Assembly (NCBI RefSeq): GCF_003057875.1
Contig: NZ_PYXZ01000001.1
Span: 310,001-374,000, forward strand
Length of the DNA: 64,000 nt
Reading direction: 5' to 3'
Origin: Nocardioides currus
GTDB lineage: Bacteria; Actinomycetota; Actinomycetes; Propionibacteriales; Nocardioidaceae
Shown: in pieces, positions 1-64,000 of the stretch
Layout of the letters: each line of letters begins with the position of its first letter
Position numbering within the stretch: position 1 is the first letter of the stretch
Made by a program: the position numbers and the translations under genes
Notes under the pieces: model-generated
Databases searched by the model: none
The model's input: only the letters and a program-made list of their open reading frames with translations
Told to the model about the DNA's origin: nothing

Positions 1-160
1 TCCAATGACGTCGCGGCGCAGTTCTCTTCACCGAATGTCATGGAACGCCTGACGTTGTCGGACGTCCCGTCTAACCTTCTCGCGGATCATCAAACGTTGA
101 GCAGCATCTCCCGGGAGCGCCTCATTTCGAGGTGCCCCGGGTCGGGGGGACGAACAACCG
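1..160. other. Left edge, leader of the first operon
   Basis: No complete gene is visible. The plus strand is open in frame 1 from the window edge to a stop near 217-219, so the last residues of an upstream gene could lie here, but the translated tail resembles nothing I know. A purine-rich stretch at 144-150 lies 10 bases before the ATG at 161 and can serve as its ribosome binding site. No promoter could be picked out with confidence. Confidence 0.3.
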
Positions 161-1543
161 ATGTCGGAAGACACGACGGCAGCGGATTGCGCTGCAAGCC
201 TGCGCACCATGGCCGCTGACCAGCGGTTCGAGAAGCGATCAGCGGACTTGAGCTCGCTCGCCACGGACATCGAGCGCCCGGAAGGCGACGAGTGGGCAGG
301 AGTCGACTTGTTCTCGGCCTTCCCGGCCGACACAGGGACGGCGAGCAGTCACCCGAACTGGGTCGAGCGCCTCCTGGGCATCGCATCCGGAGTGTCCGTC
401 TTCCTCCCGGTCGCCTGGACCTGGTGGAGCTTCCGCGATGCAACCCGCGCATACGAGACCATGCTGGCGACCGGCGACGAGGCCGACGGCACGAGCTTCC
501 TCAGCCTATGGGCGACCGGGTTCGACGATAACCTCACCGGTCGACACATGCTGGTGCCGATGGCTGGCATCTCCCTCAGCCTCATCCTCCTGGCGATCGC
601 CTTCCTCGTCCTGCACCGGATGTCGGCCGAGGTCAACGTCCGCCGCGAGGAGTCACTGGCGAAGGCAGCTCGGCACGAGCTGGTCAGCACCTTGACCCAG
701 GCCCAGCGCATCATGAACAAGCGACGCGCCGACCACCCTCAGCGCATCGAGGGCATCATCAAGTCGTCGATGCAGAAGCTCCAGCTTGCGCACGACGCCA
801 CACGCGGGGCGGTCGTGGACCTCACGACCAGCTCGAAGCAGGTCACGAAGGACATGACGAAGCTCGTCAAGTCCGCCCGGGAGGCGGGTGAGGAGTCGCG
901 ACGACTCACTGCCTCGGCAGCGGAGGCGGGAGCGGCACTCCAGCAAAGTGCTGAGGACACCAGGGTCTCGGTGTCCAGCGCCATCGCGTCCTTGGAGTCG
1001 TCGATCGAGACGAGCATGCAGTCGACGCGGACGTCATTGACGACCGCCAGCGACTCGATGCGGTCCTCGATCGAGTCCAGCATGGAATCGGCGCGAGCAT
1101 CGCTCGAGTCAGCCGGCGCCTCGATGAGCACCTCCGTCCAGGGATCGTTGTCCCAGTTCCAGTCCTCCATGGGTGATCGACTGCGTGACTTCAGCGCACA
1201 AGCCATCAGCGCGCTCGAGTCCGCGAGCGGGCAGCTCAACACGTCCGTGGCACAGATCGGCACGAGCTCCGAAAGCAATGCTGCGTCCGCTCGCGCCCTC
1301 ATCGAGCAGATCGAAGCATTGGCCGCCGATCGCGCGACCAGCTCGGAGGAATTCACTCGCGCTGTCACAGAGATCAGGGCCACATTGGAGTCCCTCGAAG
1401 AGGCGCTCACCAGCCACGAGAGCACGATGCAGGGTCAGGCATCGGAACTGACGGGTGCACGCGACGCCGCCGAGCGGATGCTCCGAATTCTCACGCCGAA
1501 CGGCGTGGGCTCGGTGCCTGCCGCCGTCGCGGCGGAGCGCTGA
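161..1543 (+). CDS. Two-TM membrane protein with long coiled-coil tail (ZorA-like role?)
   Basis: The 460-residue protein has a short cytosolic N-terminus, a TM helix at about residues 71-90 (rich in Trp at its end), a roughly 40-residue loop, and a second TM helix at about 130-152. The remaining 300 residues are Ala/Ser/Glu-rich and strongly helical, with near-repeats around SMESARASLESAG at about 310-330, as in the signalling stalks of methyl-accepting proteins or the long tail of ZorA. It is not a clear MotA/TolQ/ExbB protein: those have three or more TM helices and a conserved core I cannot see. It is the first gene of an operon, and the next gene starts one base after its stop. By position and partner (a MotB-like protein) it may be the membrane sensor or stator shell of a defence complex. 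Function is inferred only. Confidence 0.75.
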   Translation: MSEDTTAADCAASLRTMAADQRFEKRSADLSSLATDIERPEGDEWAGVDLFSAFPADTGTASSHPNWVERLLGIASGVSVFLPVAWTWWSFRDATRAYETMLATGDEADGTSFLSLWATGFDDNLTGRHMLVPMAGISLSLILLAIAFLVLHRMSAEVNVRREESLAKAARHELVSTLTQAQRIMNKRRADHPQRIEGIIKSSMQKLQLAHDATRGAVVDLTTSSKQVTKDMTKLVKSAREAGEESRRLTASAAEAGAALQQSAEDTRVSVSSAIASLESSIETSMQSTRTSLTTASDSMRSSIESSMESARASLESAGASMSTSVQGSLSQFQSSMGDRLRDFSAQAISALESASGQLNTSVAQIGTSSESNAASARALIEQIEALAADRATSSEEFTRAVTEIRATLESLEEALTSHESTMQGQASELTGARDAAERMLRILTPNGVGSVPAAVAAER

Positions 1544-1544
1544 G

Positions 1545-2057
1545 GTGCTCGCTTCCGCTCGACGCGGGCGACTTCTCTCTGCCGAATCGGCTGCCGGGTG
1601 GATCTTCGCCGATCTGCTGTTGGTGCTGTTCATCGTCGGTCTCGGGTCCGCGATCAAGTACACCCCGCCTCCGCCGCCCGAGCCGGAACCCAAGATCCCC
1701 CCGATCGTCGGCATGAAGACCGACCCCACAGCGCTCACCGTCGCGGTCAACGGGCAGCTCCTGAGCACCGGATCAGCGCTCCCTGCGCCGGCGAGAGGCG
1801 CCGTATGCGACGCCATCAGGGCTCGTACGCGATCACTTCGGGGCGAGCGGGCTGCTCTCGTCCTGGTGTTCGGTGGTGCCGGCGACGTCACGTCCGGCCA
1901 GAACGTCGCGCGGTCGGTCGCCGGTCAGCTCGGGTGTGCCGACGACAAGATCTTCCGGGGCAAGGTGCCGACTCGCGCGTTCTGGGACGGTTCGCTCCCC
2001 CTCGGTCAGGCCAGGCTGGAGATCTTCCTCTTCCTCCGCGAGGGAGATCGGTCGTGA
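1545..2057 (+). CDS. MotB/ZorB-like protein: TM helix with Asp, OmpA-like tail
   Basis: The GTG at 1545 lies just after the upstream stop (1541-1543) and gives 170 residues. A single TM helix (about residues 17-38) contains FADLLLVLFIV, with Asp23 placed like the proton-carrying Asp of MotB, ExbD and ZorB. A proline/glutamate linker (PPPPPEPEP) follows. The C-terminal 110 residues have an alternating strand/helix pattern (ALVLVFGGAG, then a helix, then LEIFLFL) consistent with a divergent OmpA-like domain, though the peptidoglycan-binding residues are not obvious. The gene overlaps the next one by GTGA. This is the best evidence that the operon encodes an ion-driven membrane complex. The OmpA assignment is my reading of the pattern, not a profile match. 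Confidence 0.7.
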   Translation: MLASARRGRLLSAESAAGWIFADLLLVLFIVGLGSAIKYTPPPPPEPEPKIPPIVGMKTDPTALTVAVNGQLLSTGSALPAPARGAVCDAIRARTRSLRGERAALVLVFGGAGDVTSGQNVARSVAGQLGCADDKIFRGKVPTRAFWDGSLPLGQARLEIFLFLREGDRS

Positions 2058-3208
2058 CGTGGTGGCGAAGGCTCTGGCATCGCATCGTCGGACGCGACCA
2101 CCAGACCGCACCCGAGACGGTGCCTGCACAGCCCCAGACGACCCCGACCCCGCCGCCCGATATGCGGTCGACGGGGCCTCGTCCGGCTCTTTCCCGGGGA
2201 TCGGAGCCAGCAACGGCGCAGGATTCGCGTGCAGATCACCAGCGTCCACCGCACCCTGGCCAGGAGACCGAACGGGACGACACGTCTCTCGCGGCCGAGC
2301 AACCCGTTCCCGCTCGTCCCGGGACCGTCGCGCCGCCCCCGCCGGCTAAGCCGGTGCCCGTCGAGGTGGCTCGACTCCCTGAGGCCCCGGTGGTGCCCCC
2401 GTCCCCCGCACAGCACGCGCCGCAGGCCCGGCCGCGCAACGACTCGGTCGTCGACGACCAGCCGTTCGACCTCCCGGACTTCTCGACCGTTTCCTACCCC
2501 GCTGTGCCCGACGGCTTCGTGGGTCCAGGCAGGGTGGCGAGCGAGCGACCGCGCGTCGACGTGGGCAGGTCTCCCTACTCGGTCCGCTCCACCTCCGAGC
2601 TCCTCGACGAGTTCTCGGTCGCCGAGTCCACCATCGGATCTGCGCTGCGCCGCGAACCGATCACGATCGCCTTGCCCGCTGCCGGTTCCTCGCCGGGCTC
2701 GTACGCACTCCCGCGGCTCCCCGAGACGTTCGTGGACGCCGAAACCGGTCAGCCGCGAACGCTCCGGCGGGCCGTGGAGTCGCCTGGCTCGGCCGACCTG
2801 CCTGACGCCCTCGACCGCCTCGAGCTGGTCCGGCTCGTCGCACGGATGGTCGACGGCCTGCACGCGCAGGACCACTTCACTGCTGGAGTCGACCTCGACA
2901 CGATCGCGTACTGCCTCCATCCTCGCCCGGCCGTCGCCCTCGTCGCGGGCGATCGGGTCCGGAGGGTCGGCGGAGACTTTCTCGCCTCGGCACCGGCGAC
3001 GAGCGGCATCCCGTCGTTGGACGGGGACCGGGAGGGTTTCGCCCTGCTCGCCCAGCGGCTGCTGGCCCCGGACGGCCGCATCGCGCAGGGCGAGATCCCC
3101 GGCCTCGACGAAGCCCATTCCAGTGGCGCCCGCCGGCTCTGGGCCCGCGCCACTGGGCCAGACGGCACCCGACCGCAGGTCGGCGAATGGCTGGCGGTGC
3201 TCGGGTGA
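2054..3208 (+). CDS. Pro-rich protein with degenerate kinase-like C-terminal domain
   Basis: The start is the GTG at 2054 that overlaps the preceding stop (GTGA), giving 384 residues. The first 150 residues or so are low-complexity and Pro/Ala/Arg-rich, probably disordered. The last 170 look like the C-lobe of the protein kinases found beside TerY and phage-resistance genes: a helix ending in VARMVDGLH, then GVDLDTIAYCL where a kinase has its catalytic loop, VALVAGD where it has DxD/DFG, and a tail ending in RPQVGEWLAVL. The catalytic Asn and the metal-binding DFG-type motif are missing, so any kinase fold would be inactive. The kinase relation is tentative. The position between the membrane pair and the helicases is where Zorya type I has ZorC. 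Confidence 0.6.
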   Translation: MTWWRRLWHRIVGRDHQTAPETVPAQPQTTPTPPPDMRSTGPRPALSRGSEPATAQDSRADHQRPPHPGQETERDDTSLAAEQPVPARPGTVAPPPPAKPVPVEVARLPEAPVVPPSPAQHAPQARPRNDSVVDDQPFDLPDFSTVSYPAVPDGFVGPGRVASERPRVDVGRSPYSVRSTSELLDEFSVAESTIGSALRREPITIALPAAGSSPGSYALPRLPETFVDAETGQPRTLRRAVESPGSADLPDALDRLELVRLVARMVDGLHAQDHFTAGVDLDTIAYCLHPRPAVALVAGDRVRRVGGDFLASAPATSGIPSLDGDREGFALLAQRLLAPDGRIAQGEIPGLDEAHSSGARRLWARATGPDGTRPQVGEWLAVLG

Positions 3209-6200
3209 AGCTCGAGGAGATCGCTCCGGGGATGCTGGTGGCCGGCATCCTGACGGAGCCAGCGCGCATCCTCACTGCAGGGTGGCCATACGGGCCCGAG
3301 TTCCTGGTCGTCACGGTGGAGGATCCTCGCGGGACCACCCAGCAGTCGATGCTCGACCGCTCGAAGGAGTCGGATCTGCGTGAGGTGAGCTCGCTCGGAC
3401 CATCGCGGTGCGACGGTGACGTACGCCGCTGGAAGATGGGCACCGAGGCGTTCCGCCTCCAGAGCTCCGCTCTCGTCGACCCGATGCAGGCCGTGTCCAC
3501 CTCGTCACTTCGTCCATTGCCCCACCAGATCAAGGCCGTCTACGAGGAGATGCTCCCCCGCACCCCGCTGCGGTTCCTGCTCGCCGACGACCCCGGTGCC
3601 GGCAAGACGATCATGTGCGGCCTCTACGTCAAGGAGCTGATGCTCCGCGGCGACCTGGAGCGCTGCCTCGTCGTCGCACCGGGTGGCCTGGTGGGCCAGT
3701 GGCAGGACGAGCTGCAGGAGAAGTTCGGGCTCACGTTCGAGATCCTCACGCGCGAGATGATGAGCGGGACCGTCGGCCAGTCGGTGTTCGAGGACCACCC
3801 GCTGCTCCTCGCCCGGATGGACATGCTCAAGCGCGATGACGACGTGCTCGAGCGCCTCGACGCCTCGTCCTGGGACCTCGTCGTGGTCGACGAGGCGCAC
3901 CGCATGTCTGCCACCATCCGGGGGCACCAGCTGGACCCGACGAAGAGGTACGAGCTGGGGCAGCGGCTCGGGAGGATCTCCCGACACCTGCTCCTGATGA
4001 CGGCCACGCCGCACTCCGGAGACCCCGACAAGTTCCGAGCCTTCCTCGGTCTGCTCGACGAGGACCGCTACCTGGGCGCTGACAGGGAGGCGGTGGTCCC
4101 GGGCCGGGACACCATGCGTCGACTCCTCAAGGAGGACCTCCTGACGCTCGAGGGTCGCCGCCTGTTCCCCGAGCGGCGGGCCTACACAGTCGGGTACGGC
4201 CTGTCGCCGGCAGAGACCGATCTCTACGAGGCGGTCACGGAGTACGTGCGCCAGGAGATGCGGATGGCCGACCGCATCGCGGACGGGGACCGCAAGCGGG
4301 CGACCAACGTTGGGTTCGCCCTGACGGTCCTGCAGCGTCGGCTGGCGTCATCGCCGCATGCCATCCTCCGCAGCCTGGAACGGCGTCGGGCTAGGCTCGC
4401 GGGAGCTCTGTCCGCGCCCGCGGTCCTCGATTCCGACCTGCGGCTCCCGCCAGGATCGCTCGGAACCCACGTCGTCTCCGACGAGCGCACGAGCCAGGAG
4501 GCCGAGGACCTGGAGACAACAGTGTCCGCCGGCGCGACGGCCGCGATGACCCGAGCCGAGCTGGAAGCTGAGATCGCGTCGCTCGACGAGCTCGTCCCGA
4601 TCGCCCGCCGAGTGCACGAATCGGGCGAGGACACGAAGTGGAAGCAGCTGCGCTCGCTGCTCGAGGACCATTCCCTCACTCGTGGACCGGACTCGGCGCC
4701 ACGCAAGATCATCGTCTTCACCGAGCACCGCGACACTCTGTCCTACCTCGCCGACCGCATCCGCGCTCTCCCTGGTCGCACGAACGGGGTCGTCGAAATC
4801 CACGGCGGTCTGGCGCACTCTCAACGGCGGGCGGTCGAGCGCAGCTTCACCCGCGATCCCGACGTCACGGTGCTGGTGGCCACTGACGCCGCCGGCGAAG
4901 GACTCAACCTCCAGGCCGCTCACCTGATGGTCAACTACGACCTACCTTGGAACCCCAACCGGCTCGAGCAGCGATTCGGGCGTATCCACCGCATCGGTCA
5001 GGACGAGGTCTGCCACCTCTGGAACCTCGTCGCGACAGACACCCGCGAAGGAGCTGTCTACGAGCGGCTCCTGACGAAGATGGAGGCACAGCGCGAGGCG
5101 TTCCAGGGCAAGGTCTACGACGTGCTCGGAGAGGCCTTCGAGGACGACCCGCTCAGCGAGATGCTCCTGAAGGCCATTCGCTACGGCGATGATCCGAAAG
5201 TGCGCGCACAGCTCGACGCGGTGATCGACGAGAAGGCGTCCGAGGGCATCCCCGAGCTGATCCGCGAACGCGCACAGTTCCGTGCGATGCTGTCGTCTGC
5301 TGACCTGGAAGAAGCTCAGCACCGTGTCGACACGAGCGTCGCCGACCGGCTGCAGCCTCATCACGTGGCGGCATGGTTCGAGACCACGTTCTCGGACCTC
5401 GGTGGTCGTGTCCGCACCACCTCGTCCGGCGCCTACGACGTGCAGCTGGTCCCGGAGGAGGTCCGCACCGCCCGCGACACGTCGGGCGTGGTCCGGCACC
5501 GCTACAAGGGCGTGACCTTCGACCCGTCCCGCGCCGCTGCGATCTCGACCGGAGACTCGCTCGGCCTGGTCGGCCCCGGCCACCCGCTGCTCGAGAGTGC
5601 ACTCGCCGAGGCGAGGTCCCGGTTCCGCCCGGACCAGGAGGCCGGAGCCGTGCTCGTCGATGATCGCGACGATGCGGTTCCCCGCCTGCTGATCGTGGCG
5701 AGCCACGAGCTCACCGACGGTCACACGCCGTCCCACGTGCTGTCCCGTCGGGTCGCATTCACCGAGCTGACCCTGGACGACGACGTTCGAGATGTGGGGG
5801 CTGCCTATCTGGACTACCGGGAGACGACCGAGCGCGAGGCCGCAGTTGCCGCCGATCTACTGGGCTCCGAGCGCTACGCGTCGTGGGACTTGGATGCCGC
5901 GCGGCTCTGGACCGTCCACAACATGGTCGGCGACCACGCCCGCACGGTCACACCAGTGCACGAGGCTCGGATCCGCCGTGCCCAGATGGATCTCGAGCAG
6001 CGGCTCGCCACAGAACCCGCGTACTGGCGGCGCGCGGCTGACGGCGTGTCATCAGGGGTGAGAAAGGGCGTGACTCCCGAGACGGCGCGCCGTCGGGCCG
6101 AGGAGGTGGAGCGTCGCCTGAGGCACCGGCTCGACTCGCTCGCGAAGGACGCGCGAGTCGTCACGCGACTACCACAGGTCGTCTCGTGGGCCATCGTCCT

Positions 6201-6597
6201 CCCGGCGCGCGATCTGGGGACCGCGGGCCGAGGACGTGCCACCCCGTCTTCGGACGTCGTGACGACGATCGTCGAGGCCGAGACGTCTATGGGGCTCGCG
6301 GTCGAGACCGCAGGCGCCGTCGTCGTCAGCCGCCGTCCCGACGGCCTCACCCGATGGGTGGACGTCGCGGTGAGCGATGCGACCCGCGGTCCGGTCCGCT
6401 TCTCCCGGACCCAGGTCGTGCGCGGCCTCAACCTCGGCGACCGACACCGTCTGGCGCTCGCTCAGCCTGGGGACGACGGTACCGAGGTTCGCTACGTCAT
6501 CGACCCCTTCGCGCGGCTGCGGGTGAACGACCTGTTCGCGCACGACTTCGAGCTGCCGTGGAGCACGCTGTGGCGCGCAGGGAGTGAGCCGTCGTGA
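3205..6597 (+). CDS. SNF2/RapA-like helicase, DrmD-type (helicase 1)
   Basis: The GTG at 3205 overlaps the upstream stop by GTGA and gives 1130 residues. A start at 3187 is also open but lies inside the previous gene. Superfamily 2 motifs are complete: Walker A LLADDPGAGKT (about residue 127), DEAH at about 228, TATPHSG, TDAAGEGLNLQ and the motif VI arginines in NPNRLEQRFGRIHRIGQ at about 590. The long C-terminal half (600-1130) is the kind seen in DISARM DrmD and HepA-like proteins. It probably moves on double-stranded DNA using ATP. It is distinct from the drmD at 22541-25714, which reads DDVGLGKT and NPNRLEQRIGRIDRYGQ. The stop overlaps the next start. Confidence 0.9.
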   Translation: MKLEEIAPGMLVAGILTEPARILTAGWPYGPEFLVVTVEDPRGTTQQSMLDRSKESDLREVSSLGPSRCDGDVRRWKMGTEAFRLQSSALVDPMQAVSTSSLRPLPHQIKAVYEEMLPRTPLRFLLADDPGAGKTIMCGLYVKELMLRGDLERCLVVAPGGLVGQWQDELQEKFGLTFEILTREMMSGTVGQSVFEDHPLLLARMDMLKRDDDVLERLDASSWDLVVVDEAHRMSATIRGHQLDPTKRYELGQRLGRISRHLLLMTATPHSGDPDKFRAFLGLLDEDRYLGADREAVVPGRDTMRRLLKEDLLTLEGRRLFPERRAYTVGYGLSPAETDLYEAVTEYVRQEMRMADRIADGDRKRATNVGFALTVLQRRLASSPHAILRSLERRRARLAGALSAPAVLDSDLRLPPGSLGTHVVSDERTSQEAEDLETTVSAGATAAMTRAELEAEIASLDELVPIARRVHESGEDTKWKQLRSLLEDHSLTRGPDSAPRKIIVFTEHRDTLSYLADRIRALPGRTNGVVEIHGGLAHSQRRAVERSFTRDPDVTVLVATDAAGEGLNLQAAHLMVNYDLPWNPNRLEQRFGRIHRIGQDEVCHLWNLVATDTREGAVYERLLTKMEAQREAFQGKVYDVLGEAFEDDPLSEMLLKAIRYGDDPKVRAQLDAVIDEKASEGIPELIRERAQFRAMLSSADLEEAQHRVDTSVADRLQPHHVAAWFETTFSDLGGRVRTTSSGAYDVQLVPEEVRTARDTSGVVRHRYKGVTFDPSRAAAISTGDSLGLVGPGHPLLESALAEARSRFRPDQEAGAVLVDDRDDAVPRLLIVASHELTDGHTPSHVLSRRVAFTELTLDDDVRDVGAAYLDYRETTEREAAVAADLLGSERYASWDLDAARLWTVHNMVGDHARTVTPVHEARIRRAQMDLEQRLATEPAYWRRAADGVSSGVRKGVTPETARRRAEEVERRLRHRLDSLAKDARVVTRLPQVVSWAIVLPARDLGTAGRGRATPSSDVVTTIVEAETSMGLAVETAGAVVVSRRPDGLTRWVDVAVSDATRGPVRFSRTQVVRGLNLGDRHRLALAQPGDDGTEVRYVIDPFARLRVNDLFAHDFELPWSTLWRAGSEPS

Positions 6598-9527
6598 CGA
6601 CCATGACCGAACCCCGCACCCTCGAAGCCCTGGCCTCTGAGCTGGGCATGTGGGCGACCGAGCTGGTGGGCAGCATCAGCGACCTCGAGCGCGCCGTGCA
6701 CTCCGATCGTTCGCGCGTCGCGCGGGTGCTCTCAGGCCGGGTCTTCGAGGGCGCGCCGTCCGATCGCCTCACCCGTGATCTGTTCGTCGTGCGTTGCGGA
6801 AGGCCGGAGATCGACAACGCCGTCTTCGCCACCCTGGTTGAAGTGGGGGGGCGCCACGCAGCGCGCCGGCCGGTCCTCGAGGTGTCCGACGAGGCTCGAG
6901 AGATGGTCACGGCCGCGCTCGAACATCTGTCTTCGCGACCGAAGGGCTTCCTGCGGTCGAGAGGATCAGCCGACGAGAGGGCGGACGCAGTCGTCACGCT
7001 GGCCCGGCTCCACGACTGGGCCGAGCGCACCGGCTTCGGCACTGCTCTGGCGTCCGCAGCCGCGCTGTCGTATGACGCCTACCTGCCGTCCACGGTCGCG
7101 GACGGGCTCGACAGCATTGCAGAATCGCTGGGAGTTGCACCTCGCTCTGAGGTCGCGGTGCTGGCAGCACCGGACGTCTCGACTCTTTCGAAGGCCTGGA
7201 GCGCTGGCCGCGACCTGACCACCACGTTGGACGCGCTGCGCGAGGACGTCCGCGATCGGTTCGCCACAGTCCGCAACGAGGCGGTCAGACGACAGCTCGC
7301 GTCGATCGACATCGAGGTCCTGAAGCAGCTGCTCCCGCCGGGCGCCCGACTCCAGGCGGCGCGCGACGCCGGAGCCCATACGGTCGCGGACGTCCTAGCG
7401 CTGGAAACGCACGTTCATGCCATCCCCGGTCTAGGACACGAAACGGCGCGGGCGCTGCGGGCCGCGGCGCTAGACGCACAGCGAACTCTCGAGCAGGAGG
7501 CGGGGAGCCGGTTCGACGCCGATCCCGGTGACCTCGCGGTGACTGCCCTGATCCGAGCTCTGTGGCGCCTTCAGACGCTCCACGACACCACGGCGGCCAT
7601 CGGCGACGCCCTGGAGGAGCTCGCGCGCGACATCGAGCCCATCGGACCCGCACTCGGAACCGGCGAGGACGTCGTGCTGCTTCACCGCACTTCACCCCGC
7701 CGTGGGCAGGATGTCGTCCGCTACCTGCGCGAGCGGGCCTCGTGGCTGCGTGAGGTCGGACTGGACGGTCTCCAGAGCGGGCCGACGTCGACCGTGGCAG
7801 ACGACGTCGTGTGGGACGACTACCGCAAGCGTGCGGTTCTCTACCAAGGACTTCTCCGGGGCGTGCTCGGCCTGGAGGACGACGTCGAAGCGCTGCGTGG
7901 TGGACTTCCGACCGAGATCGGTGAGGCTGTCGAGCGTCAACGGCTCGACACGGCTGCACTCAGCCCAGACCTCCAGGCATCCCTGCGTGGCTACCAGGTG
8001 TTCGGCGCGAAGTACGCACTCGCGCAGCGTCGCGTGCTGATCGGCGACGAGATGGGACTGGGCAAGACGATCCAGGCCCTCGCGGTCATGTCACACCTCC
8101 ACGCGCAGGACGCCAGACGGTTCCTGGTCGTCTGCCCGCCGCCGGTCCTGGTCAACTGGATGCGCGAGATCAGGCAGCACAGTTCTCTGATGGGCCATCG
8201 GCTCCACGGACCCGAGCGAGACCACGCCGCGCGCCGCTGGCGCGCCCTGGGTGGCGTCGCCGTCACGTCCTTCGACACGTTGCGGAGGCTCGACCTCGGC
8301 GAGGAGGACCTCGACCTCCTCGTCGTCGACGAGGCGCACCTCGTGAAGAATCCGACGGCGAAGCGCACCGCGTCGGTCGCCGAGGTCGGCGAGCGGAGCG
8401 GGCGCGTGCTGTTCCTCACCGGAACCCCGCTCGAGAACAAGGTGGAGGACTTCACCAATCTCCTCGGGATGCTCCAACCCGAGCTCGTCGAGGACCTCGA
8501 CCCTGCTCTCATGGTCGTCGGAGCTCGAGGGTTCCGAGAGCAGGTCGCTCCCGGCTACCTGCGGCGACGCTCCGAAGATGTCGCAACCGAGCTGCCAGAC
8601 CTTGTCCGGACAGACGAGTGGGTCTCGATGACGGACGCGGAGCGGGAGGAGTACTTCGACGCCGTCGCGCGTGGCGACTTCCACTCCGCCCGCCGGGCCG
8701 CCTTCACCGCGGATCCCAGCACGAGCTCGAAGCTCGAGCGCCTGGAGGACATCGTCAAGGAGGCGGCAAGCAACGGCCGCAACGTCCTGGTGTTCAGCTT
8801 CTACCTCGACGTGATCGATGCAGTGGTCGCCCGGCTCGGGGACAGGGTCGTCGGCACGATCACCGGACAGACCCCTGCGGACAGCCGACAGGCCGTCGCC
8901 GACCGACTGGCGCAGTCGCGCGTGCCTCGGGTGCTCGTAAGCCAGATCAGCGCCGGTGGCGTGGGCATGAACATCCAGGCCGCATCGGTGGTGATCCTGT
9001 GCGAGCCGCAGGTGAAGCCGAGCACCGAGCAGCAGGCGCTCAAGCGTGCTCACCGCATGGGTCAGCTCAACAGTGTGCAGGTCCACCGGCTCGTCTCCGA
9101 GGAGAGTGTCGACGAGCGCATGCTGGAGATCCTTCAACAGAAGCTGGACCTCATCGACACGTACGTCGACACGAGCGAGGTCGCGAAGGCTTCGGCTAGC
9201 GCGACGGACGTCAACGAGGCGCGGCTGGTGCGCGACGTCATGGCCCAGGAGCAGAGAAGGCAGGCCGCCAGAGCAGCAGCACGCATGTCCACTGCGCTCG
9301 CCGGTCTCCCGGTAGACGGCCAGCCGACACATGTGTCGAGCAGTCAGCAAGCGACACCGCCAACGCCATCGGAACGGGTGAAAGAGCCGACGACGCGCCA
9401 AGCCAGCCACGGCCTGCCGCGGCCTGCCACGAATCCGGCGAGACTGTGCACGAACTGCGGTGTGGTGAGCCTGGATGGCAGTGTCTGCGGTTGCGGAAGG
9501 GCGGAGAATGCCGGTCGCGGACTGTGA
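6594..9527 (+). CDS. Second SNF2 helicase with HhH and zinc-ribbon tail (helicase 2)
   Basis: This 977-residue protein starts at a GTG overlapping the previous stop. The N-terminal 460 residues are unusual. They include a helix-hairpin-helix-like stretch at about 243-292 (AGAHTVADVL, then IPGLGHETARAL), a likely DNA-contact element. The SNF2 core follows: GDEMGLGKTIQ (about 483), VVDEAHLVKN (about 577), FLTGTPLENK, ISAGGVGMNIQ and KRAHRMGQ (about 820). The C-terminus is Ser/Thr/Pro-rich and ends in a four-cysteine ribbon, CTNCG...CGCG, at about 952-970. It belongs to the Rad54/ZorD-like SNF2 branch rather than the RapA branch of the gene before it, so the operon carries two non-redundant ATPases. 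I see no nuclease motif in the N-terminal region. Confidence 0.9.
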   Translation: MTTMTEPRTLEALASELGMWATELVGSISDLERAVHSDRSRVARVLSGRVFEGAPSDRLTRDLFVVRCGRPEIDNAVFATLVEVGGRHAARRPVLEVSDEAREMVTAALEHLSSRPKGFLRSRGSADERADAVVTLARLHDWAERTGFGTALASAAALSYDAYLPSTVADGLDSIAESLGVAPRSEVAVLAAPDVSTLSKAWSAGRDLTTTLDALREDVRDRFATVRNEAVRRQLASIDIEVLKQLLPPGARLQAARDAGAHTVADVLALETHVHAIPGLGHETARALRAAALDAQRTLEQEAGSRFDADPGDLAVTALIRALWRLQTLHDTTAAIGDALEELARDIEPIGPALGTGEDVVLLHRTSPRRGQDVVRYLRERASWLREVGLDGLQSGPTSTVADDVVWDDYRKRAVLYQGLLRGVLGLEDDVEALRGGLPTEIGEAVERQRLDTAALSPDLQASLRGYQVFGAKYALAQRRVLIGDEMGLGKTIQALAVMSHLHAQDARRFLVVCPPPVLVNWMREIRQHSSLMGHRLHGPERDHAARRWRALGGVAVTSFDTLRRLDLGEEDLDLLVVDEAHLVKNPTAKRTASVAEVGERSGRVLFLTGTPLENKVEDFTNLLGMLQPELVEDLDPALMVVGARGFREQVAPGYLRRRSEDVATELPDLVRTDEWVSMTDAEREEYFDAVARGDFHSARRAAFTADPSTSSKLERLEDIVKEAASNGRNVLVFSFYLDVIDAVVARLGDRVVGTITGQTPADSRQAVADRLAQSRVPRVLVSQISAGGVGMNIQAASVVILCEPQVKPSTEQQALKRAHRMGQLNSVQVHRLVSEESVDERMLEILQQKLDLIDTYVDTSEVAKASASATDVNEARLVRDVMAQEQRRQAARAAARMSTALAGLPVDGQPTHVSSSQQATPPTPSERVKEPTTRQASHGLPRPATNPARLCTNCGVVSLDGSVCGCGRAENAGRGL

Positions 9528-9548
9528 ACGCCCGCTTTCGCGGCTCAG

Positions 9549-10460
9549 ATGTGCGAGCGTGACGGTGTGATGGGTATCAGCGACTCTCGCGAGCTCCGAG
9601 GCACAGCCATGGCGTGGCTCGACGAGCGTACGGATCCGAGAGTTGATTTCGGATGGCTTTCGACTTTCACCTACGACGGCAGTCGGATACCGCTCATGGA
9701 TCGCCAACGGGGAATCCGTAAACCGGCCGGCATGGACGCCGCGTTGGCAATTCGTACCACGTTCACGCCGCCGAATCAGCTCCCGCCGTACAACGATGAG
9801 ATCGGGGCAGACGGTCTCCAGCGGTACAAGTACCGAGGCACCGACCCCGATCACCCCGAGAACGTCGCGCTTCGTCGCGCGATGGAGCAACGACTTCCGT
9901 TGATCTGGTTCGTGGGAGTGGCCTCCGGACTTTACGAGCCGATCTATCCCGTGTACGTCATCGGCGAGGAGCAGGCAGAACTACAGTTCGCTCTCGCAGT
10001 TGACGAAGGCCAGCGGTTCATCACCCCCGGCACTCCCATGGACGACACGACTCGGCGTTACGTCGAGCGCATCACGAGGGCGCGACTCCATCAGCGGGTG
10101 TTCCGGATGCAGGTGCTCTTGGCCTACACGGACCGCTGCGCGGTCTGTCGTCTCAAGCACCCCACACTCCTCGATGCGGCTCACATCATCGGCGACGCCG
10201 AGGAGGGGGAGCCGGTTGTTCCCAACGGGATGAGCATGTGCAAGATCCACCACGCGGCGTTCGACCAGAACTTCCTCGGCGTCTCGCCCGACCTCACGGT
10301 CGCGATCAATCGCGATCTCATGGAGGAGGTCGACGGGCCGATGCTCAAGCACGGGCTCCAAGAGATGCACGGCATCCGCCTGCATGTCCCGACCAGTCGA
10401 GCGCAGCGACCCGATCCCGAGAGGTTGGCCGCCCGCTACGAGACGTTCCTGGCTGGCTGA
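9549..10460 (+). CDS. HNH endonuclease, last gene of the operon
   Basis: The ORF gives 303 residues from ATG 9549. A second ATG at 9570 (MGISDSREL) is an equally plausible start. The HNH module is at about residues 197-245: CAVC, then DAAHII, VVPNGMSMC and KIHHAAFDQN, matching the Cys-x2-Cys plus His-Asn-His arrangement of the HNH_2 group common in phage-defence loci. The N-terminal 190 residues include a central segment of strands (LIWFVGV, IYPVYVIGE) that often precedes HNH_2 as a sensing or DNA-reading domain. It lies 21-42 bases after the second helicase and is therefore likely co-transcribed. In Zorya type II an HNH protein (ZorE) is the effector, and this gene may play the same part. 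Its stop faces the vsr stop across 17 bases. Confidence 0.88.
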   Translation: MCERDGVMGISDSRELRGTAMAWLDERTDPRVDFGWLSTFTYDGSRIPLMDRQRGIRKPAGMDAALAIRTTFTPPNQLPPYNDEIGADGLQRYKYRGTDPDHPENVALRRAMEQRLPLIWFVGVASGLYEPIYPVYVIGEEQAELQFALAVDEGQRFITPGTPMDDTTRRYVERITRARLHQRVFRMQVLLAYTDRCAVCRLKHPTLLDAAHIIGDAEEGEPVVPNGMSMCKIHHAAFDQNFLGVSPDLTVAINRDLMEEVDGPMLKHGLQEMHGIRLHVPTSRAQRPDPERLAARYETFLAG

Positions 10461-10477
10461 CGCACGTAGCCACAGAG

Positions 10478-10891
10478 TCAGACTGCGGACTGCTCGACTG
10501 CAACGCGGATCCGGTGCACCGCGTCTGGCGGCTCTTCGTGCTCCCAGACTCGGATGACGTTCCACCCGAGCTGAGCCAGTGCGGCTCTGTTGCGGTTGTC
10601 CCGCTCGATGTTGGCATCGAGCTTCGCGCGCCACCAGTCGGCGTTGTTCTTCGGTGCCGTCGCGTGCACCGGACAGCCGTGCCAGAAACAGCCGTCCACG
10701 AACACGACCACGCGCCGACGCGTGAAGACGATGTCACCGCGGCACCGCAGCGACGGTTCGAGGCGGAAGTCGACCCGATAGCGATATCCGAGAGCATGGA
10801 GCTGCCGACGGATGGCCAGCTCGATCGATGTGTCCCGCCGCCCTTGGCTCTTCATCCGACGGCGGACGACATCGTCGAGCGGCTCTGGCAT
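10478..10891 (-). CDS. vsr: Very short patch repair (Vsr) endonuclease
   Basis: The 137-residue protein is a full-length Vsr. It nicks 5' of the T in T:G mismatches produced when 5-methylcytosine deaminates. Visible family motifs are the SIELAIRRQLHALGYRYR helix, RGDIVFTRRRVVVFVDGCFWHGCP (metal-binding Asp and catalytic His region, with the Cys/His zinc site), and LGWNVIRVWEHE at the end. The ATG at 10891 shares its A with the TGA of the upstream methyltransferase, so the two are translationally coupled as expected for a dcm-vsr pair. It is the last gene of the DISARM operon. Confidence 0.93.
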   Translation of the reverse strand: MPEPLDDVVRRRMKSQGRRDTSIELAIRRQLHALGYRYRVDFRLEPSLRCRGDIVFTRRRVVVFVDGCFWHGCPVHATAPKNNADWWRAKLDANIERDNRNRAALAQLGWNVIRVWEHEEPPDAVHRIRVAVEQSAV

Positions 10892-12039
10892 CAGACTGAC
10901 GACATGTGTTCGATGTGGGCGCGCAGGTCGTCCACGAAGTCCGGTCGACGTCGCAGATTGCTGGCGACCAGACGGGTGGTGAATCCGCGGGTCGCGTTGA
11001 GACTCAATGGGTCGGCACCGTGGTCGGTGAGCAGGCGCGCGAGAGTCTGTTGCGGTCGTATGGCGAGCGGACGCTCCGAAAGTGACCACTCCTCTCGAAG
11101 GCCAGATACGGAACTCGCGGCCGCGGGCCAACGACGTCCGACATCGAGGGGCTTCCGAGCCACATCGACAGGTGAACGCGGCTCCACGAGACCCCGACCG
11201 ATCCACGTCGCGACCGGCACTGAAACTGCGTTACCGACCATCTTCCACCGAATGCCGTCTTTGGCTCCCAGGTCGGTCCACCCGGCTCGAAAGCCCTGCA
11301 GCCGCTCGCCAGCCCGGACGCTCGGTCGGGTGATCGCACGACCCGCGTCGGCGCCGACCCGCCAGACCGCAGGCGGTGAGGCGATGCCGAGCTTCGACCC
11401 GCCCTTCAGCGTCGGCGTGACGCCATCGCCCCATCCGACACCACGATTGCCTTCCGTCCAGTAGAAGCCGTAAGCGGAGTGACCCCGACGTGTCGTCGGG
11501 AGCCCCGCCTCGTCGGCGAAGAGCACCCCGCGCGGGTCCTCGGTCCGCGAAGCAACGAGCAACACACGCCGGCGACGCTGGCGTAGCCCGAAGTGCTGCG
11601 AGTCGACGGTCCGATAGGCCCAGTTCCACCCTCGGTCGTCGAACCAGTCGACGATGAACGCCATCGCCGCTCCGCCACCGAGGCTGAGCATGTTCGGCAC
11701 GTTCTCGAGGACCACCCACCGCGGTGGCGTGCGTTCGATGAGCCGGAGTGCTTCACGCACCAGGCCGGACTCGCTGCCGTCGATTCCGGCGGTACGACCG
11801 ACCTGACTGAGGTCCGTACACGGGAAACCGGCCGTGACCACATCCACGGCCGGAATCGAAGCAACCTTGCGGATGTCACCGACCACCTCGGCGTCGAAGC
11901 GCTTGCGCAAGATCGCAGCTGCTGGATCCCAGTACTCGCAGAGCAGCTCCGTCGACGCGCCCGCGCGTTCGAGTCCCAGCTCGAGACCGCCGATTCCCGA
12001 GAAGAGACCTACCGTGCGCACGCGAGCATCCTCGAGCAC
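10891..12039 (-). CDS. DNA C5-cytosine methyltransferase in DISARM operon
   Basis: This 382-residue enzyme starts at GTG 12039 (a GTG at 12021 is also possible). C5-methyltransferase motifs are in order: I (GLFSGIGGLELGLERAG), IV with the catalytic cysteine (GFPCTDLSQVGRT), VI (ENVPNML), VIII (QRRRR), and IX/X near the C-terminus (IRWKMVGNAVSVPVATWIG). It methylates cytosine at an unknown site. Class 2 DISARM uses a C5 enzyme (DrmMII), and here one sits downstream of drmC in an operon that already has the class 1 adenine enzyme. It follows drmC by 18 bases and overlaps vsr by one base. Whether it is a functional DrmMII or a solitary Dcm-Vsr cassette cannot be decided from sequence alone. Confidence 0.93.
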   Translation of the reverse strand: MLEDARVRTVGLFSGIGGLELGLERAGASTELLCEYWDPAAAILRKRFDAEVVGDIRKVASIPAVDVVTAGFPCTDLSQVGRTAGIDGSESGLVREALRLIERTPPRWVVLENVPNMLSLGGGAAMAFIVDWFDDRGWNWAYRTVDSQHFGLRQRRRRVLLVASRTEDPRGVLFADEAGLPTTRRGHSAYGFYWTEGNRGVGWGDGVTPTLKGGSKLGIASPPAVWRVGADAGRAITRPSVRAGERLQGFRAGWTDLGAKDGIRWKMVGNAVSVPVATWIGRGLVEPRSPVDVARKPLDVGRRWPAAASSVSGLREEWSLSERPLAIRPQQTLARLLTDHGADPLSLNATRGFTTRLVASNLRRRPDFVDDLRAHIEHMSSV

Positions 12040-12057
12040 GCGACGTCCTGTGGCAAC

Positions 12058-12762
12058 TCAGTAGTCCACAAGGACGTGATGCTGACGCAGAGTCTCCAAC
12101 TGGGTCGTGATGCCTCGCGCGATCGATGGGTCACGGGAGAGGAGCCCGCATTCTAGGTTCCGCTTTGCTGCAGCATCCGAGAAGTTCGCGCTGGTGACGA
12201 ACGAGGCTCCCTCGTCGACCACGACGAACTTCGCGTGCTGTCGTGGCGGATACTGGGAATCGTCGGTCAGCGCATACGTCCAAAGCCGTGCCCCGGGCAG
12301 CTGCTGAAGCAGCCGCTCGCGCGTCTCCTGCTGCATCTTCCGATCGACGACGACGGTCACACGAACTCCCCGCACGACGGCGTTGGCGAGAGCGGTGAGG
12401 TATACGGACCCCCAAGACGCCGAATACGTCGCAGCAAGCACCGTCGACTGGGCCTCGTTGATGAGCTCGGCAACGGCCAGCGTCGTCCGCCCCTCACCAC
12501 CAGGGACGCTGGGACACGTCCACACCGTCTCGAGTGGGTCCGGGCGAGGCACGGACGCGATGCCGTCGAGGACGGCTGCGGCCAGCTCCACTGCACCCTG
12601 GTCCGCGAGCAGACGACCGAGGAGTTCCTTCACCTGGCTTCGATGGTCGGAATAGGCACGCTTGGCAGCTAGGTGCGGCAGTCGTCGTTGCCGTAGTTCC
12701 GCGGCGATCCAGCCCGCTTCCTCTGCGCTCAGCAACGCGCCGAGCTCCCCCACAGCGGACAC
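12058..12762 (-). CDS. drmC: DISARM protein DrmC, phospholipase D-like
   Basis: This 234-residue protein has a PLD-family domain. The HxK motif and the downstream Asn/Ser are visible in RQHAKFVVVDEG followed by FVTSANFSDAAAKRNLECG (about residues 180-215), and the N-terminal half has an alpha/beta pattern with VLAATYSASWGSVYLTAL. Only one HKD-like motif is present, as in other DrmC proteins, so an active site would need a dimer. The start is GTG 12762, one base after the drmB stop. DrmC is reported to be dispensable for part of DISARM activity, and its substrate is unknown. Confidence 0.9.
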   Translation of the reverse strand: MSAVGELGALLSAEEAGWIAAELRQRRLPHLAAKRAYSDHRSQVKELLGRLLADQGAVELAAAVLDGIASVPRPDPLETVWTCPSVPGGEGRTTLAVAELINEAQSTVLAATYSASWGSVYLTALANAVVRGVRVTVVVDRKMQQETRERLLQQLPGARLWTYALTDDSQYPPRQHAKFVVVDEGASFVTSANFSDAAAKRNLECGLLSRDPSIARGITTQLETLRQHHVLVDY

Positions 12763-12763
12763 C

Positions 12764-14848
12764 TCAGATGCCCTCCGTCAGGAGGGCGAGCAAGCCCGGG
12801 GTCACGACGGCCGGATCGGTCGTCAGGCCCAGCAGGAGCCGCCGATCGAGGAAGCGGTTGGTGCGCTCGCAGCTCGTCTCGCTCACGAAGAGACAGAAGT
12901 GGCAGGCGGCCCCGTGGAGGAACTCCTCCTTGTCAGTGGGCAGGCGGTGTGAACAGATCGGGTCGGATGAGCAGCGCTGCCCACGCCGGAGCGCATCGGC
13001 GACCAGCTTGCCGAGCTTCTCGGGCCGGGCCAGGTCGACGAGACCACCGAGCGTTCCCTCGCTGTCCGACGCCGTGGTGGTGATCAGCAGGCCCGCAGCG
13101 GGGTCTTGCCCCTCCCCCGCGGGCCAGGCATAGATGCGCTCGGTCAGGCTGGCCGAGCCGTAACCGCTGGACATCGCGGCCTCACGGATGAGCAGGTGTG
13201 ACAACGTGTGGATCGCCCAATATCGCGGAGCCGGGAAGCGGGAGTCCGGGTCGATGTCGCCGGCCGTCTTGCTGGTGCGACGACGGAAGTTGATGCGATG
13301 CGCATCTCGGAATGCCGTCCACACCGGAAGTGCCTTGACCTGGTCCTCCCACCCTGCGACGGCTGTTTCCTCGAAGCGGATGAAGACACCTTCGCCACGG
13401 TCCTCCGTCGCGGGCACCCAGGTCGGCCGGCCGTTGCGGTTCAGAGGAGCCACCCGAGCAGAGGCGTCGTCGATGCGGTCGAGTGCGTCGATCCGGGTGA
13501 ACCCGATGAAGGCGTTGACCTTCTTCAACTTCTCCACTGCGACGACCGAGGAGACGATCGAGGTCAGAGCGGGCGGCACCTCGCGGCGCACAGCGCGGAA
13601 GTCCATGGATCCGCTGTGCCGCGTGTACTTCCGTTCGTCTGTGAGCACCGTCCACTCGGGACCGAGGACGGTCAAGGGGTCAGCACGCCGCTCGGCGGAC
13701 ATCGCCTTGGGGATGGTCCCGCCGTTCTTGACCACTTCGATGGCGTCCCAAAGCACGTCTTCGTCCACGTCGTCGAGGGCATCAGTCTGAGCCTGCGCCC
13801 CCACCGCCATCTTGAACATGGGGACGGCGGCTTTCACGGTCACTCCGGCCAGCAACGCCTGAGGAAGTGCCAGTAGGAGCGGAACGACGTCCGCCGCTGA
13901 CGTGGCTTCCTCGCGCGGGAGCGCCAAGAGTCCGAGTGTCGAAGCGAACCACTGATTAGCAGCACCGAGCATCATCAGACGACCCGGCTGGCCGCAGGCA
14001 TAGAAGGCGTCGAGGTGCGCATGGCGGCCCCGGCAGTGCGGCAGCTTGTCGACCGCCTTCGGGCCGGTGGCCTCGAGCATTCCGCGAGACGCACCGCAGG
14101 AGACACACATGATCTGCACGTCCGGACCGATGTTGCTCTTCCACTCCCGCATCCGCAGCTGCGGGATCTTGGCTTTCCGGCACGACGCACCCCGGTGGAC
14201 CCATGGCCCGTACGGGAACTCGTCCAGGTGCCCGTTGGTGCACGCGACCAGGTAGCGCGCAGGAACGGCCGGCTGGTCCTTCGGCTTGCGCGACGTCTGC
14301 TTCCCGTCGCCACCCCACCCGGTGCACTTGCGATGCAAGAACTGAGCCTGGTCTGGACGGAACCTGTTCACGTTCACGTAGCTGAATTGTTCGTGCGAAA
14401 CGGGCGCCAGCATGTTGCAACCAGTGCACCGTAGCCACTGCGGAAAGATGCGGCCCGGAATTCCGAGATCGATCGCCTCCGATCCGGCGTGTCCTCGCTC
14501 TTCCGGTGCCCACGGCGGCTTGCGGAGTTCCGCGACCTGGCTTCCGAGGTGCGCACGCACCAACTCCAGCAGTCGTGGCTCGGCGATCACCTCCGCCGGG
14601 CCGGGCCGACGATCGTAGATCGGCTCCCATGCATCGAGCCCGTGCGGCATGACCGACAGGTGCGGGAGGTCGACCGTCGCGCCGATTCCGTTGGTGTAGA
14701 GCATCGCCGACGGGCGGATCGAGCCAACGCGGGCGCGGTTCTTCGGCTGGTTCGCTTCGACGTCGGCGATCGGGTCCAGCGGCGACCCGCCTATGACCAA
14801 CGGATCGATCGCGGCGACGAGGCCGTTCTCTGCGGGAACGTCGGTCAC
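12764..14848 (-). CDS. drmB: DISARM protein DrmB (DUF1998)
   Basis: The GTG at 14848 overlaps the drmA stop (GTGA) and gives 694 residues. The frame is open further upstream, but only inside drmA. The protein has several Cys pairs typical of DrmB (RCTGCNML, CVSCGASRG), and the C-terminal DUF1998 region with IHTLSHLLIREAAMSSGYGSASLTERIYA and the end motif ACHFCLFVSETSCERTNRFLDRRLL. DrmA and DrmB form the core complex of DISARM that engages incoming DNA. The gene order drmA-drmB-drmC is the canonical one. Confidence 0.95.
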   Translation of the reverse strand: MTDVPAENGLVAAIDPLVIGGSPLDPIADVEANQPKNRARVGSIRPSAMLYTNGIGATVDLPHLSVMPHGLDAWEPIYDRRPGPAEVIAEPRLLELVRAHLGSQVAELRKPPWAPEERGHAGSEAIDLGIPGRIFPQWLRCTGCNMLAPVSHEQFSYVNVNRFRPDQAQFLHRKCTGWGGDGKQTSRKPKDQPAVPARYLVACTNGHLDEFPYGPWVHRGASCRKAKIPQLRMREWKSNIGPDVQIMCVSCGASRGMLEATGPKAVDKLPHCRGRHAHLDAFYACGQPGRLMMLGAANQWFASTLGLLALPREEATSAADVVPLLLALPQALLAGVTVKAAVPMFKMAVGAQAQTDALDDVDEDVLWDAIEVVKNGGTIPKAMSAERRADPLTVLGPEWTVLTDERKYTRHSGSMDFRAVRREVPPALTSIVSSVVAVEKLKKVNAFIGFTRIDALDRIDDASARVAPLNRNGRPTWVPATEDRGEGVFIRFEETAVAGWEDQVKALPVWTAFRDAHRINFRRRTSKTAGDIDPDSRFPAPRYWAIHTLSHLLIREAAMSSGYGSASLTERIYAWPAGEGQDPAAGLLITTTASDSEGTLGGLVDLARPEKLGKLVADALRRGQRCSSDPICSHRLPTDKEEFLHGAACHFCLFVSETSCERTNRFLDRRLLLGLTTDPAVVTPGLLALLTEGI

Positions 14849-17800
14849 GTCGTCACCTCGGGGATGTGCCATTCGGGGCTGTCGAGCGGTTCCTTGAACG
14901 CCAGCCGGTTTGCGCTGGGGCTCACGAGCAGGTTGATCTCGGGCTGCACCTCCCGCATCGAGTTCGCGACGACGAAGACCCTGTCGGCGACTGACGGCAA
15001 GGTGTCTTCGGGACTGATGAGCAGAGGCCATGAGACCTCCTTCTTCGGGCGACGCTCGTACACCAGGGCGCCGCTGGCGTTCGCAGCCTTGTCGTGCCAG
15101 CGGTCCATGCGCTGTACGAGCTTGTCGCGCATTCGTTTGGCCTCGCCCGCGTCATCGACGGCCCGCGTGGCGCGAGCCACCAGCTGGTCGATCAGATCTT
15201 CGACGACCGGCATCTTGGAGAGGATCTCGCCTGCTCCCCGCTCGGGCGAAAGAGACCCACCCGAGCGCAGATCCGCGACGCGGGCCGCGCTGACCAGGAC
15301 GCCCATGAGTCCGCGCTCCATCGCGGTCTCGGAGTACGGCGTGACGCTGAGCGCCTCGACCTGGGCGTAGAAGGTCTCGTGATAATGGCGGAACTGCTCG
15401 AAGTGGGCCATGTCCCGCGGTCGCGCCCAGTTGGCTAGCGACACGACCAACCCGGGCTTGCGGGCATCACGCCCGACGCGGGACGAAGCCTGGATGTACT
15501 CCGCTGTGTTCTTCGGTTGGCCGACGACGAGCATCAGCCCGAGCCTGGGAACGTCCACGCCGACCTGGAGCATGGAGGTCGCCAGCACGACGTCGTACGG
15601 GCGCTCCGGCGAGCTCGGGGAGGGCTTCCTGGCCTCCACTGCCTCCCTGAAGGCCTTCGCGTACGCCTGCTTGCCGTGGGTACTCCATCGCTCGCGAGTG
15701 AAGGGCAATGCGAGTCGGTCGAGGGTCTTGGAGATGTCCTCGGCAGAGATCCGCGACGTCAGCTCGCCGATGTTGAGCCGCGCGAAGTCGTTGGTCCGCT
15801 TCGGGAACGGCTCGGTGTTTCCCGCGACTCGCATCGTGACGTCGTCGTCGAGGTAGCGCCGCATGCCAGCGAGTTCCCGCGTCGCGCTGAAGTAGCCGAC
15901 GGTGGTCATGTAGGGGTCTGCCGAGTCCCCGTGGTTGTCGAGGAGCTTCTGACCGGCGAGGAGGAGTACCTCCGACAGTCGGATCTCGGCGAGGGTCAGC
16001 CTGATGCCGTGGGCACAGATGCCGAGGTACTTGCGACCCGGGTCCTCGTCGGTGACCTTCTTCTCGCTGGAGAAGAAGGTGTCGCGCACATCGAGCACCT
16101 GCGGGGGGAACACATCGACCCCGCGCCCGTAGAGCGCACGCACCTGGTTCTCCGCATTGCGGACGGTCGCGGTGGAGGCGATGACCAGCGGTCGTACGTT
16201 CTGTCCCTTCTGCGCGTAAGACGACAGCAGGTCGACGGCGTTCTCGAAGACCCCGACTGCCGTGCCGAGCGCACCGGTGATGAGGTGCAGCTCGTCCTGG
16301 ATGATCAGGTCCGGTGGTCGCAGCCTCCTCGCGGGCTGGATGGCCACCTTGGGATAGGAGACCCCGTTCTCACTCTTGGGGTTGTGGGACTGCCCGGGGC
16401 AGGAGCCGTGGGAGTCTGGGTGGCGGTAGCCGTGCCGAGGGCACCATTCGGCGACGTAGCCGAAGAGACTCGCCGCCTCGCCTTCCCGGGCCAGTCGGGC
16501 GAACTTGTCGACGGTGGCGAGCAGGAACGTCGGCGGGTTGCGGTAGATCTCGTCGTCGACGGTGGTGATCGGCAGCGGTCCGTCGGCGTCGCCGTCGATC
16601 GCGAACGGGCAGTCGTCGTGCCGGTCGCCGCAGTAGACCGCGATCCGCTCGCGGGTCTTCACCGTGTGGACGTCGCGTTTGGGGTCGATCTTCGTGCCGC
16701 ACCACGGGCAGCGCTGGAGTTGCAGAACCGTGAGCCCGAACGCACGGACGCTGTCATTGCTGCGGACCGCCTGGACCTGGGCTTCGGCTTCCGTGTAACG
16801 CTTGGGGCTCACCGCCGACCCGACCCAAAGGCCGATGCTGAAGGGCTTCTCGCCCCACGTCGCCGGGTCCTCCTGGCGGATCAGCTCGGCGGCGCACACC
16901 AGCGCTGCGGCACGTTGGAACTGCTGTGAGGTGAGCAGTCGCAGTGTGTAGCGCATCAGCACGGCGACGCCGTCTCGGCCATCGAGGACTCCGTCGTCTG
17001 TCTCCAGGTCTCCCTGGAGACGGCGGACGGCGAACGTGAAGGCAGCCAGACCGAGGTACGCCTCCGTCTTGCCGCCGCCGGTCGGGAAGAAGAGCAGCTC
17101 GACGTTGGCCGCGTGACCGCTGCGGTAGGGATGAGCCGGGTCAGTGAGCGCGGGCAGCTGGAGAAGGATGAACGCAAGCTGGAACGGACGCCACGACGCC
17201 GTCTTGTCGCCCTCGGCCTCGACGGCCGACAGGGCATCGTCGATCGACAGGTCGTCGTCGGCTGCCCGCTTCGCGGCGACCTGGCTTCGGATGCGCTGAT
17301 CGCGCATGGCGCGGTTCATGAAGCGGAACGCCGTCAGCGCTTCGCCACCCTGAGAGAGGAGTTGGACGCCTTCGGCCAGCCGATCGGCCACCAATTGGGC
17401 TTCGGCGATCGCATCAACCGCGATGTCGCGAAGATGTTCGGGCAACTCGTCCGCTGCCGCCTGCTGACCGTGAAGCCACTCGAGGTAGCCCTCGACCAGC
17501 GGGCCAAACGCTGCCTCGGCCTGCTCGGCCTCGAGCTCGGCGAGCTTGCGCATCGAGGGGACGGCCGCGCCGGCGGAGCCGGCGATCGTCTGCGGGACCT
17601 CGGCAGTCGGCAGCCAGGTGGTCTCTACGGACCTCGCCAGCCGAATGCCGTTACCGTCCTCGTCGACTGGCTCGTCCCACGTCACGGAGGCGGTGCGACC
17701 GATGGCGAACTCGAGCCGATGCCGGTACTGGAGGTCGAGGCGCTGTCGCTCCTCGTCGACCTCGTCGTAGTCAGCTACAAGCACATCACGTGTCGGCAAA

Positions 17801-18513
17801 AACACCGCCTCGCCGCTCTCTGCCTCGACTCGGAGCTTGGTCTGGAAAAGCCAGTCGCCTGGCGGCGCATCCATGCCGGTGACCCGGTCGTTGCTGAGCG
17901 CGAGTTCGACGATGACCCGGTCAGTCCGCGGGAAGAGTTCGACGCGGAGCGTGACGTCGTCGTCGAGTGTGATCGGAGCGAGGACGACGTGCTCATCGTG
18001 GCCGCGGACATCGAGCTGCGCCGTCTTCTCTACGGGAGTCCGCTTCGACCACTGGAACTTGCGGCCCTCCTCGTTCTCCTTACGGAATGAGGCGTACCGA
18101 CCCCAGCTCGCGGTGACGATGAGAACGTCGCAACCACGCGGCACTTGGAACCGCAGCCCCATCGACGACGGAAAGGTCAGCGCCCCCTTGGGCCCCTCGT
18201 CCCGCTCCTCATCGTCATCGGCAGTACTCGGTTCCTCGTCCGTGAGCACCGGAACACCGCGCTGCCCCTGAGTGGTCGGATCGATGTCAGTGATGCCTTG
18301 CCCGGTCTCGTTGGGGTCTGCACCGTCATCCGTCGCTTGCAGCGGACCCACTTGGTTCGGATCGATGGTCACCGGCGCCAGTCCACCGACCGCGTAGGCC
18401 GCTCGCGGCGTCCCCATGATCTCCTCGTCATTGCCGTTGCGCGGCCCGAGCAACTCCCGTTCAATCAAAGCGATTAGTTCGGAACGGACAATGGTCGACG
18501 GACTCACACTCAT
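14845..18513 (-). CDS. drmA: DISARM helicase DrmA
   Basis: The 1222-residue protein has an ATG at 18513 that shares one base with the drmMI stop. After a poorly conserved 450-residue N-terminal region come the helicase motifs: LLFFPTGGGKTEAYLGLAAF (Walker A, about 476), LIIQDELHLITGALGT (DExH as DELH, about 739), and VVLATSMLQVGVDVPRLGLM plus EYIQASSRVGRDARKPG (motifs V and VI). A Cys pair sits in RCPWCGTKI. The DELH and the QASSRVGR motif are characteristic of DrmA. It pairs with DrmB to load on unmodified DNA. I see no frameshift or missing motif. Confidence 0.95.
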   Translation of the reverse strand: MSVSPSTIVRSELIALIERELLGPRNGNDEEIMGTPRAAYAVGGLAPVTIDPNQVGPLQATDDGADPNETGQGITDIDPTTQGQRGVPVLTDEEPSTADDDEERDEGPKGALTFPSSMGLRFQVPRGCDVLIVTASWGRYASFRKENEEGRKFQWSKRTPVEKTAQLDVRGHDEHVVLAPITLDDDVTLRVELFPRTDRVIVELALSNDRVTGMDAPPGDWLFQTKLRVEAESGEAVFLPTRDVLVADYDEVDEERQRLDLQYRHRLEFAIGRTASVTWDEPVDEDGNGIRLARSVETTWLPTAEVPQTIAGSAGAAVPSMRKLAELEAEQAEAAFGPLVEGYLEWLHGQQAAADELPEHLRDIAVDAIAEAQLVADRLAEGVQLLSQGGEALTAFRFMNRAMRDQRIRSQVAAKRAADDDLSIDDALSAVEAEGDKTASWRPFQLAFILLQLPALTDPAHPYRSGHAANVELLFFPTGGGKTEAYLGLAAFTFAVRRLQGDLETDDGVLDGRDGVAVLMRYTLRLLTSQQFQRAAALVCAAELIRQEDPATWGEKPFSIGLWVGSAVSPKRYTEAEAQVQAVRSNDSVRAFGLTVLQLQRCPWCGTKIDPKRDVHTVKTRERIAVYCGDRHDDCPFAIDGDADGPLPITTVDDEIYRNPPTFLLATVDKFARLAREGEAASLFGYVAEWCPRHGYRHPDSHGSCPGQSHNPKSENGVSYPKVAIQPARRLRPPDLIIQDELHLITGALGTAVGVFENAVDLLSSYAQKGQNVRPLVIASTATVRNAENQVRALYGRGVDVFPPQVLDVRDTFFSSEKKVTDEDPGRKYLGICAHGIRLTLAEIRLSEVLLLAGQKLLDNHGDSADPYMTTVGYFSATRELAGMRRYLDDDVTMRVAGNTEPFPKRTNDFARLNIGELTSRISAEDISKTLDRLALPFTRERWSTHGKQAYAKAFREAVEARKPSPSSPERPYDVVLATSMLQVGVDVPRLGLMLVVGQPKNTAEYIQASSRVGRDARKPGLVVSLANWARPRDMAHFEQFRHYHETFYAQVEALSVTPYSETAMERGLMGVLVSAARVADLRSGGSLSPERGAGEILSKMPVVEDLIDQLVARATRAVDDAGEAKRMRDKLVQRMDRWHDKAANASGALVYERRPKKEVSWPLLISPEDTLPSVADRVFVVANSMREVQPEINLLVSPSANRLAFKEPLDSPEWHIPEVTT

Positions 18514-21500
18514 CAGAAGAGCTCTCCCTGCTCCGGCACGTTCTGGCCCTCGGCGCGGGCTCGGTCGTGGTTGAGCTCGAGCAGCCGATCGAGGATCTCA
18601 ACCCGCGCCGTCGGCGACACGGTCCACCGCTCCATCTGACGATATGTGTGGAACCCGTGGTCGAGCGCCACATCGTCCCAGCCGTACGCATCCATGGTGG
18701 CCTCATCCATTTCCGCGTGGATCTCTCGCATCCGATTCACGTCGGGCTCGCTCCGGACCGAAGGATCGTTGACCCGGTTGTAGAGACTCGTGAGACCGAT
18801 GTCGCAACGAATCATGGTCGCCTTACGGTCCTCGTGCAGTGCGATTCCGGCATCCGTCAGGCGGGCAGTAGCGACCGGCCGTGGATATGTTTCGAAGACG
18901 TCCGAGGGTGTGTAACGAACACGCGTCTCGAGAGTTGACCCATGCGTGATGGCCCAGAGCTGATGAGGGCTCGCTGACAAGATCGCGAGATCTGAGAAGG
19001 ACTGCGACGCGAAGACGCCGAGCGCATGGCTGAAGACCTGATTCTTCGCGACCAGCAAGGGCATGACTGGTTTGCTTACGAGAGCGATGACGATGACCTC
19101 GTCGAGCTCGGCTATGGCGCGACGCATTCCTCGCGCGAGCTCGGCGAACTGCCACCAGCGTTCCCGTCGCGCCGGCCGCTTATTGCTCTCCCGCTCGGGC
19201 TTCACCTTCTCAAGGGCGCGCCGGTAGGGGAGGCCAAATTCTTTGGCCTCATTCTCGCTACGGTCGTTGAAATCGATCACCCAGCGCGATGCTGACGCGT
19301 CCGGGCGCGAATTCAAGTCCTCCCCGTTGAGGTACGGGAACAGGACTTCAGAGTTCGCCGGCGACTCACGCATCCACGCCACCGCTTCGTTCGCTTCGAG
19401 GACGAAGCCCTTGCCGAGGACGATGCATCCCTGGAACGCGATACCCGCGTTCTCCCGCAGCCGACGCGGTGCGCCGTGAACCCGACCGGCCGGCTCGAGA
19501 AGCGTGGAAATCTGTCGAACTACGACATCGTCACATGTCCTGCTCACCGCGTTGCTTATCGGGCCGGCTGATCCCCAGACCGCCGAATACTCCAGTTTTG
19601 CACTTGATGCCGGCCACGGCCTTGAGCGGATGGCACGAATGATGGTCAAACCCTTCGCCGCTACCGAGTCGAGGCCTACAGCTCGTGTGTCCCCCTGCGC
19701 AAGGGTGTTTGTTGCGATGAGTCCAAGGGAAGCTTGGCCGTTCAACGAGGCTGCGGCTCGAAGCAGGAAATATGCGACCAGATCGGCACTGCCGCGCAGC
19801 CCGCCCGCCACGGCGTTGATGAGCCAGTCGCGCATGTTCGCGCCCAGCGCCCCAGTGAGCTTCTGGCCTCCGAGGAACGGCGGATTGCCAATTACTGCAT
19901 CGAATCCGGCACGCTCAACAAACACATCCGGCGCCTCAACTGCCCAGTGGATGGGCCTCCAGCGTTCGTAGTCTGTGTCCACCGCTGGCCTTAGCCCAAT
20001 GTCGATGCGTCGATCGATTTTGGCACGCTCGCCTTCGGATCGGTCGAGCGGGAATGCCTCTGAAAGCTCCAAACTCAAGACATTGTAGGCATCGTCGAGT
20101 TGAGCACCGGGGGTTGCGCCGAGCGGCAGTCCGGCGGCGACGATGCCGTCGGAGACGAGCCGTAGATCGGCCGTCGCCTGCCTCAATTGCTCAAGCAAAG
20201 CGTTCTTTCCGCGCGTCGAACGCATCGGGTCGCGCTCCTCAACCGGTGAGGCAAGTTGCCTGCGTAGACGCGTTGCCTCAGCGATCTTGCCGTCAACGTC
20301 AATCAGAAGCTGGGTATCCATCCGCTTCGGGTCGGGATAGAGGTGGAGATACCGAAGCTGGTCGAGGTCTGTCATGCCGAGCAGGGAGTTTCCACAGAAG
20401 ATCTTGTCGTCGACGAACGAGAACGGCTTGGTCTTGTCCATCGACACCAGCCATAGCGAGAGCTTGCACATCTCGACGGCCATCGGGTTGATGTCTGCGC
20501 CGTAAAGACAGCGAGCGATGACCTCGCGGATCGCTTGATCCTTCACTCGCTGCGGATCGGCAATCTGGTGCGGGTCGAGGCGCCCTTCGGCAGTCCAGGC
20601 CTCGGCGACGCGGTCGGCGAGGTAGCGGGCTGCCGCTACGAGAAACGCGCCGGATCCCGCCGCGATGTCGGCGACCTTGAGGTCGAGGATCGCGCTACTG
20701 GACTTCAGCCGCCATGCGTTCTCGTCGTTGGTCTGCAGCGGCCCGGGTTCGTAGACCAGCGGCTGAAGGGCGTGCAGCACGACCTCCTCAGCGAGTGAGC
20801 GAGGCGTGTAGTGAGCGCCTGCGTTCTTGCGTGACGGGGTCTCGACCACGACCAGTCCACCGACCGGGATGACAAGCGGGATGCCGCGGAGGTCTCGACG
20901 GATGAATCTGCTCCAGTCGACGAGGAAGCCGAGCAGTTCCTCGTCGCCTCCGGCGACCGGGGTGAGCAATCGTCGCGCGTCTGCTTCGTCGGCGGAATCG
21001 AGCTCGGCGTCGTAGAGCTTCGCGAGCTTCGCTGCGGTCAGCGGCGTCGCTGCGGGCTGATCGTTCTTGATCCACTCGCGGAGCGCGGTGGCGAAGCTCT
21101 TTCCGTCCGAGCTGTCGTCGTACAGGCGCTGGAGGGTGCCTTCGTCGATCTCCGGCTCCTCGCCGGGCTTGCCGACCAGGCCGATGATCACGTCGTCCTC
21201 GACCACCGCACAGGAGTAGCCGAGCAGTCCTTCGTAGATGTAGCCGATCTGCTCGACGTCGATGTCGCGGAAGGAGACGCGACGCTGTTCACTCTTCACG
21301 GTCACCGTTTGCACGGATTCGAGGACGTGCAGCATGACCCGGTCGGAGACCTCGAGGCGTAGCCGGCCGCGCTCGTCGGTGGCGTGCAGCCAGGGGAAGC
21401 GTTCGGGATCCAGCAGCGACCCGCCGTACGCCGGCATTCGCATCTCGTCGTAGTTGACACCGCCGTACAGCGCCTGGCTGACGGCCAGGAGTCGGTGCCA

Positions 21501-22544
21501 GGCATCGAAGGATTCGTCAAGCGGTTCCTCACCCTGAGCGGCTTGCCGCTTCAGGTCCGACAGGAGGTCGCGAATGGCGTACGAGTCCCAGTAGAGCTGC
21601 TCCGTCGGGAGCATCTCGCGCTCCTCGGCGAAGAGCAGAAACACGACCCGCATCATCACCGTCACGGCGGCCTGATAGATCTCATCCGGATCCTCTGCTA
21701 GAGGATCGGGATCGCCTTGCCGGCCCGCGGCGAGCCTGGCTTCGGAGAACGACTGGACGAGGAGCTCGACCGAGCGACGTACCTGCGTGCCGAGCGCTTC
21801 GGTGATCTCCTCGGCCTCGAGCTCGCTGCGTTCGAAGAGCCGCGGCAGTCGCTGATCGGGGTCCTTGGCGCGGTACCGCCGTTGGTCGAGCAGGGTCAGG
21901 AATGCGTCGCGCAGCAGTGGTTCTTCGGCCCAGGTGAGGGCGTTGACCATGCCGGAGCCGGTCGGCTTGCCGTCCTTGGCCCATACGATGGCCCACCATT
22001 GGCCGTCGGTGACGACGCCGACCTCTACATGGGACTTGCGCAGAAGCATCGCCATTCGGTCGATCTCGGTGGCGGCCCATCCATCCAGGCCTGTCTCGCG
22101 CAGGCTGGTGGTCGGCTCTACGACGAGGAACAATGCAGCGTAGTCGGCGTCGCGGCCCTTCAGGGCGCCGCTCGGGCGAACGGCCACCTGTTCGCCCGGC
22201 GAGCGGATCTCGAATGTCGCGGGAAGGTCGTCGGCAGTGTGGCGGAGTCCGTTCCAGCCGGCGAGGTCGTCGAGGACGGTGTCGACCCAGGCGTTCCTCA
22301 CCTCGGCGTACCGCTCCAGGGCATCTGGCGTCCGGTCCGCGAGTGCAAAGTCGTCCACCTCGCGCTGCCAGGTGACAAAGGCTTGCTTGAAGGTGACCAT
22401 TCTGTCGTCGGCGTCGCCGAGGCGGTCGACGCCGTCACGCCAGATGTCCTTGACGACTGGGAGCGCGAGGAACGGTCCTTCGGTCTCGACCTGAGCCAGC
22501 CAGTCCTCGTGCAGCTCTGCCACCGAGCGAGTACGGCGCGTCAT
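18513..22544 (-). CDS. drmMI: DISARM adenine-N6 methyltransferase DrmMI
   Basis: The 1343-residue protein is the class 1 DISARM methylase that marks host DNA. The N-terminal 600 residues resemble the large helical regions of Eco57I-like enzymes. Motif I is VADIAAGSGAFLVAAARYL (about 622-640) and motif IV is VIGNPPFLGG (about 884), the NPPF signature of adenine methylation. Residues from about 900 to 1230 are the probable target-recognition region. That stretch (roughly 18800-20100) is visibly richer in A/T than the rest of the operon. No PD-(D/E)xK motif was found. The start overlaps the drmD stop by ATGA, and the end overlaps drmA. Confidence 0.93.
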   Translation of the reverse strand: MTRRTRSVAELHEDWLAQVETEGPFLALPVVKDIWRDGVDRLGDADDRMVTFKQAFVTWQREVDDFALADRTPDALERYAEVRNAWVDTVLDDLAGWNGLRHTADDLPATFEIRSPGEQVAVRPSGALKGRDADYAALFLVVEPTTSLRETGLDGWAATEIDRMAMLLRKSHVEVGVVTDGQWWAIVWAKDGKPTGSGMVNALTWAEEPLLRDAFLTLLDQRRYRAKDPDQRLPRLFERSELEAEEITEALGTQVRRSVELLVQSFSEARLAAGRQGDPDPLAEDPDEIYQAAVTVMMRVVFLLFAEEREMLPTEQLYWDSYAIRDLLSDLKRQAAQGEEPLDESFDAWHRLLAVSQALYGGVNYDEMRMPAYGGSLLDPERFPWLHATDERGRLRLEVSDRVMLHVLESVQTVTVKSEQRRVSFRDIDVEQIGYIYEGLLGYSCAVVEDDVIIGLVGKPGEEPEIDEGTLQRLYDDSSDGKSFATALREWIKNDQPAATPLTAAKLAKLYDAELDSADEADARRLLTPVAGGDEELLGFLVDWSRFIRRDLRGIPLVIPVGGLVVVETPSRKNAGAHYTPRSLAEEVVLHALQPLVYEPGPLQTNDENAWRLKSSSAILDLKVADIAAGSGAFLVAAARYLADRVAEAWTAEGRLDPHQIADPQRVKDQAIREVIARCLYGADINPMAVEMCKLSLWLVSMDKTKPFSFVDDKIFCGNSLLGMTDLDQLRYLHLYPDPKRMDTQLLIDVDGKIAEATRLRRQLASPVEERDPMRSTRGKNALLEQLRQATADLRLVSDGIVAAGLPLGATPGAQLDDAYNVLSLELSEAFPLDRSEGERAKIDRRIDIGLRPAVDTDYERWRPIHWAVEAPDVFVERAGFDAVIGNPPFLGGQKLTGALGANMRDWLINAVAGGLRGSADLVAYFLLRAAASLNGQASLGLIATNTLAQGDTRAVGLDSVAAKGLTIIRAIRSRPWPASSAKLEYSAVWGSAGPISNAVSRTCDDVVVRQISTLLEPAGRVHGAPRRLRENAGIAFQGCIVLGKGFVLEANEAVAWMRESPANSEVLFPYLNGEDLNSRPDASASRWVIDFNDRSENEAKEFGLPYRRALEKVKPERESNKRPARRERWWQFAELARGMRRAIAELDEVIVIALVSKPVMPLLVAKNQVFSHALGVFASQSFSDLAILSASPHQLWAITHGSTLETRVRYTPSDVFETYPRPVATARLTDAGIALHEDRKATMIRCDIGLTSLYNRVNDPSVRSEPDVNRMREIHAEMDEATMDAYGWDDVALDHGFHTYRQMERWTVSPTARVEILDRLLELNHDRARAEGQNVPEQGELF

Positions 22545-25500
22545 CGGATGTTCATCCCCTTGTCCACGTCATCGGGTGACAGCGCGAAGATCACAGCGGC
22601 TGGGAACTCCCACGCGCGCACGTCTTCGTAGCGGCCGGCGACGGCCGCCAGCTCGCGGTTACGCTCATCGTCGAGTGCGTCGATTCGGCGGCGGATCTCC
22701 CGGAGATCGCGCTCGCACTGTCGGCGCTCGTCTTCGAAGAGGCCGAACTGCGGATCCGCGTCGATCTGCTCGGCTTCCCTCAGGGCGTCGCGCAGCGTGT
22801 CAGCGAAGCGGTCGAAGATGTCTCCCACGCGTGTCTCATCAGCCTCCCGGCGGCTTCGGAGAAGGTCCGCCACCTCTCGCCGGCGCCGTTCGGCTCGGTC
22901 ACGGATCGCGTCCTCGACGCGCTGACTGATGCCGTCCTCGGAGTTCCACGCCTCGGCGAGCTGCCGGGCGATCGACGTGGACACAGGGCGGATGCCGTCA
23001 GTGTCGAGGGCCTGTTCGAGCAGCTCTTCCGCGCGGTGCTCGCCGACTGCCTGGCGGCGCGCGAGGCGGGTGCCGGCGAGGAATACCTCTTCGTGGAGCC
23101 TCAGACCTGCGCGTCCGACGAGTACCAGCCGAGTGACCGCGACAGCGAAGGATTCGTCGAGATCCGGCACGACCATCGCGCTGACCCGCTGGAGCGAGCG
23201 CTCACCGCCCCAGAGTGCCGAGCGCAGGCGCCGAGTGGATCTCTGGAGGAGTTGGCTCCCCAGGTGCATGTAGGCCACATCCGGGTCGTCCACCAGAACC
23301 CGAGGGTCAAAGGCGATCGGCTTGAGATGGTCTGGGGCGAGCCGATTGGTGAGCTCTCGCGTGACCGGCTCCCAGCTCGTGTCGAGAGCAGGCAGCCTGA
23401 ACACGGGAACATCCGTGTCCTCCGAACCCTCCAGGGTCAGCGGTGGGAACTGGTTGAGCTCGAAGGCCGTCTCGACGACGCGCTGGAGGTTGGAGGGGCG
23501 GAGGTGCAGCTTGTCGCGACTCTCGGCAAGTCTTGCTTCGAGCTGAGTCAGCTCCGCGTTGAGCATTCGCTCGCCCTGCATCATCCCGGTGATCGGGTCC
23601 TTCTCAGCCTTCGGCTTGCTCGGTCTGACGTCGATACCACCGAGCTGGCGCTGGATGTCGGGCGCGATGATCTCGTTGGCCGAGCCGAGGTCGTGCATGA
23701 TCTGGGCGACCTTGGCTGCGACCCGGCCCAGCATCTCGGTGTCCTGGGCCAGGGCGCCTCCGGCGGTGACACGCGGGACGAAGTGGCGTACCTGCGGCGG
23801 CTGGTTCTGTCCGTAACGATCGATCCGCCCGATCCGTTGCTCGAGACGGTTCGGGTTGAACGGGATGTCGAAGTTGACGAGTCGGTGACAGTGGCGCTGG
23901 AGGTCGATGCCCTCTCCGGCCGCATCTGTGGCGAGGAGCACGCGGACGGAGGTCTTCGAAGGAGATTCGTTGAAGCGTGCCCGGACGAGCTCACGTGTCT
24001 CGGCGTCGGTGCTCCCGTCGATCACCTCGACGCGGGCGTTGTCGTAGCCCTGCTGCCGCAGGATGTTCCTGATCCACTCCAGCGTGTCGACGTACTCGGT
24101 GAAGACCACCATGCGCTCGTTGCCCCAATCGCCGGTCGGACGGAGCTGGCCCTCGAGATGACCGATCAGTGCCTCCAGTCGACTGTCGGGTCGCGCGTCG
24201 TACTGGTGACCCCACTCGCTGAGCCAGTCCAGGTCCGCCAGGTCCTCCTCGCTGAGCGCCGGCATCGAGCTCTTGGTCTGTTCGAGCGCCTGGAGCTCGG
24301 GCTGGTCGGCCTTGCCCTCCTCGAGGTCGTCGGCGGCGAACCCCAGGATCTCGTCGTACTCGGCATCGAAGTCGACGTTCAACCCGCGTGTTCGCGTGGC
24401 CTTGTACACATCGATCGTGCGCGCGAACGCCACCGGGGATGAGACGAACCGCTTCTTGAGGAGAAGCGTCGCCATGTCCTTCGCGTGCTTGCTTCCGCCG
24501 TGGCGAGCGACCGCTGCGTCACGACGCTTCGTGAAAGCAAGCAGTCGCTCGTAGGCCTCGGACTCGTCGTCGCTCGGGTCGTAGGGCAGTGGCAGGACTT
24601 CTCGCTCCTGGAATCCCTTGGCCTCACGGAGATCACGCTTCAGGCGCCGTACCGCTACCTCACTCAGCGCTTGTGGATCGATCTTGCTGCTCCGCACGAA
24701 TCGCTGAGGGTCGATCATCTCGAGGAGCGCGGCAAATGACTCCGTGTATCCGTTGTGCGGCGTAGCTGAGAGGAACAACCGGTGCTCTGCTCGCTCGGCC
24801 AGCTCGCGCACTGCGCGTGTTCGCTGGGAGTCGACCGCGTAACCACGACGCTCGCGCCCGACATTGTCTGTGCGAGAGGGGCTGCTCGGTGCGACGTGGT
24901 GAGCCTCGTCCACGACCAGGATGTCGAAGGCAAAACGGTTGTCGTTGGCACCGAAGGCATCGCGGAGCTGTCGCTGGGCTCGCTGACCGGGTAACCACGC
25001 CATCGACACGATGATGCGCGGGAACAGGGTGAACGGATTGGCGTGGATGCCGTGCGTGCGACGCACTTGCTTCATGGTCTCGGAGTTGACTACTTCGAAG
25101 TGGAGGCCGAACTTCTGGTCCATCTCGTCTTGCCACTTCAGCTGGAGGCCCGCCGGACAGACGATGATCGCGGTGCGCGCACGATGACGCAGGAACAACT
25201 CCTGGATCACCAGGCCGGCCTCAATCGTCTTTCCGAGGCCGACGTCATCGGCCAACAGGAGGTTGGCACGGGGGTTGGCCAGGGCGCGCTTGAGGGGCTC
25301 TAGCTGGTAGGCCTCGACGTTGGCGCCCGAGTGGAACGGAGCCTGCACCGTCTGATCGTCGGCGCTGGTAATCGCTCCCCACCTGAGCGCGTCCACGAAA
25401 GCCGCGAGCTTGTTGGGATCGTCGAATCGCTCGGGATCGATTTTTTCGGGGAGGCCCCGGTGGGCGCTTGCGCTGCGTCCCGGCTCGAGCTCCCACACCA

Positions 25501-25714
25501 CTCTGAGCTCGTGTCCTAGGCGATCGTCCTCGACCGATTGCAGGCTCACAGCATGCTGAAGCTGCTGGACGGCATCGTCCGCACTGCTGCGCGTCAGACC
25601 CTGCTGCGTCACGTCCGTCACGGCCCAGTTAGCGCCACGGACTGTCACGATCTGCCCGATCTCCGGAACTGCTGCGACCGTCCCCCGACGGGCTTCCTCT
25701 TCGACCCCTGTCAC
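22541..25714 (-). CDS. drmD: DISARM SNF2-like helicase DrmD
   Basis: The 1057-residue protein begins at GTG 25714, the only start found in the open frame. SNF2/RapA-type motifs are LLLADDVGLGKTIEAGLV (about 153), VVDEAHHVAP (about 267), FLSATPHNGY, VFTEYVDTLEWI, TDAAGEGIDLQ and NPNRLEQRIGRIDRYGQ. The C-terminal 200 residues are charged and helical and probably form a coiled coil (many Arg/Glu, ending near AAVIFALSPDDVDKGMNIR). DrmD marks class 1 DISARM. It is the first gene of the minus-strand operon drmD-drmMI-drmA-drmB-drmC-C5MTase-vsr. Its promoter must lie in 25715-25914, which it shares with the divergent reverse transcriptase gene. Confidence 0.94.
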   Translation of the reverse strand: MTGVEEEARRGTVAAVPEIGQIVTVRGANWAVTDVTQQGLTRSSADDAVQQLQHAVSLQSVEDDRLGHELRVVWELEPGRSASAHRGLPEKIDPERFDDPNKLAAFVDALRWGAITSADDQTVQAPFHSGANVEAYQLEPLKRALANPRANLLLADDVGLGKTIEAGLVIQELFLRHRARTAIIVCPAGLQLKWQDEMDQKFGLHFEVVNSETMKQVRRTHGIHANPFTLFPRIIVSMAWLPGQRAQRQLRDAFGANDNRFAFDILVVDEAHHVAPSSPSRTDNVGRERRGYAVDSQRTRAVRELAERAEHRLFLSATPHNGYTESFAALLEMIDPQRFVRSSKIDPQALSEVAVRRLKRDLREAKGFQEREVLPLPYDPSDDESEAYERLLAFTKRRDAAVARHGGSKHAKDMATLLLKKRFVSSPVAFARTIDVYKATRTRGLNVDFDAEYDEILGFAADDLEEGKADQPELQALEQTKSSMPALSEEDLADLDWLSEWGHQYDARPDSRLEALIGHLEGQLRPTGDWGNERMVVFTEYVDTLEWIRNILRQQGYDNARVEVIDGSTDAETRELVRARFNESPSKTSVRVLLATDAAGEGIDLQRHCHRLVNFDIPFNPNRLEQRIGRIDRYGQNQPPQVRHFVPRVTAGGALAQDTEMLGRVAAKVAQIMHDLGSANEIIAPDIQRQLGGIDVRPSKPKAEKDPITGMMQGERMLNAELTQLEARLAESRDKLHLRPSNLQRVVETAFELNQFPPLTLEGSEDTDVPVFRLPALDTSWEPVTRELTNRLAPDHLKPIAFDPRVLVDDPDVAYMHLGSQLLQRSTRRLRSALWGGERSLQRVSAMVVPDLDESFAVAVTRLVLVGRAGLRLHEEVFLAGTRLARRQAVGEHRAEELLEQALDTDGIRPVSTSIARQLAEAWNSEDGISQRVEDAIRDRAERRRREVADLLRSRREADETRVGDIFDRFADTLRDALREAEQIDADPQFGLFEDERRQCERDLREIRRRIDALDDERNRELAAVAGRYEDVRAWEFPAAVIFALSPDDVDKGMNIR

Positions 25715-25782
25715 GGGATGACCCTATCCAGAGGGAACGACAGCGTCAGGGAGTTCCGGACAGACGGGAGTGTTCGGCGATG

Positions 25783-25895
25783 GTCCGCCGCCATGGTCGG
25801 ACTATTCTTTCGTTCAGAGACGGCGGGACTCCAGAAACTCATGCCTCTGCATGAGCCGGTCTCCGCCACCGCGGATGCCTCCGACTGATCGGAGG
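25783..25895 (+). ncRNA. Candidate structured RNA upstream of reverse transcriptase
   Basis: Three stem-loops lie in 113 bases just before the RT gene. The first is GTCCG (25783-25787) with CGGAC (25798-25802). The second is a two-part hairpin, CTCATGC (25838-25844) with GCATGAG (25849-25855) over a four-base loop, enclosed by GAGACGG (25817-25823) with CC plus GTCTC (25856-25863, one bulge). The third is CCTCCGA (25878-25884) with TCGGAGG (25889-25895). Retrons encode their msr-msd RNA at this position. I could not find a convincing a1/a2 repeat pair, and the third hairpin also contains a Shine-Dalgarno-like GGAGG, so it could instead be a translational control element. Confidence 0.4.
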
Positions 25896-25914
25896 TAGGA
25901 AAGATCGGGAGTGC

Positions 25915-27930
25915 GTGGTCGCGACTGCGTCCAAGAACGAAGGTGGGGACCGCCGTCTCCTCGGACCCACCCCATGGCTCACACGCGTACTGGGTCAACA
26001 CGATGTCGCCTACGTGCGCGACGTGCTGGCCCGTCGACGATCGCCCTATCGACAGTTCGCGATCCCCAAGCGCGCCGGAGGCATGAGAGTCATCCATGCA
26101 CCGGAGCCCGAACTGCAGATCCTGCTGCGTCGGGTCTTGAGAACGGCGCTCGATCAGCTGCCTCAGCATCCGATGGCCTTCGCTTATCGAAACCGGACTT
26201 CGATCGTCGAGTGTGCTCACGTCCATCTGAGGGCAGACACCGTGATCCGTCTCGACATCGCGGACTTCTTCACCTCGGTCCGCGAGCGCTACGTCTTCGA
26301 GGCCCTCATGGCGCTGACTGACGATGAATGGCTGCCGCTAGGCAGACCCTCTCGACTGGCGGCACATGAGATGGCTCGTCTTACGACGGTGACTCCCGAT
26401 GACTCGGGCGCATGGCTGAACCGTGGCACCGGGACGCTGACCGTGGACGATCGAGCACGGCCCAGGTCGTACCCCTACAAGGGACAGCGCGAAGGGTTTT
26501 TGCCGCAAGGGGCGCCCACGAGTGGCGCGATATCAAATCTCGTCATGCGTCCTGTGGACGAGGCGATCTTCCAGGTCGCTGAGAAGCTCGGCCTGCGGTA
26601 CACCCGCTACTCCGACGATCTCTACTTCTCCTCACGTCGCCGCGTTCTGCACCACACCGTGGACGCCCTGGTGAGCGGAGTTCGGCCGCCTCTCGCTGAG
26701 CTCGGACTCCACCTCAATGCACACAAGACTCGCGTGGCACGTGGCGGTGCGCGCCGGACGGTGCTGGGCATGCTGGTCGACGGGCACACGCTCCGTCTGC
26801 CACGAGAGCAGCATCGCAACATCGAATTGCATCTCCGGGGAGCGGACCGCCATGGGCTCGAGCACCACGCCGAGAGTCGAGGCTTCGATTCGGTCGAGAG
26901 TCTCGAAAGGCATGTGAGCGGACTCATCGGATGGGCGCAGCATGTCGAGCCGATGAAGGGTGCGACGTACCGCAGCCACTGGCACCGTACGAGATCGAGG
27001 AGTTCAGCCGCGGCTAACCCGCAGGTCGAACATGCGGATCCGACCGTTAGTGTCGATGACTCGGCGCGAGCCTCGATCGACCGCCTCCTCGCGCAGGGTC
27101 ATGCCTTCCGGCAGTCGAAGGACTACGCCGAATTCATCGGCTTCATCGGGCGGTTTCGCGGCTACTCCCCGTTCAACGCAGCGATGGTCAGGCTCCAGAA
27201 GCCCGGGTCACGCTTCGTCGCTACTGAGCAGAAGTGGCGTACGAAGTATCGACGAGTGATCCGCCCAGGGGGCCAGCCGCTCGTGATGCTGCGCCCGGGA
27301 GGGCCGTACATGGTCGTCTACGACGTGAGTGACACCGAAGCCCTGCCCGGAAGCAAGCCGCTGCCCCGGCACGTGACTGACCCGCTGGCCGCCGACTCGA
27401 GTCTGAACTCTGCGACCGTGGAGCGGCTCTGGAAGGTGACCATCGACAACGCGATCCGCCACGGGATCCGCGTGACGCTGGTCGACAACTCTCCCGCCCA
27501 CGCCGGCTCCGCGCGATGGAGTCGACTCGAAGGGCACGTCACACGGCCTGGGAAGAAGTCAGGGGCTACACCCGAGACGTATTCGCTGACGCACGAGATC
27601 GAAGTCAGTCGCAAGCTATCCGCCGTCGATCAGTATGTGACGCTCGTGCACGAACTCGCGCATATCTACTGCGGGCACCTGGGGACCCCAGACGTCGCCC
27701 TGTGGCCGTCGCGGCGAGGAGGCGTGGTCCGGGACGAGGTCGAAGCCGAATCCGTTGCATTCATCGTCATGTGCCGGCTCGACCCCCAGTTCACGATGGG
27801 CGACTACTTGCTGGGCTATTTGTCCAACTCCACCGAGATACCGGACGGCGTGAGTCTGCAGCGGATGATGCAGGTGGCCAGCGACATCATGCAGATGGGG
27901 CAGAGGCGCCTGAAAGCGGGCGAAATCTGA
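25915..27930 (+). CDS. Retron-like reverse transcriptase fused to ImmA/IrrE-type zinc peptidase
   Basis: This single 671-residue ORF has two parts. Residues about 40-360 are a reverse transcriptase: RLDIADFF (motif 3 aspartates at 114 and 117), QGAPTSGAISN (198-208) and RYSDDLYFS with the catalytic YxDD (232-235). Retron hallmarks are present in weak form: CAHVH at 100-104 where retrons have NAxxH, and VLG at 283-285 where they have VTG. Residues about 385-660 are a separate module: an ArdC-like N-terminal helix region (FIGFIGRFRGYSPFNAAMV), then VHELAHIYCGHLG with the zinc HExxH (579-583) and a downstream Glu-rich helix (VRDEVEAESVAF) for the third ligand. The GTG at 25915 is chosen because the frame opens there. 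RT-primed DNA could control the peptidase, but that is inference. Confidence 0.88.
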   Translation: MVATASKNEGGDRRLLGPTPWLTRVLGQHDVAYVRDVLARRRSPYRQFAIPKRAGGMRVIHAPEPELQILLRRVLRTALDQLPQHPMAFAYRNRTSIVECAHVHLRADTVIRLDIADFFTSVRERYVFEALMALTDDEWLPLGRPSRLAAHEMARLTTVTPDDSGAWLNRGTGTLTVDDRARPRSYPYKGQREGFLPQGAPTSGAISNLVMRPVDEAIFQVAEKLGLRYTRYSDDLYFSSRRRVLHHTVDALVSGVRPPLAELGLHLNAHKTRVARGGARRTVLGMLVDGHTLRLPREQHRNIELHLRGADRHGLEHHAESRGFDSVESLERHVSGLIGWAQHVEPMKGATYRSHWHRTRSRSSAAANPQVEHADPTVSVDDSARASIDRLLAQGHAFRQSKDYAEFIGFIGRFRGYSPFNAAMVRLQKPGSRFVATEQKWRTKYRRVIRPGGQPLVMLRPGGPYMVVYDVSDTEALPGSKPLPRHVTDPLAADSSLNSATVERLWKVTIDNAIRHGIRVTLVDNSPAHAGSARWSRLEGHVTRPGKKSGATPETYSLTHEIEVSRKLSAVDQYVTLVHELAHIYCGHLGTPDVALWPSRRGGVVRDEVEAESVAFIVMCRLDPQFTMGDYLLGYLSNSTEIPDGVSLQRMMQVASDIMQMGQRRLKAGEI

Positions 27931-28009
27931 TCTGGGCACCTAACAGCTGCGGAATCGCCGCGCGAGTCGGGGCCGCCGATGGCAGATCCAAGAAGCACTG
28001 TGCACGCAC

Positions 28010-28042
28010 CGAAGGCCCGCCCCCAGACGGGACGGGCCTTCG
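28010..28042 (-). terminator. Hairpin terminator after nrdJ
   Basis: CGAAGGCCCG (28010-28019) and CGGGCCTTCG (28033-28042) form a perfect 10-bp stem over a 13-base loop, 16 bases beyond the nrdJ stop. There is no clear U-run, as is usual in high-GC actinobacteria. It can also stop transcripts arriving from the RT gene on the other strand. Confidence 0.75.
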
Positions 28043-28057
28043 AATGCGTTCAGGTCA

Positions 28058-30943
28058 TCAGCTGCAGCCGCTGGTGGACCCGCAGCCCTCGCACACGTAG
28101 CACGAGCCAGCGGGCCGCATCTTCGTGCCGCAGGTCATGCAGAGCGGGGAGTCGACCGCCGTACCGGTGATCTTCTCCAGCAGCTCGGCGGAGGTGTGGA
28201 CGCCGGCCGGAGCGGCCTTGGCCTCCACGACCTCTCCCTCGACCTCGATGGTTTCGAGGCTCGCTTCGCTCCGCACCCCAACCACCGAGGGCGCGTCGAG
28301 CAGCTCAGCGGCGGAACCCGTCTCCTCGACGATCGGCTCGTAGGAGCCGGTCTCGAGGTGGCGCTGGCGCTCCTCGGCGGAGTAGATGCCGAGGGCGGAG
28401 CGGTCGTCGAAGGACAGGTAGTCCAGCGCCAGGCGGCGGAAGATGTAGTCCATGATCGACTGCGACATCCGCACGTCGGGGTCGTCGGTGAGGCCGGCGG
28501 GCTCGAAGCGCAGGTTGGTGAACTTCGAGACGTAGGTCTCCAGCGGGACGCCGTACTGCAGGCCGATCGAGACGGCGATCGAGAACGCGTCCATGACACC
28601 GGCCAGGGTCGAGCCCTGCTTGCCGAGCTTGAGGAAGACCTCGCCGAGCTCGCCGTCGTCGTGCGCACCCGAGGTCATGTAGCCCTCGGCGCCACCGACC
28701 GTGAAGGAGGTGGTGCGCGAGACGCGCGACTTCGGGAGGCGCTTGCGGGTCGGGGCGTAGACGACCTTCTCGATCACCTTCGTCTCGGCGGCCGAGTCGG
28801 AGGCGGCCTTGTCAGCCGCGTCCTTCTTGGCCTTGCCGCCACCGTCGGACAGCGGCTGGCCGACCTTGCAGTTGTCGCGGTAGATCGCCGTGGCCTTGAG
28901 GCCCAGCTTCCACGACTGCATGTAGACGTCCTCGATCTCCTCGACCGTGGCGTTCTCCGGCAGGTTGACCGTCTTGGAGATCGCGCCGGACAGGAACGGC
29001 TGGCAGGCCGCCATCATCCGCACGTGGCCCATCGGCTTGAGCGAGCGGGCGCCCATCGCGGTGTCGAAGACCTCGTAGTGCTCCAGCTTGAGGCCCGGCG
29101 CGTCGATGACGTGACCGTGCTCGGCGATGAAGGCGACGATCGCCTCGACCTGCTCGGGCTGGTAGCCCATCTTCTCCAGCGCCCGCGGGATCGTCTGGTT
29201 GACGATTTGCATCGAGCCGCCACCGACGAGCTTCTTGAACTTCACCAGCGAGAAGTCGGGCTCGATGCCGGTGGTGTCGCAGTCCATCATGAAGCCGATC
29301 GTGCCGGTCGGCGCGAGCACCGAGGCCTGCGCGTTGCGGAAGCCGTTCTTCTCACCGGTCGCGATGACGTCGGCCCAGGCCTGCGTCGCGAGCTTGAGCA
29401 CGCGGCTGTCCTCGGTGTGCAGCACGCGCACCACGTCGTTGGCGGCCTGGTGCTTGCGCATGACCCGCTTGTGGGCGTTGGCGTTGCGCTGGTAGCCGGC
29501 GTAGGGACCGACGATCCCGGCGAGCTCGGCCGAGCGCTTGTACGACGTCCCGGTCATCAGCGAGGTCAGCGCGGCCGCCATCGAGCGGCCACCCTCGGAG
29601 TCGTAACCGAGGCCCATGGCCATCAGCAGTGCGCCGAGGTTGGCGTAGCCGATACCGAGCTGGCGGTAGTCGCGGGTGGTCTGGCCGATCGGCTCGGTCG
29701 GGAAGTCGGCGAAGCAGATCGAGATGTCCATCGCGGTGATGATGAACTCGACCGCCTTCGCGAACAGCGCGGCGTCGAAGGTGTCGTCGTCCTTGAGGAA
29801 CTTCAGCAGGTTGAGCGACGCCAGGTTGCAGGACGAGTTGTCGAGCGACATGTACTCCGAGCACGGGTTGGAGGCCGTGATGCGCCCCGTCTCCGGGTTG
29901 GTGTGCCAGTCGTTGATCGTGTCGTCGTACTGCAGGCCCGGGTCGGCGCACTCCCACGCGGCCTGGCTGATCTTCTTGAACAGGTCGCGGGCGTCGACCG
30001 TCTCGATGACCTCGCCGGTGCTGCGCGAGCGCAGGCCGAAATCGGTGCCGTCCTCGACGGCGCGCATGAACTCGTCGGTGACGCGCACGGAGTTGTTGGC
30101 GTTCTGGTACTGCACGGAGGTGATGTCGGCGCCGCCGAGGTCCATGTCGAAGCCGGCGTCGCGCAGGGCGCGGATCTTGTCCTCCTCGCGCGCCTTGGTC
30201 ATCACGAACTCCTCGATGTCCGGGTGGTCGACGTCGAGGACGACCATCTTCGCGGCGCGACGCGTGGCGCCGCCCGACTTGATGGTTCCGGCCGACGCGT
30301 CGGCGCCGCGCATGAAGGAGACGGGGCCACTCGCCGTACCGCCGCTCGAGAGCAGCTCCTTGGACGAGCGGATGCGGGAGAGGTTGAGGCCGGCACCGGA
30401 GCCGCCCTTGAAGATGAAGCCCTCTTCCTTGTACCAGTTGAGGATCGAGTCCATCGAGTCGTCGACCGAGAGGATGAAGCAGGCCGAGACCTGCTGCGGC
30501 GACGGCGTGCCGACGTTGAACCAGACGGGGCTGTTGAACGAGAAGTACTGGTTGACCAGCAGCCAGGTGAGCTCGTGCTCGAAGATCTCGGCGTCGCCGG
30601 CGGTCTTGAAGTAGCCGTGCTCGAGGCCGGCCTTGGTGTAGGTCTTCACGACCCGGTCGATGAGCTGCTTGAGGCTCCACTCGCGCACGTCGGTGCCGAC
30701 CGCGCCACGGAAGTACTTCGTGGTGACGATGGTCGAGGCGTTGACGGACCAGAAGTCGGGGTACTCCACGCCGCGCTGCTCGAAGACGGTCTCGCCGGTC
30801 TTCCAGTTGGTCTGGACGACGTCGCGACGCTCCCACGTGATCTCGTCGTAGGGGTGCGTGCCCTCGGTGCTGAAGACGCGCTCCAGCGTCAGGCCGGCAC
30901 CCTTGGTCGAACCAGCGGCCCCGGTGCTCACCGTCTCGGTCAT
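28058..30943 (-). CDS. nrdJ: Adenosylcobalamin-dependent ribonucleotide reductase (class II)
   Basis: The enzyme reduces ribonucleotides to deoxyribonucleotides using a B12-derived radical. The start is ATG 30943 (MTETVSTG), preceded by AGGAG six bases upstream. A longer frame to 31012 has no such site. The 961 residues include the reductase barrel with SGAGLNLSRIRSS, NPCSEYMSLDNSSCNLASLN (active-site cysteine region), LAPTGTIGFMMDCDTTGIEPD, and a C-terminal zinc/redox tail, CMTCGTKMRPAGSCYVCEGCG. nrdR lies 86 bases upstream in the same direction, and the pair is the standard actinobacterial operon. Confidence 0.97.
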   Translation of the reverse strand: MTETVSTGAAGSTKGAGLTLERVFSTEGTHPYDEITWERRDVVQTNWKTGETVFEQRGVEYPDFWSVNASTIVTTKYFRGAVGTDVREWSLKQLIDRVVKTYTKAGLEHGYFKTAGDAEIFEHELTWLLVNQYFSFNSPVWFNVGTPSPQQVSACFILSVDDSMDSILNWYKEEGFIFKGGSGAGLNLSRIRSSKELLSSGGTASGPVSFMRGADASAGTIKSGGATRRAAKMVVLDVDHPDIEEFVMTKAREEDKIRALRDAGFDMDLGGADITSVQYQNANNSVRVTDEFMRAVEDGTDFGLRSRSTGEVIETVDARDLFKKISQAAWECADPGLQYDDTINDWHTNPETGRITASNPCSEYMSLDNSSCNLASLNLLKFLKDDDTFDAALFAKAVEFIITAMDISICFADFPTEPIGQTTRDYRQLGIGYANLGALLMAMGLGYDSEGGRSMAAALTSLMTGTSYKRSAELAGIVGPYAGYQRNANAHKRVMRKHQAANDVVRVLHTEDSRVLKLATQAWADVIATGEKNGFRNAQASVLAPTGTIGFMMDCDTTGIEPDFSLVKFKKLVGGGSMQIVNQTIPRALEKMGYQPEQVEAIVAFIAEHGHVIDAPGLKLEHYEVFDTAMGARSLKPMGHVRMMAACQPFLSGAISKTVNLPENATVEEIEDVYMQSWKLGLKATAIYRDNCKVGQPLSDGGGKAKKDAADKAASDSAAETKVIEKVVYAPTRKRLPKSRVSRTTSFTVGGAEGYMTSGAHDDGELGEVFLKLGKQGSTLAGVMDAFSIAVSIGLQYGVPLETYVSKFTNLRFEPAGLTDDPDVRMSQSIMDYIFRRLALDYLSFDDRSALGIYSAEERQRHLETGSYEPIVEETGSAAELLDAPSVVGVRSEASLETIEVEGEVVEAKAAPAGVHTSAELLEKITGTAVDSPLCMTCGTKMRPAGSCYVCEGCGSTSGCS

Positions 30944-31029
30944 TGAATCTCCTGTTGCAACTGGTCGTGGATCTGGCGGGTTGGTGTGCCCGGCACGCGG
31001 CTTCCCCACCACGTGCCGGGCAGTCTGGG

Positions 31030-31518
31030 TCAGCCAGTGGTGGCTGAAAGGTCTCCGCTGGTCTGCGCCAGGCGGCGCTCGGTGCGGAGCATCTCGATCT
31101 CGCTCTCGAAGTCCTCGGCGGACTCGAAGGCGCGGTAGACGCTGGCGAAGCGGAGGTAGGCGACCTCGTCGAGCTCGCGCAGCGGGCTCAGGATCGCGAG
31201 GCCGACCTCGTTGGCGTTGATCTCGGCCTGGCCGGAGAGGCGCAGCGCGTCCTCGACGGCCTGGCCCAGGCAGGCCAGCTGGTCCTCGGTGACCGGGCGG
31301 CCCTTGCAGGCCTTGCGGACGCCGGCGACGGCCTTGTCACGGTTGAACTGCTCGCTGGCACCGCTGCGCTTGAGCACCATCAGCTGCATCTGCTCGACGG
31401 TGGTGAACCGCTTCTCGCAGCTCGCACAGGTACGGCGCCGGCGGATCGACGACCCGTCGTCGGCCACCCGCGAGTCGAGCACCCGGGTGTCGGTCTTGCG
31501 GCAGTAGGGACAGTGCAT
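31030..31518 (-). CDS. nrdR: Transcriptional repressor NrdR
   Basis: The 162-residue protein represses ribonucleotide reductase genes when dATP/ATP is bound. It has the N-terminal zinc ribbon ([17 protein letters not shown], then [15 protein letters not shown]) and the ATP-cone ([26 protein letters not shown]). Full length for the family is about 150-180. A strong Shine-Dalgarno (AAGGAGG) precedes the ATG. Two NrdR-box-like sites lie upstream at 31662-31707, so autoregulation is likely. Confidence 0.97.
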
Positions 31519-31570
31519 CGCGCGACCTCCTTCGGGCAGTCTTTGAGCGAGCGCAGTTGGGCGCTACGAA

Positions 31571-31590
31571 GACACCCTCACGTGGGTGTC
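31571..31590. promoter_or_regulatory. Palindrome in nrdR leader
   Basis: GACACCC and GGGTGTC flank a six-base centre, TCACGT, 53 bases before the nrdR start. The site does not match the A/T-rich NrdR box. It may be an RNA hairpin in the 5' leader or another operator. No B12-box sequence is seen here. Confidence 0.4.
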
Positions 31591-31661
31591 AACGCATGTG
31601 GACCAGCACTTGTTTCCTGTGGAGAACTCGGCTGGTGTTGTGCAATCCACGTCCAGGGCTG

Positions 31662-31707
31662 TGAACTAGATGTGGATAACTACAACGGTGTAACTACTAG
31701 ATGTAGT
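31662..31707 (-). promoter_or_regulatory. Tandem NrdR boxes upstream of nrdR-nrdJ
   Basis: Two similar sites, at 31662-31676 and 31693-31707, both contain CTAGATGT. The second is an inverted repeat, ACTAC-TAGAT-GTAGT. Corresponding bases are exactly 31 bp apart, about three helical turns, which is the spacing typical of paired NrdR boxes. On the minus strand they read like the actinobacterial consensus around ACATCTAGT. They lie 144-190 bp upstream of nrdR, so the promoter is expected close to them. Confidence 0.72.
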
Positions 31708-31902
31708 GGTAACCGTACGTCTCGCCACTACGGATGGCAAGTGGCCCGTTCGGGCTACTTTTCGACCACCCGGGGTGCTCGGACAAAACCGCAGGTCAGT
31801 GGCCCGGAGCACATCCGGAACGGCCATTTCGTGCGGCGTGTCGGGGGTTCGAGGTGCCCCGTTCCGGTCCCGCCGTTCGTCCCCATCAGCCACAATGAAC
31901 CC

Positions 31903-32268
31903 GTGGCTACAGGCAAGCGGGCGGGTGCTCGAAAGGGTGCGAAGCAGAAGGCGTCGTTCAACCGACCCGCCCTGCTCTTCGCCCTGGCGATCACCGGGTG
32001 CCTCGTCGCGTGGGGCTACCTCGTCTACCTCGCGATCGACTTCGGTACGACGGCCCGCGCCGGCGAGCAGGGCGCCTGGGCGTTCCTGGTGCTGTCGTCT
32101 TTGGGAGCCGTGGCGTGCCTCTTCGCCGGCCTGCTCTTCGTGTCCCGGCTGCTGCGGGCGCTCGGGATCACGAGCGATCCGGAGGAGTCGTCGCCCGCCG
32201 CTCCCTCGTCGCCGGCCGCCTCGCCTGCCGCACCCCGTTCGCCCGGGGGGCGGCGCGCAGCGCGGTAG
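31903..32268 (+). CDS. Small two-TM membrane protein, unknown function
   Basis: The 121-residue protein starts at GTG 31903 (VATGKRAGARKG). The frame is open further upstream but lacks actinobacterial codon use there. The basic N-terminus is followed by TM helices at about residues 24-46 (ALLFALAITGCLVAWGYLVYL) and 60-83 (AFLVLSSLGAVACLFAGLLFV), then a Pro/Ala/Ser-rich tail. It resembles small conserved membrane proteins found near nrdR/lexA in Nocardioides-like genomes, but I assign no role. Confidence 0.6.
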   Translation: MATGKRAGARKGAKQKASFNRPALLFALAITGCLVAWGYLVYLAIDFGTTARAGEQGAWAFLVLSSLGAVACLFAGLLFVSRLLRALGITSDPEESSPAAPSSPAASPAAPRSPGGRRAAR

Positions 32269-32274
32269 GACCGG

Positions 32275-33078
32275 TCAGCCCGGCGGGGCGACCAGCTCGG
32301 GCTTCGCTTCGACGATCTCGAGGCCGACGGGTGCGCCCTCGACGGTGACCGTCTCATCGATGGCCTCCCACCGACCGCCGTTCACCCGGAACTGGCCCGA
32401 GTAGACCGTGTCGACGCTCGGCTTCACCGGCGACAGCGTGGCGTAGGTGTGAACGACGTCCTGCTCCGGGTAGGGGTGGCCGGCGCTCTCGGTGGTGAGC
32501 GTGGCGTCGTCGCCGAAGTGCCATGTGTACGACGCGGGCGTGGCCTGGATCTCGACCTGCTGGCCGAGGAGGCGAACGACCTTCGTCGATGAGTCCGTGT
32601 TGGTCGTGAAGAAGATCGTCTCGAAGTTCACCAGCGTCCTGCCGCCGGATGGCTGGACGGTGAGCTCGGAGGACGGCCAGGCGAGCGCCTTGAAGCGTTT
32701 GGCCGCGAGCGGACCGATGGGTTGGGTGAAGTCCTTCGAGTCGTCGGCCGTGAGGCAGGCGATGCCGACGTAGACGCCGTCGCGGAGGACGGCGTAGATG
32801 GTGCCGACCGCTCCGTCGGCAGTGCAGGCGCGGGGGTTGCTGCACGGTTCGGGCTGGCCGCTCGATCCGCTGAAGCAGGCCTGGTAGACGGTGTAGGCGG
32901 CCTCCGAATCAGACGCCGCTTTGTCCTGCAGGGTCTGTCCTGTGTAGAGGCAGGTCTCCCCCACAGACCCTAGATCTGAGACCGTCACACATTCGGCACT
33001 CGCAGGGCCGGCCGGCATTATCAAGAGAAACCCGGTCATCACGGCGCCGAGCAACGACGCGATCCAGGCTCGCCTCAT
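32275..33078 (-). CDS. Secreted protein with PKD-like segment, unknown function
   Basis: The 267-residue protein has a clear signal peptide (MRRAW, hydrophobic core, cleavage after PASA at about residue 28). The C-terminal half contains YTWHFGDDATLTTESAG and VVHTYA, the usual pattern of a PKD fold (W.FGDG ... HTY). Cysteines in the first half (ACFSGSSGQPEPC, RACTADG, IACLTADD) suggest disulfides. The start overlaps the upstream lipoprotein stop by ATGA, so the two are probably co-expressed at the cell surface. Confidence 0.75.
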   Translation of the reverse strand: MRRAWIASLLGAVMTGFLLIMPAGPASAECVTVSDLGSVGETCLYTGQTLQDKAASDSEAAYTVYQACFSGSSGQPEPCSNPRACTADGAVGTIYAVLRDGVYVGIACLTADDSKDFTQPIGPLAAKRFKALAWPSSELTVQPSGGRTLVNFETIFFTTNTDSSTKVVRLLGQQVEIQATPASYTWHFGDDATLTTESAGHPYPEQDVVHTYATLSPVKPSVDTVYSGQFRVNGGRWEAIDETVTVEGAPVGLEIVEAKPELVAPPG

Positions 33079-33593
33079 GCCAGTTCGGCCTTATCCGTTA
33101 CAACCCAGCTGTCGCCAGCGGGCGCAAGGGTAATGATCTTCGTGGAGCGGCCACCAGGCAGCGTCTTCAAAGCGCCACCCTTTGACTCCTTGTACTCGGT
33201 CGGCGGCGACGACACCTTCACCGCGTACGCGCCTTCGCCACCCGGCGGATATGCACGCACGCTTCCAATGGTCCACCCAGCCCACCGGACAAACCCGCCA
33301 GCTTTGTAATACCCGTCGACGGTCCTGGCCAGGTCAGTGCACGCACTGCATCCCTTTTGAAGTTGCAGATATGCAGTGGTATCTCCGCTCCTCTCCATCT
33401 CAGCCTCAAGAGCAGCCCAGCGTCGGATGAACGCCTCCGGCGTCTCGGGCGCAGCGGTCGAGCTCGACTCGGTCGGGCTCGGCGTCGAGGACGACGTCTC
33501 CGGCATCTTCGGCTCAGGATCGTCGTTCGTGCACGCGCTGAGGAGCACGAGCGGAACCAGGAGCGCGACAGCGAGCGCGCGGCGTACGGACAT
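33075..33593 (-). CDS. DUF6318-type lipoprotein
   Basis: The 172-residue protein begins at ATG 33593 (MSVRRALAVALLVP). The lipobox LSAC sits at the end of the signal peptide, followed by a Ser/Thr/Pro-rich linker. The folded part (FIRRWAALEAEMERSGDTTAYLQLQKGCSAC, then VDGYYKAGGFVRWAGW) matches what I recall as DUF6318, an actinobacterial surface lipoprotein family without assigned activity. It is translationally coupled to the downstream PKD-like gene. Confidence 0.8.
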   Translation of the reverse strand: MSVRRALAVALLVPLVLLSACTNDDPEPKMPETSSSTPSPTESSSTAAPETPEAFIRRWAALEAEMERSGDTTAYLQLQKGCSACTDLARTVDGYYKAGGFVRWAGWTIGSVRAYPPGGEGAYAVKVSSPPTEYKESKGGALKTLPGGRSTKIITLAPAGDSWVVTDKAELA

Positions 33594-33777
33594 GACGGGT
33601 CCTTCCCCGAGAAGAGTCGTCGGCCCCGACGCTACCGATCTTTGCCTTCCAGCGGCAGCCCAGTCCGCAGCTTGTGGAGAACGCCCACGGTGGCGGCACA
33701 CCGCACACCAATGGCCCGCAAGTCTGTCGTGTGCCGCCACCCTGCGCCGTACGAGCCAGGAGACGAGAAGATGCCGC

Positions 33778-33810
33778 GAGGGGCGGGCCACGCTCGGTGG
33801 CCCGCCCCTC
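33778..33810 (-). terminator. Strong 14-bp hairpin downstream of LysM gene
   Basis: GAGGGGCGGGCCAC (33778-33791) pairs perfectly with GTGGCCCGCCCCTC (33797-33810) over GCTCG. It is the second of two hairpins after the LysM gene on the minus strand. Confidence 0.7.
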
Positions 33811-33822
33811 GTCTTCCCCGAC

Positions 33823-33851
33823 CCGCCAGCCGGGGTCGAAGCGGCTGGCGG
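33823..33851 (-). terminator. 9-bp hairpin immediately after LysM gene
   Basis: CCGCCAGCC (33823-33831) pairs with GGCTGGCGG (33843-33851), 12 bases past the LysM stop. With the hairpin at 33778-33810 it likely ends that transcript. Confidence 0.6.
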
Positions 33852-33863
33852 TCGTCTAGATGG

Positions 33864-34223
33864 TCAGTCGGTGCTGACCGGCACGCGGAGCTTCTGGCCC
33901 GCGGAGAGGGAGACGGAGTCGAGGGCGTTGAGGCGCTCGATCTCGCGCATCGTGGAGCGGACGTCGCCGTCGGTGTTCAGCTCGGCGGCGATCCCCCACA
34001 GGGTGTCGCCGGTGCCGACCATCACGATCTCGGTCGGCTCGGCCTGACCAGGGGTCTCGGAGCCGACGGCGTAGGAGCCGAGGAAGAACGCCGAGAACAG
34101 GAGCAGCACCAGCGCCGCGAGGAACACGACGAGGCGGCCGCGGCGCGTCAGCCGCACGGCCGACGTCGGACGGGCGGCGCGCGGAGCTGCGGTGAAAGAA
34201 GGGGAGATGCTGAGGGTGCTCAT
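33864..34223 (-). CDS. LysM membrane protein divergent from lexA, likely SOS division inhibitor
   Basis: The 119-residue protein has a basic N-terminus, one TM helix (about 31-53, LVVFLAALVLLLFSAFFLGSY) and a C-terminal LysM domain (VGTGDTLWGIAAELN...LSAGQKLRVP). A short TM-LysM protein divergent from lexA is the arrangement of yneA in Bacillus and divS in corynebacteria, both SOS-induced suppressors of cell division. Three LexA-box-like sites lie in the shared upstream region. The role is inferred from context and architecture. Confidence 0.8.
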   Translation of the reverse strand: MSTLSISPSFTAAPRAARPTSAVRLTRRGRLVVFLAALVLLLFSAFFLGSYAVGSETPGQAEPTEIVMVGTGDTLWGIAAELNTDGDVRSTMREIERLNALDSVSLSAGQKLRVPVSTD

Positions 34224-34317
34224 GATGGCCTCCTGGGGAAGATCAGCCGGTCGTGGTGTCGAGCGAATGTCTAGAGGAGCCCACCGACAACGGGGGTGGA
34301 TCGAAGAGACGTTCGAT

Positions 34318-34420
34318 CGAACAGGTGTACGACGTTAGAGCACGTGTTCGAACAACGCAAGGGTGGGCGAACATTTGTTCGACCGTCCACAGCCGCGACA
34401 CGCCTTCGAACAAATGTTTG
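34318..34420. promoter_or_regulatory. Three LexA (SOS) boxes between LysM gene and lexA
   Basis: CGAACATTTGTTCG at 34368-34381 is a perfect CGAAC-N4-GTTCG site. CGAACAAATGTTTG at 34407-34420 and CGAACAGGTGTACG at 34318-34331 each have one mismatch. The outer two are closest to lexA and to the LysM gene respectively, consistent with coordinated repression of both by LexA. Confidence 0.9.
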
Positions 34421-34476
34421 AACAACGCCCTGCCCAGCACTACGGTGAAGCCAATCGAGACGCAGGAGGCGCCGTC

Positions 34477-35217
34477 ATGCCGAAAGACCCGGCAAAGAAG
34501 GAAGCAACGGACGCGAAGGTCCTGCCCATGCCCGACGGCCCGCCCGACGCCACCGGTCTGACCCCGCGCCAGCAGCGCGTGCTCGCCACGATCAAGGACT
34601 CGATCGAGGACCGCGGCTACCCACCCAGCATGCGCGAGATCGGCACCGCCGTCGGGCTCACCAGCTCCTCGAGCGTGGCCCACCAGCTCAAGACGCTGGA
34701 GGAGAAGGGGTTCCTGCGTCGTGACCCCAACCGGCCCCGCGCGCTCGAGGTGTTCCTGCCCGAGGTGATGGCCGCCCGGCGCTCGATCTCCAGCGCCGAG
34801 GAGACGTCCTACGACGAGACCGACATCGGCAACGCGGCTCCGCCCGCGACCTACGTCCCGATGGTCGGCCGGATCGCGGCCGGTGGACCGATCCTCGCCG
34901 AGGAGCGGATCGACGAGGTCTTCCCGCTGCCGAAGTCGTTGGTCGGCGACGGCACCCTGTTCATGCTCGAGGTCTCGGGTGACTCGATGATCGACGCCGC
35001 GATCTGCAACGGCGACTACGTCGTGATCCGTCAGGAGCAGACCGCGTCCAACGGCGACATCGTGGCTGCGCTCATCGATGGCGAGGCGACGGTCAAGACG
35101 TTCCAGCGCAAGGACGGCCACGTCTGGCTGATGCCGCACAACGAGAACTACGACCCGATCGACGGCACCAACGCCACCATCCTGGGCAAGGTCACCGCGG
35201 TCCTGCGCCGCGTCTGA
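34477..35217 (+). CDS. lexA: LexA repressor
   Basis: The 246-residue protein starts at ATG 34477, with CAGGAGG seven bases upstream. It has a winged-helix DNA-binding domain ([29 protein letters not shown]) and a self-cleaving protease domain with the Ala-Gly cleavage site in [12 protein letters not shown], the catalytic Ser in [11 protein letters not shown] and the Lys in [11 protein letters not shown]. RecA-stimulated cleavage induces the SOS response. It also represses itself through the boxes upstream. Confidence 0.97.
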
Positions 35218-35228
35218 GTCGGGGTTGT

Positions 35229-35256
35229 CCCTGAGGCGGCGTCAGCCGTCTCAGGG
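35229..35256 (+). terminator. lexA terminator hairpin
   Basis: CCCTGAGGCGG pairs with CCGTCTCAGGG (one G-U pair) over a six-base loop, beginning 12 bases after the lexA stop. No U-run. Confidence 0.65.
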
Positions 35257-35309
35257 CCGAGCCATCCATCTCCCGGATAGTCCAGAGCCCCTCTGGGCAC
35301 TGAACTGGC

Positions 35310-36119
35310 GTGGTGACCTCACTCCTACCGACGTCGTCGACGTCTGCGGACCTCGCGACCGGGCGTGGTCGCGGGATCAGCGGACGCCGCGAGCTCGGCT
35401 TCTTGGCCATCGTCTACGTCGGCTACGCGCTCACGCGCGTCCTGGCCAGCGACGCGCTCGGCCCGGCCGTCAGCCGCGCGCGTCACCTCGTCGACCTCGA
35501 GAGGCCGCTGCTGCTCGACGTCGAGCGGCCCCTGAACCACTGGCTCGCCGGTCACGACCTCCTCGGCACGATGGCGGCGTTCCACTACGCCAGCGCGCAC
35601 TACGTCGTGACGACGGTCGTCCTGGTCTGGCTCTTCTTCCGCCGTCCCGAGGTGTACGTCGCGGCGCGGCGCACCCTCGTCATCGCCACGTCCATCGCGC
35701 TGGCGATCTACCTGCTGGCGCCGACCGCTCCCCCGCGCCTGGTCGGCGGGTTCACCGACGTGCTCGCCCAGCACGCGACCACAGGCTGGTGGGGCGGCGA
35801 GGCCAGCGCACCGCAGGGCCTCGGCTGGATGACCAACCAGCTCGCGGCGTTCCCCAGCATGCACGCCGGCTGGGCCCTGTGGGTCGCCCTCGCAATCACC
35901 GCCTCCACGGCGAACCTCGTGATTCGCGGGCTCGCCTGGAGCCATGCCGTCATCACCGGGCTGGTGGTGGTCGGGACCGGGAATCACTGGACCCTCGACG
36001 TGGTCGTCGGGTGGGCGCTGGTCGGCTTCGTGTGGATGCTCGCCCAGCAGTGGCGCGACGACACCACCGACGTCCGGCCCGTGCTGGTCCCACACGCCCG
36101 GACCTCGCTCGAGCGGTGA
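35310..36119 (+). CDS. PAP2-family phosphatase / inositol-lipid type membrane enzyme
   Basis: The 269-residue integral membrane protein has about five TM helices. PAP2-superfamily active-site parts are FPSMHAGWAL (the SGH-like motif written as SMH, about residue 180) and GTGNHWTLDVVVG (His and Asp, about 222-234), as in the Aur1/Ipt1-like branch of actinobacteria. It likely acts on a lipid phosphate at the membrane. The start is GTG 35310 or the adjacent GTG 35313. Its last 12 bases are part of an 82-bp repeat that is duplicated downstream. Confidence 0.85.
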   Translation: MVTSLLPTSSTSADLATGRGRGISGRRELGFLAIVYVGYALTRVLASDALGPAVSRARHLVDLERPLLLDVERPLNHWLAGHDLLGTMAAFHYASAHYVVTTVVLVWLFFRRPEVYVAARRTLVIATSIALAIYLLAPTAPPRLVGGFTDVLAQHATTGWWGGEASAPQGLGWMTNQLAAFPSMHAGWALWVALAITASTANLVIRGLAWSHAVITGLVVVGTGNHWTLDVVVGWALVGFVWMLAQQWRDDTTDVRPVLVPHARTSLER

Positions 36120-36244
36120 GCAGCCCACGTTTCAGGGCGACGGAACGTGGCTCACGCACCGCCGTACGGAACGACACGGACGACACGCGCTCGAGCGGTG
36201 AGCAGACCACATTCCTCGGCGACGGAATGTGGCTCACGCACCGC
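36106..36244. repeat. 82-bp spaced duplication with hairpins, downstream of PAP2 gene
   Basis: Two copies of a 57-bp element (36106-36162 and 36188-36244) repeat with period 82. Each begins CGCTCGAGCGGTGAGCAG and ends GTGGCTCACGCACCGC. Each holds a hairpin: CCACGTT/AACGTGG (36125-36131 with 36144-36150) in copy 1, and CCACATTCC/GGAATGTGG (36207-36215 with 36224-36232) in copy 2. A G-C pair in one stem is an A-T pair in the other, a compensating change. The copies lie between convergent genes and may act as terminators. Confidence 0.85.
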
Positions 36245-36258
36245 GGCAGCGGGACAAT

Positions 36259-38229
36259 TCAGCCGGCAGCCAACCGAGCCAGGGCGTTGCGCACCAGCGC
36301 AGGGTCGGTGGTGGTCCACATCGGCGGGAGGGAAGCCTTGAGGAACGAGCCGTAGCGGGCGGTCGCGAGCCGCGGGTCGAGGACGGCGACGACGCCGCGG
36401 TCGGTGGTGGTGCGGATCAGGCGCCCCGCGCCCTGGGCCATCAGCAGCGCAGCGTGGGTCGCGGCGACCTGCATGAACCCGTTGCCGCCGGCCTTGTCGG
36501 CCGCCCGCTGCCGCGCCGACATCAGCGGGTCGTCGGGGCGTGGGAACGGGATGCGGTCGATCAGCACCAGCTGGCAGGTCTCCCCCGGCACGTCGAGCCC
36601 CTGCCACAGCGACAGCGTGCCGAACAGGCAGGTGTGGGGGTCCTCGACGAACTGCTTGGCGAGCTCGGGCAGCTGGGCGTCACCCTGCGCGAGCGTGGTC
36701 AGGTGGGGCAGCCGTTCGCGCACGACCTCGGCCGCGGCCTCGGCGGCTCGCCGCGAGGAGAACAGCCCGAGGGTGCGTCCGCCGGCGGCGTCCACCAGCT
36801 CGCAGATCTCGTCGAGCTGGGACTTCACGAGTCCGTCGCGCCCGGGCGGCGGGAGGTGACGGGCGACGTACAGGATGGCCTGCTGGCCGTAGTCGAACGG
36901 CGAACCCACGTCGATCCCCCGCCACGGCAGCACATCGCCGGAGCGTGACGGCGCCTCGCGCTCGGTCGGCTTGAGGCCGAGCGAGGTGGCAACGGCGTTG
37001 AAGTCGCCGCCCAGCATCAGCGTGGCGCTGGTGAACACGACCGTCTTGTCGCTCAGCAGCTTGTCGCGCATCGGCCCCCAGACCTGGAGCGGGGCGACGT
37101 GCAGCCGGGCCGGGATGCGGTCGCGGGCCTCGTTGAGCCACAGCACGTCGCTCTCGAGGTCGGCGGCCATCCGCTCGGCGTTGGCGAAGACGTCCTGCAC
37201 CATCCCCTTCGCCTGGGTGCGGCCGGCGTCGCCACCATCGGCCCCGGGCGCCTCCTTCGGGAAAGACGACAGGCAGGTGCGAGCGGCGTCACGCACCAGC
37301 GCGAGCGCCTCGGCGAGCTGGTCGCCGACGTGCTCGATGCGTCCGGGCGACGTCGCCTCGATCGCCTCGGCCAGCGAGTCGGCAGCCTCCGCGAGCGAGT
37401 CGGCCGACGAGTCCTCGACCCAGCGCTGCGAGCGCCGGGCAGCCCGCTCGACGTCGCCCACGGCCAGCTCGTCGGTCGCCGCCTGCGTCACGCGGGCGGT
37501 CAGCTCGTGGGCCTCGTCGATGACGACGGCGTCGTACTCCGGGATCATCGGCACCCCCTCGATCGCGTCGATCGCGAGCAGCGAGTGGTTGGTGATGATC
37601 AGGTGGGAGGCCTGCGCCTTCTCCCGCGCGCGCTCCGCGAAGCACTCGGCGCCGAAAGGACACTTCGCCGCACCGAGGCACTCGCGGTGGCTGACCGCGA
37701 CCTGGCGCCACTCGCGGTCGGTGTGACGCGGGGCGTTGTCGCGCTCGCCGGTGCCGGAGCCCTCCGACTCCTTCTCGGCCCACGCGCGGAGCTCGAGCAC
37801 CTTCTCGGCCATCGAGCCGGTCGGGACGTCGACCAGCGCGCCCTGCTCGTCGGGCACGCCCTCGCGGATGCGGTGCAGGCAGGCGTAGTTGCTGCGGCCC
37901 TTGAGCACGGCGTACGACGCGTCGACCTGGTCGCCGATGGCGTCGACGAGCCGCGGGATGTCGCGCTCGACGAGCTGGTGCTGCAGGGCGAGGGTCGCCG
38001 TGGCGACCACGACCCGGTCGTGGTGGAGCAGGCTGGGGACGAGGTAGGCCAGCGACTTGCCGGTGCCGGTGCCGGCCTGGACGAGGAGGTGCTGGCCGTC
38101 GTCGAAGGCGCGCGAGACCTGCTGGGCCATCTCGATCTGGCCCGCCCGCTCCTGGCCGCCGAGGGCCTTCACCGCGGCCGCGAGCACCCCCGAGACGTCG
38201 GGCACGGAACGGGTGGAGGACTCAGGCAC
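36259..38229 (-). CDS. DinG-family ATP-dependent DNA helicase
   Basis: The 656-residue XPD/DinG-like superfamily 2 helicase has Walker A LVQAGTGTGKSLAYLVP (about residue 50), four cysteines of the probable iron-sulfur cluster (NYACLHR, then CLGAAKCPFGAEC), VVIDEAHEL (about 232) and late motifs (FGTLSLWQGLDVPG, QGAGRLIRTTTDRG). It unwinds 5'-tailed or forked DNA and often belongs to the SOS regulon in other bacteria. The start is GTG 38229. The 22-bp repeat array lies about 60 bp upstream. Confidence 0.92.
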   Translation of the reverse strand: MPESSTRSVPDVSGVLAAAVKALGGQERAGQIEMAQQVSRAFDDGQHLLVQAGTGTGKSLAYLVPSLLHHDRVVVATATLALQHQLVERDIPRLVDAIGDQVDASYAVLKGRSNYACLHRIREGVPDEQGALVDVPTGSMAEKVLELRAWAEKESEGSGTGERDNAPRHTDREWRQVAVSHRECLGAAKCPFGAECFAERAREKAQASHLIITNHSLLAIDAIEGVPMIPEYDAVVIDEAHELTARVTQAATDELAVGDVERAARRSQRWVEDSSADSLAEAADSLAEAIEATSPGRIEHVGDQLAEALALVRDAARTCLSSFPKEAPGADGGDAGRTQAKGMVQDVFANAERMAADLESDVLWLNEARDRIPARLHVAPLQVWGPMRDKLLSDKTVVFTSATLMLGGDFNAVATSLGLKPTEREAPSRSGDVLPWRGIDVGSPFDYGQQAILYVARHLPPPGRDGLVKSQLDEICELVDAAGGRTLGLFSSRRAAEAAAEVVRERLPHLTTLAQGDAQLPELAKQFVEDPHTCLFGTLSLWQGLDVPGETCQLVLIDRIPFPRPDDPLMSARQRAADKAGGNGFMQVAATHAALLMAQGAGRLIRTTTDRGVVAVLDPRLATARYGSFLKASLPPMWTTTDPALVRNALARLAAG

Positions 38230-38287
38230 CAGAGAACCCTACGGGCGAGCACCGACAGTGCGACGTACCCACTCCACAGCCTCCGTG

Positions 38288-38389
38288 TTCACGCCGACTC
38301 GGCACCACATTCACGCCGACTCGGCACCACATTCACGCCGACTCGGCACCACATTCACGCCGACTCGGCACCACATTCACGCCGACTCG
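38288..38389. repeat. 22-bp tandem repeat, 4.6 copies
   Basis: The unit TTCACGCCGACTCGGCACCA plus CA repeats without change from 38288, with copies starting at 38310, 38332, 38354 and a final partial copy at 38376. Each contains the near-palindrome GCCGA-C-TCGGC. The array fills the gap between the secDF stop (38390) and the dinG upstream region. There are no spacers, so it is not a CRISPR array. Confidence 0.95.
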
Positions 38390-40693
38390 CTAGATGACGG
38401 CGCCCGAGTCCTCGGGCGCGCGCACGACCCGCTCCTTCTTGACCCGGCCGAGCGGCCACTTCTCCTGGAAGTAGGTGAGCATCGGGGTGGCGGTGAAGAC
38501 CGAGGAGTAGGTGCCGACGACCAGGCCGACGAGCAGCGCGATGGCGAAGTCGCGCAGCGAGTCGCCACCGAGCACGGCCAGCGCCGCGAGGATGAACATG
38601 GCACCGAGACCGGTGTTGACGGTGCGGGGCATCGTCTCGACGGCCGCCTTGTTGGCGAGATCGCTGAAGGAGGCGTCACCGCGGGAGGCATACCACCGCT
38701 CGCGGATGCGGTCGAAGACGACCACCGTGTCGTTGACCGACAGACCGATGATGGTCATCGCCGCGGCCAGGAAGATGCCGTCGATCGGCTTGCCGAGCCA
38801 CGCGAAGAGGCCGAGCACGATCACGACGTCGTGGAACATCGCCACGACGGCCGAGACGCCGAAGGTCCACTTGAAGCGGAACGCGAGGTAGATCAGCTGG
38901 ACCAAGAGAGCCACGCCGAAGGCGAGGATCGCGTTGTTGCGCAGCTCCTTTCCGAGGGAGGCGCCGATCGTCTGGTCGTCGATCTTCTCGACGGTGCCAC
39001 CGACCTCGGCGAGCGAGTCCTCGATCTGCTGCTCCTCGTCGTTGGTCAGGTCGCCGGTGCGGACGGTGAAGTCGGCAGTGTCGGCCTCCTGGACGACGGC
39101 CTGCGGGAAGCCGGCGTCGGCGATCGCCTCGCGCGCGGTGTCGATCGAGATTGTCTTGGAGACCGAGTAGTCGAGCTGGCGCCCGCCGGTGAACTCGACG
39201 CCCATGTTGAGGCCCTGGGTGAAGATGCCGGTCAGTGCGGCGATCAGCGCGACGCCGGAGATCGACAACCAGAGTTTGCGACGCCGCATCAGGTCGGGGC
39301 TCTTGCGGTCGAGCCACTTGCGGACGCTGCCGATGTCGCCGAGCCCGCTGAGACGGGGCCGGGTGGCGACGGCGCGGGGCGTGACGGAGAGCTCGGCGAG
39401 CACGCGGGCGATGATCAGGGCGGAGATCATCGAGGCCACGACACCGATGGTCAGCGTGACGCCGAAGCCCTTGATCGGCCCGGAGCCGAGGAAGAACAGC
39501 AGGCCAGCGGCGAGCAGCGTCGTCACGTTGGTGTCGATGATGGCGCTCCACGCCTTGTTGAAGCCCACCGACAGCGCGCGCCGGAGGCCGGCGGAGGGGT
39601 ATTCGGCGTACTCCTCCCGTGCTCGTTCGAAGACGAGCACGTTGGCGTCGATCGCCATGCCGATCGCGAGCACGAAGCCCGCGAGGCCCGGCAGGGTCAG
39701 CGTCGAGCCGAGGGCGAGGAGCATGGCGTAGGCGAGGAGGGCGTACGACGCCAGCGCGATCGTGGCCATCGCGCCCACCAGTCGGTAGACGACGATGATG
39801 AAGATGCCGGTCAGGATGATGCCGATGACGCCGGCCTCGAGCGAGGCGTCGATGGCCTCCTCACCGAGCGTCGGGCCGACGAGCCGGTCGGAGATCGGGG
39901 TGAGCTCGAGCGGCAGCGAACCGCCCTCGATCAGGGCGGCAAGGTCCTTCGCCTCGGACTGCGAGAAGTCGCCGGTGATGTCGGTGCCGCCGCCCTGGAT
40001 GCCGACGTTGCAGCCGATCCCCTCGTTGACCTGCGGCGAGGTGACGACCTTCTCGTCCAGGACGATGGCCACGCGGCGCTTGGGGTCGCCGGACGGGTTG
40101 CACGCGGCCTTGCCGGTGATGTCGGCCCACTTGTCGCCGCCCGATCCACTGAAGTCGAGGGCCACGACGAAGCCGACGCTGCCCTCGCGCTGCAGCGCGT
40201 CGGCGCCCTGCACCTCGTCGCCCGACAGCTCGGTCGGTCCGACCTCGAGGTAGTCGCCCTGGTCGGACAGCAGGATCTGGTTGCCGTCCTTCTCCGCCTT
40301 GGCCTTCTGCTCGTCCGTCGGCTCGGCCTGGAGGCTGCGGATCACGGAGTGCGCGGTGAGCTTGGCGGTCTTGCCGATCTGGTCCTCGGCCTCCTGCGCC
40401 TCCTCGTCGTTGGTGACGCCGGGGAGCTCGACCAGGATGCGGTCCTGGCCCTGACGGGCCAGCGTCGACTCGGCGACGCCGAGCGCGTCCACGCGGCCGC
40501 GGAGGACCTGGAGCGTCTTGTCGACGTTCTCGGCGTTGACCGGCTCGCCGTCGGTGCTCTCGGCCTGGAAGACGAACTGCGCGCCGCCGCGGAGGTCGAG
40601 GCCCAGGTTGGGCTTCTGGGTCAGCGTGAGAGCCAGGCACCCGCCCAGCAGGCCGAGGACGAGCAGGAAGCGAACGAGGGCACCGCGTGACAT
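38390..40693 (-). CDS. secDF: Fused protein translocase subunit SecDF
   Basis: This is one continuous frame for SecD and SecF, which are often separate genes. The SecD half has LGLDLRGGAQFVFQ and DALGVAESTLARQGQDRILVELPG. The SecF half starts near WLSISGVALIAALTGI, followed by GVEFTGGRQLDYSVS. About 12 TM helices are visible with two large exported loops. The complex uses the proton gradient to pull Sec substrates across the membrane. I chose ATG 40693 because GGAGG is 9 bases upstream; ATG 40702 would sit only 2 bases from it. The protein is 767 residues. Confidence 0.93.
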   Translation of the reverse strand: MSRGALVRFLLVLGLLGGCLALTLTQKPNLGLDLRGGAQFVFQAESTDGEPVNAENVDKTLQVLRGRVDALGVAESTLARQGQDRILVELPGVTNDEEAQEAEDQIGKTAKLTAHSVIRSLQAEPTDEQKAKAEKDGNQILLSDQGDYLEVGPTELSGDEVQGADALQREGSVGFVVALDFSGSGGDKWADITGKAACNPSGDPKRRVAIVLDEKVVTSPQVNEGIGCNVGIQGGGTDITGDFSQSEAKDLAALIEGGSLPLELTPISDRLVGPTLGEEAIDASLEAGVIGIILTGIFIIVVYRLVGAMATIALASYALLAYAMLLALGSTLTLPGLAGFVLAIGMAIDANVLVFERAREEYAEYPSAGLRRALSVGFNKAWSAIIDTNVTTLLAAGLLFFLGSGPIKGFGVTLTIGVVASMISALIIARVLAELSVTPRAVATRPRLSGLGDIGSVRKWLDRKSPDLMRRRKLWLSISGVALIAALTGIFTQGLNMGVEFTGGRQLDYSVSKTISIDTAREAIADAGFPQAVVQEADTADFTVRTGDLTNDEEQQIEDSLAEVGGTVEKIDDQTIGASLGKELRNNAILAFGVALLVQLIYLAFRFKWTFGVSAVVAMFHDVVIVLGLFAWLGKPIDGIFLAAAMTIIGLSVNDTVVVFDRIRERWYASRGDASFSDLANKAAVETMPRTVNTGLGAMFILAALAVLGGDSLRDFAIALLVGLVVGTYSSVFTATPMLTYFQEKWPLGRVKKERVVRAPEDSGAVI

Positions 40694-40744
40694 GGGCGAC
40701 ATCCTCCCCCAGACGTGGTGGGCGCCCCAATCGGCAGCCTGCCC

Positions 40745-41053
40745 CTACACGTCGATCGTGCCGACCCACCGCTGGCCGGGGTCGCCGCCCCACGCGTCCC
40801 ACGCGACGCGACCCGGGGAGGGGAAGCCGTCCTCGCCCTGGCTGAACCCGGTCGCCTTCTTGTCGACCTCGTGCCGCGCGAAGTAGGCCTGCATCTTCGA
40901 CACGATCTCGTCGCTGATCTCCTAACCCTTGGCGAGCTGGCGGGCCCGGGTGCGGCCGACGTCGGTGAAGTTGTCACCGGCCTTGCCGTCCTCGATCCAG
41001 TCGACGGCACGCTGCGCCGCTTCCTGCACGCCCTTCGGAGGTGTGTGTCCCAT
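40745..41053 (-). pseudogene. Phage-like small gene broken by an amber codon
   Basis: Reading minus from ATG 41053 gives 43 residues (MGHTPPKGVQEAAQRAVDWI...RARQLAKG), then TAG at 40922-40924. It continues in the same frame for 58 more (EISDEIVSKMQAYFARHEVD...SPGRVAWDAWGGDPG) to a stop at 40745. The joined product resembles a short protein common in actinobacteria and phages, with FARHEVDK and GYPSPGRVAWDAWGGD signatures. One G-to-T change in a GAG would create the stop. Intact, it would be 102 residues. Downstream re-initiation is unlikely. Confidence 0.75.
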
Positions 41054-41088
41054 GAACGGCACGCTGCCCGACCGGGATCGGGGTCGGC

Positions 41089-42582
41089 TCACCCGACGGG
41101 GTAGGCCGCCAGGTCGCTCGCGAGGTCGGCGTTGGCGCGGCCGCGGACGAGCGTGCCGTCGCCGGTGTGCTCGAGCGACTCGATCTCGCCCTCCTGGTGC
41201 AGCCGGTTGAGCAGGTCACCGCGCTCGTAGGGCAGGAGCGACTCGAACTGCACGCTGGGTCGCGGCAGCTCCGACTCGATCGCGGCGAGCGCCTCGTCGA
41301 TGCCCTCGCCGGTCTTCGCGCTGACGACCACGCTGTGCGGCTCGCGGGCGAGCAGACGCGCGATCACCATCGGGTCGGCCGCGTCGGCCTTGTTGATGAC
41401 GACCAGCTCGGGGACCTTCGAGGCGTGGATCTCGGCGAACACCTCGCGCACGGCGGCCAGCTGCCCCTCGGGGTCGGGGTGCGAGCCGTCGACGACGTGC
41501 AGGATCAGGTCGGAGTCGGCGACCTCCTCCAGCGTCGAGCGGAACGCCTCGACCAGCTGGTGGGGCAGGTGCCGGACGAAGCCGACGGTGTCGGACATCG
41601 TGAAGACGCGGCCGTCGCGCGTCGTCGTACGCCGCGTGGTGGGGTCGAGCGTCGCGAACAGCGAGTCCTCGACGAGCACCCCGGCGTCGGTGAGCCGGTT
41701 GAGGAGCGAGGACTTGCCGGCGTTGGTGTAGCCGGCGATCGACACGCTCGGGACGTGGTGGCGCCGGCGCTCCTGGCGCATCGTCTCGCGGGTGCTCTTG
41801 AGGTCCTTGAGCTCGCGCCGCAGCTTGGCGATCTTGGTGTTGATGCGGCGGCGGTCGGTCTCGATCTTGGTCTCACCGGGACCACGGCCACCGATGCCCT
41901 CACCGCCGGAGACGCGGCCACCGGCCTGGCGGGACAGGTTGCCGCCCCAGCCGCGCAGGCGCTGCTTCATGTAGTTGAGCTGGGCGAGCTCGACCTGCGC
42001 CTGGCCCTCCTTCGACTTCGCGTGCTGGGCGAAGATGTCGAGGATGAGGCCGGTGCGGTCGATCGCCTTGACCTTGAGCTTGTCCTCGAGGTTGCGCAGC
42101 TGGCTCGGGGCGAGGTCGCCGTCGAGGATCACGGTGTCGGCACCGGAGGCCTGGACGATCTCGAGGAGCCCCTCGACCTTGCCGCGGCCGATGAAGGTCG
42201 CGGGGTCGGGGGTCTGGCGGCGCTGGTAGATCGCGTCGAGCACCTCGGAACCGGCGGTCTCGGCGAGCAGGGCGAGCTCGGCCATCGAGTTCTCTGCGTC
42301 GGCCACGGTGCCGGTGGTCCACACGCCCACGAGGATGACCTTCTCGAGGCGGAGCTGGCGGTACTCGACCTCGGTGATGTCCTCGAGCTCGGTGCGCAGA
42401 CCGGCGACGCGCCGCAGGGCGTGCCGCTCGGCGAGGTCCTGCTCACCGGTGGTGAGCTCGGACTCCTCGGGGTCGGGGCCGTCGGGCGAGACGAGCTGGT
42501 CCGCGTAGCCGGACTCGAAGTCGTCCCAGTCGTCGGTCGCGTCGAGGGCGTCGTCGAGGTTGAAGTCAGGTGCGTTCGTCAT
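41089..42582 (-). CDS. hflX: Ribosome-associated GTPase HflX
   Basis: The 497-residue protein starts at ATG 42582 (MTNAPDFNLDDALDA). It has the HflX N-terminal domain (FIGRGKVEGLLEIVQASGADTVI and QLRNLEDKL), the glycine-rich GRGPGETKIETDRRRI segment and a GTPase domain: GYTNAGKSSLLNRLT (G1), DTVGFVRHLPHQL (G3) and NKAD (G4). It splits stalled 70S ribosomes. The acidic N-terminal 40 residues are an actinobacterial extension. Confidence 0.95.
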   Translation of the reverse strand: MTNAPDFNLDDALDATDDWDDFESGYADQLVSPDGPDPEESELTTGEQDLAERHALRRVAGLRTELEDITEVEYRQLRLEKVILVGVWTTGTVADAENSMAELALLAETAGSEVLDAIYQRRQTPDPATFIGRGKVEGLLEIVQASGADTVILDGDLAPSQLRNLEDKLKVKAIDRTGLILDIFAQHAKSKEGQAQVELAQLNYMKQRLRGWGGNLSRQAGGRVSGGEGIGGRGPGETKIETDRRRINTKIAKLRRELKDLKSTRETMRQERRRHHVPSVSIAGYTNAGKSSLLNRLTDAGVLVEDSLFATLDPTTRRTTTRDGRVFTMSDTVGFVRHLPHQLVEAFRSTLEEVADSDLILHVVDGSHPDPEGQLAAVREVFAEIHASKVPELVVINKADAADPMVIARLLAREPHSVVVSAKTGEGIDEALAAIESELPRPSVQFESLLPYERGDLLNRLHQEGEIESLEHTGDGTLVRGRANADLASDLAAYPVG

Positions 42583-42632
42583 ATGCGTATCAGAGTAGGT
42601 CGCCGGTCGGCGGTGCGCGAGCGAGAATCGGC

Positions 42633-43769
42633 TCAGCGGCGGCGTACGCGCACCTTCGGCGAGGTGTCGGGGGCGCACTCGACGAGGCGGGTGAGGTAGG
42701 TCCGCGAGACGGAGGCGTAGTACTTCCCCGCCGCCCGTGGCGCCCGCGTCCGCCACCGCCCGCGGTCGTCGGTGGTCGTCAGCACGAGCCTGCGGTCGGC
42801 GCCGCGGCGCTGCTTCCACAGGGTCACCTCGGCCTCGGCCCGGCACCCGGCCAACCCCGCGCCGACCGACCCGACGAGCAAGCTGTGCTTCTTCACGAGC
42901 TTGATCGAGACGCTGCGGGTGACGTTCGGGCAGCCGCTGGCGGTCGCTCCCGCCGCCAGCGGGCAGCCGTCGACTGCGTCGGCACGCCCGTCGCCGTCGT
43001 CGTCGCCCGTGCAGGCGTCGCCCACGCCGTTGCGGTCGGCGTCGGCCTGGTCGGGGTTGGGGACGGTCACGCAGTTGTCGCCCGAGTCGGGCGCCCCGTC
43101 GCCGTCGACGTCGGCGTCGCAGGCGTTGCCGAGACCGTCGCCGTCGAGGTCGGCCTGGTCGGGGTTGGCCAGGCCCTTGCAGTTGTCGGTGTGCTCCTCG
43201 GCGCCGTCACCGTCGGCGTCGCACACGGTGTAGCTGATCGTCACCGACCACGAGTTGAGCCTCGCGGTGGTGATCTCCTCTTAGTTGGCGATGTCGAGGC
43301 GCCACGTCGCACCGGCGGGCGTCCCGTCGAAGGCCGACAGTTCGGCCGCAGGACGGTAGCGACCGGTCGGCGAGGTCGCGGCGTAGGCACTCGTCGCCTC
43401 GTCGTCGAAGGTCAGCGGCCGGGCCTGCGACGAGGTGTCGGCGGTCAGGCGCGGCTGGATGGCGATCGACCCGGTGACGGTCTTGCCCTCCATCCGCGTC
43501 AGCCGGGTCATCACGTTGGCGGCGTGCGGGTGGGTGAGGTCGTAGGTGACGTCGATGTCCTCGACGTCCGACGAGGCGGGTACGTCGATGGGCGCGACCG
43601 TCCACTTGTAGGCAGGCGTGTTGGCGGGGTCCTCGGGGGCGATGGCCTTGGCCTCGCCCGACCACGTGCGCGCGCACGGGACGGCGGCCGCGGACACCGC
43701 CGGCGACGTCGGCCCGACCGTCGCGAGCAGCGCGCCGAGCAGCGCGAGCAGGACGAGGCGGAGCCTCAC
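42633..43769 (-). pseudogene. Thrombospondin type-3 repeat secreted protein, interrupted by ochre stop
   Basis: The frame starts at GTG 43769 (GTGA overlap with the upstream paralogue), has a signal peptide (VRLRLVLLALLGALLATVG), runs to WRLDIAN and meets TAA at 43281-43283. It then continues in frame through calcium-binding repeats (DADGDG...NPDQADLDGDGLGNACD) to the C-terminal KKHSLLVGSV domain ending at 42633. The paralogue at 43766-44791 reads NNYGG at the same place, so a Tyr codon (TAC) has become TAA. Intact length would be 378 residues. The second half alone has no signal peptide. Confidence 0.8.
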
Positions 43770-44791
43770 CGGCGCACCCTCACCGTGCGGGACTTCTCGG
43801 CCGCGCACTCGACGGCACCGAGGTCGACGACGGCGGAGGCGACGCGCACGTAGTACCTGCCCGGCTTGCGGACCTTGCCGCTGCGGAACCTTCCCGCGTC
43901 GCTGGTCCGCACGGTCGCGAGTCGCCGGTCGGCGCCCTTCTTCTTCCGATAGAGCTGGACGGCGACGGCCTTCTCGCAGGAAGCCACGTCGGAGGAGATC
44001 GCGCCGGTGAAGCGGTGCTTCTTCGCGGCGTACTTCAACGACACGTCCCGTGGTCCGGGTGCGTTGACGGGCGGCGGCGGCGGCAGGAGCGGCGTCGGGT
44101 CGCACACGTCGCCGAGCCCGTCGGCGTCGGAGTCGAGCTGGTCGGGGTTGGCGACGTCGGGGCAGTTGTCCGGCGGCCACAGCACACCGTCACCGTCGGC
44201 GTCGTCGTGCAGTCCGTCGCCGTTGGCGTCCGGGCAGTCGGCGTACGTCAGTGTCATGAACACCGCCCGAACCTTGCCGGCCGGCCCGCCGTAGTTGTTC
44301 AGCCACACGACCCAGTCGCCGAGCGACGACCGATTCGCGACCTTCGCGAGCGGCGTGGACGGCTTGTAGGTGCCAGCGAGCTTGTTGGACCCGTCGATGC
44401 TGACGGTGGCCGTGTCGTCGAAGCTGTAGTAGCCGTCGAGCGGTCCGCTGGTCGCCATAAGCAGTTGCGAGTTGGGCTGGAAGCCTTGCGCGCCAGGCGG
44501 GTAGATGAAGAACTGCAGGGTGGACGCCTGATCGTGCAGGACGTCCATCGTCACCCGCACCGAGGCGACTGTCCGATCGACCGGGACCTTGATGTTCGAG
44601 GCGCCGGCCCAAGGGTCTTCCTTGGGCTTGGCCTGGATGTTCGATGCGGTGCCGGTGAACGTCTCGCGGCACGCGATCGCTGCGGACGCTGGGACGTCGG
44701 ACGACCCGACCCCGACGACGACCAGCAGCCCGCTGGTCAGGCAGAGCGCGGCCGCGCGCGCCAGTGACCGTGCACCCCCGACAAGCTTCAC
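43766..44791 (-). CDS. Secreted thrombospondin type-3 repeat protein
   Basis: The 341-residue protein starts at GTG 44791. It has a signal peptide ending near PASAAIA, an N-terminal beta-rich domain resembling a proprotein-convertase P-type or jelly-roll fold (YSFDDTATVSIDGSNKLAGTY, LGDWVVWLNNYGG), three Asp-rich calcium-binding repeats (DANGDGLHDDADGDG, NPDQLDSDADGLGDVCD) and a C-terminal Lys-rich domain shared with both neighbours (KKHRFTGAISSD...GRYYVRVAS). It is the middle of three tandem paralogues. Its function at the surface is unknown. Confidence 0.85.
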   Translation of the reverse strand: MKLVGGARSLARAAALCLTSGLLVVVGVGSSDVPASAAIACRETFTGTASNIQAKPKEDPWAGASNIKVPVDRTVASVRVTMDVLHDQASTLQFFIYPPGAQGFQPNSQLLMATSGPLDGYYSFDDTATVSIDGSNKLAGTYKPSTPLAKVANRSSLGDWVVWLNNYGGPAGKVRAVFMTLTYADCPDANGDGLHDDADGDGVLWPPDNCPDVANPDQLDSDADGLGDVCDPTPLLPPPPPVNAPGPRDVSLKYAAKKHRFTGAISSDVASCEKAVAVQLYRKKKGADRRLATVRTSDAGRFRSGKVRKPGRYYVRVASAVVDLGAVECAAEKSRTVRVRR

Positions 44792-44816
44792 CCGCGCATC
44801 GTACGTCCGGGCGACG

Positions 44817-45920
44817 TCAGCGTCCGCGGATCCGCTGACCCTTCGACCGGGCCCCCGCGCAGGCGCCGTCGGGACTGGCCGCCACGGTGACGTAGTACTT
44901 CCCGGCCCGCTTCACACGCGGGGTGCGGAACCGTCCCTCGTCGGTGGTCGTGCTGATCACGAGCCGCCGGTCGGCACGCCGGTGCTTGCGCCACAGCGTC
45001 ACCTCGGCGTACGCCGCACACGACGGCACGGCGGACGCGACCTGACCTCGGAAGAACCGCTTCTTCGCGACGTACGACAGCGTGAGCGCCCGCGACACCG
45101 CTGTCGGGACGGGCGCCCCCGGCACCCCCGGCGTCGTCGGCACGGTCGGGTTGCCCGGTGTGCCCGTCGGGCTGGGCGCTGGGGCAGGCGGGTAGGGGGT
45201 GGCGTCGCAGGCGTCGCCGACGCCGTCGCCGTCGGAGTCCAGCTGATCGGCGTTGGGCAGCCGCTTGCAGTTGTCGCCGGTGTCGACAACGCCGTCGCCG
45301 TCGGCGTCGGGGTCGCAGGCGTCGCCGACCCGGTCCCCGTCGAGGTCGGCCTGGTCGAGGTCGGGCACGGTCGGGCACACGTCCCGGCGCTCGTTGACGC
45401 CGTCACCGTCGGAGTCGCAGTCGAGGTAGGTCAGCGTGCCGGTCCACCGGTAGAACTCGCGGACGCCCTGGCCGTCGGTGTAGTTGATGCGGACCTGACG
45501 CACCGGACTCCGCCTGAGCACGTCGAGCAGCTCCGGCGCCGGGTAGGTGCCGGGCTGTCGCACGGGTCCGACGTACGGCGCACTGGAGCTGAACACGTAG
45601 TCGCCCCGCTCGGCGCCGGCCTCGATGGTCGCGAACTCACGGCCGGGATAGGGCTGGAACGTGTCGTCCTCGACGAACAACCGGGTCTGCGAGAAGCCGT
45701 AGAAGTCGGGGCTGGTCGTCACCGTGACCGCCGTGACCTCGTCCATCCCCCAGGCCGAGGGCCGGAACGGCAGAGTGCGGCCCGGACCGATCTCCTCCGT
45801 GCAGGCGACCGGCGTTCCGGCCGTGGCGGGCGCCGCGGACCCGATCGCCACGAGGCCCGAGAACCCGACCAGCAATGCCACCGTCAACGACGCGAACCTT
45901 GTTCCCCCGAACGACTTCAT
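44817..45920 (-). CDS. Secreted thrombospondin type-3 repeat protein
   Basis: The 367-residue protein starts at ATG 45920 (MKSFGGTRFASLTVALLVG) with a signal peptide ending near TAGTPVA. It has the same plan as the two genes after it: a beta-rich N-terminal domain, Asp-rich repeats (DCDSDGDGVNERRD, DLDGDRVGDACD, DSDGDGVGDACD), a Pro/Gly/Thr linker and the C-terminal KKRFFRGQVASA domain. It is the most upstream member of the trio, separated from the next by 25 bases. Confidence 0.85.
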   Translation of the reverse strand: MKSFGGTRFASLTVALLVGFSGLVAIGSAAPATAGTPVACTEEIGPGRTLPFRPSAWGMDEVTAVTVTTSPDFYGFSQTRLFVEDDTFQPYPGREFATIEAGAERGDYVFSSSAPYVGPVRQPGTYPAPELLDVLRRSPVRQVRINYTDGQGVREFYRWTGTLTYLDCDSDGDGVNERRDVCPTVPDLDQADLDGDRVGDACDPDADGDGVVDTGDNCKRLPNADQLDSDGDGVGDACDATPYPPAPAPSPTGTPGNPTVPTTPGVPGAPVPTAVSRALTLSYVAKKRFFRGQVASAVPSCAAYAEVTLWRKHRRADRRLVISTTTDEGRFRTPRVKRAGKYYVTVAASPDGACAGARSKGQRIRGR

Positions 45921-45961
45921 GGCTCCCGTGTCTCCCCGCGGGGTCGAGCCAAACCTGCGGA

Positions 45962-46738
45962 CTACTTCGGGGGCATCCGGATGCCGCCGTCGACGCGGAT
46001 CGTCTCGCCGTTCATGTAGGAGTTGGTCAGGCACTCCACGACCATGCTCGCCAGCTCGGCGGCATGCCCGAGACGCTTGGGGAAGAGCACGTTCTGGCCG
46101 AGGTTGGCCTTGAACTCCGCCGGGTCGGGGAACCCGTCGTAGATCGGGGTGTCGATCAGGCCCGGGGCCACGGTGTTGAGGCGGATGCCGGAGGCCGACA
46201 GGTCGCGGGCGACCGGCAGCGTCATGCCGACGACACCGCCCTTGGAGGCGGAGTAGGACGCCTGGCCGATCTGGCCGTCGAAGGCCGCGACGGAGGCGAG
46301 GTTGACGATCGCGCCGCGCTGGCCGTCGGCGTCCGGCTCGTTGCGCGACATCACGGTCGCGGCCTGGCGGGTCATGTCGAAGGTGCCGATCAGGTTGATC
46401 TCCACCACCTTGCGGAAGGCCCCGAGGTCGTGCGCGGAGGCGAGCTCCCCGTCGCGGCCGATGGTGCGCTGCGCCCATCCGATGCCGGCGGAGTTGACGC
46501 AGGCCCGCAGCGGCGCGATCTCGCCGGCGGCCTCGACGGCGGCGGCGATCTGCTCGGTGTCGGTGACGTCGACCTTGGCGAAGACGCCGTCGATCTCCTT
46601 CGCGAGGGCCTCGCCCGCCTCGGCGTTGATGTCGGCGACGACGACGATCGCGCCCCGTTCGGCGAGGGCACGCGCGACCGCGGCGCCGATGCCGCTCGCG
46701 CCGCCGGTGACGATGGCTGAGGATCCGGTGATGTCCAT
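45962..46738 (-). CDS. SDR-family dehydrogenase (3-hydroxyacyl-CoA dehydrogenase type-2 like)
   Basis: A classical short-chain dehydrogenase of 258 residues from ATG 46738; an ATG at 46750 would add four. It has the NAD site TGGASGIGAAVA, CVNSAGIG (NAG-like), active-site Ser in IVNLASVAAF and YSASKGG with the catalytic Tyr and Lys. The C-terminal GGIRMPPK matches the HSD17B10-like acyl-CoA group in actinobacteria, so a role in fatty-acid or branched-chain acid breakdown is plausible. The substrate cannot be fixed. Confidence 0.88.
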   Translation of the reverse strand: MDITGSSAIVTGGASGIGAAVARALAERGAIVVVADINAEAGEALAKEIDGVFAKVDVTDTEQIAAAVEAAGEIAPLRACVNSAGIGWAQRTIGRDGELASAHDLGAFRKVVEINLIGTFDMTRQAATVMSRNEPDADGQRGAIVNLASVAAFDGQIGQASYSASKGGVVGMTLPVARDLSASGIRLNTVAPGLIDTPIYDGFPDPAEFKANLGQNVLFPKRLGHAAELASMVVECLTNSYMNGETIRVDGGIRMPPK

Positions 46739-46774
46739 GCGCGCGAGCATAGGACTCGTCCGCGCGGGCCACCG

Positions 46775-47563
46775 CTACAGGTCGGAGGTGCCCTCCGCGA
46801 CCAGCACCGCGGGTCCGGTCATCAGGATCCGGTCGTCCGCGGTCCAGGTGATCTCGAGCCGTCCGCCGGGCACGTCGACGAGGTAGGCGGTGTCGCGCGG
46901 GGCCTCGTCGGCGAGCGCGGTCGCGACCATCACCGCGCAGGCGCCGGTCCCGCACGAGCGGGTCTCGCCGGATCCCCGTTCGTGGACCCGCATCGCGACG
47001 TGGTGCGCCCCACGGCGTACGACGAACTCGACGTTGACGCCGTCGGGATAGACCGCGCGGTCGTGGCCCGGCTCGGTGAGCAGGCTGCCGGCCTCGTCGA
47101 GCGAGTCGACGAACGCGACGGCGTGGGGGTTGCCCATCGAGACGTGCAGCGCCTCGTGGCTGACCCCGTCGACGGAGACCGAGGTCCGGTCGAGCACGAC
47201 GGGCGAGCCCATGTCGACGGTCAGCCGGTCGTCGTCGCCCAGCGTGACCGTCTTGATGCCGTCGCGGGTGTCGATCTCGAGCGGTGTCGCGGCGCCCTCG
47301 TGGTCGAGGAGGTAGCGCGCGAAGACCCGCACGCCGTTGCCGCACATCTCGCTGACGGACCCGTCGGAGTTGCGGTAGTCCATGAACCACCGATCACCCT
47401 GGCGTACGGCGCGCAGCACCCCGTCGCCGCCGATGCCGGCCCGCCGGTCGCACAGAGCGCGGACCCGCTCGGCCGACAGGTCGCCGTGGACCGATCGGTC
47501 GGGATCGGGGAGCAGCACGAAGTCGTTCTCGGTGCCGTGGCCCTTGAGGAATCGGTACGTCAC
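46775..47563 (-). CDS. dapF: Diaminopimelate epimerase
   Basis: The 262-residue enzyme converts LL- to meso-diaminopimelate for lysine and peptidoglycan. Both catalytic cysteines are present: SEMCGNGVRVFARYL (about residue 77) and RSCGTGACAVMVA (about 210). The N-terminal FLKGHGTENDFVLL is typical of the family. No operon partner is evident. In many actinobacteria dapF lies close to miaA, miaB, hflX and lexA, as here. Confidence 0.96.
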   Translation of the reverse strand: MTYRFLKGHGTENDFVLLPDPDRSVHGDLSAERVRALCDRRAGIGGDGVLRAVRQGDRWFMDYRNSDGSVSEMCGNGVRVFARYLLDHEGAATPLEIDTRDGIKTVTLGDDDRLTVDMGSPVVLDRTSVSVDGVSHEALHVSMGNPHAVAFVDSLDEAGSLLTEPGHDRAVYPDGVNVEFVVRRGAHHVAMRVHERGSGETRSCGTGACAVMVATALADEAPRDTAYLVDVPGGRLEITWTADDRILMTGPAVLVAEGTSDL

Positions 47564-47590
47564 CCACCGAGTCTGACAGGCGGGGCCGTC

Positions 47591-47682
47591 CCACCCCCAG
47601 GGGTGGCACGACGAGATATGTCAAATCCGGATCCCGCACCGACCCGAACGACCTCTGACACACCCCGCAGGCACTCGCCTGC
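47591..47682. other. Leader of the ferritin-like gene with two small hairpins
   Basis: CCACCCC/GGGGTGG (47591-47606) and GCAGGC-ACTC-GCCTGC (47667-47682) lie between dapF and the ferritin-like gene. The first could end an incoming transcript and the second sits in the 5' leader. No known operator was recognised. Confidence 0.35.
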
Positions 47683-47752
47683 ACCCGGAGGCACATGGGG
47701 CGCCCCCGGGTTCGACATCGCACGACCCATGCACCATGCAATGGAGGAACAG

Positions 47753-48670
47753 ATGTTCGGCAAGTCAGTAGTGACCAACATGATCAACCGCAGCGCGGAG
47801 AACGAGGCCGACCGTCGCCTCTTCCTCAAGTCGGCCGGCGTCGCGGGCCTCGGAGTCGTGGGTGCCTCGGCACTCGGCGGCGCCGCTCCCGCCATGGCCG
47901 CTCCCAAGGGCATCACCGATGGTGCGGTCCTGAACTTCGCGCTCAACCTCGAGTACCTCGAGGCGGAGTTCTACTCCTACGCCGCGTTCGGCAAGGGCCT
48001 CTCCGACAACCTCACCACCGGCAAGGGCAAGCGCGGCGGCGTGAAGGGCGGCCGTGCCGTCCCGTTCGCGACCCCCGCGATCAAGAACTACGCCGTCGAG
48101 ATCGCCAACGACGAGCTCGACCACGTGAAGTTCCTGCGCAAGGCCCTCGGCGGCGCGAAGGTCTCGCGTCCCTCGATCGACATCCAGGGCAGCTTCACCG
48201 CCGCCGCGACCGCCGCCGGCCTGATCAAGCCCGGCGAGACGTTCGACCCCTACGCCAACGAGGACAACTTCCTCCTGGCCGCCTTCGTCTTCGAGGACGT
48301 CGGGGTGACCGCCTACAAGGGCGCCGCTCCGCTCATCCAGAACAAGACCTACCTCGAGGCGGCCGCCGGCATCCTCGCGGTCGAGGCCTACCACGCGGGC
48401 ATCGTCCGCTCGGCCCTCTACAGCAAGGGTCTCAACGAGGCTGCCGACGCCATCTCCGCGGCGCGCGACAGCCTGGACGGCAAGAAGGACCTCGACCAGG
48501 GCATCGGTACGGCCTCCAAGGCCAACCTCGTCCCGACCGACAAGAACGGCGTGGCCTTCAGCCGCTCCGCCGGTCAGGTCCTGAACGTCGTCTACCTCAA
48601 CCCGAAGAAGACCACCAAGGGTGGCTTCTTCCCGAAGGGCGTCAACGGCGTCATCAACACGAGCGCCTGA
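47753..48670 (+). CDS. Tat-exported ferritin-like protein
   Basis: I chose ATG 47753 because GGAGGA lies just upstream; three other ATGs between 47729 and 47741 are possible. The N-terminus has a twin-arginine signal (DRRLFLKSAGVAGLG, cleavage near AMAA). The mature part is a four-helix ferritin-like domain (LNFALNLEYLEAEFYSYAAFG, EIANDELDHVKFLRKAL, AFVFEDVGVTAYKGAA, EAYHAGIVRSAL) with the Glu and ExxH metal ligands. Family members are secreted iron- or manganese-binding or stress proteins. tatBAC and an Nramp transporter follow. Confidence 0.88.
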   Translation: MFGKSVVTNMINRSAENEADRRLFLKSAGVAGLGVVGASALGGAAPAMAAPKGITDGAVLNFALNLEYLEAEFYSYAAFGKGLSDNLTTGKGKRGGVKGGRAVPFATPAIKNYAVEIANDELDHVKFLRKALGGAKVSRPSIDIQGSFTAAATAAGLIKPGETFDPYANEDNFLLAAFVFEDVGVTAYKGAAPLIQNKTYLEAAAGILAVEAYHAGIVRSALYSKGLNEAADAISAARDSLDGKKDLDQGIGTASKANLVPTDKNGVAFSRSAGQVLNVVYLNPKKTTKGGFFPKGVNGVINTSA

Positions 48671-48677
48671 GCCCGTG

Positions 48678-48854
48678 ATGACGCCGATGGAGACCTTGGG
48701 TGCCCTGGTCGTGATGTTGATGCTGGCCCGATCCATGTGGCTGGTCCTGCACACGACCCAGCACGCCCAGGCACTGCGCGCGTCCCACTGGGACCACGAG
48801 GCCGACCGTGCCTCACAGCGGTGGCACACCGCTGAGGTCCCCGTCCGCCACTAG
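48678..48854 (+). CDS. Small single-TM protein, uncertain
   Basis: The possible 58-residue protein (MTPMETLGALVVMLMLARSMWLVLHTT...) has one TM helix near its N-terminus and a His-rich tail. It starts 7 bases after the ferritin-like stop, or at GTG 48675. Third positions are G/C-biased and it lies in the direction of its neighbours. No family recognised and no good Shine-Dalgarno, so it may not be translated. Confidence 0.4.
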   Translation: MTPMETLGALVVMLMLARSMWLVLHTTQHAQALRASHWDHEADRASQRWHTAEVPVRH

Positions 48855-48944
48855 GGCGCGTCGGTCGGTCGAGCACCTAGGGGGTCTCGGCCGACCGGCG
48901 TCCGGGACGGCGATCGCCGTCCTCACGACCGGAAGGAGCAACCC

Positions 48945-49358
48945 ATGTTCGGCATCGGCTTGATGGAGCTCGCCGTGATCGCCGTCCTCGCGGTGCTCGT
49001 GATGGGACCGGACAAGATCCCCGGCCTCGCCAAGCAGGCCGCAGGACTGATGAAGTCCGCCAAGAACGCGACCAACTCGGTGCGCGACGAGCTCCGCACG
49101 AACCTCGGTCCCGACTACGCCGACCTCGAGCTGACGGACCTGAATCCGCGCAGCCTCGTGCGCAAGCACGTGATGGAGGCCTGGAACGACGACCACGACG
49201 ACGACCGCATCGACGACCGCTACGACGAGCGGGAGGCGGAGGAGGACCTGATCCACCTCGACGACCCCGACGACCTCGACGAGCTGGACGAGGACGACGC
49301 CGAGTCGTCCGACGACCGGTCGACCACGAACGAACTCATCGAAAGGAACGTCTCGTGA
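48945..49358 (+). CDS. tatB: Twin-arginine translocase subunit TatB
   Basis: The 137-residue protein has one N-terminal TM helix (GLMELAVIAVLAVLVMGPDKIPGLAKQAAGL, where Glu8 and the GPxK hinge are TatB marks), an amphipathic helix and a long acidic Asp/Glu tail. AAGGAG precedes the ATG. TatB binds Tat precursors together with TatC. The stop overlaps tatA by GTGA. Confidence 0.92.
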   Translation: MFGIGLMELAVIAVLAVLVMGPDKIPGLAKQAAGLMKSAKNATNSVRDELRTNLGPDYADLELTDLNPRSLVRKHVMEAWNDDHDDDRIDDRYDEREAEEDLIHLDDPDDLDELDEDDAESSDDRSTTNELIERNVS

Positions 49359-49651
49359 ACACCACAGCCCAGATCATCGGCGGCCTCGGAGCCACCGAGC
49401 TGCTCATCATCGGCGCGATCATCGTGATGATGTTCGGCGCCAGCAAGCTGCCCGAGCTGGCCCGCGGGAGCGGCCAGGCCCTGCGGATCTTCAAGTCCGA
49501 GACCAAGGGACTGATGGACGACGACGAGAAGGACGCCAAGCACACCAGGGACGCCACGGACGCGCCGGCCACCCCGGTCGTGTCGGCCGCGCCCGTCCCG
49601 CCGGCCGCCCCGGTCGTCGAGCCCGCCCCGACGCGCTCCACGCTCGACTGA
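49355..49651 (+). CDS. tatA: Twin-arginine translocase subunit TatA
   Basis: The 98-residue protein has a TM helix (ELLIIGAIIVMMFGASKLPELA, with the FG hinge of TatA), an amphipathic helix (GQALRIFKSETKGL) and a Pro/Ala-rich tail. TatA oligomers make the protein-conducting step. It starts with GTG overlapping tatB. Confidence 0.93.
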   Translation: MNTTAQIIGGLGATELLIIGAIIVMMFGASKLPELARGSGQALRIFKSETKGLMDDDEKDAKHTRDATDAPATPVVSAAPVPPAAPVVEPAPTRSTLD

Positions 49652-49660
49652 GGCACCGCC

Positions 49661-50509
49661 ATGTCGATCACCGGAGTCCTCGGCGTCATGTCCGTCCGTC
49701 CCGTCACCGACCACGGTGAGGGCCGGCCGGGCGACGGGCGCATGGCCGTGGTCGACCACCTGCGCGAGCTCCGCGGCCGGGTGGTCCGCTCGCTGCTCTT
49801 CCTGGTGCTGGCCTTCGGGGTCGCGCTGTTCTTCTTCGACCCGCTGCTCGAGCTGGTGCTGGCGCCGTACAACCACGCGCGCACCATCCTCGGCGACACC
49901 ACCCAGACCACGGCGTACGTCGCCGGGGCCACCGGTCCGCTGCTGCTGCAGCTCAAGCTGTGCGGCGTCGCCGCGGTGATGATGTCGAGCCCGTTCTGGC
50001 TGTACCAGATGTGGGCCTTCGTCGTCCCCGGCCTGCTCCCCCGCGAGCGCCGCTGGACCATGGTCTTCGCCCTCATCGCCGGGCCGCTCTTCCTGGCCGG
50101 CGTCACCCTCGGCTACTACGTCCTGCCCAAGGGCCTCGAGGTCCTGATCGGCTTCACGCCCGACGGCTTGGCCAACCTGGTGGAGTTCGGGGAGTACTTC
50201 TCGTTCCTCACCCGCATGCTGCTGGTCTTCGGCATCGCCGTGGAGCTGCCCTTCTTCCTCGTGCTCCTCAACCTGGCCGGCGTCGTCTCCGGCGCCCAGC
50301 TCAAGGCGCACCGCAGCTGGATGGTCATCGGTACGGCGGTCTTCGCGGCCGTCGCGACGCCGTCGACCGATCCCTTCTCGATGCTCATGCTCGCGTTCCC
50401 GATGATGGTGCTCTTCATCGTCGCGGAGGTCGTCGCCCGGATGCTCGACCGCCGCCGGGCCCGCCGCTCCCTCGACCAGGTCGCTCCCGACGAGCTCAGT
50501 GAGGTCTGA
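49661..50509 (+). CDS. tatC: Twin-arginine translocase subunit TatC
   Basis: The frame from ATG 49661 gives 282 residues. The family core begins at MAVVDHLRELRGRVVRSLLF (about residue 28), so the first 27 are an extension or the true start is ATG 49742. Six TM helices follow, with the conserved SSPFWLYQMWAFVVPGL, ERRWT and ATPSTDPFSMLML motifs. TatC reads the twin-arginine signal. This completes a tatBAC set right after an obvious Tat substrate. Confidence 0.95.
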   Translation: MSITGVLGVMSVRPVTDHGEGRPGDGRMAVVDHLRELRGRVVRSLLFLVLAFGVALFFFDPLLELVLAPYNHARTILGDTTQTTAYVAGATGPLLLQLKLCGVAAVMMSSPFWLYQMWAFVVPGLLPRERRWTMVFALIAGPLFLAGVTLGYYVLPKGLEVLIGFTPDGLANLVEFGEYFSFLTRMLLVFGIAVELPFFLVLLNLAGVVSGAQLKAHRSWMVIGTAVFAAVATPSTDPFSMLMLAFPMMVLFIVAEVVARMLDRRRARRSLDQVAPDELSEV

Positions 50510-50512
50510 CCG

Positions 50513-51796
50513 ATGTTCCAGACGCAGAAGCTCGCTCCCCCGCCGCGCCGCCGCCCGGCCGGGACCACCGCGCTCCTGACGGCCCCGACCCCCGGCGCCC
50601 GCACGCGCTCACGGATCTGGCCGATGCTCGGCCCGGCCTTCGTCACCGCGATCGCCTACGTCGACCCGGGCAACTTCGCCACCAACATCACCGCCGGCTC
50701 GACCTACGGCTACCTGCTGGTGTGGGTGGTCATCGCGAGCAACCTGATGGCGATCCTCATCCAGTACCTCTCGGCCAAGGCGGGCATCGCGACCGGCATG
50801 AGCCTGCCCGCACTGTGCCGCGAGCACCTGCCCCGCCCGGTCACCCGTGGGCTGTGGGGCCAGGCCGAGCTCGTCACCATCGCCACCGACCTCGCCGAGG
50901 TCGTGGGCGGTGCGCTCGCCCTCAAGCTCCTCTTCGACCTGCCGCTGCTGGTGGGCGGCGTCATCACCGCCGCCGTCGCCTTCGCGATGCTGGGCCTGAA
51001 GAACACCGCGCACCGGCGCTTCGAGTTCGTCATCGCCGGGATGCTCGGGGTGATCCTGGTCGGCTTCGTCTACGACGTGGCGATCAGCGGCGTCGACCAG
51101 ATGGCCGTCCTCGACGGCACCGTCCCCCGCTTCGAGGGCATGGACAGCGTGATGCTCGCGGCGGGCATGCTCGGCGCCACGGTGATGCCGCACGCGATCT
51201 ACCTGCACGGGGCCCTCACCGGCGAACGGCACCGCCTGCGCACCGACGAGGCCCGCCGCGCCGTGCTGCGCAGCCAGCGCGTCGACGTGGTCGCGGCCAT
51301 GACGGTCGCCGGCCTGATGAACCTCTCGCTGGTGCTGATCGCCGCCTCGGCGCTGTCCGGGCAGGGCATCGACACCATCGAGGGCGCGCACGCCGGGCTC
51401 GGCGAGACGTTGGGCAAGGGCTCGGCGCTGCTCTTCGCGATCGGGCTGCTCGCCTCCGGGCTGGCGGCCTCCAGCGTGGGCACCCTGTCCGGCCAGATCG
51501 TGATGGAGGGCTTCCTGCGCATGCGGATCCCCCTCGCCGTACGCCGCATCGTGACGCTCGCGCCCGCGCTGGTGATCATCGCGGTCGGGGTCGACCCGAC
51601 CCAGGCCCTCGTCGGCTCGCAGGTGGTGCTGTCGTTCGGCATCCCGTTCGCGCTGGTGCCGCTGATCTGGTTCACCAGCCGGCGCGACGTGATGGGCGGG
51701 CTGGTCAACCGGAGGATCACCACGCTCGCCGGCTCGGTCGCCGCGGCGCTGATCATCGCGCTCAACGGCGTGCTGCTCTGGGAGCTCTTCGGCTAA
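50513..51796 (+). CDS. mntH: Nramp-family divalent metal transporter (MntH-like)
   Basis: The 427-residue protein has 11 TM helices. It contains YVDPGNFATNITAGSTYGY (metal-binding DPGN in TM1), the GQAELVTIATDLAEVVGGALAL region and MPHAIYLHGALT (TM6 MPH), the signature of proton-coupled manganese/iron importers. It starts 3 bases after the tatC stop and is probably co-transcribed. Its end overlaps the convergent reductase gene by 4 bp. Confidence 0.93.
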   Translation: MFQTQKLAPPPRRRPAGTTALLTAPTPGARTRSRIWPMLGPAFVTAIAYVDPGNFATNITAGSTYGYLLVWVVIASNLMAILIQYLSAKAGIATGMSLPALCREHLPRPVTRGLWGQAELVTIATDLAEVVGGALALKLLFDLPLLVGGVITAAVAFAMLGLKNTAHRRFEFVIAGMLGVILVGFVYDVAISGVDQMAVLDGTVPRFEGMDSVMLAAGMLGATVMPHAIYLHGALTGERHRLRTDEARRAVLRSQRVDVVAAMTVAGLMNLSLVLIAASALSGQGIDTIEGAHAGLGETLGKGSALLFAIGLLASGLAASSVGTLSGQIVMEGFLRMRIPLAVRRIVTLAPALVIIAVGVDPTQALVGSQVVLSFGIPFALVPLIWFTSRRDVMGGLVNRRITTLAGSVAAALIIALNGVLLWELFG

Positions 51797-52308
51797 CGCA
51801 CCACGGTGTGCCGCGCGCAGACGAAGTCGCGGTTGCGGGCGACGTCCTCCAGGCGGAGCTCGACGTGGCGCGGCAGCACCGGAGTGCCGGCACCGAGGGT
51901 GACGGGGGCGTACTGCACCCACACCTCGTCGAGCAGGCCGGCGTCGTGGAACTGCCCGACCAGCTCACCGCCCCCGACCAGCCAGACGTCCTTGCCGGCC
52001 GCCCGCTCGAGGGCCGCGGCGTGGACGTCCTGGACGGGGTCGGAGGTGAACGTCACGGCCTTGACGGCCTCGAAGTCGCGGTGCGTCAGGACGTACGTCG
52101 GCAGGTCGCCCCACGGGTCGTCGTCGTGGTCCAGGATCCACTGCCAGGTCGTCGCGCCCATGACGCAGGCGCCGATCTGCTCGCGGAAGCCCTTGTAGTG
52201 CATCGGCCCGTCCTCGTCGATGTCGCGCGAGGTGAGCCAGTCGAGCGAGTGGTCGGGTGTCGCGATGAAGCCGTCGAGCGAGCAGCCGGTGTAGTAGATC
52301 GTCGTCAC
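51793..52308 (-). CDS. RibD C-terminal / dihydrofolate reductase-like protein
   Basis: The 171-residue protein from GTG 52308 has the fold marks of the RibD_C family: YYTGCSLDGFIA, VMGATTWQWI, WLVGGGELVGQFHDAGLLDEVWVQYAPVTLG. It is probably an NAD(P)H-dependent reductase of unknown substrate. The start overlaps the AraC regulator stop by GTGA, so the two are one unit. Confidence 0.85.
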   Translation of the reverse strand: MTTIYYTGCSLDGFIATPDHSLDWLTSRDIDEDGPMHYKGFREQIGACVMGATTWQWILDHDDDPWGDLPTYVLTHRDFEAVKAVTFTSDPVQDVHAAALERAAGKDVWLVGGGELVGQFHDAGLLDEVWVQYAPVTLGAGTPVLPRHVELRLEDVARNRDFVCARHTVVR

Positions 52309-53219
52309 GGTTCGTTCCTCTTCCTGAGCCAGTCGATGGGGTCGCCGTGGTCCACCTCGTGCCCAGAGGCGCGCAGCATCGTGCGCACGAGCTGGCGACG
52401 GTGCGCGCCGAATGTCAGCACGTGGGCGAGCACGCTGCCGACCTGGAAGCTCTCGGGCGGGTCGCAGAGCGCGTCGATGAGGCGGTCGTCCCACGCGTTG
52501 CGCCGCTCGACGTCCCGCACGATCCGGAGCCAGCGTGGTGCGACGGCCTCGTGCCGGGCCAGCAGCGAGGCGGGGTCGTCCGCGCCCCTGGTGGGGAAGT
52601 CGGCGCCGTCGAAGGTGGCCGACCAGACCTCCTTGCTCCAGACGTGCCCGTCCAGCACGCGCGCGGCCGACGGCTCGGTGCCGTCCCACGTCAGCACGGC
52701 CTGGCCGGGCAGGACCTCGCGCCGGTAGTCCTCGTCGGGGACGCCCTTCACCAGGTCGATCAGGTGGGCGGTGTCGTCCAGGTCGTGCTGGAACAGCTGC
52801 GCGGCGACATGCATCAGGCTCGCCTCCTCGGCGTCGTGGACCCACAGGTTCAGCGGTGGGTGGAAGTGCACCCCGTTGGGGGCGGGCAACCAGTGCGCCC
52901 GGACGTCGCCGCGCCGCGTGAAGGCGCTCGGCGGTGCGCCGTACGCCTTGGTGAAGGCGCGGCTGAAGCCCTCGAGCGACTCGTAGCCCGCCTCCCACGC
53001 GACATCCGTGACGCTCGTCCCGCCCGCGACCTGCCACGCCGCGCGCTCGAGCATCACCCGTCGCCGCAGGGCGACCGGCGACTCCCCCGTCCCACGGGAG
53101 ACCTCCCGGCTGAAGTGGAACGACGAGGAGAACGCCCCGTCGGCCATCTGCGACAGCCGGGCGTTCTCCTCGTCGAGGACCGCGTCGAGCAGCTCGCGCA
53201 GTCGGTCGCGTCCGGTCAT
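52305..53219 (-). CDS. AraC-family regulator with C-terminal DinB-like domain
   Basis: The start is ATG 53219, giving 304 residues. The first 100 form an AraC DNA-binding domain (LSQMADGAFSSSFHFSREVSRGTGESPVALRRRVMLERAAW...VTDVAWEAGYESLEGFSRAFTKAYG). The rest looks like a DinB/helical-bundle sensor (AAQLFQHDLDDTAHLIDLVKG...LAHVLTFGAHRRQLVRTMLRASG). Coupled to the RibD-like reductase, which it may control. Confidence 0.85.
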   Translation of the reverse strand: MTGRDRLRELLDAVLDEENARLSQMADGAFSSSFHFSREVSRGTGESPVALRRRVMLERAAWQVAGGTSVTDVAWEAGYESLEGFSRAFTKAYGAPPSAFTRRGDVRAHWLPAPNGVHFHPPLNLWVHDAEEASLMHVAAQLFQHDLDDTAHLIDLVKGVPDEDYRREVLPGQAVLTWDGTEPSAARVLDGHVWSKEVWSATFDGADFPTRGADDPASLLARHEAVAPRWLRIVRDVERRNAWDDRLIDALCDPPESFQVGSVLAHVLTFGAHRRQLVRTMLRASGHEVDHGDPIDWLRKRNEP

Positions 53220-53268
53220 ACGCCCAGTCTGCTCGGACGGCCGACCGGGCGCTTGACCGAAATTGCTG

Positions 53269-55128
53269 CTACTTCGGGTCCACCACGCGGGCCGAGCCGC
53301 CGCCACGACGGACCGGCTCCGAGACCGCGGTGAGCTGGCCGTTCGGGCCGAGCTCGATCGCGGTCGCGGCGCCGATCTCGGCGGCGCTGGTGAAGGCGTC
53401 GCCCGCGGGCACGAGCTGGTGGCCGAGCGCGGCCAGCGCAGCGCCGTACGCCGTGATGAACTCGGGCTCCGACGACACCGTGGCCGTGTTGCGCGGGCTC
53501 GTGCGCGGCGCGGCGATGGCCTCCTGGACGGTCATGCCCAGGTCGATCCGGTTGACCAGCATCTGCAGCACGGTGGTGATGATCGTCGAGCCGCCGGGCG
53601 AGCCGAGGGCGAGGAACGGCTTGCCGTCCTTGAGCACGATCGTCGGGCTCATCGAGCTGCGCGGGCGCTTGCCGGGCTGGATGCGGTTGGGGTCGGCCGC
53701 GTCGTAGACGGTCGAGAAGTCGGTCAGCTCGTTGTTGAGCAGGAATCCGTGGCCGGGCACGACCATCCCCGAGCCGCCGGTCTGCTCGATGGTGAGGGTG
53801 TACTCCACGATGTTGCCCGCCGCGTCGACCACGGTCAGGTTGGTGGTGGAGATGTTCTCGGTGTCCTCCGCCTCGGTGCCGCCGGCGGCCGGAGCGGGCG
53901 GGCAGACGCCGTCGTACGACGCGACGTCACCCGCCGCGAGCGGCTTGACGGACGCCTTGGCCGGGTCGATCACGCAGGCCCGCTCGGCGGCGAACTTGTC
54001 GTCGAGCAGCTGCGGGAGCGGGACGTCGACGTAGCGCGGGTCGCCGACGTACTTCGCGCGGTCGGCGAAGGCCAGCGCGCTCGCCTCGAGGTAGGTGTGC
54101 AGCACCTGGACGGGCGTCTTGCCGGTGAAGTCGGTGCGCTCGAGGATGTTGAGCGCCTCGCCCACGGTGGAGCCGCCGCTCGAGGAGGGCGCCATGCCGT
54201 AGACGTCGTAGCCGCGGTAGGACACCTTGCTCGGCGCCTGGCCGAGCACCTTGTAGTCCTTGAGGTCGCTGCGCGAGAGGTAGCCCTTCGGCACGGGCAG
54301 GTCGGTGCCCTTGGTGGTGCGCGGCTTGCGGACCACGTCGACCATCAGCTTGGCGAGGGGGCCCTGGTAGAACGCCTTCTTGATGCCACGCTCGCCGATG
54401 TCGGTGTAGGTCGCGGCGAGCTCGGGGTTGGTGAAGATCGAGCCGACCTTGGGGGCGTCGCCCTTCGGCAGGAACAGCTTCTTGGTCGCCTTGAACGCGC
54501 GGAAGCGCTCCTCGTTGTCGAGGGTCTGCTCGCGGAACGTGTCGTCGACCTTGAAGCCGCGGGTCGCGACCTTGATCGCGGGCTTCAGCGCGTCGGCCAG
54601 CGACAGGGTGCCCCACTTCTTCAGCGCGCGGTCCCAGGTGGCGGCGGTGCCGGGGGTGCCGACGCTGACGCCGCTGGTGACGAGCTCGGGGGTGAAGTTG
54701 TAGGCCTTGCCGGTGGCGGGGTCGATGAAGGCGTCGTTGGGCATCTTCTTCGGGGCGGTCTCGCGCCCGTCGATGGTGCTGACCTTGCCGGACTTGGCGT
54801 CGTAGTGGACGAAGTAGCCGCCCCCGCCGATCCCGGCGCTGTAGGGCTCCGTCACGCCGAGCGTGGCGGCCGCCGCGACGGCGGCGTCGACGGCGTTGCC
54901 GCCCTGCTTGAGCACCTTGAGCGCGGCGGCGCTGGCCTCGGGGTCGACCGTCGAGACCGCTCCGCCCTTGCCGATCGCGGTCGGCGTCTTGGCCGACGGC
55001 CGTGCTTCCGCTGGGGCCTGCTGCGCCCCGTGCGGCGCCTCGGCGGACGTGGGCGGTGAGACCGCCACCAGCCCGGCGATCATCAGTGAGGTGGTGGCAG
55101 CGCCGGCGAGCGCGGGGGTGAGACGCAT
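53269..55128 (-). CDS. ggt: Secreted gamma-glutamyltransferase
   Basis: The 619-residue precursor has a signal peptide (ALAGAATTSLMIAGLVAVS) and the GGT fold: GGNAVDAAVAAAATLGVTEPYSAGIGGGGY and, at the self-cleavage point, STTNLTVVD, where the first Thr of TTN becomes the nucleophile of the small subunit. IEQTGGSGMVVPGHGFLLNNELTDF follows. It acts on glutathione and other gamma-glutamyl compounds outside the cell. GGAGG lies six bases before the ATG. Confidence 0.95.
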   Translation of the reverse strand: MRLTPALAGAATTSLMIAGLVAVSPPTSAEAPHGAQQAPAEARPSAKTPTAIGKGGAVSTVDPEASAAALKVLKQGGNAVDAAVAAAATLGVTEPYSAGIGGGGYFVHYDAKSGKVSTIDGRETAPKKMPNDAFIDPATGKAYNFTPELVTSGVSVGTPGTAATWDRALKKWGTLSLADALKPAIKVATRGFKVDDTFREQTLDNEERFRAFKATKKLFLPKGDAPKVGSIFTNPELAATYTDIGERGIKKAFYQGPLAKLMVDVVRKPRTTKGTDLPVPKGYLSRSDLKDYKVLGQAPSKVSYRGYDVYGMAPSSSGGSTVGEALNILERTDFTGKTPVQVLHTYLEASALAFADRAKYVGDPRYVDVPLPQLLDDKFAAERACVIDPAKASVKPLAAGDVASYDGVCPPAPAAGGTEAEDTENISTTNLTVVDAAGNIVEYTLTIEQTGGSGMVVPGHGFLLNNELTDFSTVYDAADPNRIQPGKRPRSSMSPTIVLKDGKPFLALGSPGGSTIITTVLQMLVNRIDLGMTVQEAIAAPRTSPRNTATVSSEPEFITAYGAALAALGHQLVPAGDAFTSAAEIGAATAIELGPNGQLTAVSEPVRRGGGSARVVDPK

Positions 55129-55144
55129 GGGTTCCTCCCGAGAG

Positions 55145-56104
55145 TCAGTTGGCCCCAGCCTGCTCCGCGAGGTCCGATCTGTCGAGCACCCCCACGGCGT
55201 CCAGCGCCTTCCGCACCCGACCCTCGTCGTCGAAGCGCACCCACACCACGCGCGGGTCCTTGCGGAACCAGCCGTCCTGGCGGCGGGCGAAGCGGCGGGT
55301 CGCGGCCTGGGTGCGGGCCAGCGCCTCGTCGCGCGAGATCTCGCCGTGCAGGAACTGCGTCGCCTCGCGGTAGCCGATGGCGCGCCGCGCGGTCTGGCCC
55401 CGCTCGAGACCCTCGTCGAGCAGTCGCTCCACCTCTTCGACCAGCCCGTCGTCGTACATCTCCCGCACCCTCGTCCCGATCCGCGCGTCGAGGGTGGGTC
55501 GGTCGATGTCGACGCCGATCTGGAGGCTGCGCGGGTCGTCGTACGTCGGGGTGGGGAGGCTCGCGGAGTAGGGCCGTCCCGTCAGGGCGATCACCTCGAG
55601 CGCCCGCACGATGCGACGACCGTTGTCGGGGCCGATCTTGGCGGCAGCGTCGGCGTCGAGGGCGGAGAGTCGCCGGTGCAGGGCCGGGGGGCCGATCGCC
55701 TCCAGCTCGGCCTCCAGCTCGCGGCGCACGGACTCGTCGGTGCCCGGGAACTCGAAGCGGTCCAGCACCGCGCGGGTGTAGAGGGCGCTCCCGCCGACGA
55801 GGACCGGAGCGTGGCCGCGGTCGCGGATGTCGGCGATCGCGTCGCGGGCCCACGCCTGGAAGTCGGCCACGGTCGCGGTCTGCGTGACGTCGAGCCGGTC
55901 GAGCAGGTGGTGGGTGATCCCGCGTCGCTGCGACGGGGGGAGCTTCGCCGTACCGACGTCCATGCCGCGGTAGAGCTGCATCGCGTCGGTGTTGACGATC
56001 TCCCCGCCCAGCGCCTCCGCGAGGTCGAGGCTGAGACCTGTCTTGCCGGACGCCGTCGCCCCGACGATCGCCACGATCGCGCGCGGGTTCGCTTCCGTCG
56101 CCAT
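55145..56104 (-). CDS. miaA: tRNA dimethylallyltransferase
   Basis: The enzyme adds an isopentenyl group to A37 of tRNAs reading UNN codons. I use ATG 56104 (MATEANPRAIVAIVGATASGKT); ATG 56125 is also possible and neither has a clear Shine-Dalgarno. Motifs: P-loop GATASGKTGLSLDLAE, NTDAMQLYRGMDVGTAK, GGSALYTRAVLD and AIGYREATQFLHGE. The product is 319 residues. miaB, which acts next on the same base, lies 1.3 kb away on the same strand. Confidence 0.95.
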   Translation of the reverse strand: MATEANPRAIVAIVGATASGKTGLSLDLAEALGGEIVNTDAMQLYRGMDVGTAKLPPSQRRGITHHLLDRLDVTQTATVADFQAWARDAIADIRDRGHAPVLVGGSALYTRAVLDRFEFPGTDESVRRELEAELEAIGPPALHRRLSALDADAAAKIGPDNGRRIVRALEVIALTGRPYSASLPTPTYDDPRSLQIGVDIDRPTLDARIGTRVREMYDDGLVEEVERLLDEGLERGQTARRAIGYREATQFLHGEISRDEALARTQAATRRFARRQDGWFRKDPRVVWVRFDDEGRVRKALDAVGVLDRSDLAEQAGAN

Positions 56105-56167
56105 GCTGGCTAGTGTTTCAAACATGAGCGGTCCAGCACGGGGCCGCACCGACCATCGGAGACGCTC

Positions 56168-56371
56168 ATGGGATTCCTCGACGACGCCAAGGCCAAGCTG
56201 ACCGACGCGGTCGACAAGCACGGCGACAAGATCAAGGACGGCATCGACAAGGCCGGCAACATGGTCGACGACAAGACCGGCGGCAAGTACTCGGACAAGA
56301 TCGCCTCGGGCAAGGAGAAGGCGGCCGACGCCCTCGACAAGCTCGACGGCAAGAACGACGACATCAGGTAG
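56168..56371 (+). CDS. MT0933-like small antitoxin-type protein
   Basis: This 67-residue, Lys/Asp-rich helical protein (MGFLDDAKAKLTDAVDKHGDKIKDGIDKAG) matches the short family annotated as antitoxin after Rv0909/MT0933. The usual partner is a START/SRPBCC-like toxin, and no such gene is beside it here. It may be a solitary stress protein (CsbD-like in composition). Confidence 0.7.
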   Translation: MGFLDDAKAKLTDAVDKHGDKIKDGIDKAGNMVDDKTGGKYSDKIASGKEKAADALDKLDGKNDDIR

Positions 56372-56418
56372 ACCACCCGTCGGGGTGGCGGGCGGTTGCG
56401 CGTCCGGTCCACGGCTGC

Positions 56419-56553
56419 ATGACTGGCGGCATGAGCCAGCCCACTCCCGCGCCCCCGATCCCGACCGACCCCGGCACCCCGGCCGACCCGCAACCGATGC
56501 CCGGCCCGCCGACGGACCCGACCAACCCGGCCACCGGGGCCCTGCCAGCCTGA
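56419..56553 (+). CDS. Very small Pro-rich protein, uncertain
   Basis: The possible 44-residue peptide from ATG 56419 (or ATG 56431) is nearly all Pro, Thr, Asp, Gly and Ala (MSQPTPAPPIPTDPGTPADP). It fills the gap between two plus-strand genes and similar Pro-rich short ORFs are often annotated in this lineage. Composition alone may reflect G/C bias. Confidence 0.3.
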   Translation: MTGGMSQPTPAPPIPTDPGTPADPQPMPGPPTDPTNPATGALPA

Positions 56554-56573
56554 GGGACCACTAGGTTGCTCTC

Positions 56574-57029
56574 GTGAGTTTTGTCGTGGTGCCGGCGTCG
56601 TACGTCTACCTCCTGCGCGACGGCAGCGGCGGCACCGAGGTGCTGCTCCAGCTGCGCCGCGGGACGACCTACATGGACGGGCACTGGGCGGCGGCCGCGG
56701 CGGGCCACGTCGAGCGGGGCGAGACGGCGTACGCCGCTGCGCAGCGCGAGGCGACCGAGGAGCTCGGCATCAGCGCGGTCGACCTGCGCTTCGAGTTCAC
56801 CATGCAGCGCACGCAGGGTGGCGAGCCGATCGACGAGCGCGTCGACTTCTTCTTCACCGCTCGCTCGTGGACCGGCGAGCCCCGGATCGTCGAGCCCGAC
56901 AAGGCCGGCGAGCTGCGCTGGTGTCCGCTCGACGAGCTGCCCGACCCGATGGTGCCGCACGAGGCATACGCCCTGGGCCAGCTGGGCACCGACCACCGAT
57001 ACCTGAGCCATGGATTCGACACCGACTGA
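56574..57029 (+). CDS. Nudix hydrolase
   Basis: The 151-residue protein starts with GTG 56574. The Nudix box is complete, GHVERGETAYAAAQREATEELGI (residues about 43-65), with the REATEEL metal-binding helix. It hydrolyses a nucleoside diphosphate linked to another group. The substrate is not predictable. The next gene begins 12 bases later. Confidence 0.92.
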   Translation: MSFVVVPASYVYLLRDGSGGTEVLLQLRRGTTYMDGHWAAAAAGHVERGETAYAAAQREATEELGISAVDLRFEFTMQRTQGGEPIDERVDFFFTARSWTGEPRIVEPDKAGELRWCPLDELPDPMVPHEAYALGQLGTDHRYLSHGFDTD

Positions 57030-57041
57030 CCTGGAGGTCAC

Positions 57042-57338
57042 ATGAACGACGAGCTCGGCCCGCAGCCCGACCCGGTCATCGAGGAGAAGGAGCCCAACCC
57101 CGGGGGCGCCGACGCCATCCCCGACGACGCCGAGGACGAGGGGCTGGCACGCGACCTCGACCCGTCGGCCAACCCGGTCGCCCAGGACGTCGTGCCCGAC
57201 GCGGTCACCGAGCCCGACGCCGACAAGACGCAGGCGCCCGAGGGCGAGGCCGACGACGCCGAGTCCGGCGCCGTGGCCGACGACGAGCCCGAGGCCGGCC
57301 AGGAGGCCGAGGACGGGTCGGTCGAGCCGCCCGCCTGA
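57042..57338 (+). CDS. Small acidic protein, unknown function
   Basis: The 98-residue protein is rich in Asp, Glu, Ala and Pro (about one third acidic) with no predicted domain. GGAGGT precedes the ATG. It follows the Nudix gene and is closed by a strong hairpin. It is probably disordered. Confidence 0.6.
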   Translation: MNDELGPQPDPVIEEKEPNPGGADAIPDDAEDEGLARDLDPSANPVAQDVVPDAVTEPDADKTQAPEGEADDAESGAVADDEPEAGQEAEDGSVEPPA

Positions 57339-57345
57339 TGCGCTG

Positions 57346-57386
57346 ACTGTGGGATCGGTGCCACCCGGTGACACCGATCCCACAGT
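57346..57386. terminator. Bidirectional terminator between convergent genes
   Basis: ACTGTGGGATCGGTG (57346-57360) and CACCGATCCCACAGT (57372-57386) form a perfect 15-bp stem over an 11-base loop. It lies between the acidic-protein gene (plus) and miaB (minus), 7 and 8 bases from their stops, so it serves both strands. Confidence 0.9.
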
Positions 57387-57394
57387 GAAGCTCG

Positions 57395-58864
57395 TCAGCC
57401 GCAGGCGATGGCCGGGGGCAGAGGCGCGGGCACCCCGACGGTCGGCATGCCGAGGCCGACGCCGGCCGGGGCCACCGGGGCGGAGGTGCGGCGCTCCCAG
57501 GCGTCGCCGGCCCGTGTGCGGCGTACGGCGAGGACCGGCTCGTCGGCGACGAGGTGGTGCGGCGCGGCGTGGGTGACGACGGTGGTCACCATGTCGCCGG
57601 GTCGCACGCCGTCGGCACCGGTCGGGTCGAAGTGCACGAGCCGGTTGTCCGGGCCGCGGCCCGAGAGGCGGTGCGTGGAGGCGTCCTTGCGCCCCTCGCC
57701 CTCGGCGACCATCAGCTCGACGGGCCGACCGACGAGGCGCTGGTTCTCCTCCCAGGCGATCTCGTTGACGACCTCGACGAGGCGCAGGTAGCGCTCGCGC
57801 ACGACGTCCGGCGGCACCTGCTCCTCCATCGTGGCGGCGGGCGTGCCGGGTCGCGGGGAGTACTGGAAGGTGAAGGCGCCGGAGAAGCGGGCCGCGCGGA
57901 CCACGCGGAGGGTCTCGAGGAAGTCCTTCTCGGTCTCGCCCGGGAACCCGACGATGATGTCGGTCGTGATCGCCGCGTCGGGCATGGCGGCCCGCACCCG
58001 CTCGATGATCCCGAGGAACTTCGAGGAGCGGTAGGACCGGCGCATCGCCTTCAGGACCCGGTCGGAGCCGGACTGCAGCGGCATGTGGAGCTGATGCATC
58101 ACGTTGCGCGTCTGCGCCATCGCCTCGATGACGTCGTCGGTGAACTCGGCCGGGTGCGGCGAGGTGAACCGCACGCGCTCGAGGCCCTCGATCTCCCCGC
58201 ACGCCCGCAGCAGCTTGGAGAAGGCCTGCCGGTCGCCGAACTCCACGCCGTAGGCGTTCACGTTCTGCCCGAGCAGGGTGATCTCGGTGACGCCCTCGGC
58301 GACCAGCGCCTCGACCTCGGCCAGGATCTCGCCGGGGCGGCGATCCTTCTCCTTGCCGCGCAGCGACGGGACGATGCAGAACGTGCAGGTGTTGTTGCAG
58401 CCCACCGAGATCGAGACCCACGCGGCGTAGGCCGAGTCGCGCTTGGTCGGCAGCGTGGACGGGAAGACGGAGAGCGACTCGAGGATCTCGACCTGCGCCT
58501 CCTGCTGCGAGCGCGCGCGGTCGAGGAGGGCCGGGAGCGACCCGATGTTGTGGGTGCCGAACACGACGTCGACGTACGGCGCCTTCTCGGTGATCGTCGA
58601 ACGGTCCTTCTGCGCCAGGCAGCCGCCGACGGCGATCTGGATGTCCGGGTTGGCGGCCTTGATCGGCGCGAGGTGCGACAGGTTGCCGTAGAGCTTGTTG
58701 TCGGCGTTCTCGCGCACCGCGCAGGTGTTGAAGACGACGACGTCGGCCTGGTCGCCGGCCGGCGAGGCGACGTACCCCGCTTCCTCCAGCAGGCCGGTCA
58801 GGCGCTCGGAGTCGTGGACGTTCATCTGGCACCCGTAGGTGCGGACCTCATAGGTGCGCGACAT
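57395..58864 (-). CDS. miaB: tRNA-2-methylthio-N6-dimethylallyladenosine synthase
   Basis: The 489-residue radical-SAM methylthiotransferase adds the 2-methylthio group to i6A37. The N-terminal domain has its own cluster cysteines ([27 protein letters not shown]) and the radical-SAM motif is [21 protein letters not shown] domain precedes a C-terminal Pro/Ala/Gly tail. It works on the product of MiaA. Confidence 0.96.
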
Positions 58865-59048
58865 AGCGGCCCAAGCCTACGGCTCGTGACGGTGCCGATC
58901 CGCATCGCTGTCGATTGGTAACAAATTTCCGGCAAACCGCCACAATTGCCGACGGACACCCACAAACTGGTAACAGACCGGTCGCTCGGGGCTGGTCTCA
59001 CACACCCACCGAACACGGCTGCCGACTCACCCCCCGGATCCGGCTCCC
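58865..59048. promoter_or_regulatory. A/T-rich divergent promoter region of miaB and GH16 gene
   Basis: The gap contains the lowest G/C stretch nearby. TGGTAACA occurs twice (58916-58923 and 58968-58975), and an inverted repeat CGGCAA/TTGCCG (58930-58935 with 58946-58951) lies between. These could be operators or -10 elements, but I match no consensus with confidence. Confidence 0.4.
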
Positions 59049-60281
59049 GTGCTTCTCGTCCTCGGAGTTCTCGTGCGCCCTCTTCACCGAGCGGTCAGGA
59101 CGCTCGTCCTGACACTCCTCCTCTGCCTGACCGTGCCCCTCGTGATGCACGCCCCGCCCGCCGGCGCGGCCGAGCACGCGGCAGCCAGCAAGGCCAGCAA
59201 GGCGAGCAAGGCCGCCCGGACCACGACCGGCACCCTCGTCGCGCTGCCGCCGGTCGTGCAGCCCGGCACCACCCCCGCCTCGCCTCGCAACGCAGGCCAG
59301 GTCATCGCCACCTTCGCGCCGGCCCGGGCCGGTCGTGTCGTCCAGCTCGAGCGCCTGGTCGGCAGCACCTGGACGGTCACCTCGCGCAAGCGCACGGACG
59401 CCTGGGGCTCGGTCGCGTTCTCGGCGAAGCCCGGCACCTACCGCGCGTCGACCAGCACCTCGACCGGCGCGGTCGTGACCACGACGCCCGTCGTGTCGCG
59501 CACCTGGACCCCGTCGTTCCAGGACACCTTCTCCAGCAGCAGCCTCGACCTGTCCGTGTGGAACGACCAGCGCCGTGAGCGGGAGAGCGTCTACGCCCCC
59601 CGCACGTGCGCGCGGGCCGACGCTGCGGCACGTCGCGTCGAGGGCGGCGTGCTGAAGCTGGGCCTCGCGCTCGACCCGACGATGGCCGACCAGACCTGCA
59701 CGTACACCACCGACGAGGGCACGGGCCAGCACTCCTACCTGCTCACCAGCCAGGTCTCGACGGAGAACACCCACCTCTTCGGCCACGGCATCGTCGCGGC
59801 GCGGATGAAGCCGCAGCAGGCGAAGGGCATGCACTCGGGCTTCTGGCTGCTGCCGGAGGGCACCAGGTTCACTGACGGCGACCCGTCGGCCGGGACCGAG
59901 ATCGACATCATGGAGTTCTTCGGCGAGCGGCCCGAGGGGCGCGAGACGATCGGCTCGTTCGTCAGCTACTACGAGCCCGGCTGGACCTCGGTGCAGCACG
60001 GCGGCATGTTCGGCAAGGCCCGCCGGGCCCTCAGCACCGGGGCCCGCTGGTGGGACGAGTTCCACGTCTTCTCCGTGGAGTGGACGCCCACGGAGTACAT
60101 CTTCCGCGTCGACGGCCGGGAGTACCACCGCGAGCTCAACGCCGTCTCCCAGGCCCGGCAGTACGTCGTCCTCTCGATGCTCGCCTCCGACCACGAGCTG
60201 GACGACCTGACCCCCGACGAGCTCGGCCAGACCGCCGATGTCGACTGGGTGCGGGTGTACGACGCCGACGCGATCGGGTAG
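59049..60281 (+). CDS. Secreted family 16 glycoside hydrolase
   Basis: The 410-residue protein (GTG 59049, or GTG 59073) has a signal peptide ending near GAAEHAA, then a small beta domain and a GH16 catalytic domain. The active-site motif is TEIDIMEFFG (ExDxxE with both catalytic Glu), with FWLLPEG before it and FSVEWTPTEYIFRVDGR after it. It should cut a beta-1,3/1,4-glucan or similar polysaccharide outside the cell. Confidence 0.9.
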   Translation: MLLVLGVLVRPLHRAVRTLVLTLLLCLTVPLVMHAPPAGAAEHAAASKASKASKAARTTTGTLVALPPVVQPGTTPASPRNAGQVIATFAPARAGRVVQLERLVGSTWTVTSRKRTDAWGSVAFSAKPGTYRASTSTSTGAVVTTTPVVSRTWTPSFQDTFSSSSLDLSVWNDQRRERESVYAPRTCARADAAARRVEGGVLKLGLALDPTMADQTCTYTTDEGTGQHSYLLTSQVSTENTHLFGHGIVAARMKPQQAKGMHSGFWLLPEGTRFTDGDPSAGTEIDIMEFFGERPEGRETIGSFVSYYEPGWTSVQHGGMFGKARRALSTGARWWDEFHVFSVEWTPTEYIFRVDGREYHRELNAVSQARQYVVLSMLASDHELDDLTPDELGQTADVDWVRVYDADAIG

Positions 60282-60381
60282 GCGCCGGCCCTCTCACACG
60301 GCGGCAACGACGAGGTCACGATCCTCCCGGATGACCACCCGGTGATAGCCCGAACGGATCACCTGCGGATAGGTTTCCGCC

Positions 60382-61158
<777 letters not shown>

Positions 61159-61196
61159 TCACTGCACCGGCACCACCAACACGAGGGAGAAGCACG

Positions 61197-62087
61197 ATGC
61201 GATTCATCCGAACCAAGGCCGCCATCGCGGTCGCTGGTCTGGCCCTGACCATGACGGCCTGCGGCGACGCGGGCTCCGACAGCGAGGGCGCCGACGTCGA
61301 GGTGGCCGACGACGCGGCCTCGTCGTTCGACGACGGCACCCGCATGAAGGAGCTGGCCGACGCCGGCACCATCAAGGTCGGCGTGAAGTACGACCAGCCC
61401 GGGCTCGGCTTCAAGGACGCCGCCTCCGACATCCCCACCGGCTTCGACGTGGAGATGGCCAAGATCCTGGTCGCCAGCCTCGGCATCGACCCCGAGGACA
61501 CCAGCAAGGTCGAGTACGTCGAGACGATCTCCGACAACCGCGAGCCCTTCCTCGAGGACGGCACCGTCGACATCGTGCTGGCGTCCTACTCCATCACCGA
61601 CGACCGTCGCAAGGTCGTCGGGCAGGCCGGCCCCTACCTCGTCACCGGCCAGCAGCTGCTGGTGCCCGAGGACAGCGACGTCGCCTCCACCGCCGACCTG
61701 GCGGGCAAGGAGGTGTGCTCCGTGACCGGATCCACCTCGCTGGAGAACGTCAAGGCGGAGGGCATGAAGCCGGTCGGCTTCGACACCTACTCCGAGTGCG
61801 TGGAGAAGGTGCTCGACGGCACGGTCGAGGCCATGTCGACCGACGGCACGATCCTGGCCGGCTACGCCGCGCAGAACGAGGGCCAGCTCAAGGTCGTCGG
61901 TGACGAGTTCTCCGAGGAGAACATCGGCGTCGGCTACTCCAAGGACCGCCCCGAGATGTGCCAGTGGATCGTGGACACGATCACCAAGGCCTACGACGAC
62001 GGTGACTACGAGGCGGCCTTCGAGGCCACGCTCGGCCCGTCGGGTGTCGAGGTGCCCGAGCTCCCCACCATGGACGAGTGCGCGTGA
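61197..62087 (+). CDS. gluB: Glutamate-type ABC transporter solute-binding lipoprotein
   Basis: The 296-residue protein starts at ATG 61197. Its lipobox (ALTMTAC) puts the mature protein on the outer face of the membrane. The SBP family 3 domain is seen in IKVGVKYDQPGLGFKD, GFDVEMAKILVASLGID, EYVETISDNREPFLEDGTVDIVLASYSIT and KEVCSVTGSTSLENVK. It binds glutamate or a similar amino acid. A strong hairpin follows the gene. Confidence 0.95.
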   Translation: MRFIRTKAAIAVAGLALTMTACGDAGSDSEGADVEVADDAASSFDDGTRMKELADAGTIKVGVKYDQPGLGFKDAASDIPTGFDVEMAKILVASLGIDPEDTSKVEYVETISDNREPFLEDGTVDIVLASYSITDDRRKVVGQAGPYLVTGQQLLVPEDSDVASTADLAGKEVCSVTGSTSLENVKAEGMKPVGFDTYSECVEKVLDGTVEAMSTDGTILAGYAAQNEGQLKVVGDEFSEENIGVGYSKDRPEMCQWIVDTITKAYDDGDYEAAFEATLGPSGVEVPELPTMDECA

Positions 62088-62104
62088 CGTCCTGACCCAC
62101 TTCC

Positions 62105-62140
62105 CGAGCCGGGGTGCGGGCACGCCCGTGCCCCGGCTCG
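62105..62140 (+). promoter_or_regulatory. Intercistronic hairpin between gluB and gluC
   Basis: CGAGCCGGGG (62105-62114) and CCCCGGCTCG (62131-62140) form a 10-bp stem with further pairing inside (GCGGGC with GCCCGT). Such hairpins reduce permease transcript relative to the binding protein or protect the gluB message. Confidence 0.8.
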
Positions 62141-62189
62141 AGTCCGCACGACCGCACCTGCCCGTCCGATCGCCCGAGAGGAGCCCTGC

Positions 62190-62879
62190 GTGAACGCTGT
62201 CCTCGACAGCCCCGACCTGTTCCTCAAGGCCTTCGGCTACACCGTCTTCCTGTTCCTGGTCTCCGGCGTCATCTCGGTGGTGCTCGGCACGCTGCTCGTC
62301 GCCATGCGCGTCGGGCCCGTGGCGATCCTGAGCCGCGCGGCCACCGTCTACATCACGGTGGTGCGCAACACTCCGCTGGTCATCATCTTCCTGTTCTTCC
62401 AGCTCGGCGCTCCGAAGGTCTTCCAGACGCTGCGCTTCTCGTGGGTCGACATCCACATCGGTCCCTACGACTTCACCTCGTTCTTCACCGCCGCCGTCGT
62501 CGCCCTGTCGCTCTACACGTCCTGCTTCGTGTGCGAGGCGCTGCGGGCCGGCATCAACGCGGTGCCCCTCGGCCAGGCCGAGGCCGCCCGCGCGATCGGG
62601 CTCCCCTTCTCCGGCGTGATGCGCCAGGTCGTGCTCCCGCAGGCGTTCCGCGCCGCGGTGCCGCCGCTGGCCAGCACCCTGATCGCGCTGCTCAAGAACA
62701 CCTCCGTGGCCGGCGTCTTCGGCGTGATCGAGGCCGCCGCCCAGATGAAGTCGTTCACCAACGACTTCGCCAGCGAGCGGACGGGCATCTTCATCATGTT
62801 CGCGCTGGGCTACGTCGTCCTGGTCGAGATCGTCTCCGCGGTCGCGACCGTCCTCGAGCGCCGTTGGAGGATCGCGTAA
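62190..62879 (+). CDS. gluC: Glutamate-type ABC transporter permease
   Basis: The 229-residue permease (GTG 62190, GAGAGGAG upstream) has five TM helices and the inner-membrane EAA motif EALRAGINAVPLGQAEAARAIG. The stop TAA overlaps the next ATG (TAATG). Confidence 0.94.
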   Translation: MNAVLDSPDLFLKAFGYTVFLFLVSGVISVVLGTLLVAMRVGPVAILSRAATVYITVVRNTPLVIIFLFFQLGAPKVFQTLRFSWVDIHIGPYDFTSFFTAAVVALSLYTSCFVCEALRAGINAVPLGQAEAARAIGLPFSGVMRQVVLPQAFRAAVPPLASTLIALLKNTSVAGVFGVIEAAAQMKSFTNDFASERTGIFIMFALGYVVLVEIVSAVATVLERRWRIA

Positions 62880-63763
62880 TGGCCGCCGGTGTCCTCTTCG
62901 ACAGCCCGGGGCCCGCGACCCGGGCCCGCCACCGCACCTACGGGATCGTCACCGTGGTCGCGCTCGTCGTCCTCGTCGGCTGGGTGCTGTGGCGCCTCAA
63001 CGAGACCGGGCAGTTCGAGTACGACAAGTGGGAGCCGTTCCTCACGCCCGCTTACATCCGGGCGATCCTCGTCGACGGCCTGGTCGTCACGCTCCAGATG
63101 GCCTTCAGCGCCATCATCGGTGCGGTCGTCTTCGGGCTGGTGTTCGGCATCGGCAAGCTCTCCGACCACGGCATCCTGCGCTGGCCCTGCTGGCTGGTGG
63201 TCGAGTTCTTCCGCGCCGTACCCGTGATCCTGCTCATCGTCTTCTGCTTCTACGCGGTCTTCGGCGGCATGAACCCGCTCTCGAGCCGCACGTACTGGGC
63301 CGTCGTGCTCGCCCTCACGCTCTACAACGGGGCCGTTCTGGCCGAGGTGTTCCGCGCCGGGATCAACGCCGTGCCGAAGGGGCAGGCCGAGGCGGCGTAC
63401 GCCATCGGCATGCGCAAGTACCAGGTGATGACGCTGATCCTGCTGCCGCAGGCGGTGAAGATCATGATCCCAGCGATCATCAGCCAGATGATCGTCGCCC
63501 TCAAGGACACCAGCCTGGGCTACGTCGTCGCCGGACTGGGCCTCACCCGGGTCGCGAAGTCGATCTACCCGCAGTTCCAGAACCACGTGCCGACCATCAT
63601 CGTGATCGCCGCCATCTACATCGCCGTCAACCTGCTCCTGACCTGGCTGGCGACGTGGGTGCAGAAGCGGTTCGTCGGTGAGAAGGACGTGCTGCAGGTC
63701 TCGATGGTCGGCGAGCAGACCGCCGAGGCCGCGCCGATCCCCGGAGCGGCGCGCACGGACTGA
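62879..63763 (+). CDS. gluD: Glutamate-type ABC transporter permease
   Basis: The 294-residue permease has a longer N-terminus with an extra TM helix, the NETGQFEYDKWEPF loop typical of GluD and the EAA motif EVFRAGINAVPKGQAEAAYAIG. It completes the importer. The convergent DUF4442 gene stops 5 bases further on. Confidence 0.94.
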   Translation: MAAGVLFDSPGPATRARHRTYGIVTVVALVVLVGWVLWRLNETGQFEYDKWEPFLTPAYIRAILVDGLVVTLQMAFSAIIGAVVFGLVFGIGKLSDHGILRWPCWLVVEFFRAVPVILLIVFCFYAVFGGMNPLSSRTYWAVVLALTLYNGAVLAEVFRAGINAVPKGQAEAAYAIGMRKYQVMTLILLPQAVKIMIPAIISQMIVALKDTSLGYVVAGLGLTRVAKSIYPQFQNHVPTIIVIAAIYIAVNLLLTWLATWVQKRFVGEKDVLQVSMVGEQTAEAAPIPGAARTD

Positions 63764-63767
63764 CGGC

Positions 63768-64000
63768 TCAGGGCTTCTCGGTCACCCAGAGCCTGATGAC
63801 GCCCTCGATCACCACGACCCCGTCCTCGCGCACCCCGCGCACGCGCACGTGCAGGTCGGGGTCGTCGCTGGTCCACTGCTCGGGGTCGGTCTCCGCGATG
63901 CACGTGATGTCGCTGGTCGCCTTGGCGGTGTAGGCGATGTCCATGCCCTTGGGGATCCAGCGCCTGGTGCGCGGGATGCTGACCTCGGCCAGCGCCCCCA
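63768..64000 (-). CDS. DUF4442-type (hotdog-fold) protein, 5' end outside window
   Basis: The frame is open from the right edge to the stop at 63768-63770 and encodes about 76 C-terminal residues, including VSIPRTRRWIPKGMDIAYTAKATSDI and VVVIEGVIRLWVTEK. These match the end of DUF4442, a thioesterase-like hotdog family. The start is missing from the window. Confidence 0.8.
   Translation of the reverse strand, partial: GALAEVSIPRTRRWIPKGMDIAYTAKATSDITCIAETDPEQWTSDDPDLHVRVRGVREDGVVVIEGVIRLWVTEKP

Follow-up and report, generated by a model that had tools for sequence, protein, structure and literature searches.

A Predicted Retron of Type III-A Descent with a Fused ArdC-Like Metallopeptidase in Nocardioides currus

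Introduction

Many retron effectors are separate proteins that are restrained by a complex of the reverse transcriptase (RT) and its msDNA. Type III-A retrons have a PRTase-CE + wHTH effector, and types XI (RT-Protease_XI) and XII (RT-TIR) consist of a single gene in which the RT is followed by a C-terminal effector domain. The protease of type XI retrons is of the serine type; ImmA/IrrE proteins, another group of peptidases of interest here, act on repressors. According to the report on Retron-Sda1, retron RT-DNA holds the effector in check until phage infection (PMC12548924). The same report describes Retron-Sda1 as a III-A1 RT and ncRNA with HipA/DUF3037 replacing the PRTase, and states that its RT and RT-DNA were uninvolved in defence against the tested phage (PMC12548924).

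ArdC of plasmid R388 is an antirestriction protein that works without an RT and comprises a non-specific ssDNA-binding domain and a metalloprotease domain; its antirestriction activity is reported to be independent of the protease activity (PMC7213743). PprI interacts with ssDNA, and ssDNA enhances its cleavage of DdrO (PMC10904395). Here we describe a gene that joins an RT of the type III-A lineage to an ArdC-like peptidase domain, found in a stretch of 64,000 nucleotides from Nocardioides currus (contig NZ_PYXZ01000001.1, positions 310,001 to 374,000; hereafter the window, in whose coordinates all features are given).

The Fusion Gene and Its Setting

The ORF at 25915-27930 (forward strand) comprises 671 codons from a predicted GTG start, with no internal stops in the ORF listing and its translation, and encodes a protein of 671 aa with homologues at loci L145 and L144/L149. 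It matches Pfam RVT_1 over aa 50-285 (E=7.2e-15) and, over aa 30-661, the PADLOC RT_III-A model PDLC02944 (E=4.7e-137), whose 597 positions span both the RT and the fused C-terminal domain. Taken alone, the C-terminal part aligns with positions 367-592 of this model (E=1.1e-30), the sole retron or defence model that it matches at E ≤ 0.01, from which it follows that the 2023 defence library (PADLOC) drew on at least one protein of the same RT-peptidase architecture, the domain having been left unnamed there. The original prediction set this peptidase type apart from the serine proteases known in RT fusions, and we found no paper describing it with a retron RT: among the open-licence literature matches listed, none concerned a fusion of a retron RT with an ArdC/ImmA/IrrE-type peptidase, a prior mention in the main retron classification being possible, and no RT-ArdC-like fusion is described in the passages of PMC13092281 and PMC7159879. 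However, because PDLC02944 already contains the fused domain, this kind of peptidase is not entirely new to RTs.

The RT domain occupies aa ~30-360 (26002-26994, forward strand), and the tyrosine and both aspartates of its catalytic YSDD motif (aa 232-235; 26608-26619, forward strand) are kept in all three fused proteins. The variant RT motifs to which attention had been drawn, YSDD, CAxxH (for NAxxH) and VLG, are all present, but the last two are not specific to the fusion: CAxxH also occurs in the PRTase-linked III-A RTs L005 and L006, and VLG in L005, the corresponding residues of L006 being ILG.

Protein searches recovered a second fusion among 393 genomes of the same class (G1367, 49% over aa 37-670) and a third among 246 genomes of G1367's genus (G1735, 48%). 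The two further fused genes (L145 and L149) belong to another genus in the class of the window, and the three fused proteins align end to end, with 47% identity to the window protein, the same domain order and the catalytic residues kept. We ruled out chance read-through of two genes on the strength of the same two-domain ORF in two other genomes at this level of identity. The RT-peptidase fusion at 25915-27930 is real, and the original description of one ORF joining a retron-like RT to a HExxH module is upheld by the intact frame, the RVT_1 and PDLC02944 matches and the two fused homologues.

No further fusion was found in 391 genomes of the window's own order, or in 396 of its phylum searched with PDLC02944. 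The 299 genomes of another phylum (that of L041's genome) likewise held no fusion, their 10 RT matches all ending at or before profile position 391 of 597, and 240 genomes of another class (that of G1009) gave no match of any kind and so carry little weight. No plasmid or phage record covered 80% of the query; viral contigs yielded six domain-bearing loci without an RT and no fusion. There was also no fusion among 80 genome loci fetched by the C-terminal domain, and a first scan of genome contigs with patterns from a single protein confirmed none. The genome searches sum to 1972 genomes in overlapping sets, and among the genomes sampled the RT-ArdC-like system is rare, with three fused copies.

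Upstream of the gene, and divergent from it, lies the DISARM gene drmD (22541-25714, reverse strand; NCBIfam DISARM_DrmD, 1217.7 bits against a cut-off of 610), one of four DISARM genes in the window (drmD, drmMI, drmA and drmB). The convergent gene at 28058-31012 is presumably a vitamin B12-dependent ribonucleotide reductase. The fused gene of L145 is divergent from brxD-brxHI, so the earlier placement of the fusion in a defence island, divergent from drmD, is confirmed for DrmD and finds a counterpart in a second locus. A sigma-70-like promoter was sought between drmD and the RT gene and none was found, a result of little weight in a GC-rich actinobacterium. When all 322 ORFs within about 8 kb to either side of the fused genes are compared, the three loci have only the fusion and its overlapping antisense ORFs in common; apart from this, just the helicase domains of L145 brxHI and one L149 ORF resemble each other, at 28%. 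With no other gene common to the three flanks, a single gene and its upstream RNA seem to make up the unit.

Lineage of the Reverse Transcriptase

The RT part alone scores 350 bits against PDLC02944 versus 191 for the next-best model, RT_XIII, and its best-scoring solved relatives are retron RTs. In a maximum likelihood tree of 35 RTs (midpoint root), 13 PRTase-linked and three fused RTs form one clade of 16 rows (96/99). Nested within it, the fused RTs are a clade of their own (100/99), which joins five actinobacterial PRTase-linked RTs (97/93). Placement in the RT tree, one of the checks proposed at the outset, thus puts the fused RT, with its catalytic YxDD, inside the retron clade of type III-A.

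Other RT groups were considered and rejected. A group II intron RT was ruled out on profile scores, and a DRT by scores for Drt2, Drt3a and Drt4 of 43.2, 32 and 12.1 bits versus NCBIfam cut-offs of 390, 200 and 450. Like the type XI and type XII retrons, the system is a single gene with an RT and a C-terminal effector-like domain; unlike type XI, it is matched by the XI models in the RT only (aa 32-366, profile positions 21-322 of 506), and a type XI RT-protease was dismissed because this match ends at aa 366 and leaves the C-terminal domain unmatched.

All 13 III-A relatives carry a gene for a PRTase of ~400 aa just upstream of the RT. At L125 and L126 this gene matches Pfam PRTase-CE and wHTH-PRTase_assc and PADLOC PRTase_III-A; at L130-L135 it was recognized by a BLAST match to the L125/L126-type gene, and at L146-L148, L150 and L151 by profile (E 3.1e-75 or better). 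The PRTase profile found no such gene in about 8 kb on either side of the three fused genes, in a search whose positive control, the PRTase of L146, was found at 9.6e-110. The window's own genome had no PRTase-CE (PF24390) match at E ≤ 0.001, and the four control matches all lay under the family cut-off. The RT thus sits in the III-A clade with no PRTase gene beside it, and since the PRTase is missing from the three flanks and from the window's own genome, the system is, by its predicted gene content, III-A-derived and not III-A in the strict sense.

The fused forms again fall into one clade (SH-aLRT 99) in a quick tree of 56 C-terminal domains. This clade groups with stand-alone proteins from Actinomycetota, six in number (97), while another actinobacterial row, on a long branch, is placed elsewhere. 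Both trees are accounted for by a single putative fusion event in the Actinomycetota in which the PRTase gene was lost. Effector replacement in the III-A lineage has a precedent, since a HipA/DUF3037 retron has been described. The present system resembles that retron, Retron-Sda1, in belonging to a III-A lineage with the PRTase swapped for another module, and differs from it in that Sda1 has two separate genes (HipA/DUF3037) where we find a fused ArdC-like peptidase (PMC12548924). Alongside HipA/DUF3037, it would give type III-A retrons a second type of substitute for the usual effector.

Predicted ncRNA

Upstream of the other fused genes, at L145 and L149, lies an element of 189-194 nt with long complementary ends and internal hairpins. 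A covariance model, R1, was built from L145 and L149 only, that is, from two sequences of one genus. Over window positions 20000-32000, searched with filters off, its best match is at 25814-25961 on the coding strand (31.8 bits, E 7.1e-7; next 15.6), and over 196 kb from 14 sources the same site ranks third after the two training sequences (31.9 bits, E 1.1e-5; next 12.8). We predict that 25814-25961 (forward strand) is the retron ncRNA (msr-msd), at 148 nt shorter than the 189-194 nt of L145/L149. The fold of 25812-25964 has a free energy of -75 kcal/mol versus -59.3 +/- 4.2 for shuffled sequences (z -3.74; 0 of 200 as low).

The predicted RNA, all on the forward strand, has near its start an a1 arm, GAGACGGCGG (25817-25826), that is a perfect 10-bp complement of an a2 arm, CCGCCGTCTC (25950-25959), inside the 5' end of the ORF. 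After the a1 stem comes a candidate branching G (25834), inferred from the same place and a similar context in L145/L149. Hairpin 1, CTCATGC-ctct-GCATGAG (25838-25855), has a counterpart helix across L145, L149 and the window whose 6 pairs are all kept, 2 of them changed on both sides, in an alignment fitted to the structure; hairpin 2, CCTCCGA-ctga-TCGGAGG (25878-25895), appears in both the MFE and the centroid structure. Across the three aligned ncRNAs, of which two are close and whose alignment was fitted to the tested structure, 99.4% of cells are paired, and both partners differ in 18 of 62 pairs. This level was reached by 0 of 500 shuffles, with at most 3 pairs when the structure was slid.

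The perfect a1/a2 repeat taken alone is moderately unusual in the window (10 bp, reached by 2 of 60 shuffles); at L145 it measures 11 bp (0 of 60), and at L149 it is at chance level (49 of 60). By prediction the gene therefore has an adjacent ncRNA with a1/a2 repeats and hairpins, the arms alone being weak. Counted from the GTG at 25915, the a2 arm of the window falls at nt 36-45 of the ORF, and the L145 arm ends 28 nt before its ORF. An a2 arm inside the RT ORF is shared with 7 of the 13 III-A relatives tested (L125, L126, L146, L147, L132, L133 and L134), where the best arm ends 11-21 nt inside the ORF as taken; shuffles reached the repeat in 0-2 of 60 trials for L125, L126, L147, L132 and L133, in 9 of 60 for L146 and in 8 of 60 for L134. 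The best repeats of L130, L131, L135 and L148 are at chance level (32-59 of 60).

Rfam gave one chance-level match on the window stretch (E 0.93, under the gathering score) and no retron family on 13 loci. In the 196-kb search R1 did not match the ncRNAs of the PRTase-type III-A relatives, so any homology between the ncRNAs of the fused and PRTase-type groups would be conjectural. Compared with type III-A proper, the system is alike in its RT clade, its folded upstream RNA and the model PDLC02944 that spans the fused domain, and unlike it in having no PRTase gene, an effector-like domain fused C-terminally and an ncRNA model that misses the PRTase-type ncRNAs.

The Peptidase Domain

The C-terminal domain (aa ~381-669; 27055-27921, forward strand) is predicted to be ArdC-like, with a DNA-binding-type N-terminal part followed by a gluzincin metallopeptidase. 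Its metal-binding motif HELAH (aa 579-583, with H579, E580 and H583; 27649-27663, forward strand) is conserved in 3/3 fused proteins and in 54/54 rows of alignment A7, where the HExxH count is partly by construction, one of the two fetching patterns being HE[LC][AG]H...; the glutamates were in neither pattern. These glutamates, E608, E610 and E612 (27736-27750, forward strand), lie in a helix that forms the region of the third metal ligand and, like H579 and H583, are kept in all three fused proteins and all 54 rows, so the loss of catalytic residues in homologues, which would have counted against the fusion, was not seen. The metal ligands of ArdC are H201, H205 and E229 (PMC7213743).

An AlphaFold2 model of aa 371-671, built with 53 stand-alone relatives, has a mean pLDDT of 90.6. 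Foldseek ranked ArdC of R388 first (6sna_A, E 3.5e-4), the only match under 0.001. With VIA-align, ArdC reached Z scores of 12.3 (6sna_A) and 12.0 over 231-234 residues that cover both ArdC domains. IrrE/PprI followed at Z 7.3, 7.0 and 6.3, in the peptidase part only. The likeness to R388 ArdC (6sna, 6i89) thus extends to both domains, the HExxH motif and the glutamate, at an identity of 11-12%. That to Deinococcus IrrE/PprI (3dti, 8sln, 8slm), which like ArdC has no RT, is lower and restricted to the peptidase core (model residues 131-258). Model residues 64-106 align with Rad4 (Z 4.0, rmsd 1.6, 42 residues), a match that is weak by itself and agrees with the Rad4 signature marked in a figure legend of the ArdC paper (PMC7213743).

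Sequence profiles place the domain less sharply. Pfam Peptidase_M78 (ImmA/IrrE, PF06114) scores 16.7 bits, under its curated cut-off of 22, which the relative L002 passes with 22.4; a SprT-like match to the C-terminal half is weak and under the cut-off. Pfam ArdcN does not match the window fusion protein, and in the relative L004 it reaches E=0.12 (13.1 bits against a cut-off of 22.6). Searching the PDB by sequence with the C-terminal profile returned no match at E ≤ 0.1, ArdC having come from the fold search. The domain therefore has the two-domain fold of ArdC and the gluzincin ligands (HExxH and a downstream glutamate) and falls short of the ArdcN sequence cut-off. The structure prediction proposed at the outset agrees with the earlier reading of an ArdC/ImmA-IrrE-type zinc peptidase, with ArdC the best fold and IrrE/PprI the next.

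Two observations on these fold relatives bear on how such a domain might be used. The effect of ssDNA on PprI is activation, opposite in sign to a restraint (PMC10904395), and antirestriction by ArdC did not need proteolysis, which runs against a protease effector (PMC7213743).

Proposed Mechanism and Alternatives

At the level of sequence, the system keeps intact RT and peptidase residues, has a predicted ncRNA, lacks a PRTase, occurs in three genomes and forms one clade in both trees. We propose, with moderate confidence, that it is a single-gene retron of III-A descent that has lost the PRTase, carries a fused ArdC-like peptidase instead and uses its msDNA to restrain the protease. The idea that RT-made DNA controls the protease, put forward in the original prediction, is plausible. 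Rather more tentatively, we suggest a self-contained, ssDNA-gated protease: the RT would make in cis the ssDNA that occupies the fused ArdC-like module, and the state of the msDNA would set metallopeptidase activity.

The steps may be envisaged as follows. The ncRNA would be transcribed together with the fusion gene, and the RT would copy its 3' part into msDNA and remain bound; the ArdC-like module of the same chain would touch the ssDNA of the msDNA. In a healthy cell the RT-bound msDNA would hold the peptidase off. A phage that damages, modifies or displaces the msDNA would free the peptidase, which would cut a host or phage protein and so stop the infection, probably at a cost to the cell. 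A restraining role for msDNA is our preferred reading, for two reasons: effectors are sequestered by retron RT-DNA complexes until a phage infects (PMC12548924), and msDNA that is made constantly would otherwise leave an ssDNA-activated protease permanently active.

The opposite sign is conceivable, with ssDNA turning the protease on by PprI-like activation when a phage alters the amount or form of the msDNA or brings in ssDNA. IrrE/PprI is the second-best fold (the Z values of 7.3 and 7.0 above) and its cleavage is ssDNA-enhanced (PMC10904395), but the best fold is ArdC, and the constant presence of msDNA would make such a protease self-toxic unless its target appears only upon infection; we consider this reading unlikely, though it deserves to be taken seriously.

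The peptidase could also be regulatory: triggered by the retron, it would cleave a repressor that controls the adjacent DISARM or BREX operon. The divergent arrangement with drmD in the window and with brxD-brxHI at L145 fits such a role, as does the precedent of PprI and DdrO (PMC10904395). Against it, no ORF resembling a separate repressor stood out in the ORF listing for the gap separating the two divergent genes, and the neighbouring system varies by locus, L149 showing neither DISARM nor BREX among its listed ORFs. Repressor cleavage by the fused peptidase is only an analogy with ImmA/IrrE, the closest fold being ArdC, whose protease activity is dispensable for antirestriction; we think this role improbable.

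It is slightly more doubtful still that the ArdC-like domain is an ssDNA-binding or anti-nuclease module that guards the msDNA or blocks restriction, with proteolysis incidental. R388 ArdC carried out antirestriction without its protease (PMC7213743), and a type I R-M, BREX-like or Hma-like gene lies within 3.5 kb of 21 of the 83 stand-alone loci treated below, but all three fused proteins keep the metal ligands unchanged, a sign that catalysis is probably under selection. That the locus is a decayed, non-functional III-A relic, its RT joined by chance to an island peptidase, might be read from its missing PRTase effector, its rarity and its shorter ncRNA (148 vs 189-194 nt), but is highly improbable given that three genomes whose proteins share 47% identity all keep a full ORF, catalytic residues and a covarying ncRNA.

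If the ssDNA-gated reading is right, this is a retron with a metalloprotease effector that arose once, by replacement of the PRTase in a III-A retron, and it ties retron msDNA directly to the ArdC/PprI families of proteases, which sense ssDNA. The sensor (RT and ncRNA) and the candidate effector would be joined on one chain, and the fold relatives of that effector bind ssDNA; this suggests that phage defence has a novel means of connecting a DNA sensor with a protease. One protein and one RNA would then be enough for a direct test of how the state of the msDNA is coupled to the effector.

Stand-Alone Relatives of the Peptidase

The C-terminal domain is one of a widespread family whose members are mostly proteins of ~300 aa. 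A genome scan gave 118 relatives among 262 stretches, of which 80 were kept, and 6 lie in viral contigs. An RT profile run over ORFs of at least 60 aa in the loci of stand-alone relatives (L039-L124) found no RT. The fusion may offer a role for this little-described ArdC-like family, which often lies near defence genes: 21 of 83 stand-alone loci, the 83 being those with an ORF that matched the domain at E ≤ 1e-6 and the 21 including what look like near-duplicates (L057 and L061), have a gene of six defence clusters within the 3.5 kb already mentioned. By PADLOC, the six cluster representatives are a BrxHI-like helicase, type I restriction, methylation and specificity subunits, HmaB and HmaC.

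Defence genes around the fusion gene

The DISARM locus, whose drmD gene is the divergent neighbour of the gene encoding the fused reverse transcriptase (RT) and ArdC-like metallopeptidase, occupies positions 10891-25714 of the window and comprises drmD, drmMI, drmA, drmB, and two further ORFs. An ORF with a PLD domain (12058-12762) looks like drmC, and a C5 cytosine methylase ORF (10891-12039) looks like drmMII. Two classes of DISARM are distinguished by features including the presence of drmMI or of a C5 methylase, and by this definition the presence of both genes would mix features of the two classes in one locus. The stretch beside the DISARM genes (3187-10460) perhaps constitutes a further defence module: it holds an HNH_2 ORF together with two large ORFs for SNF2/DEAD helicases. 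The GC content is 0.63-0.67 between positions 18001 and 28000 as against 0.66-0.73 across the remaining window, consistent with an acquired island.

Relatives in other genomes

The stand-alone ArdC-like metallopeptidases related to the C-terminal domain of the fusion are found in many phyla, and 21 of the 83 loci carrying them have a type I restriction-modification, BREX-like, or Hma-like gene at most 3.5 kb away. The family is possibly an unnamed accessory defence protein. One locus has, near an intact copy, a second copy broken across two overlapping ORFs (L054:9009-9867).

At one of the fused RT-peptidase loci from another genus of the same class, the gene convergent with the RT (L149:9946-11382) resembles, on reading its sequence by eye, an Mrr-type restriction endonuclease. 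Pairs of a PRTase and a type III-A RT occur on a Shigella sonnei conjugative plasmid, close to IS26 and mph(A) (L150:3271-5927), and on a Sinorhizobium pSymA plasmid (L151:3401-9701), the latter pair followed by genes annotated as an ATP-binding protein and an S8 family peptidase. At loci L136 and L138, RTs assigned by PADLOC to type XIII have long C-terminal extensions ending in hydrophobic stretches.
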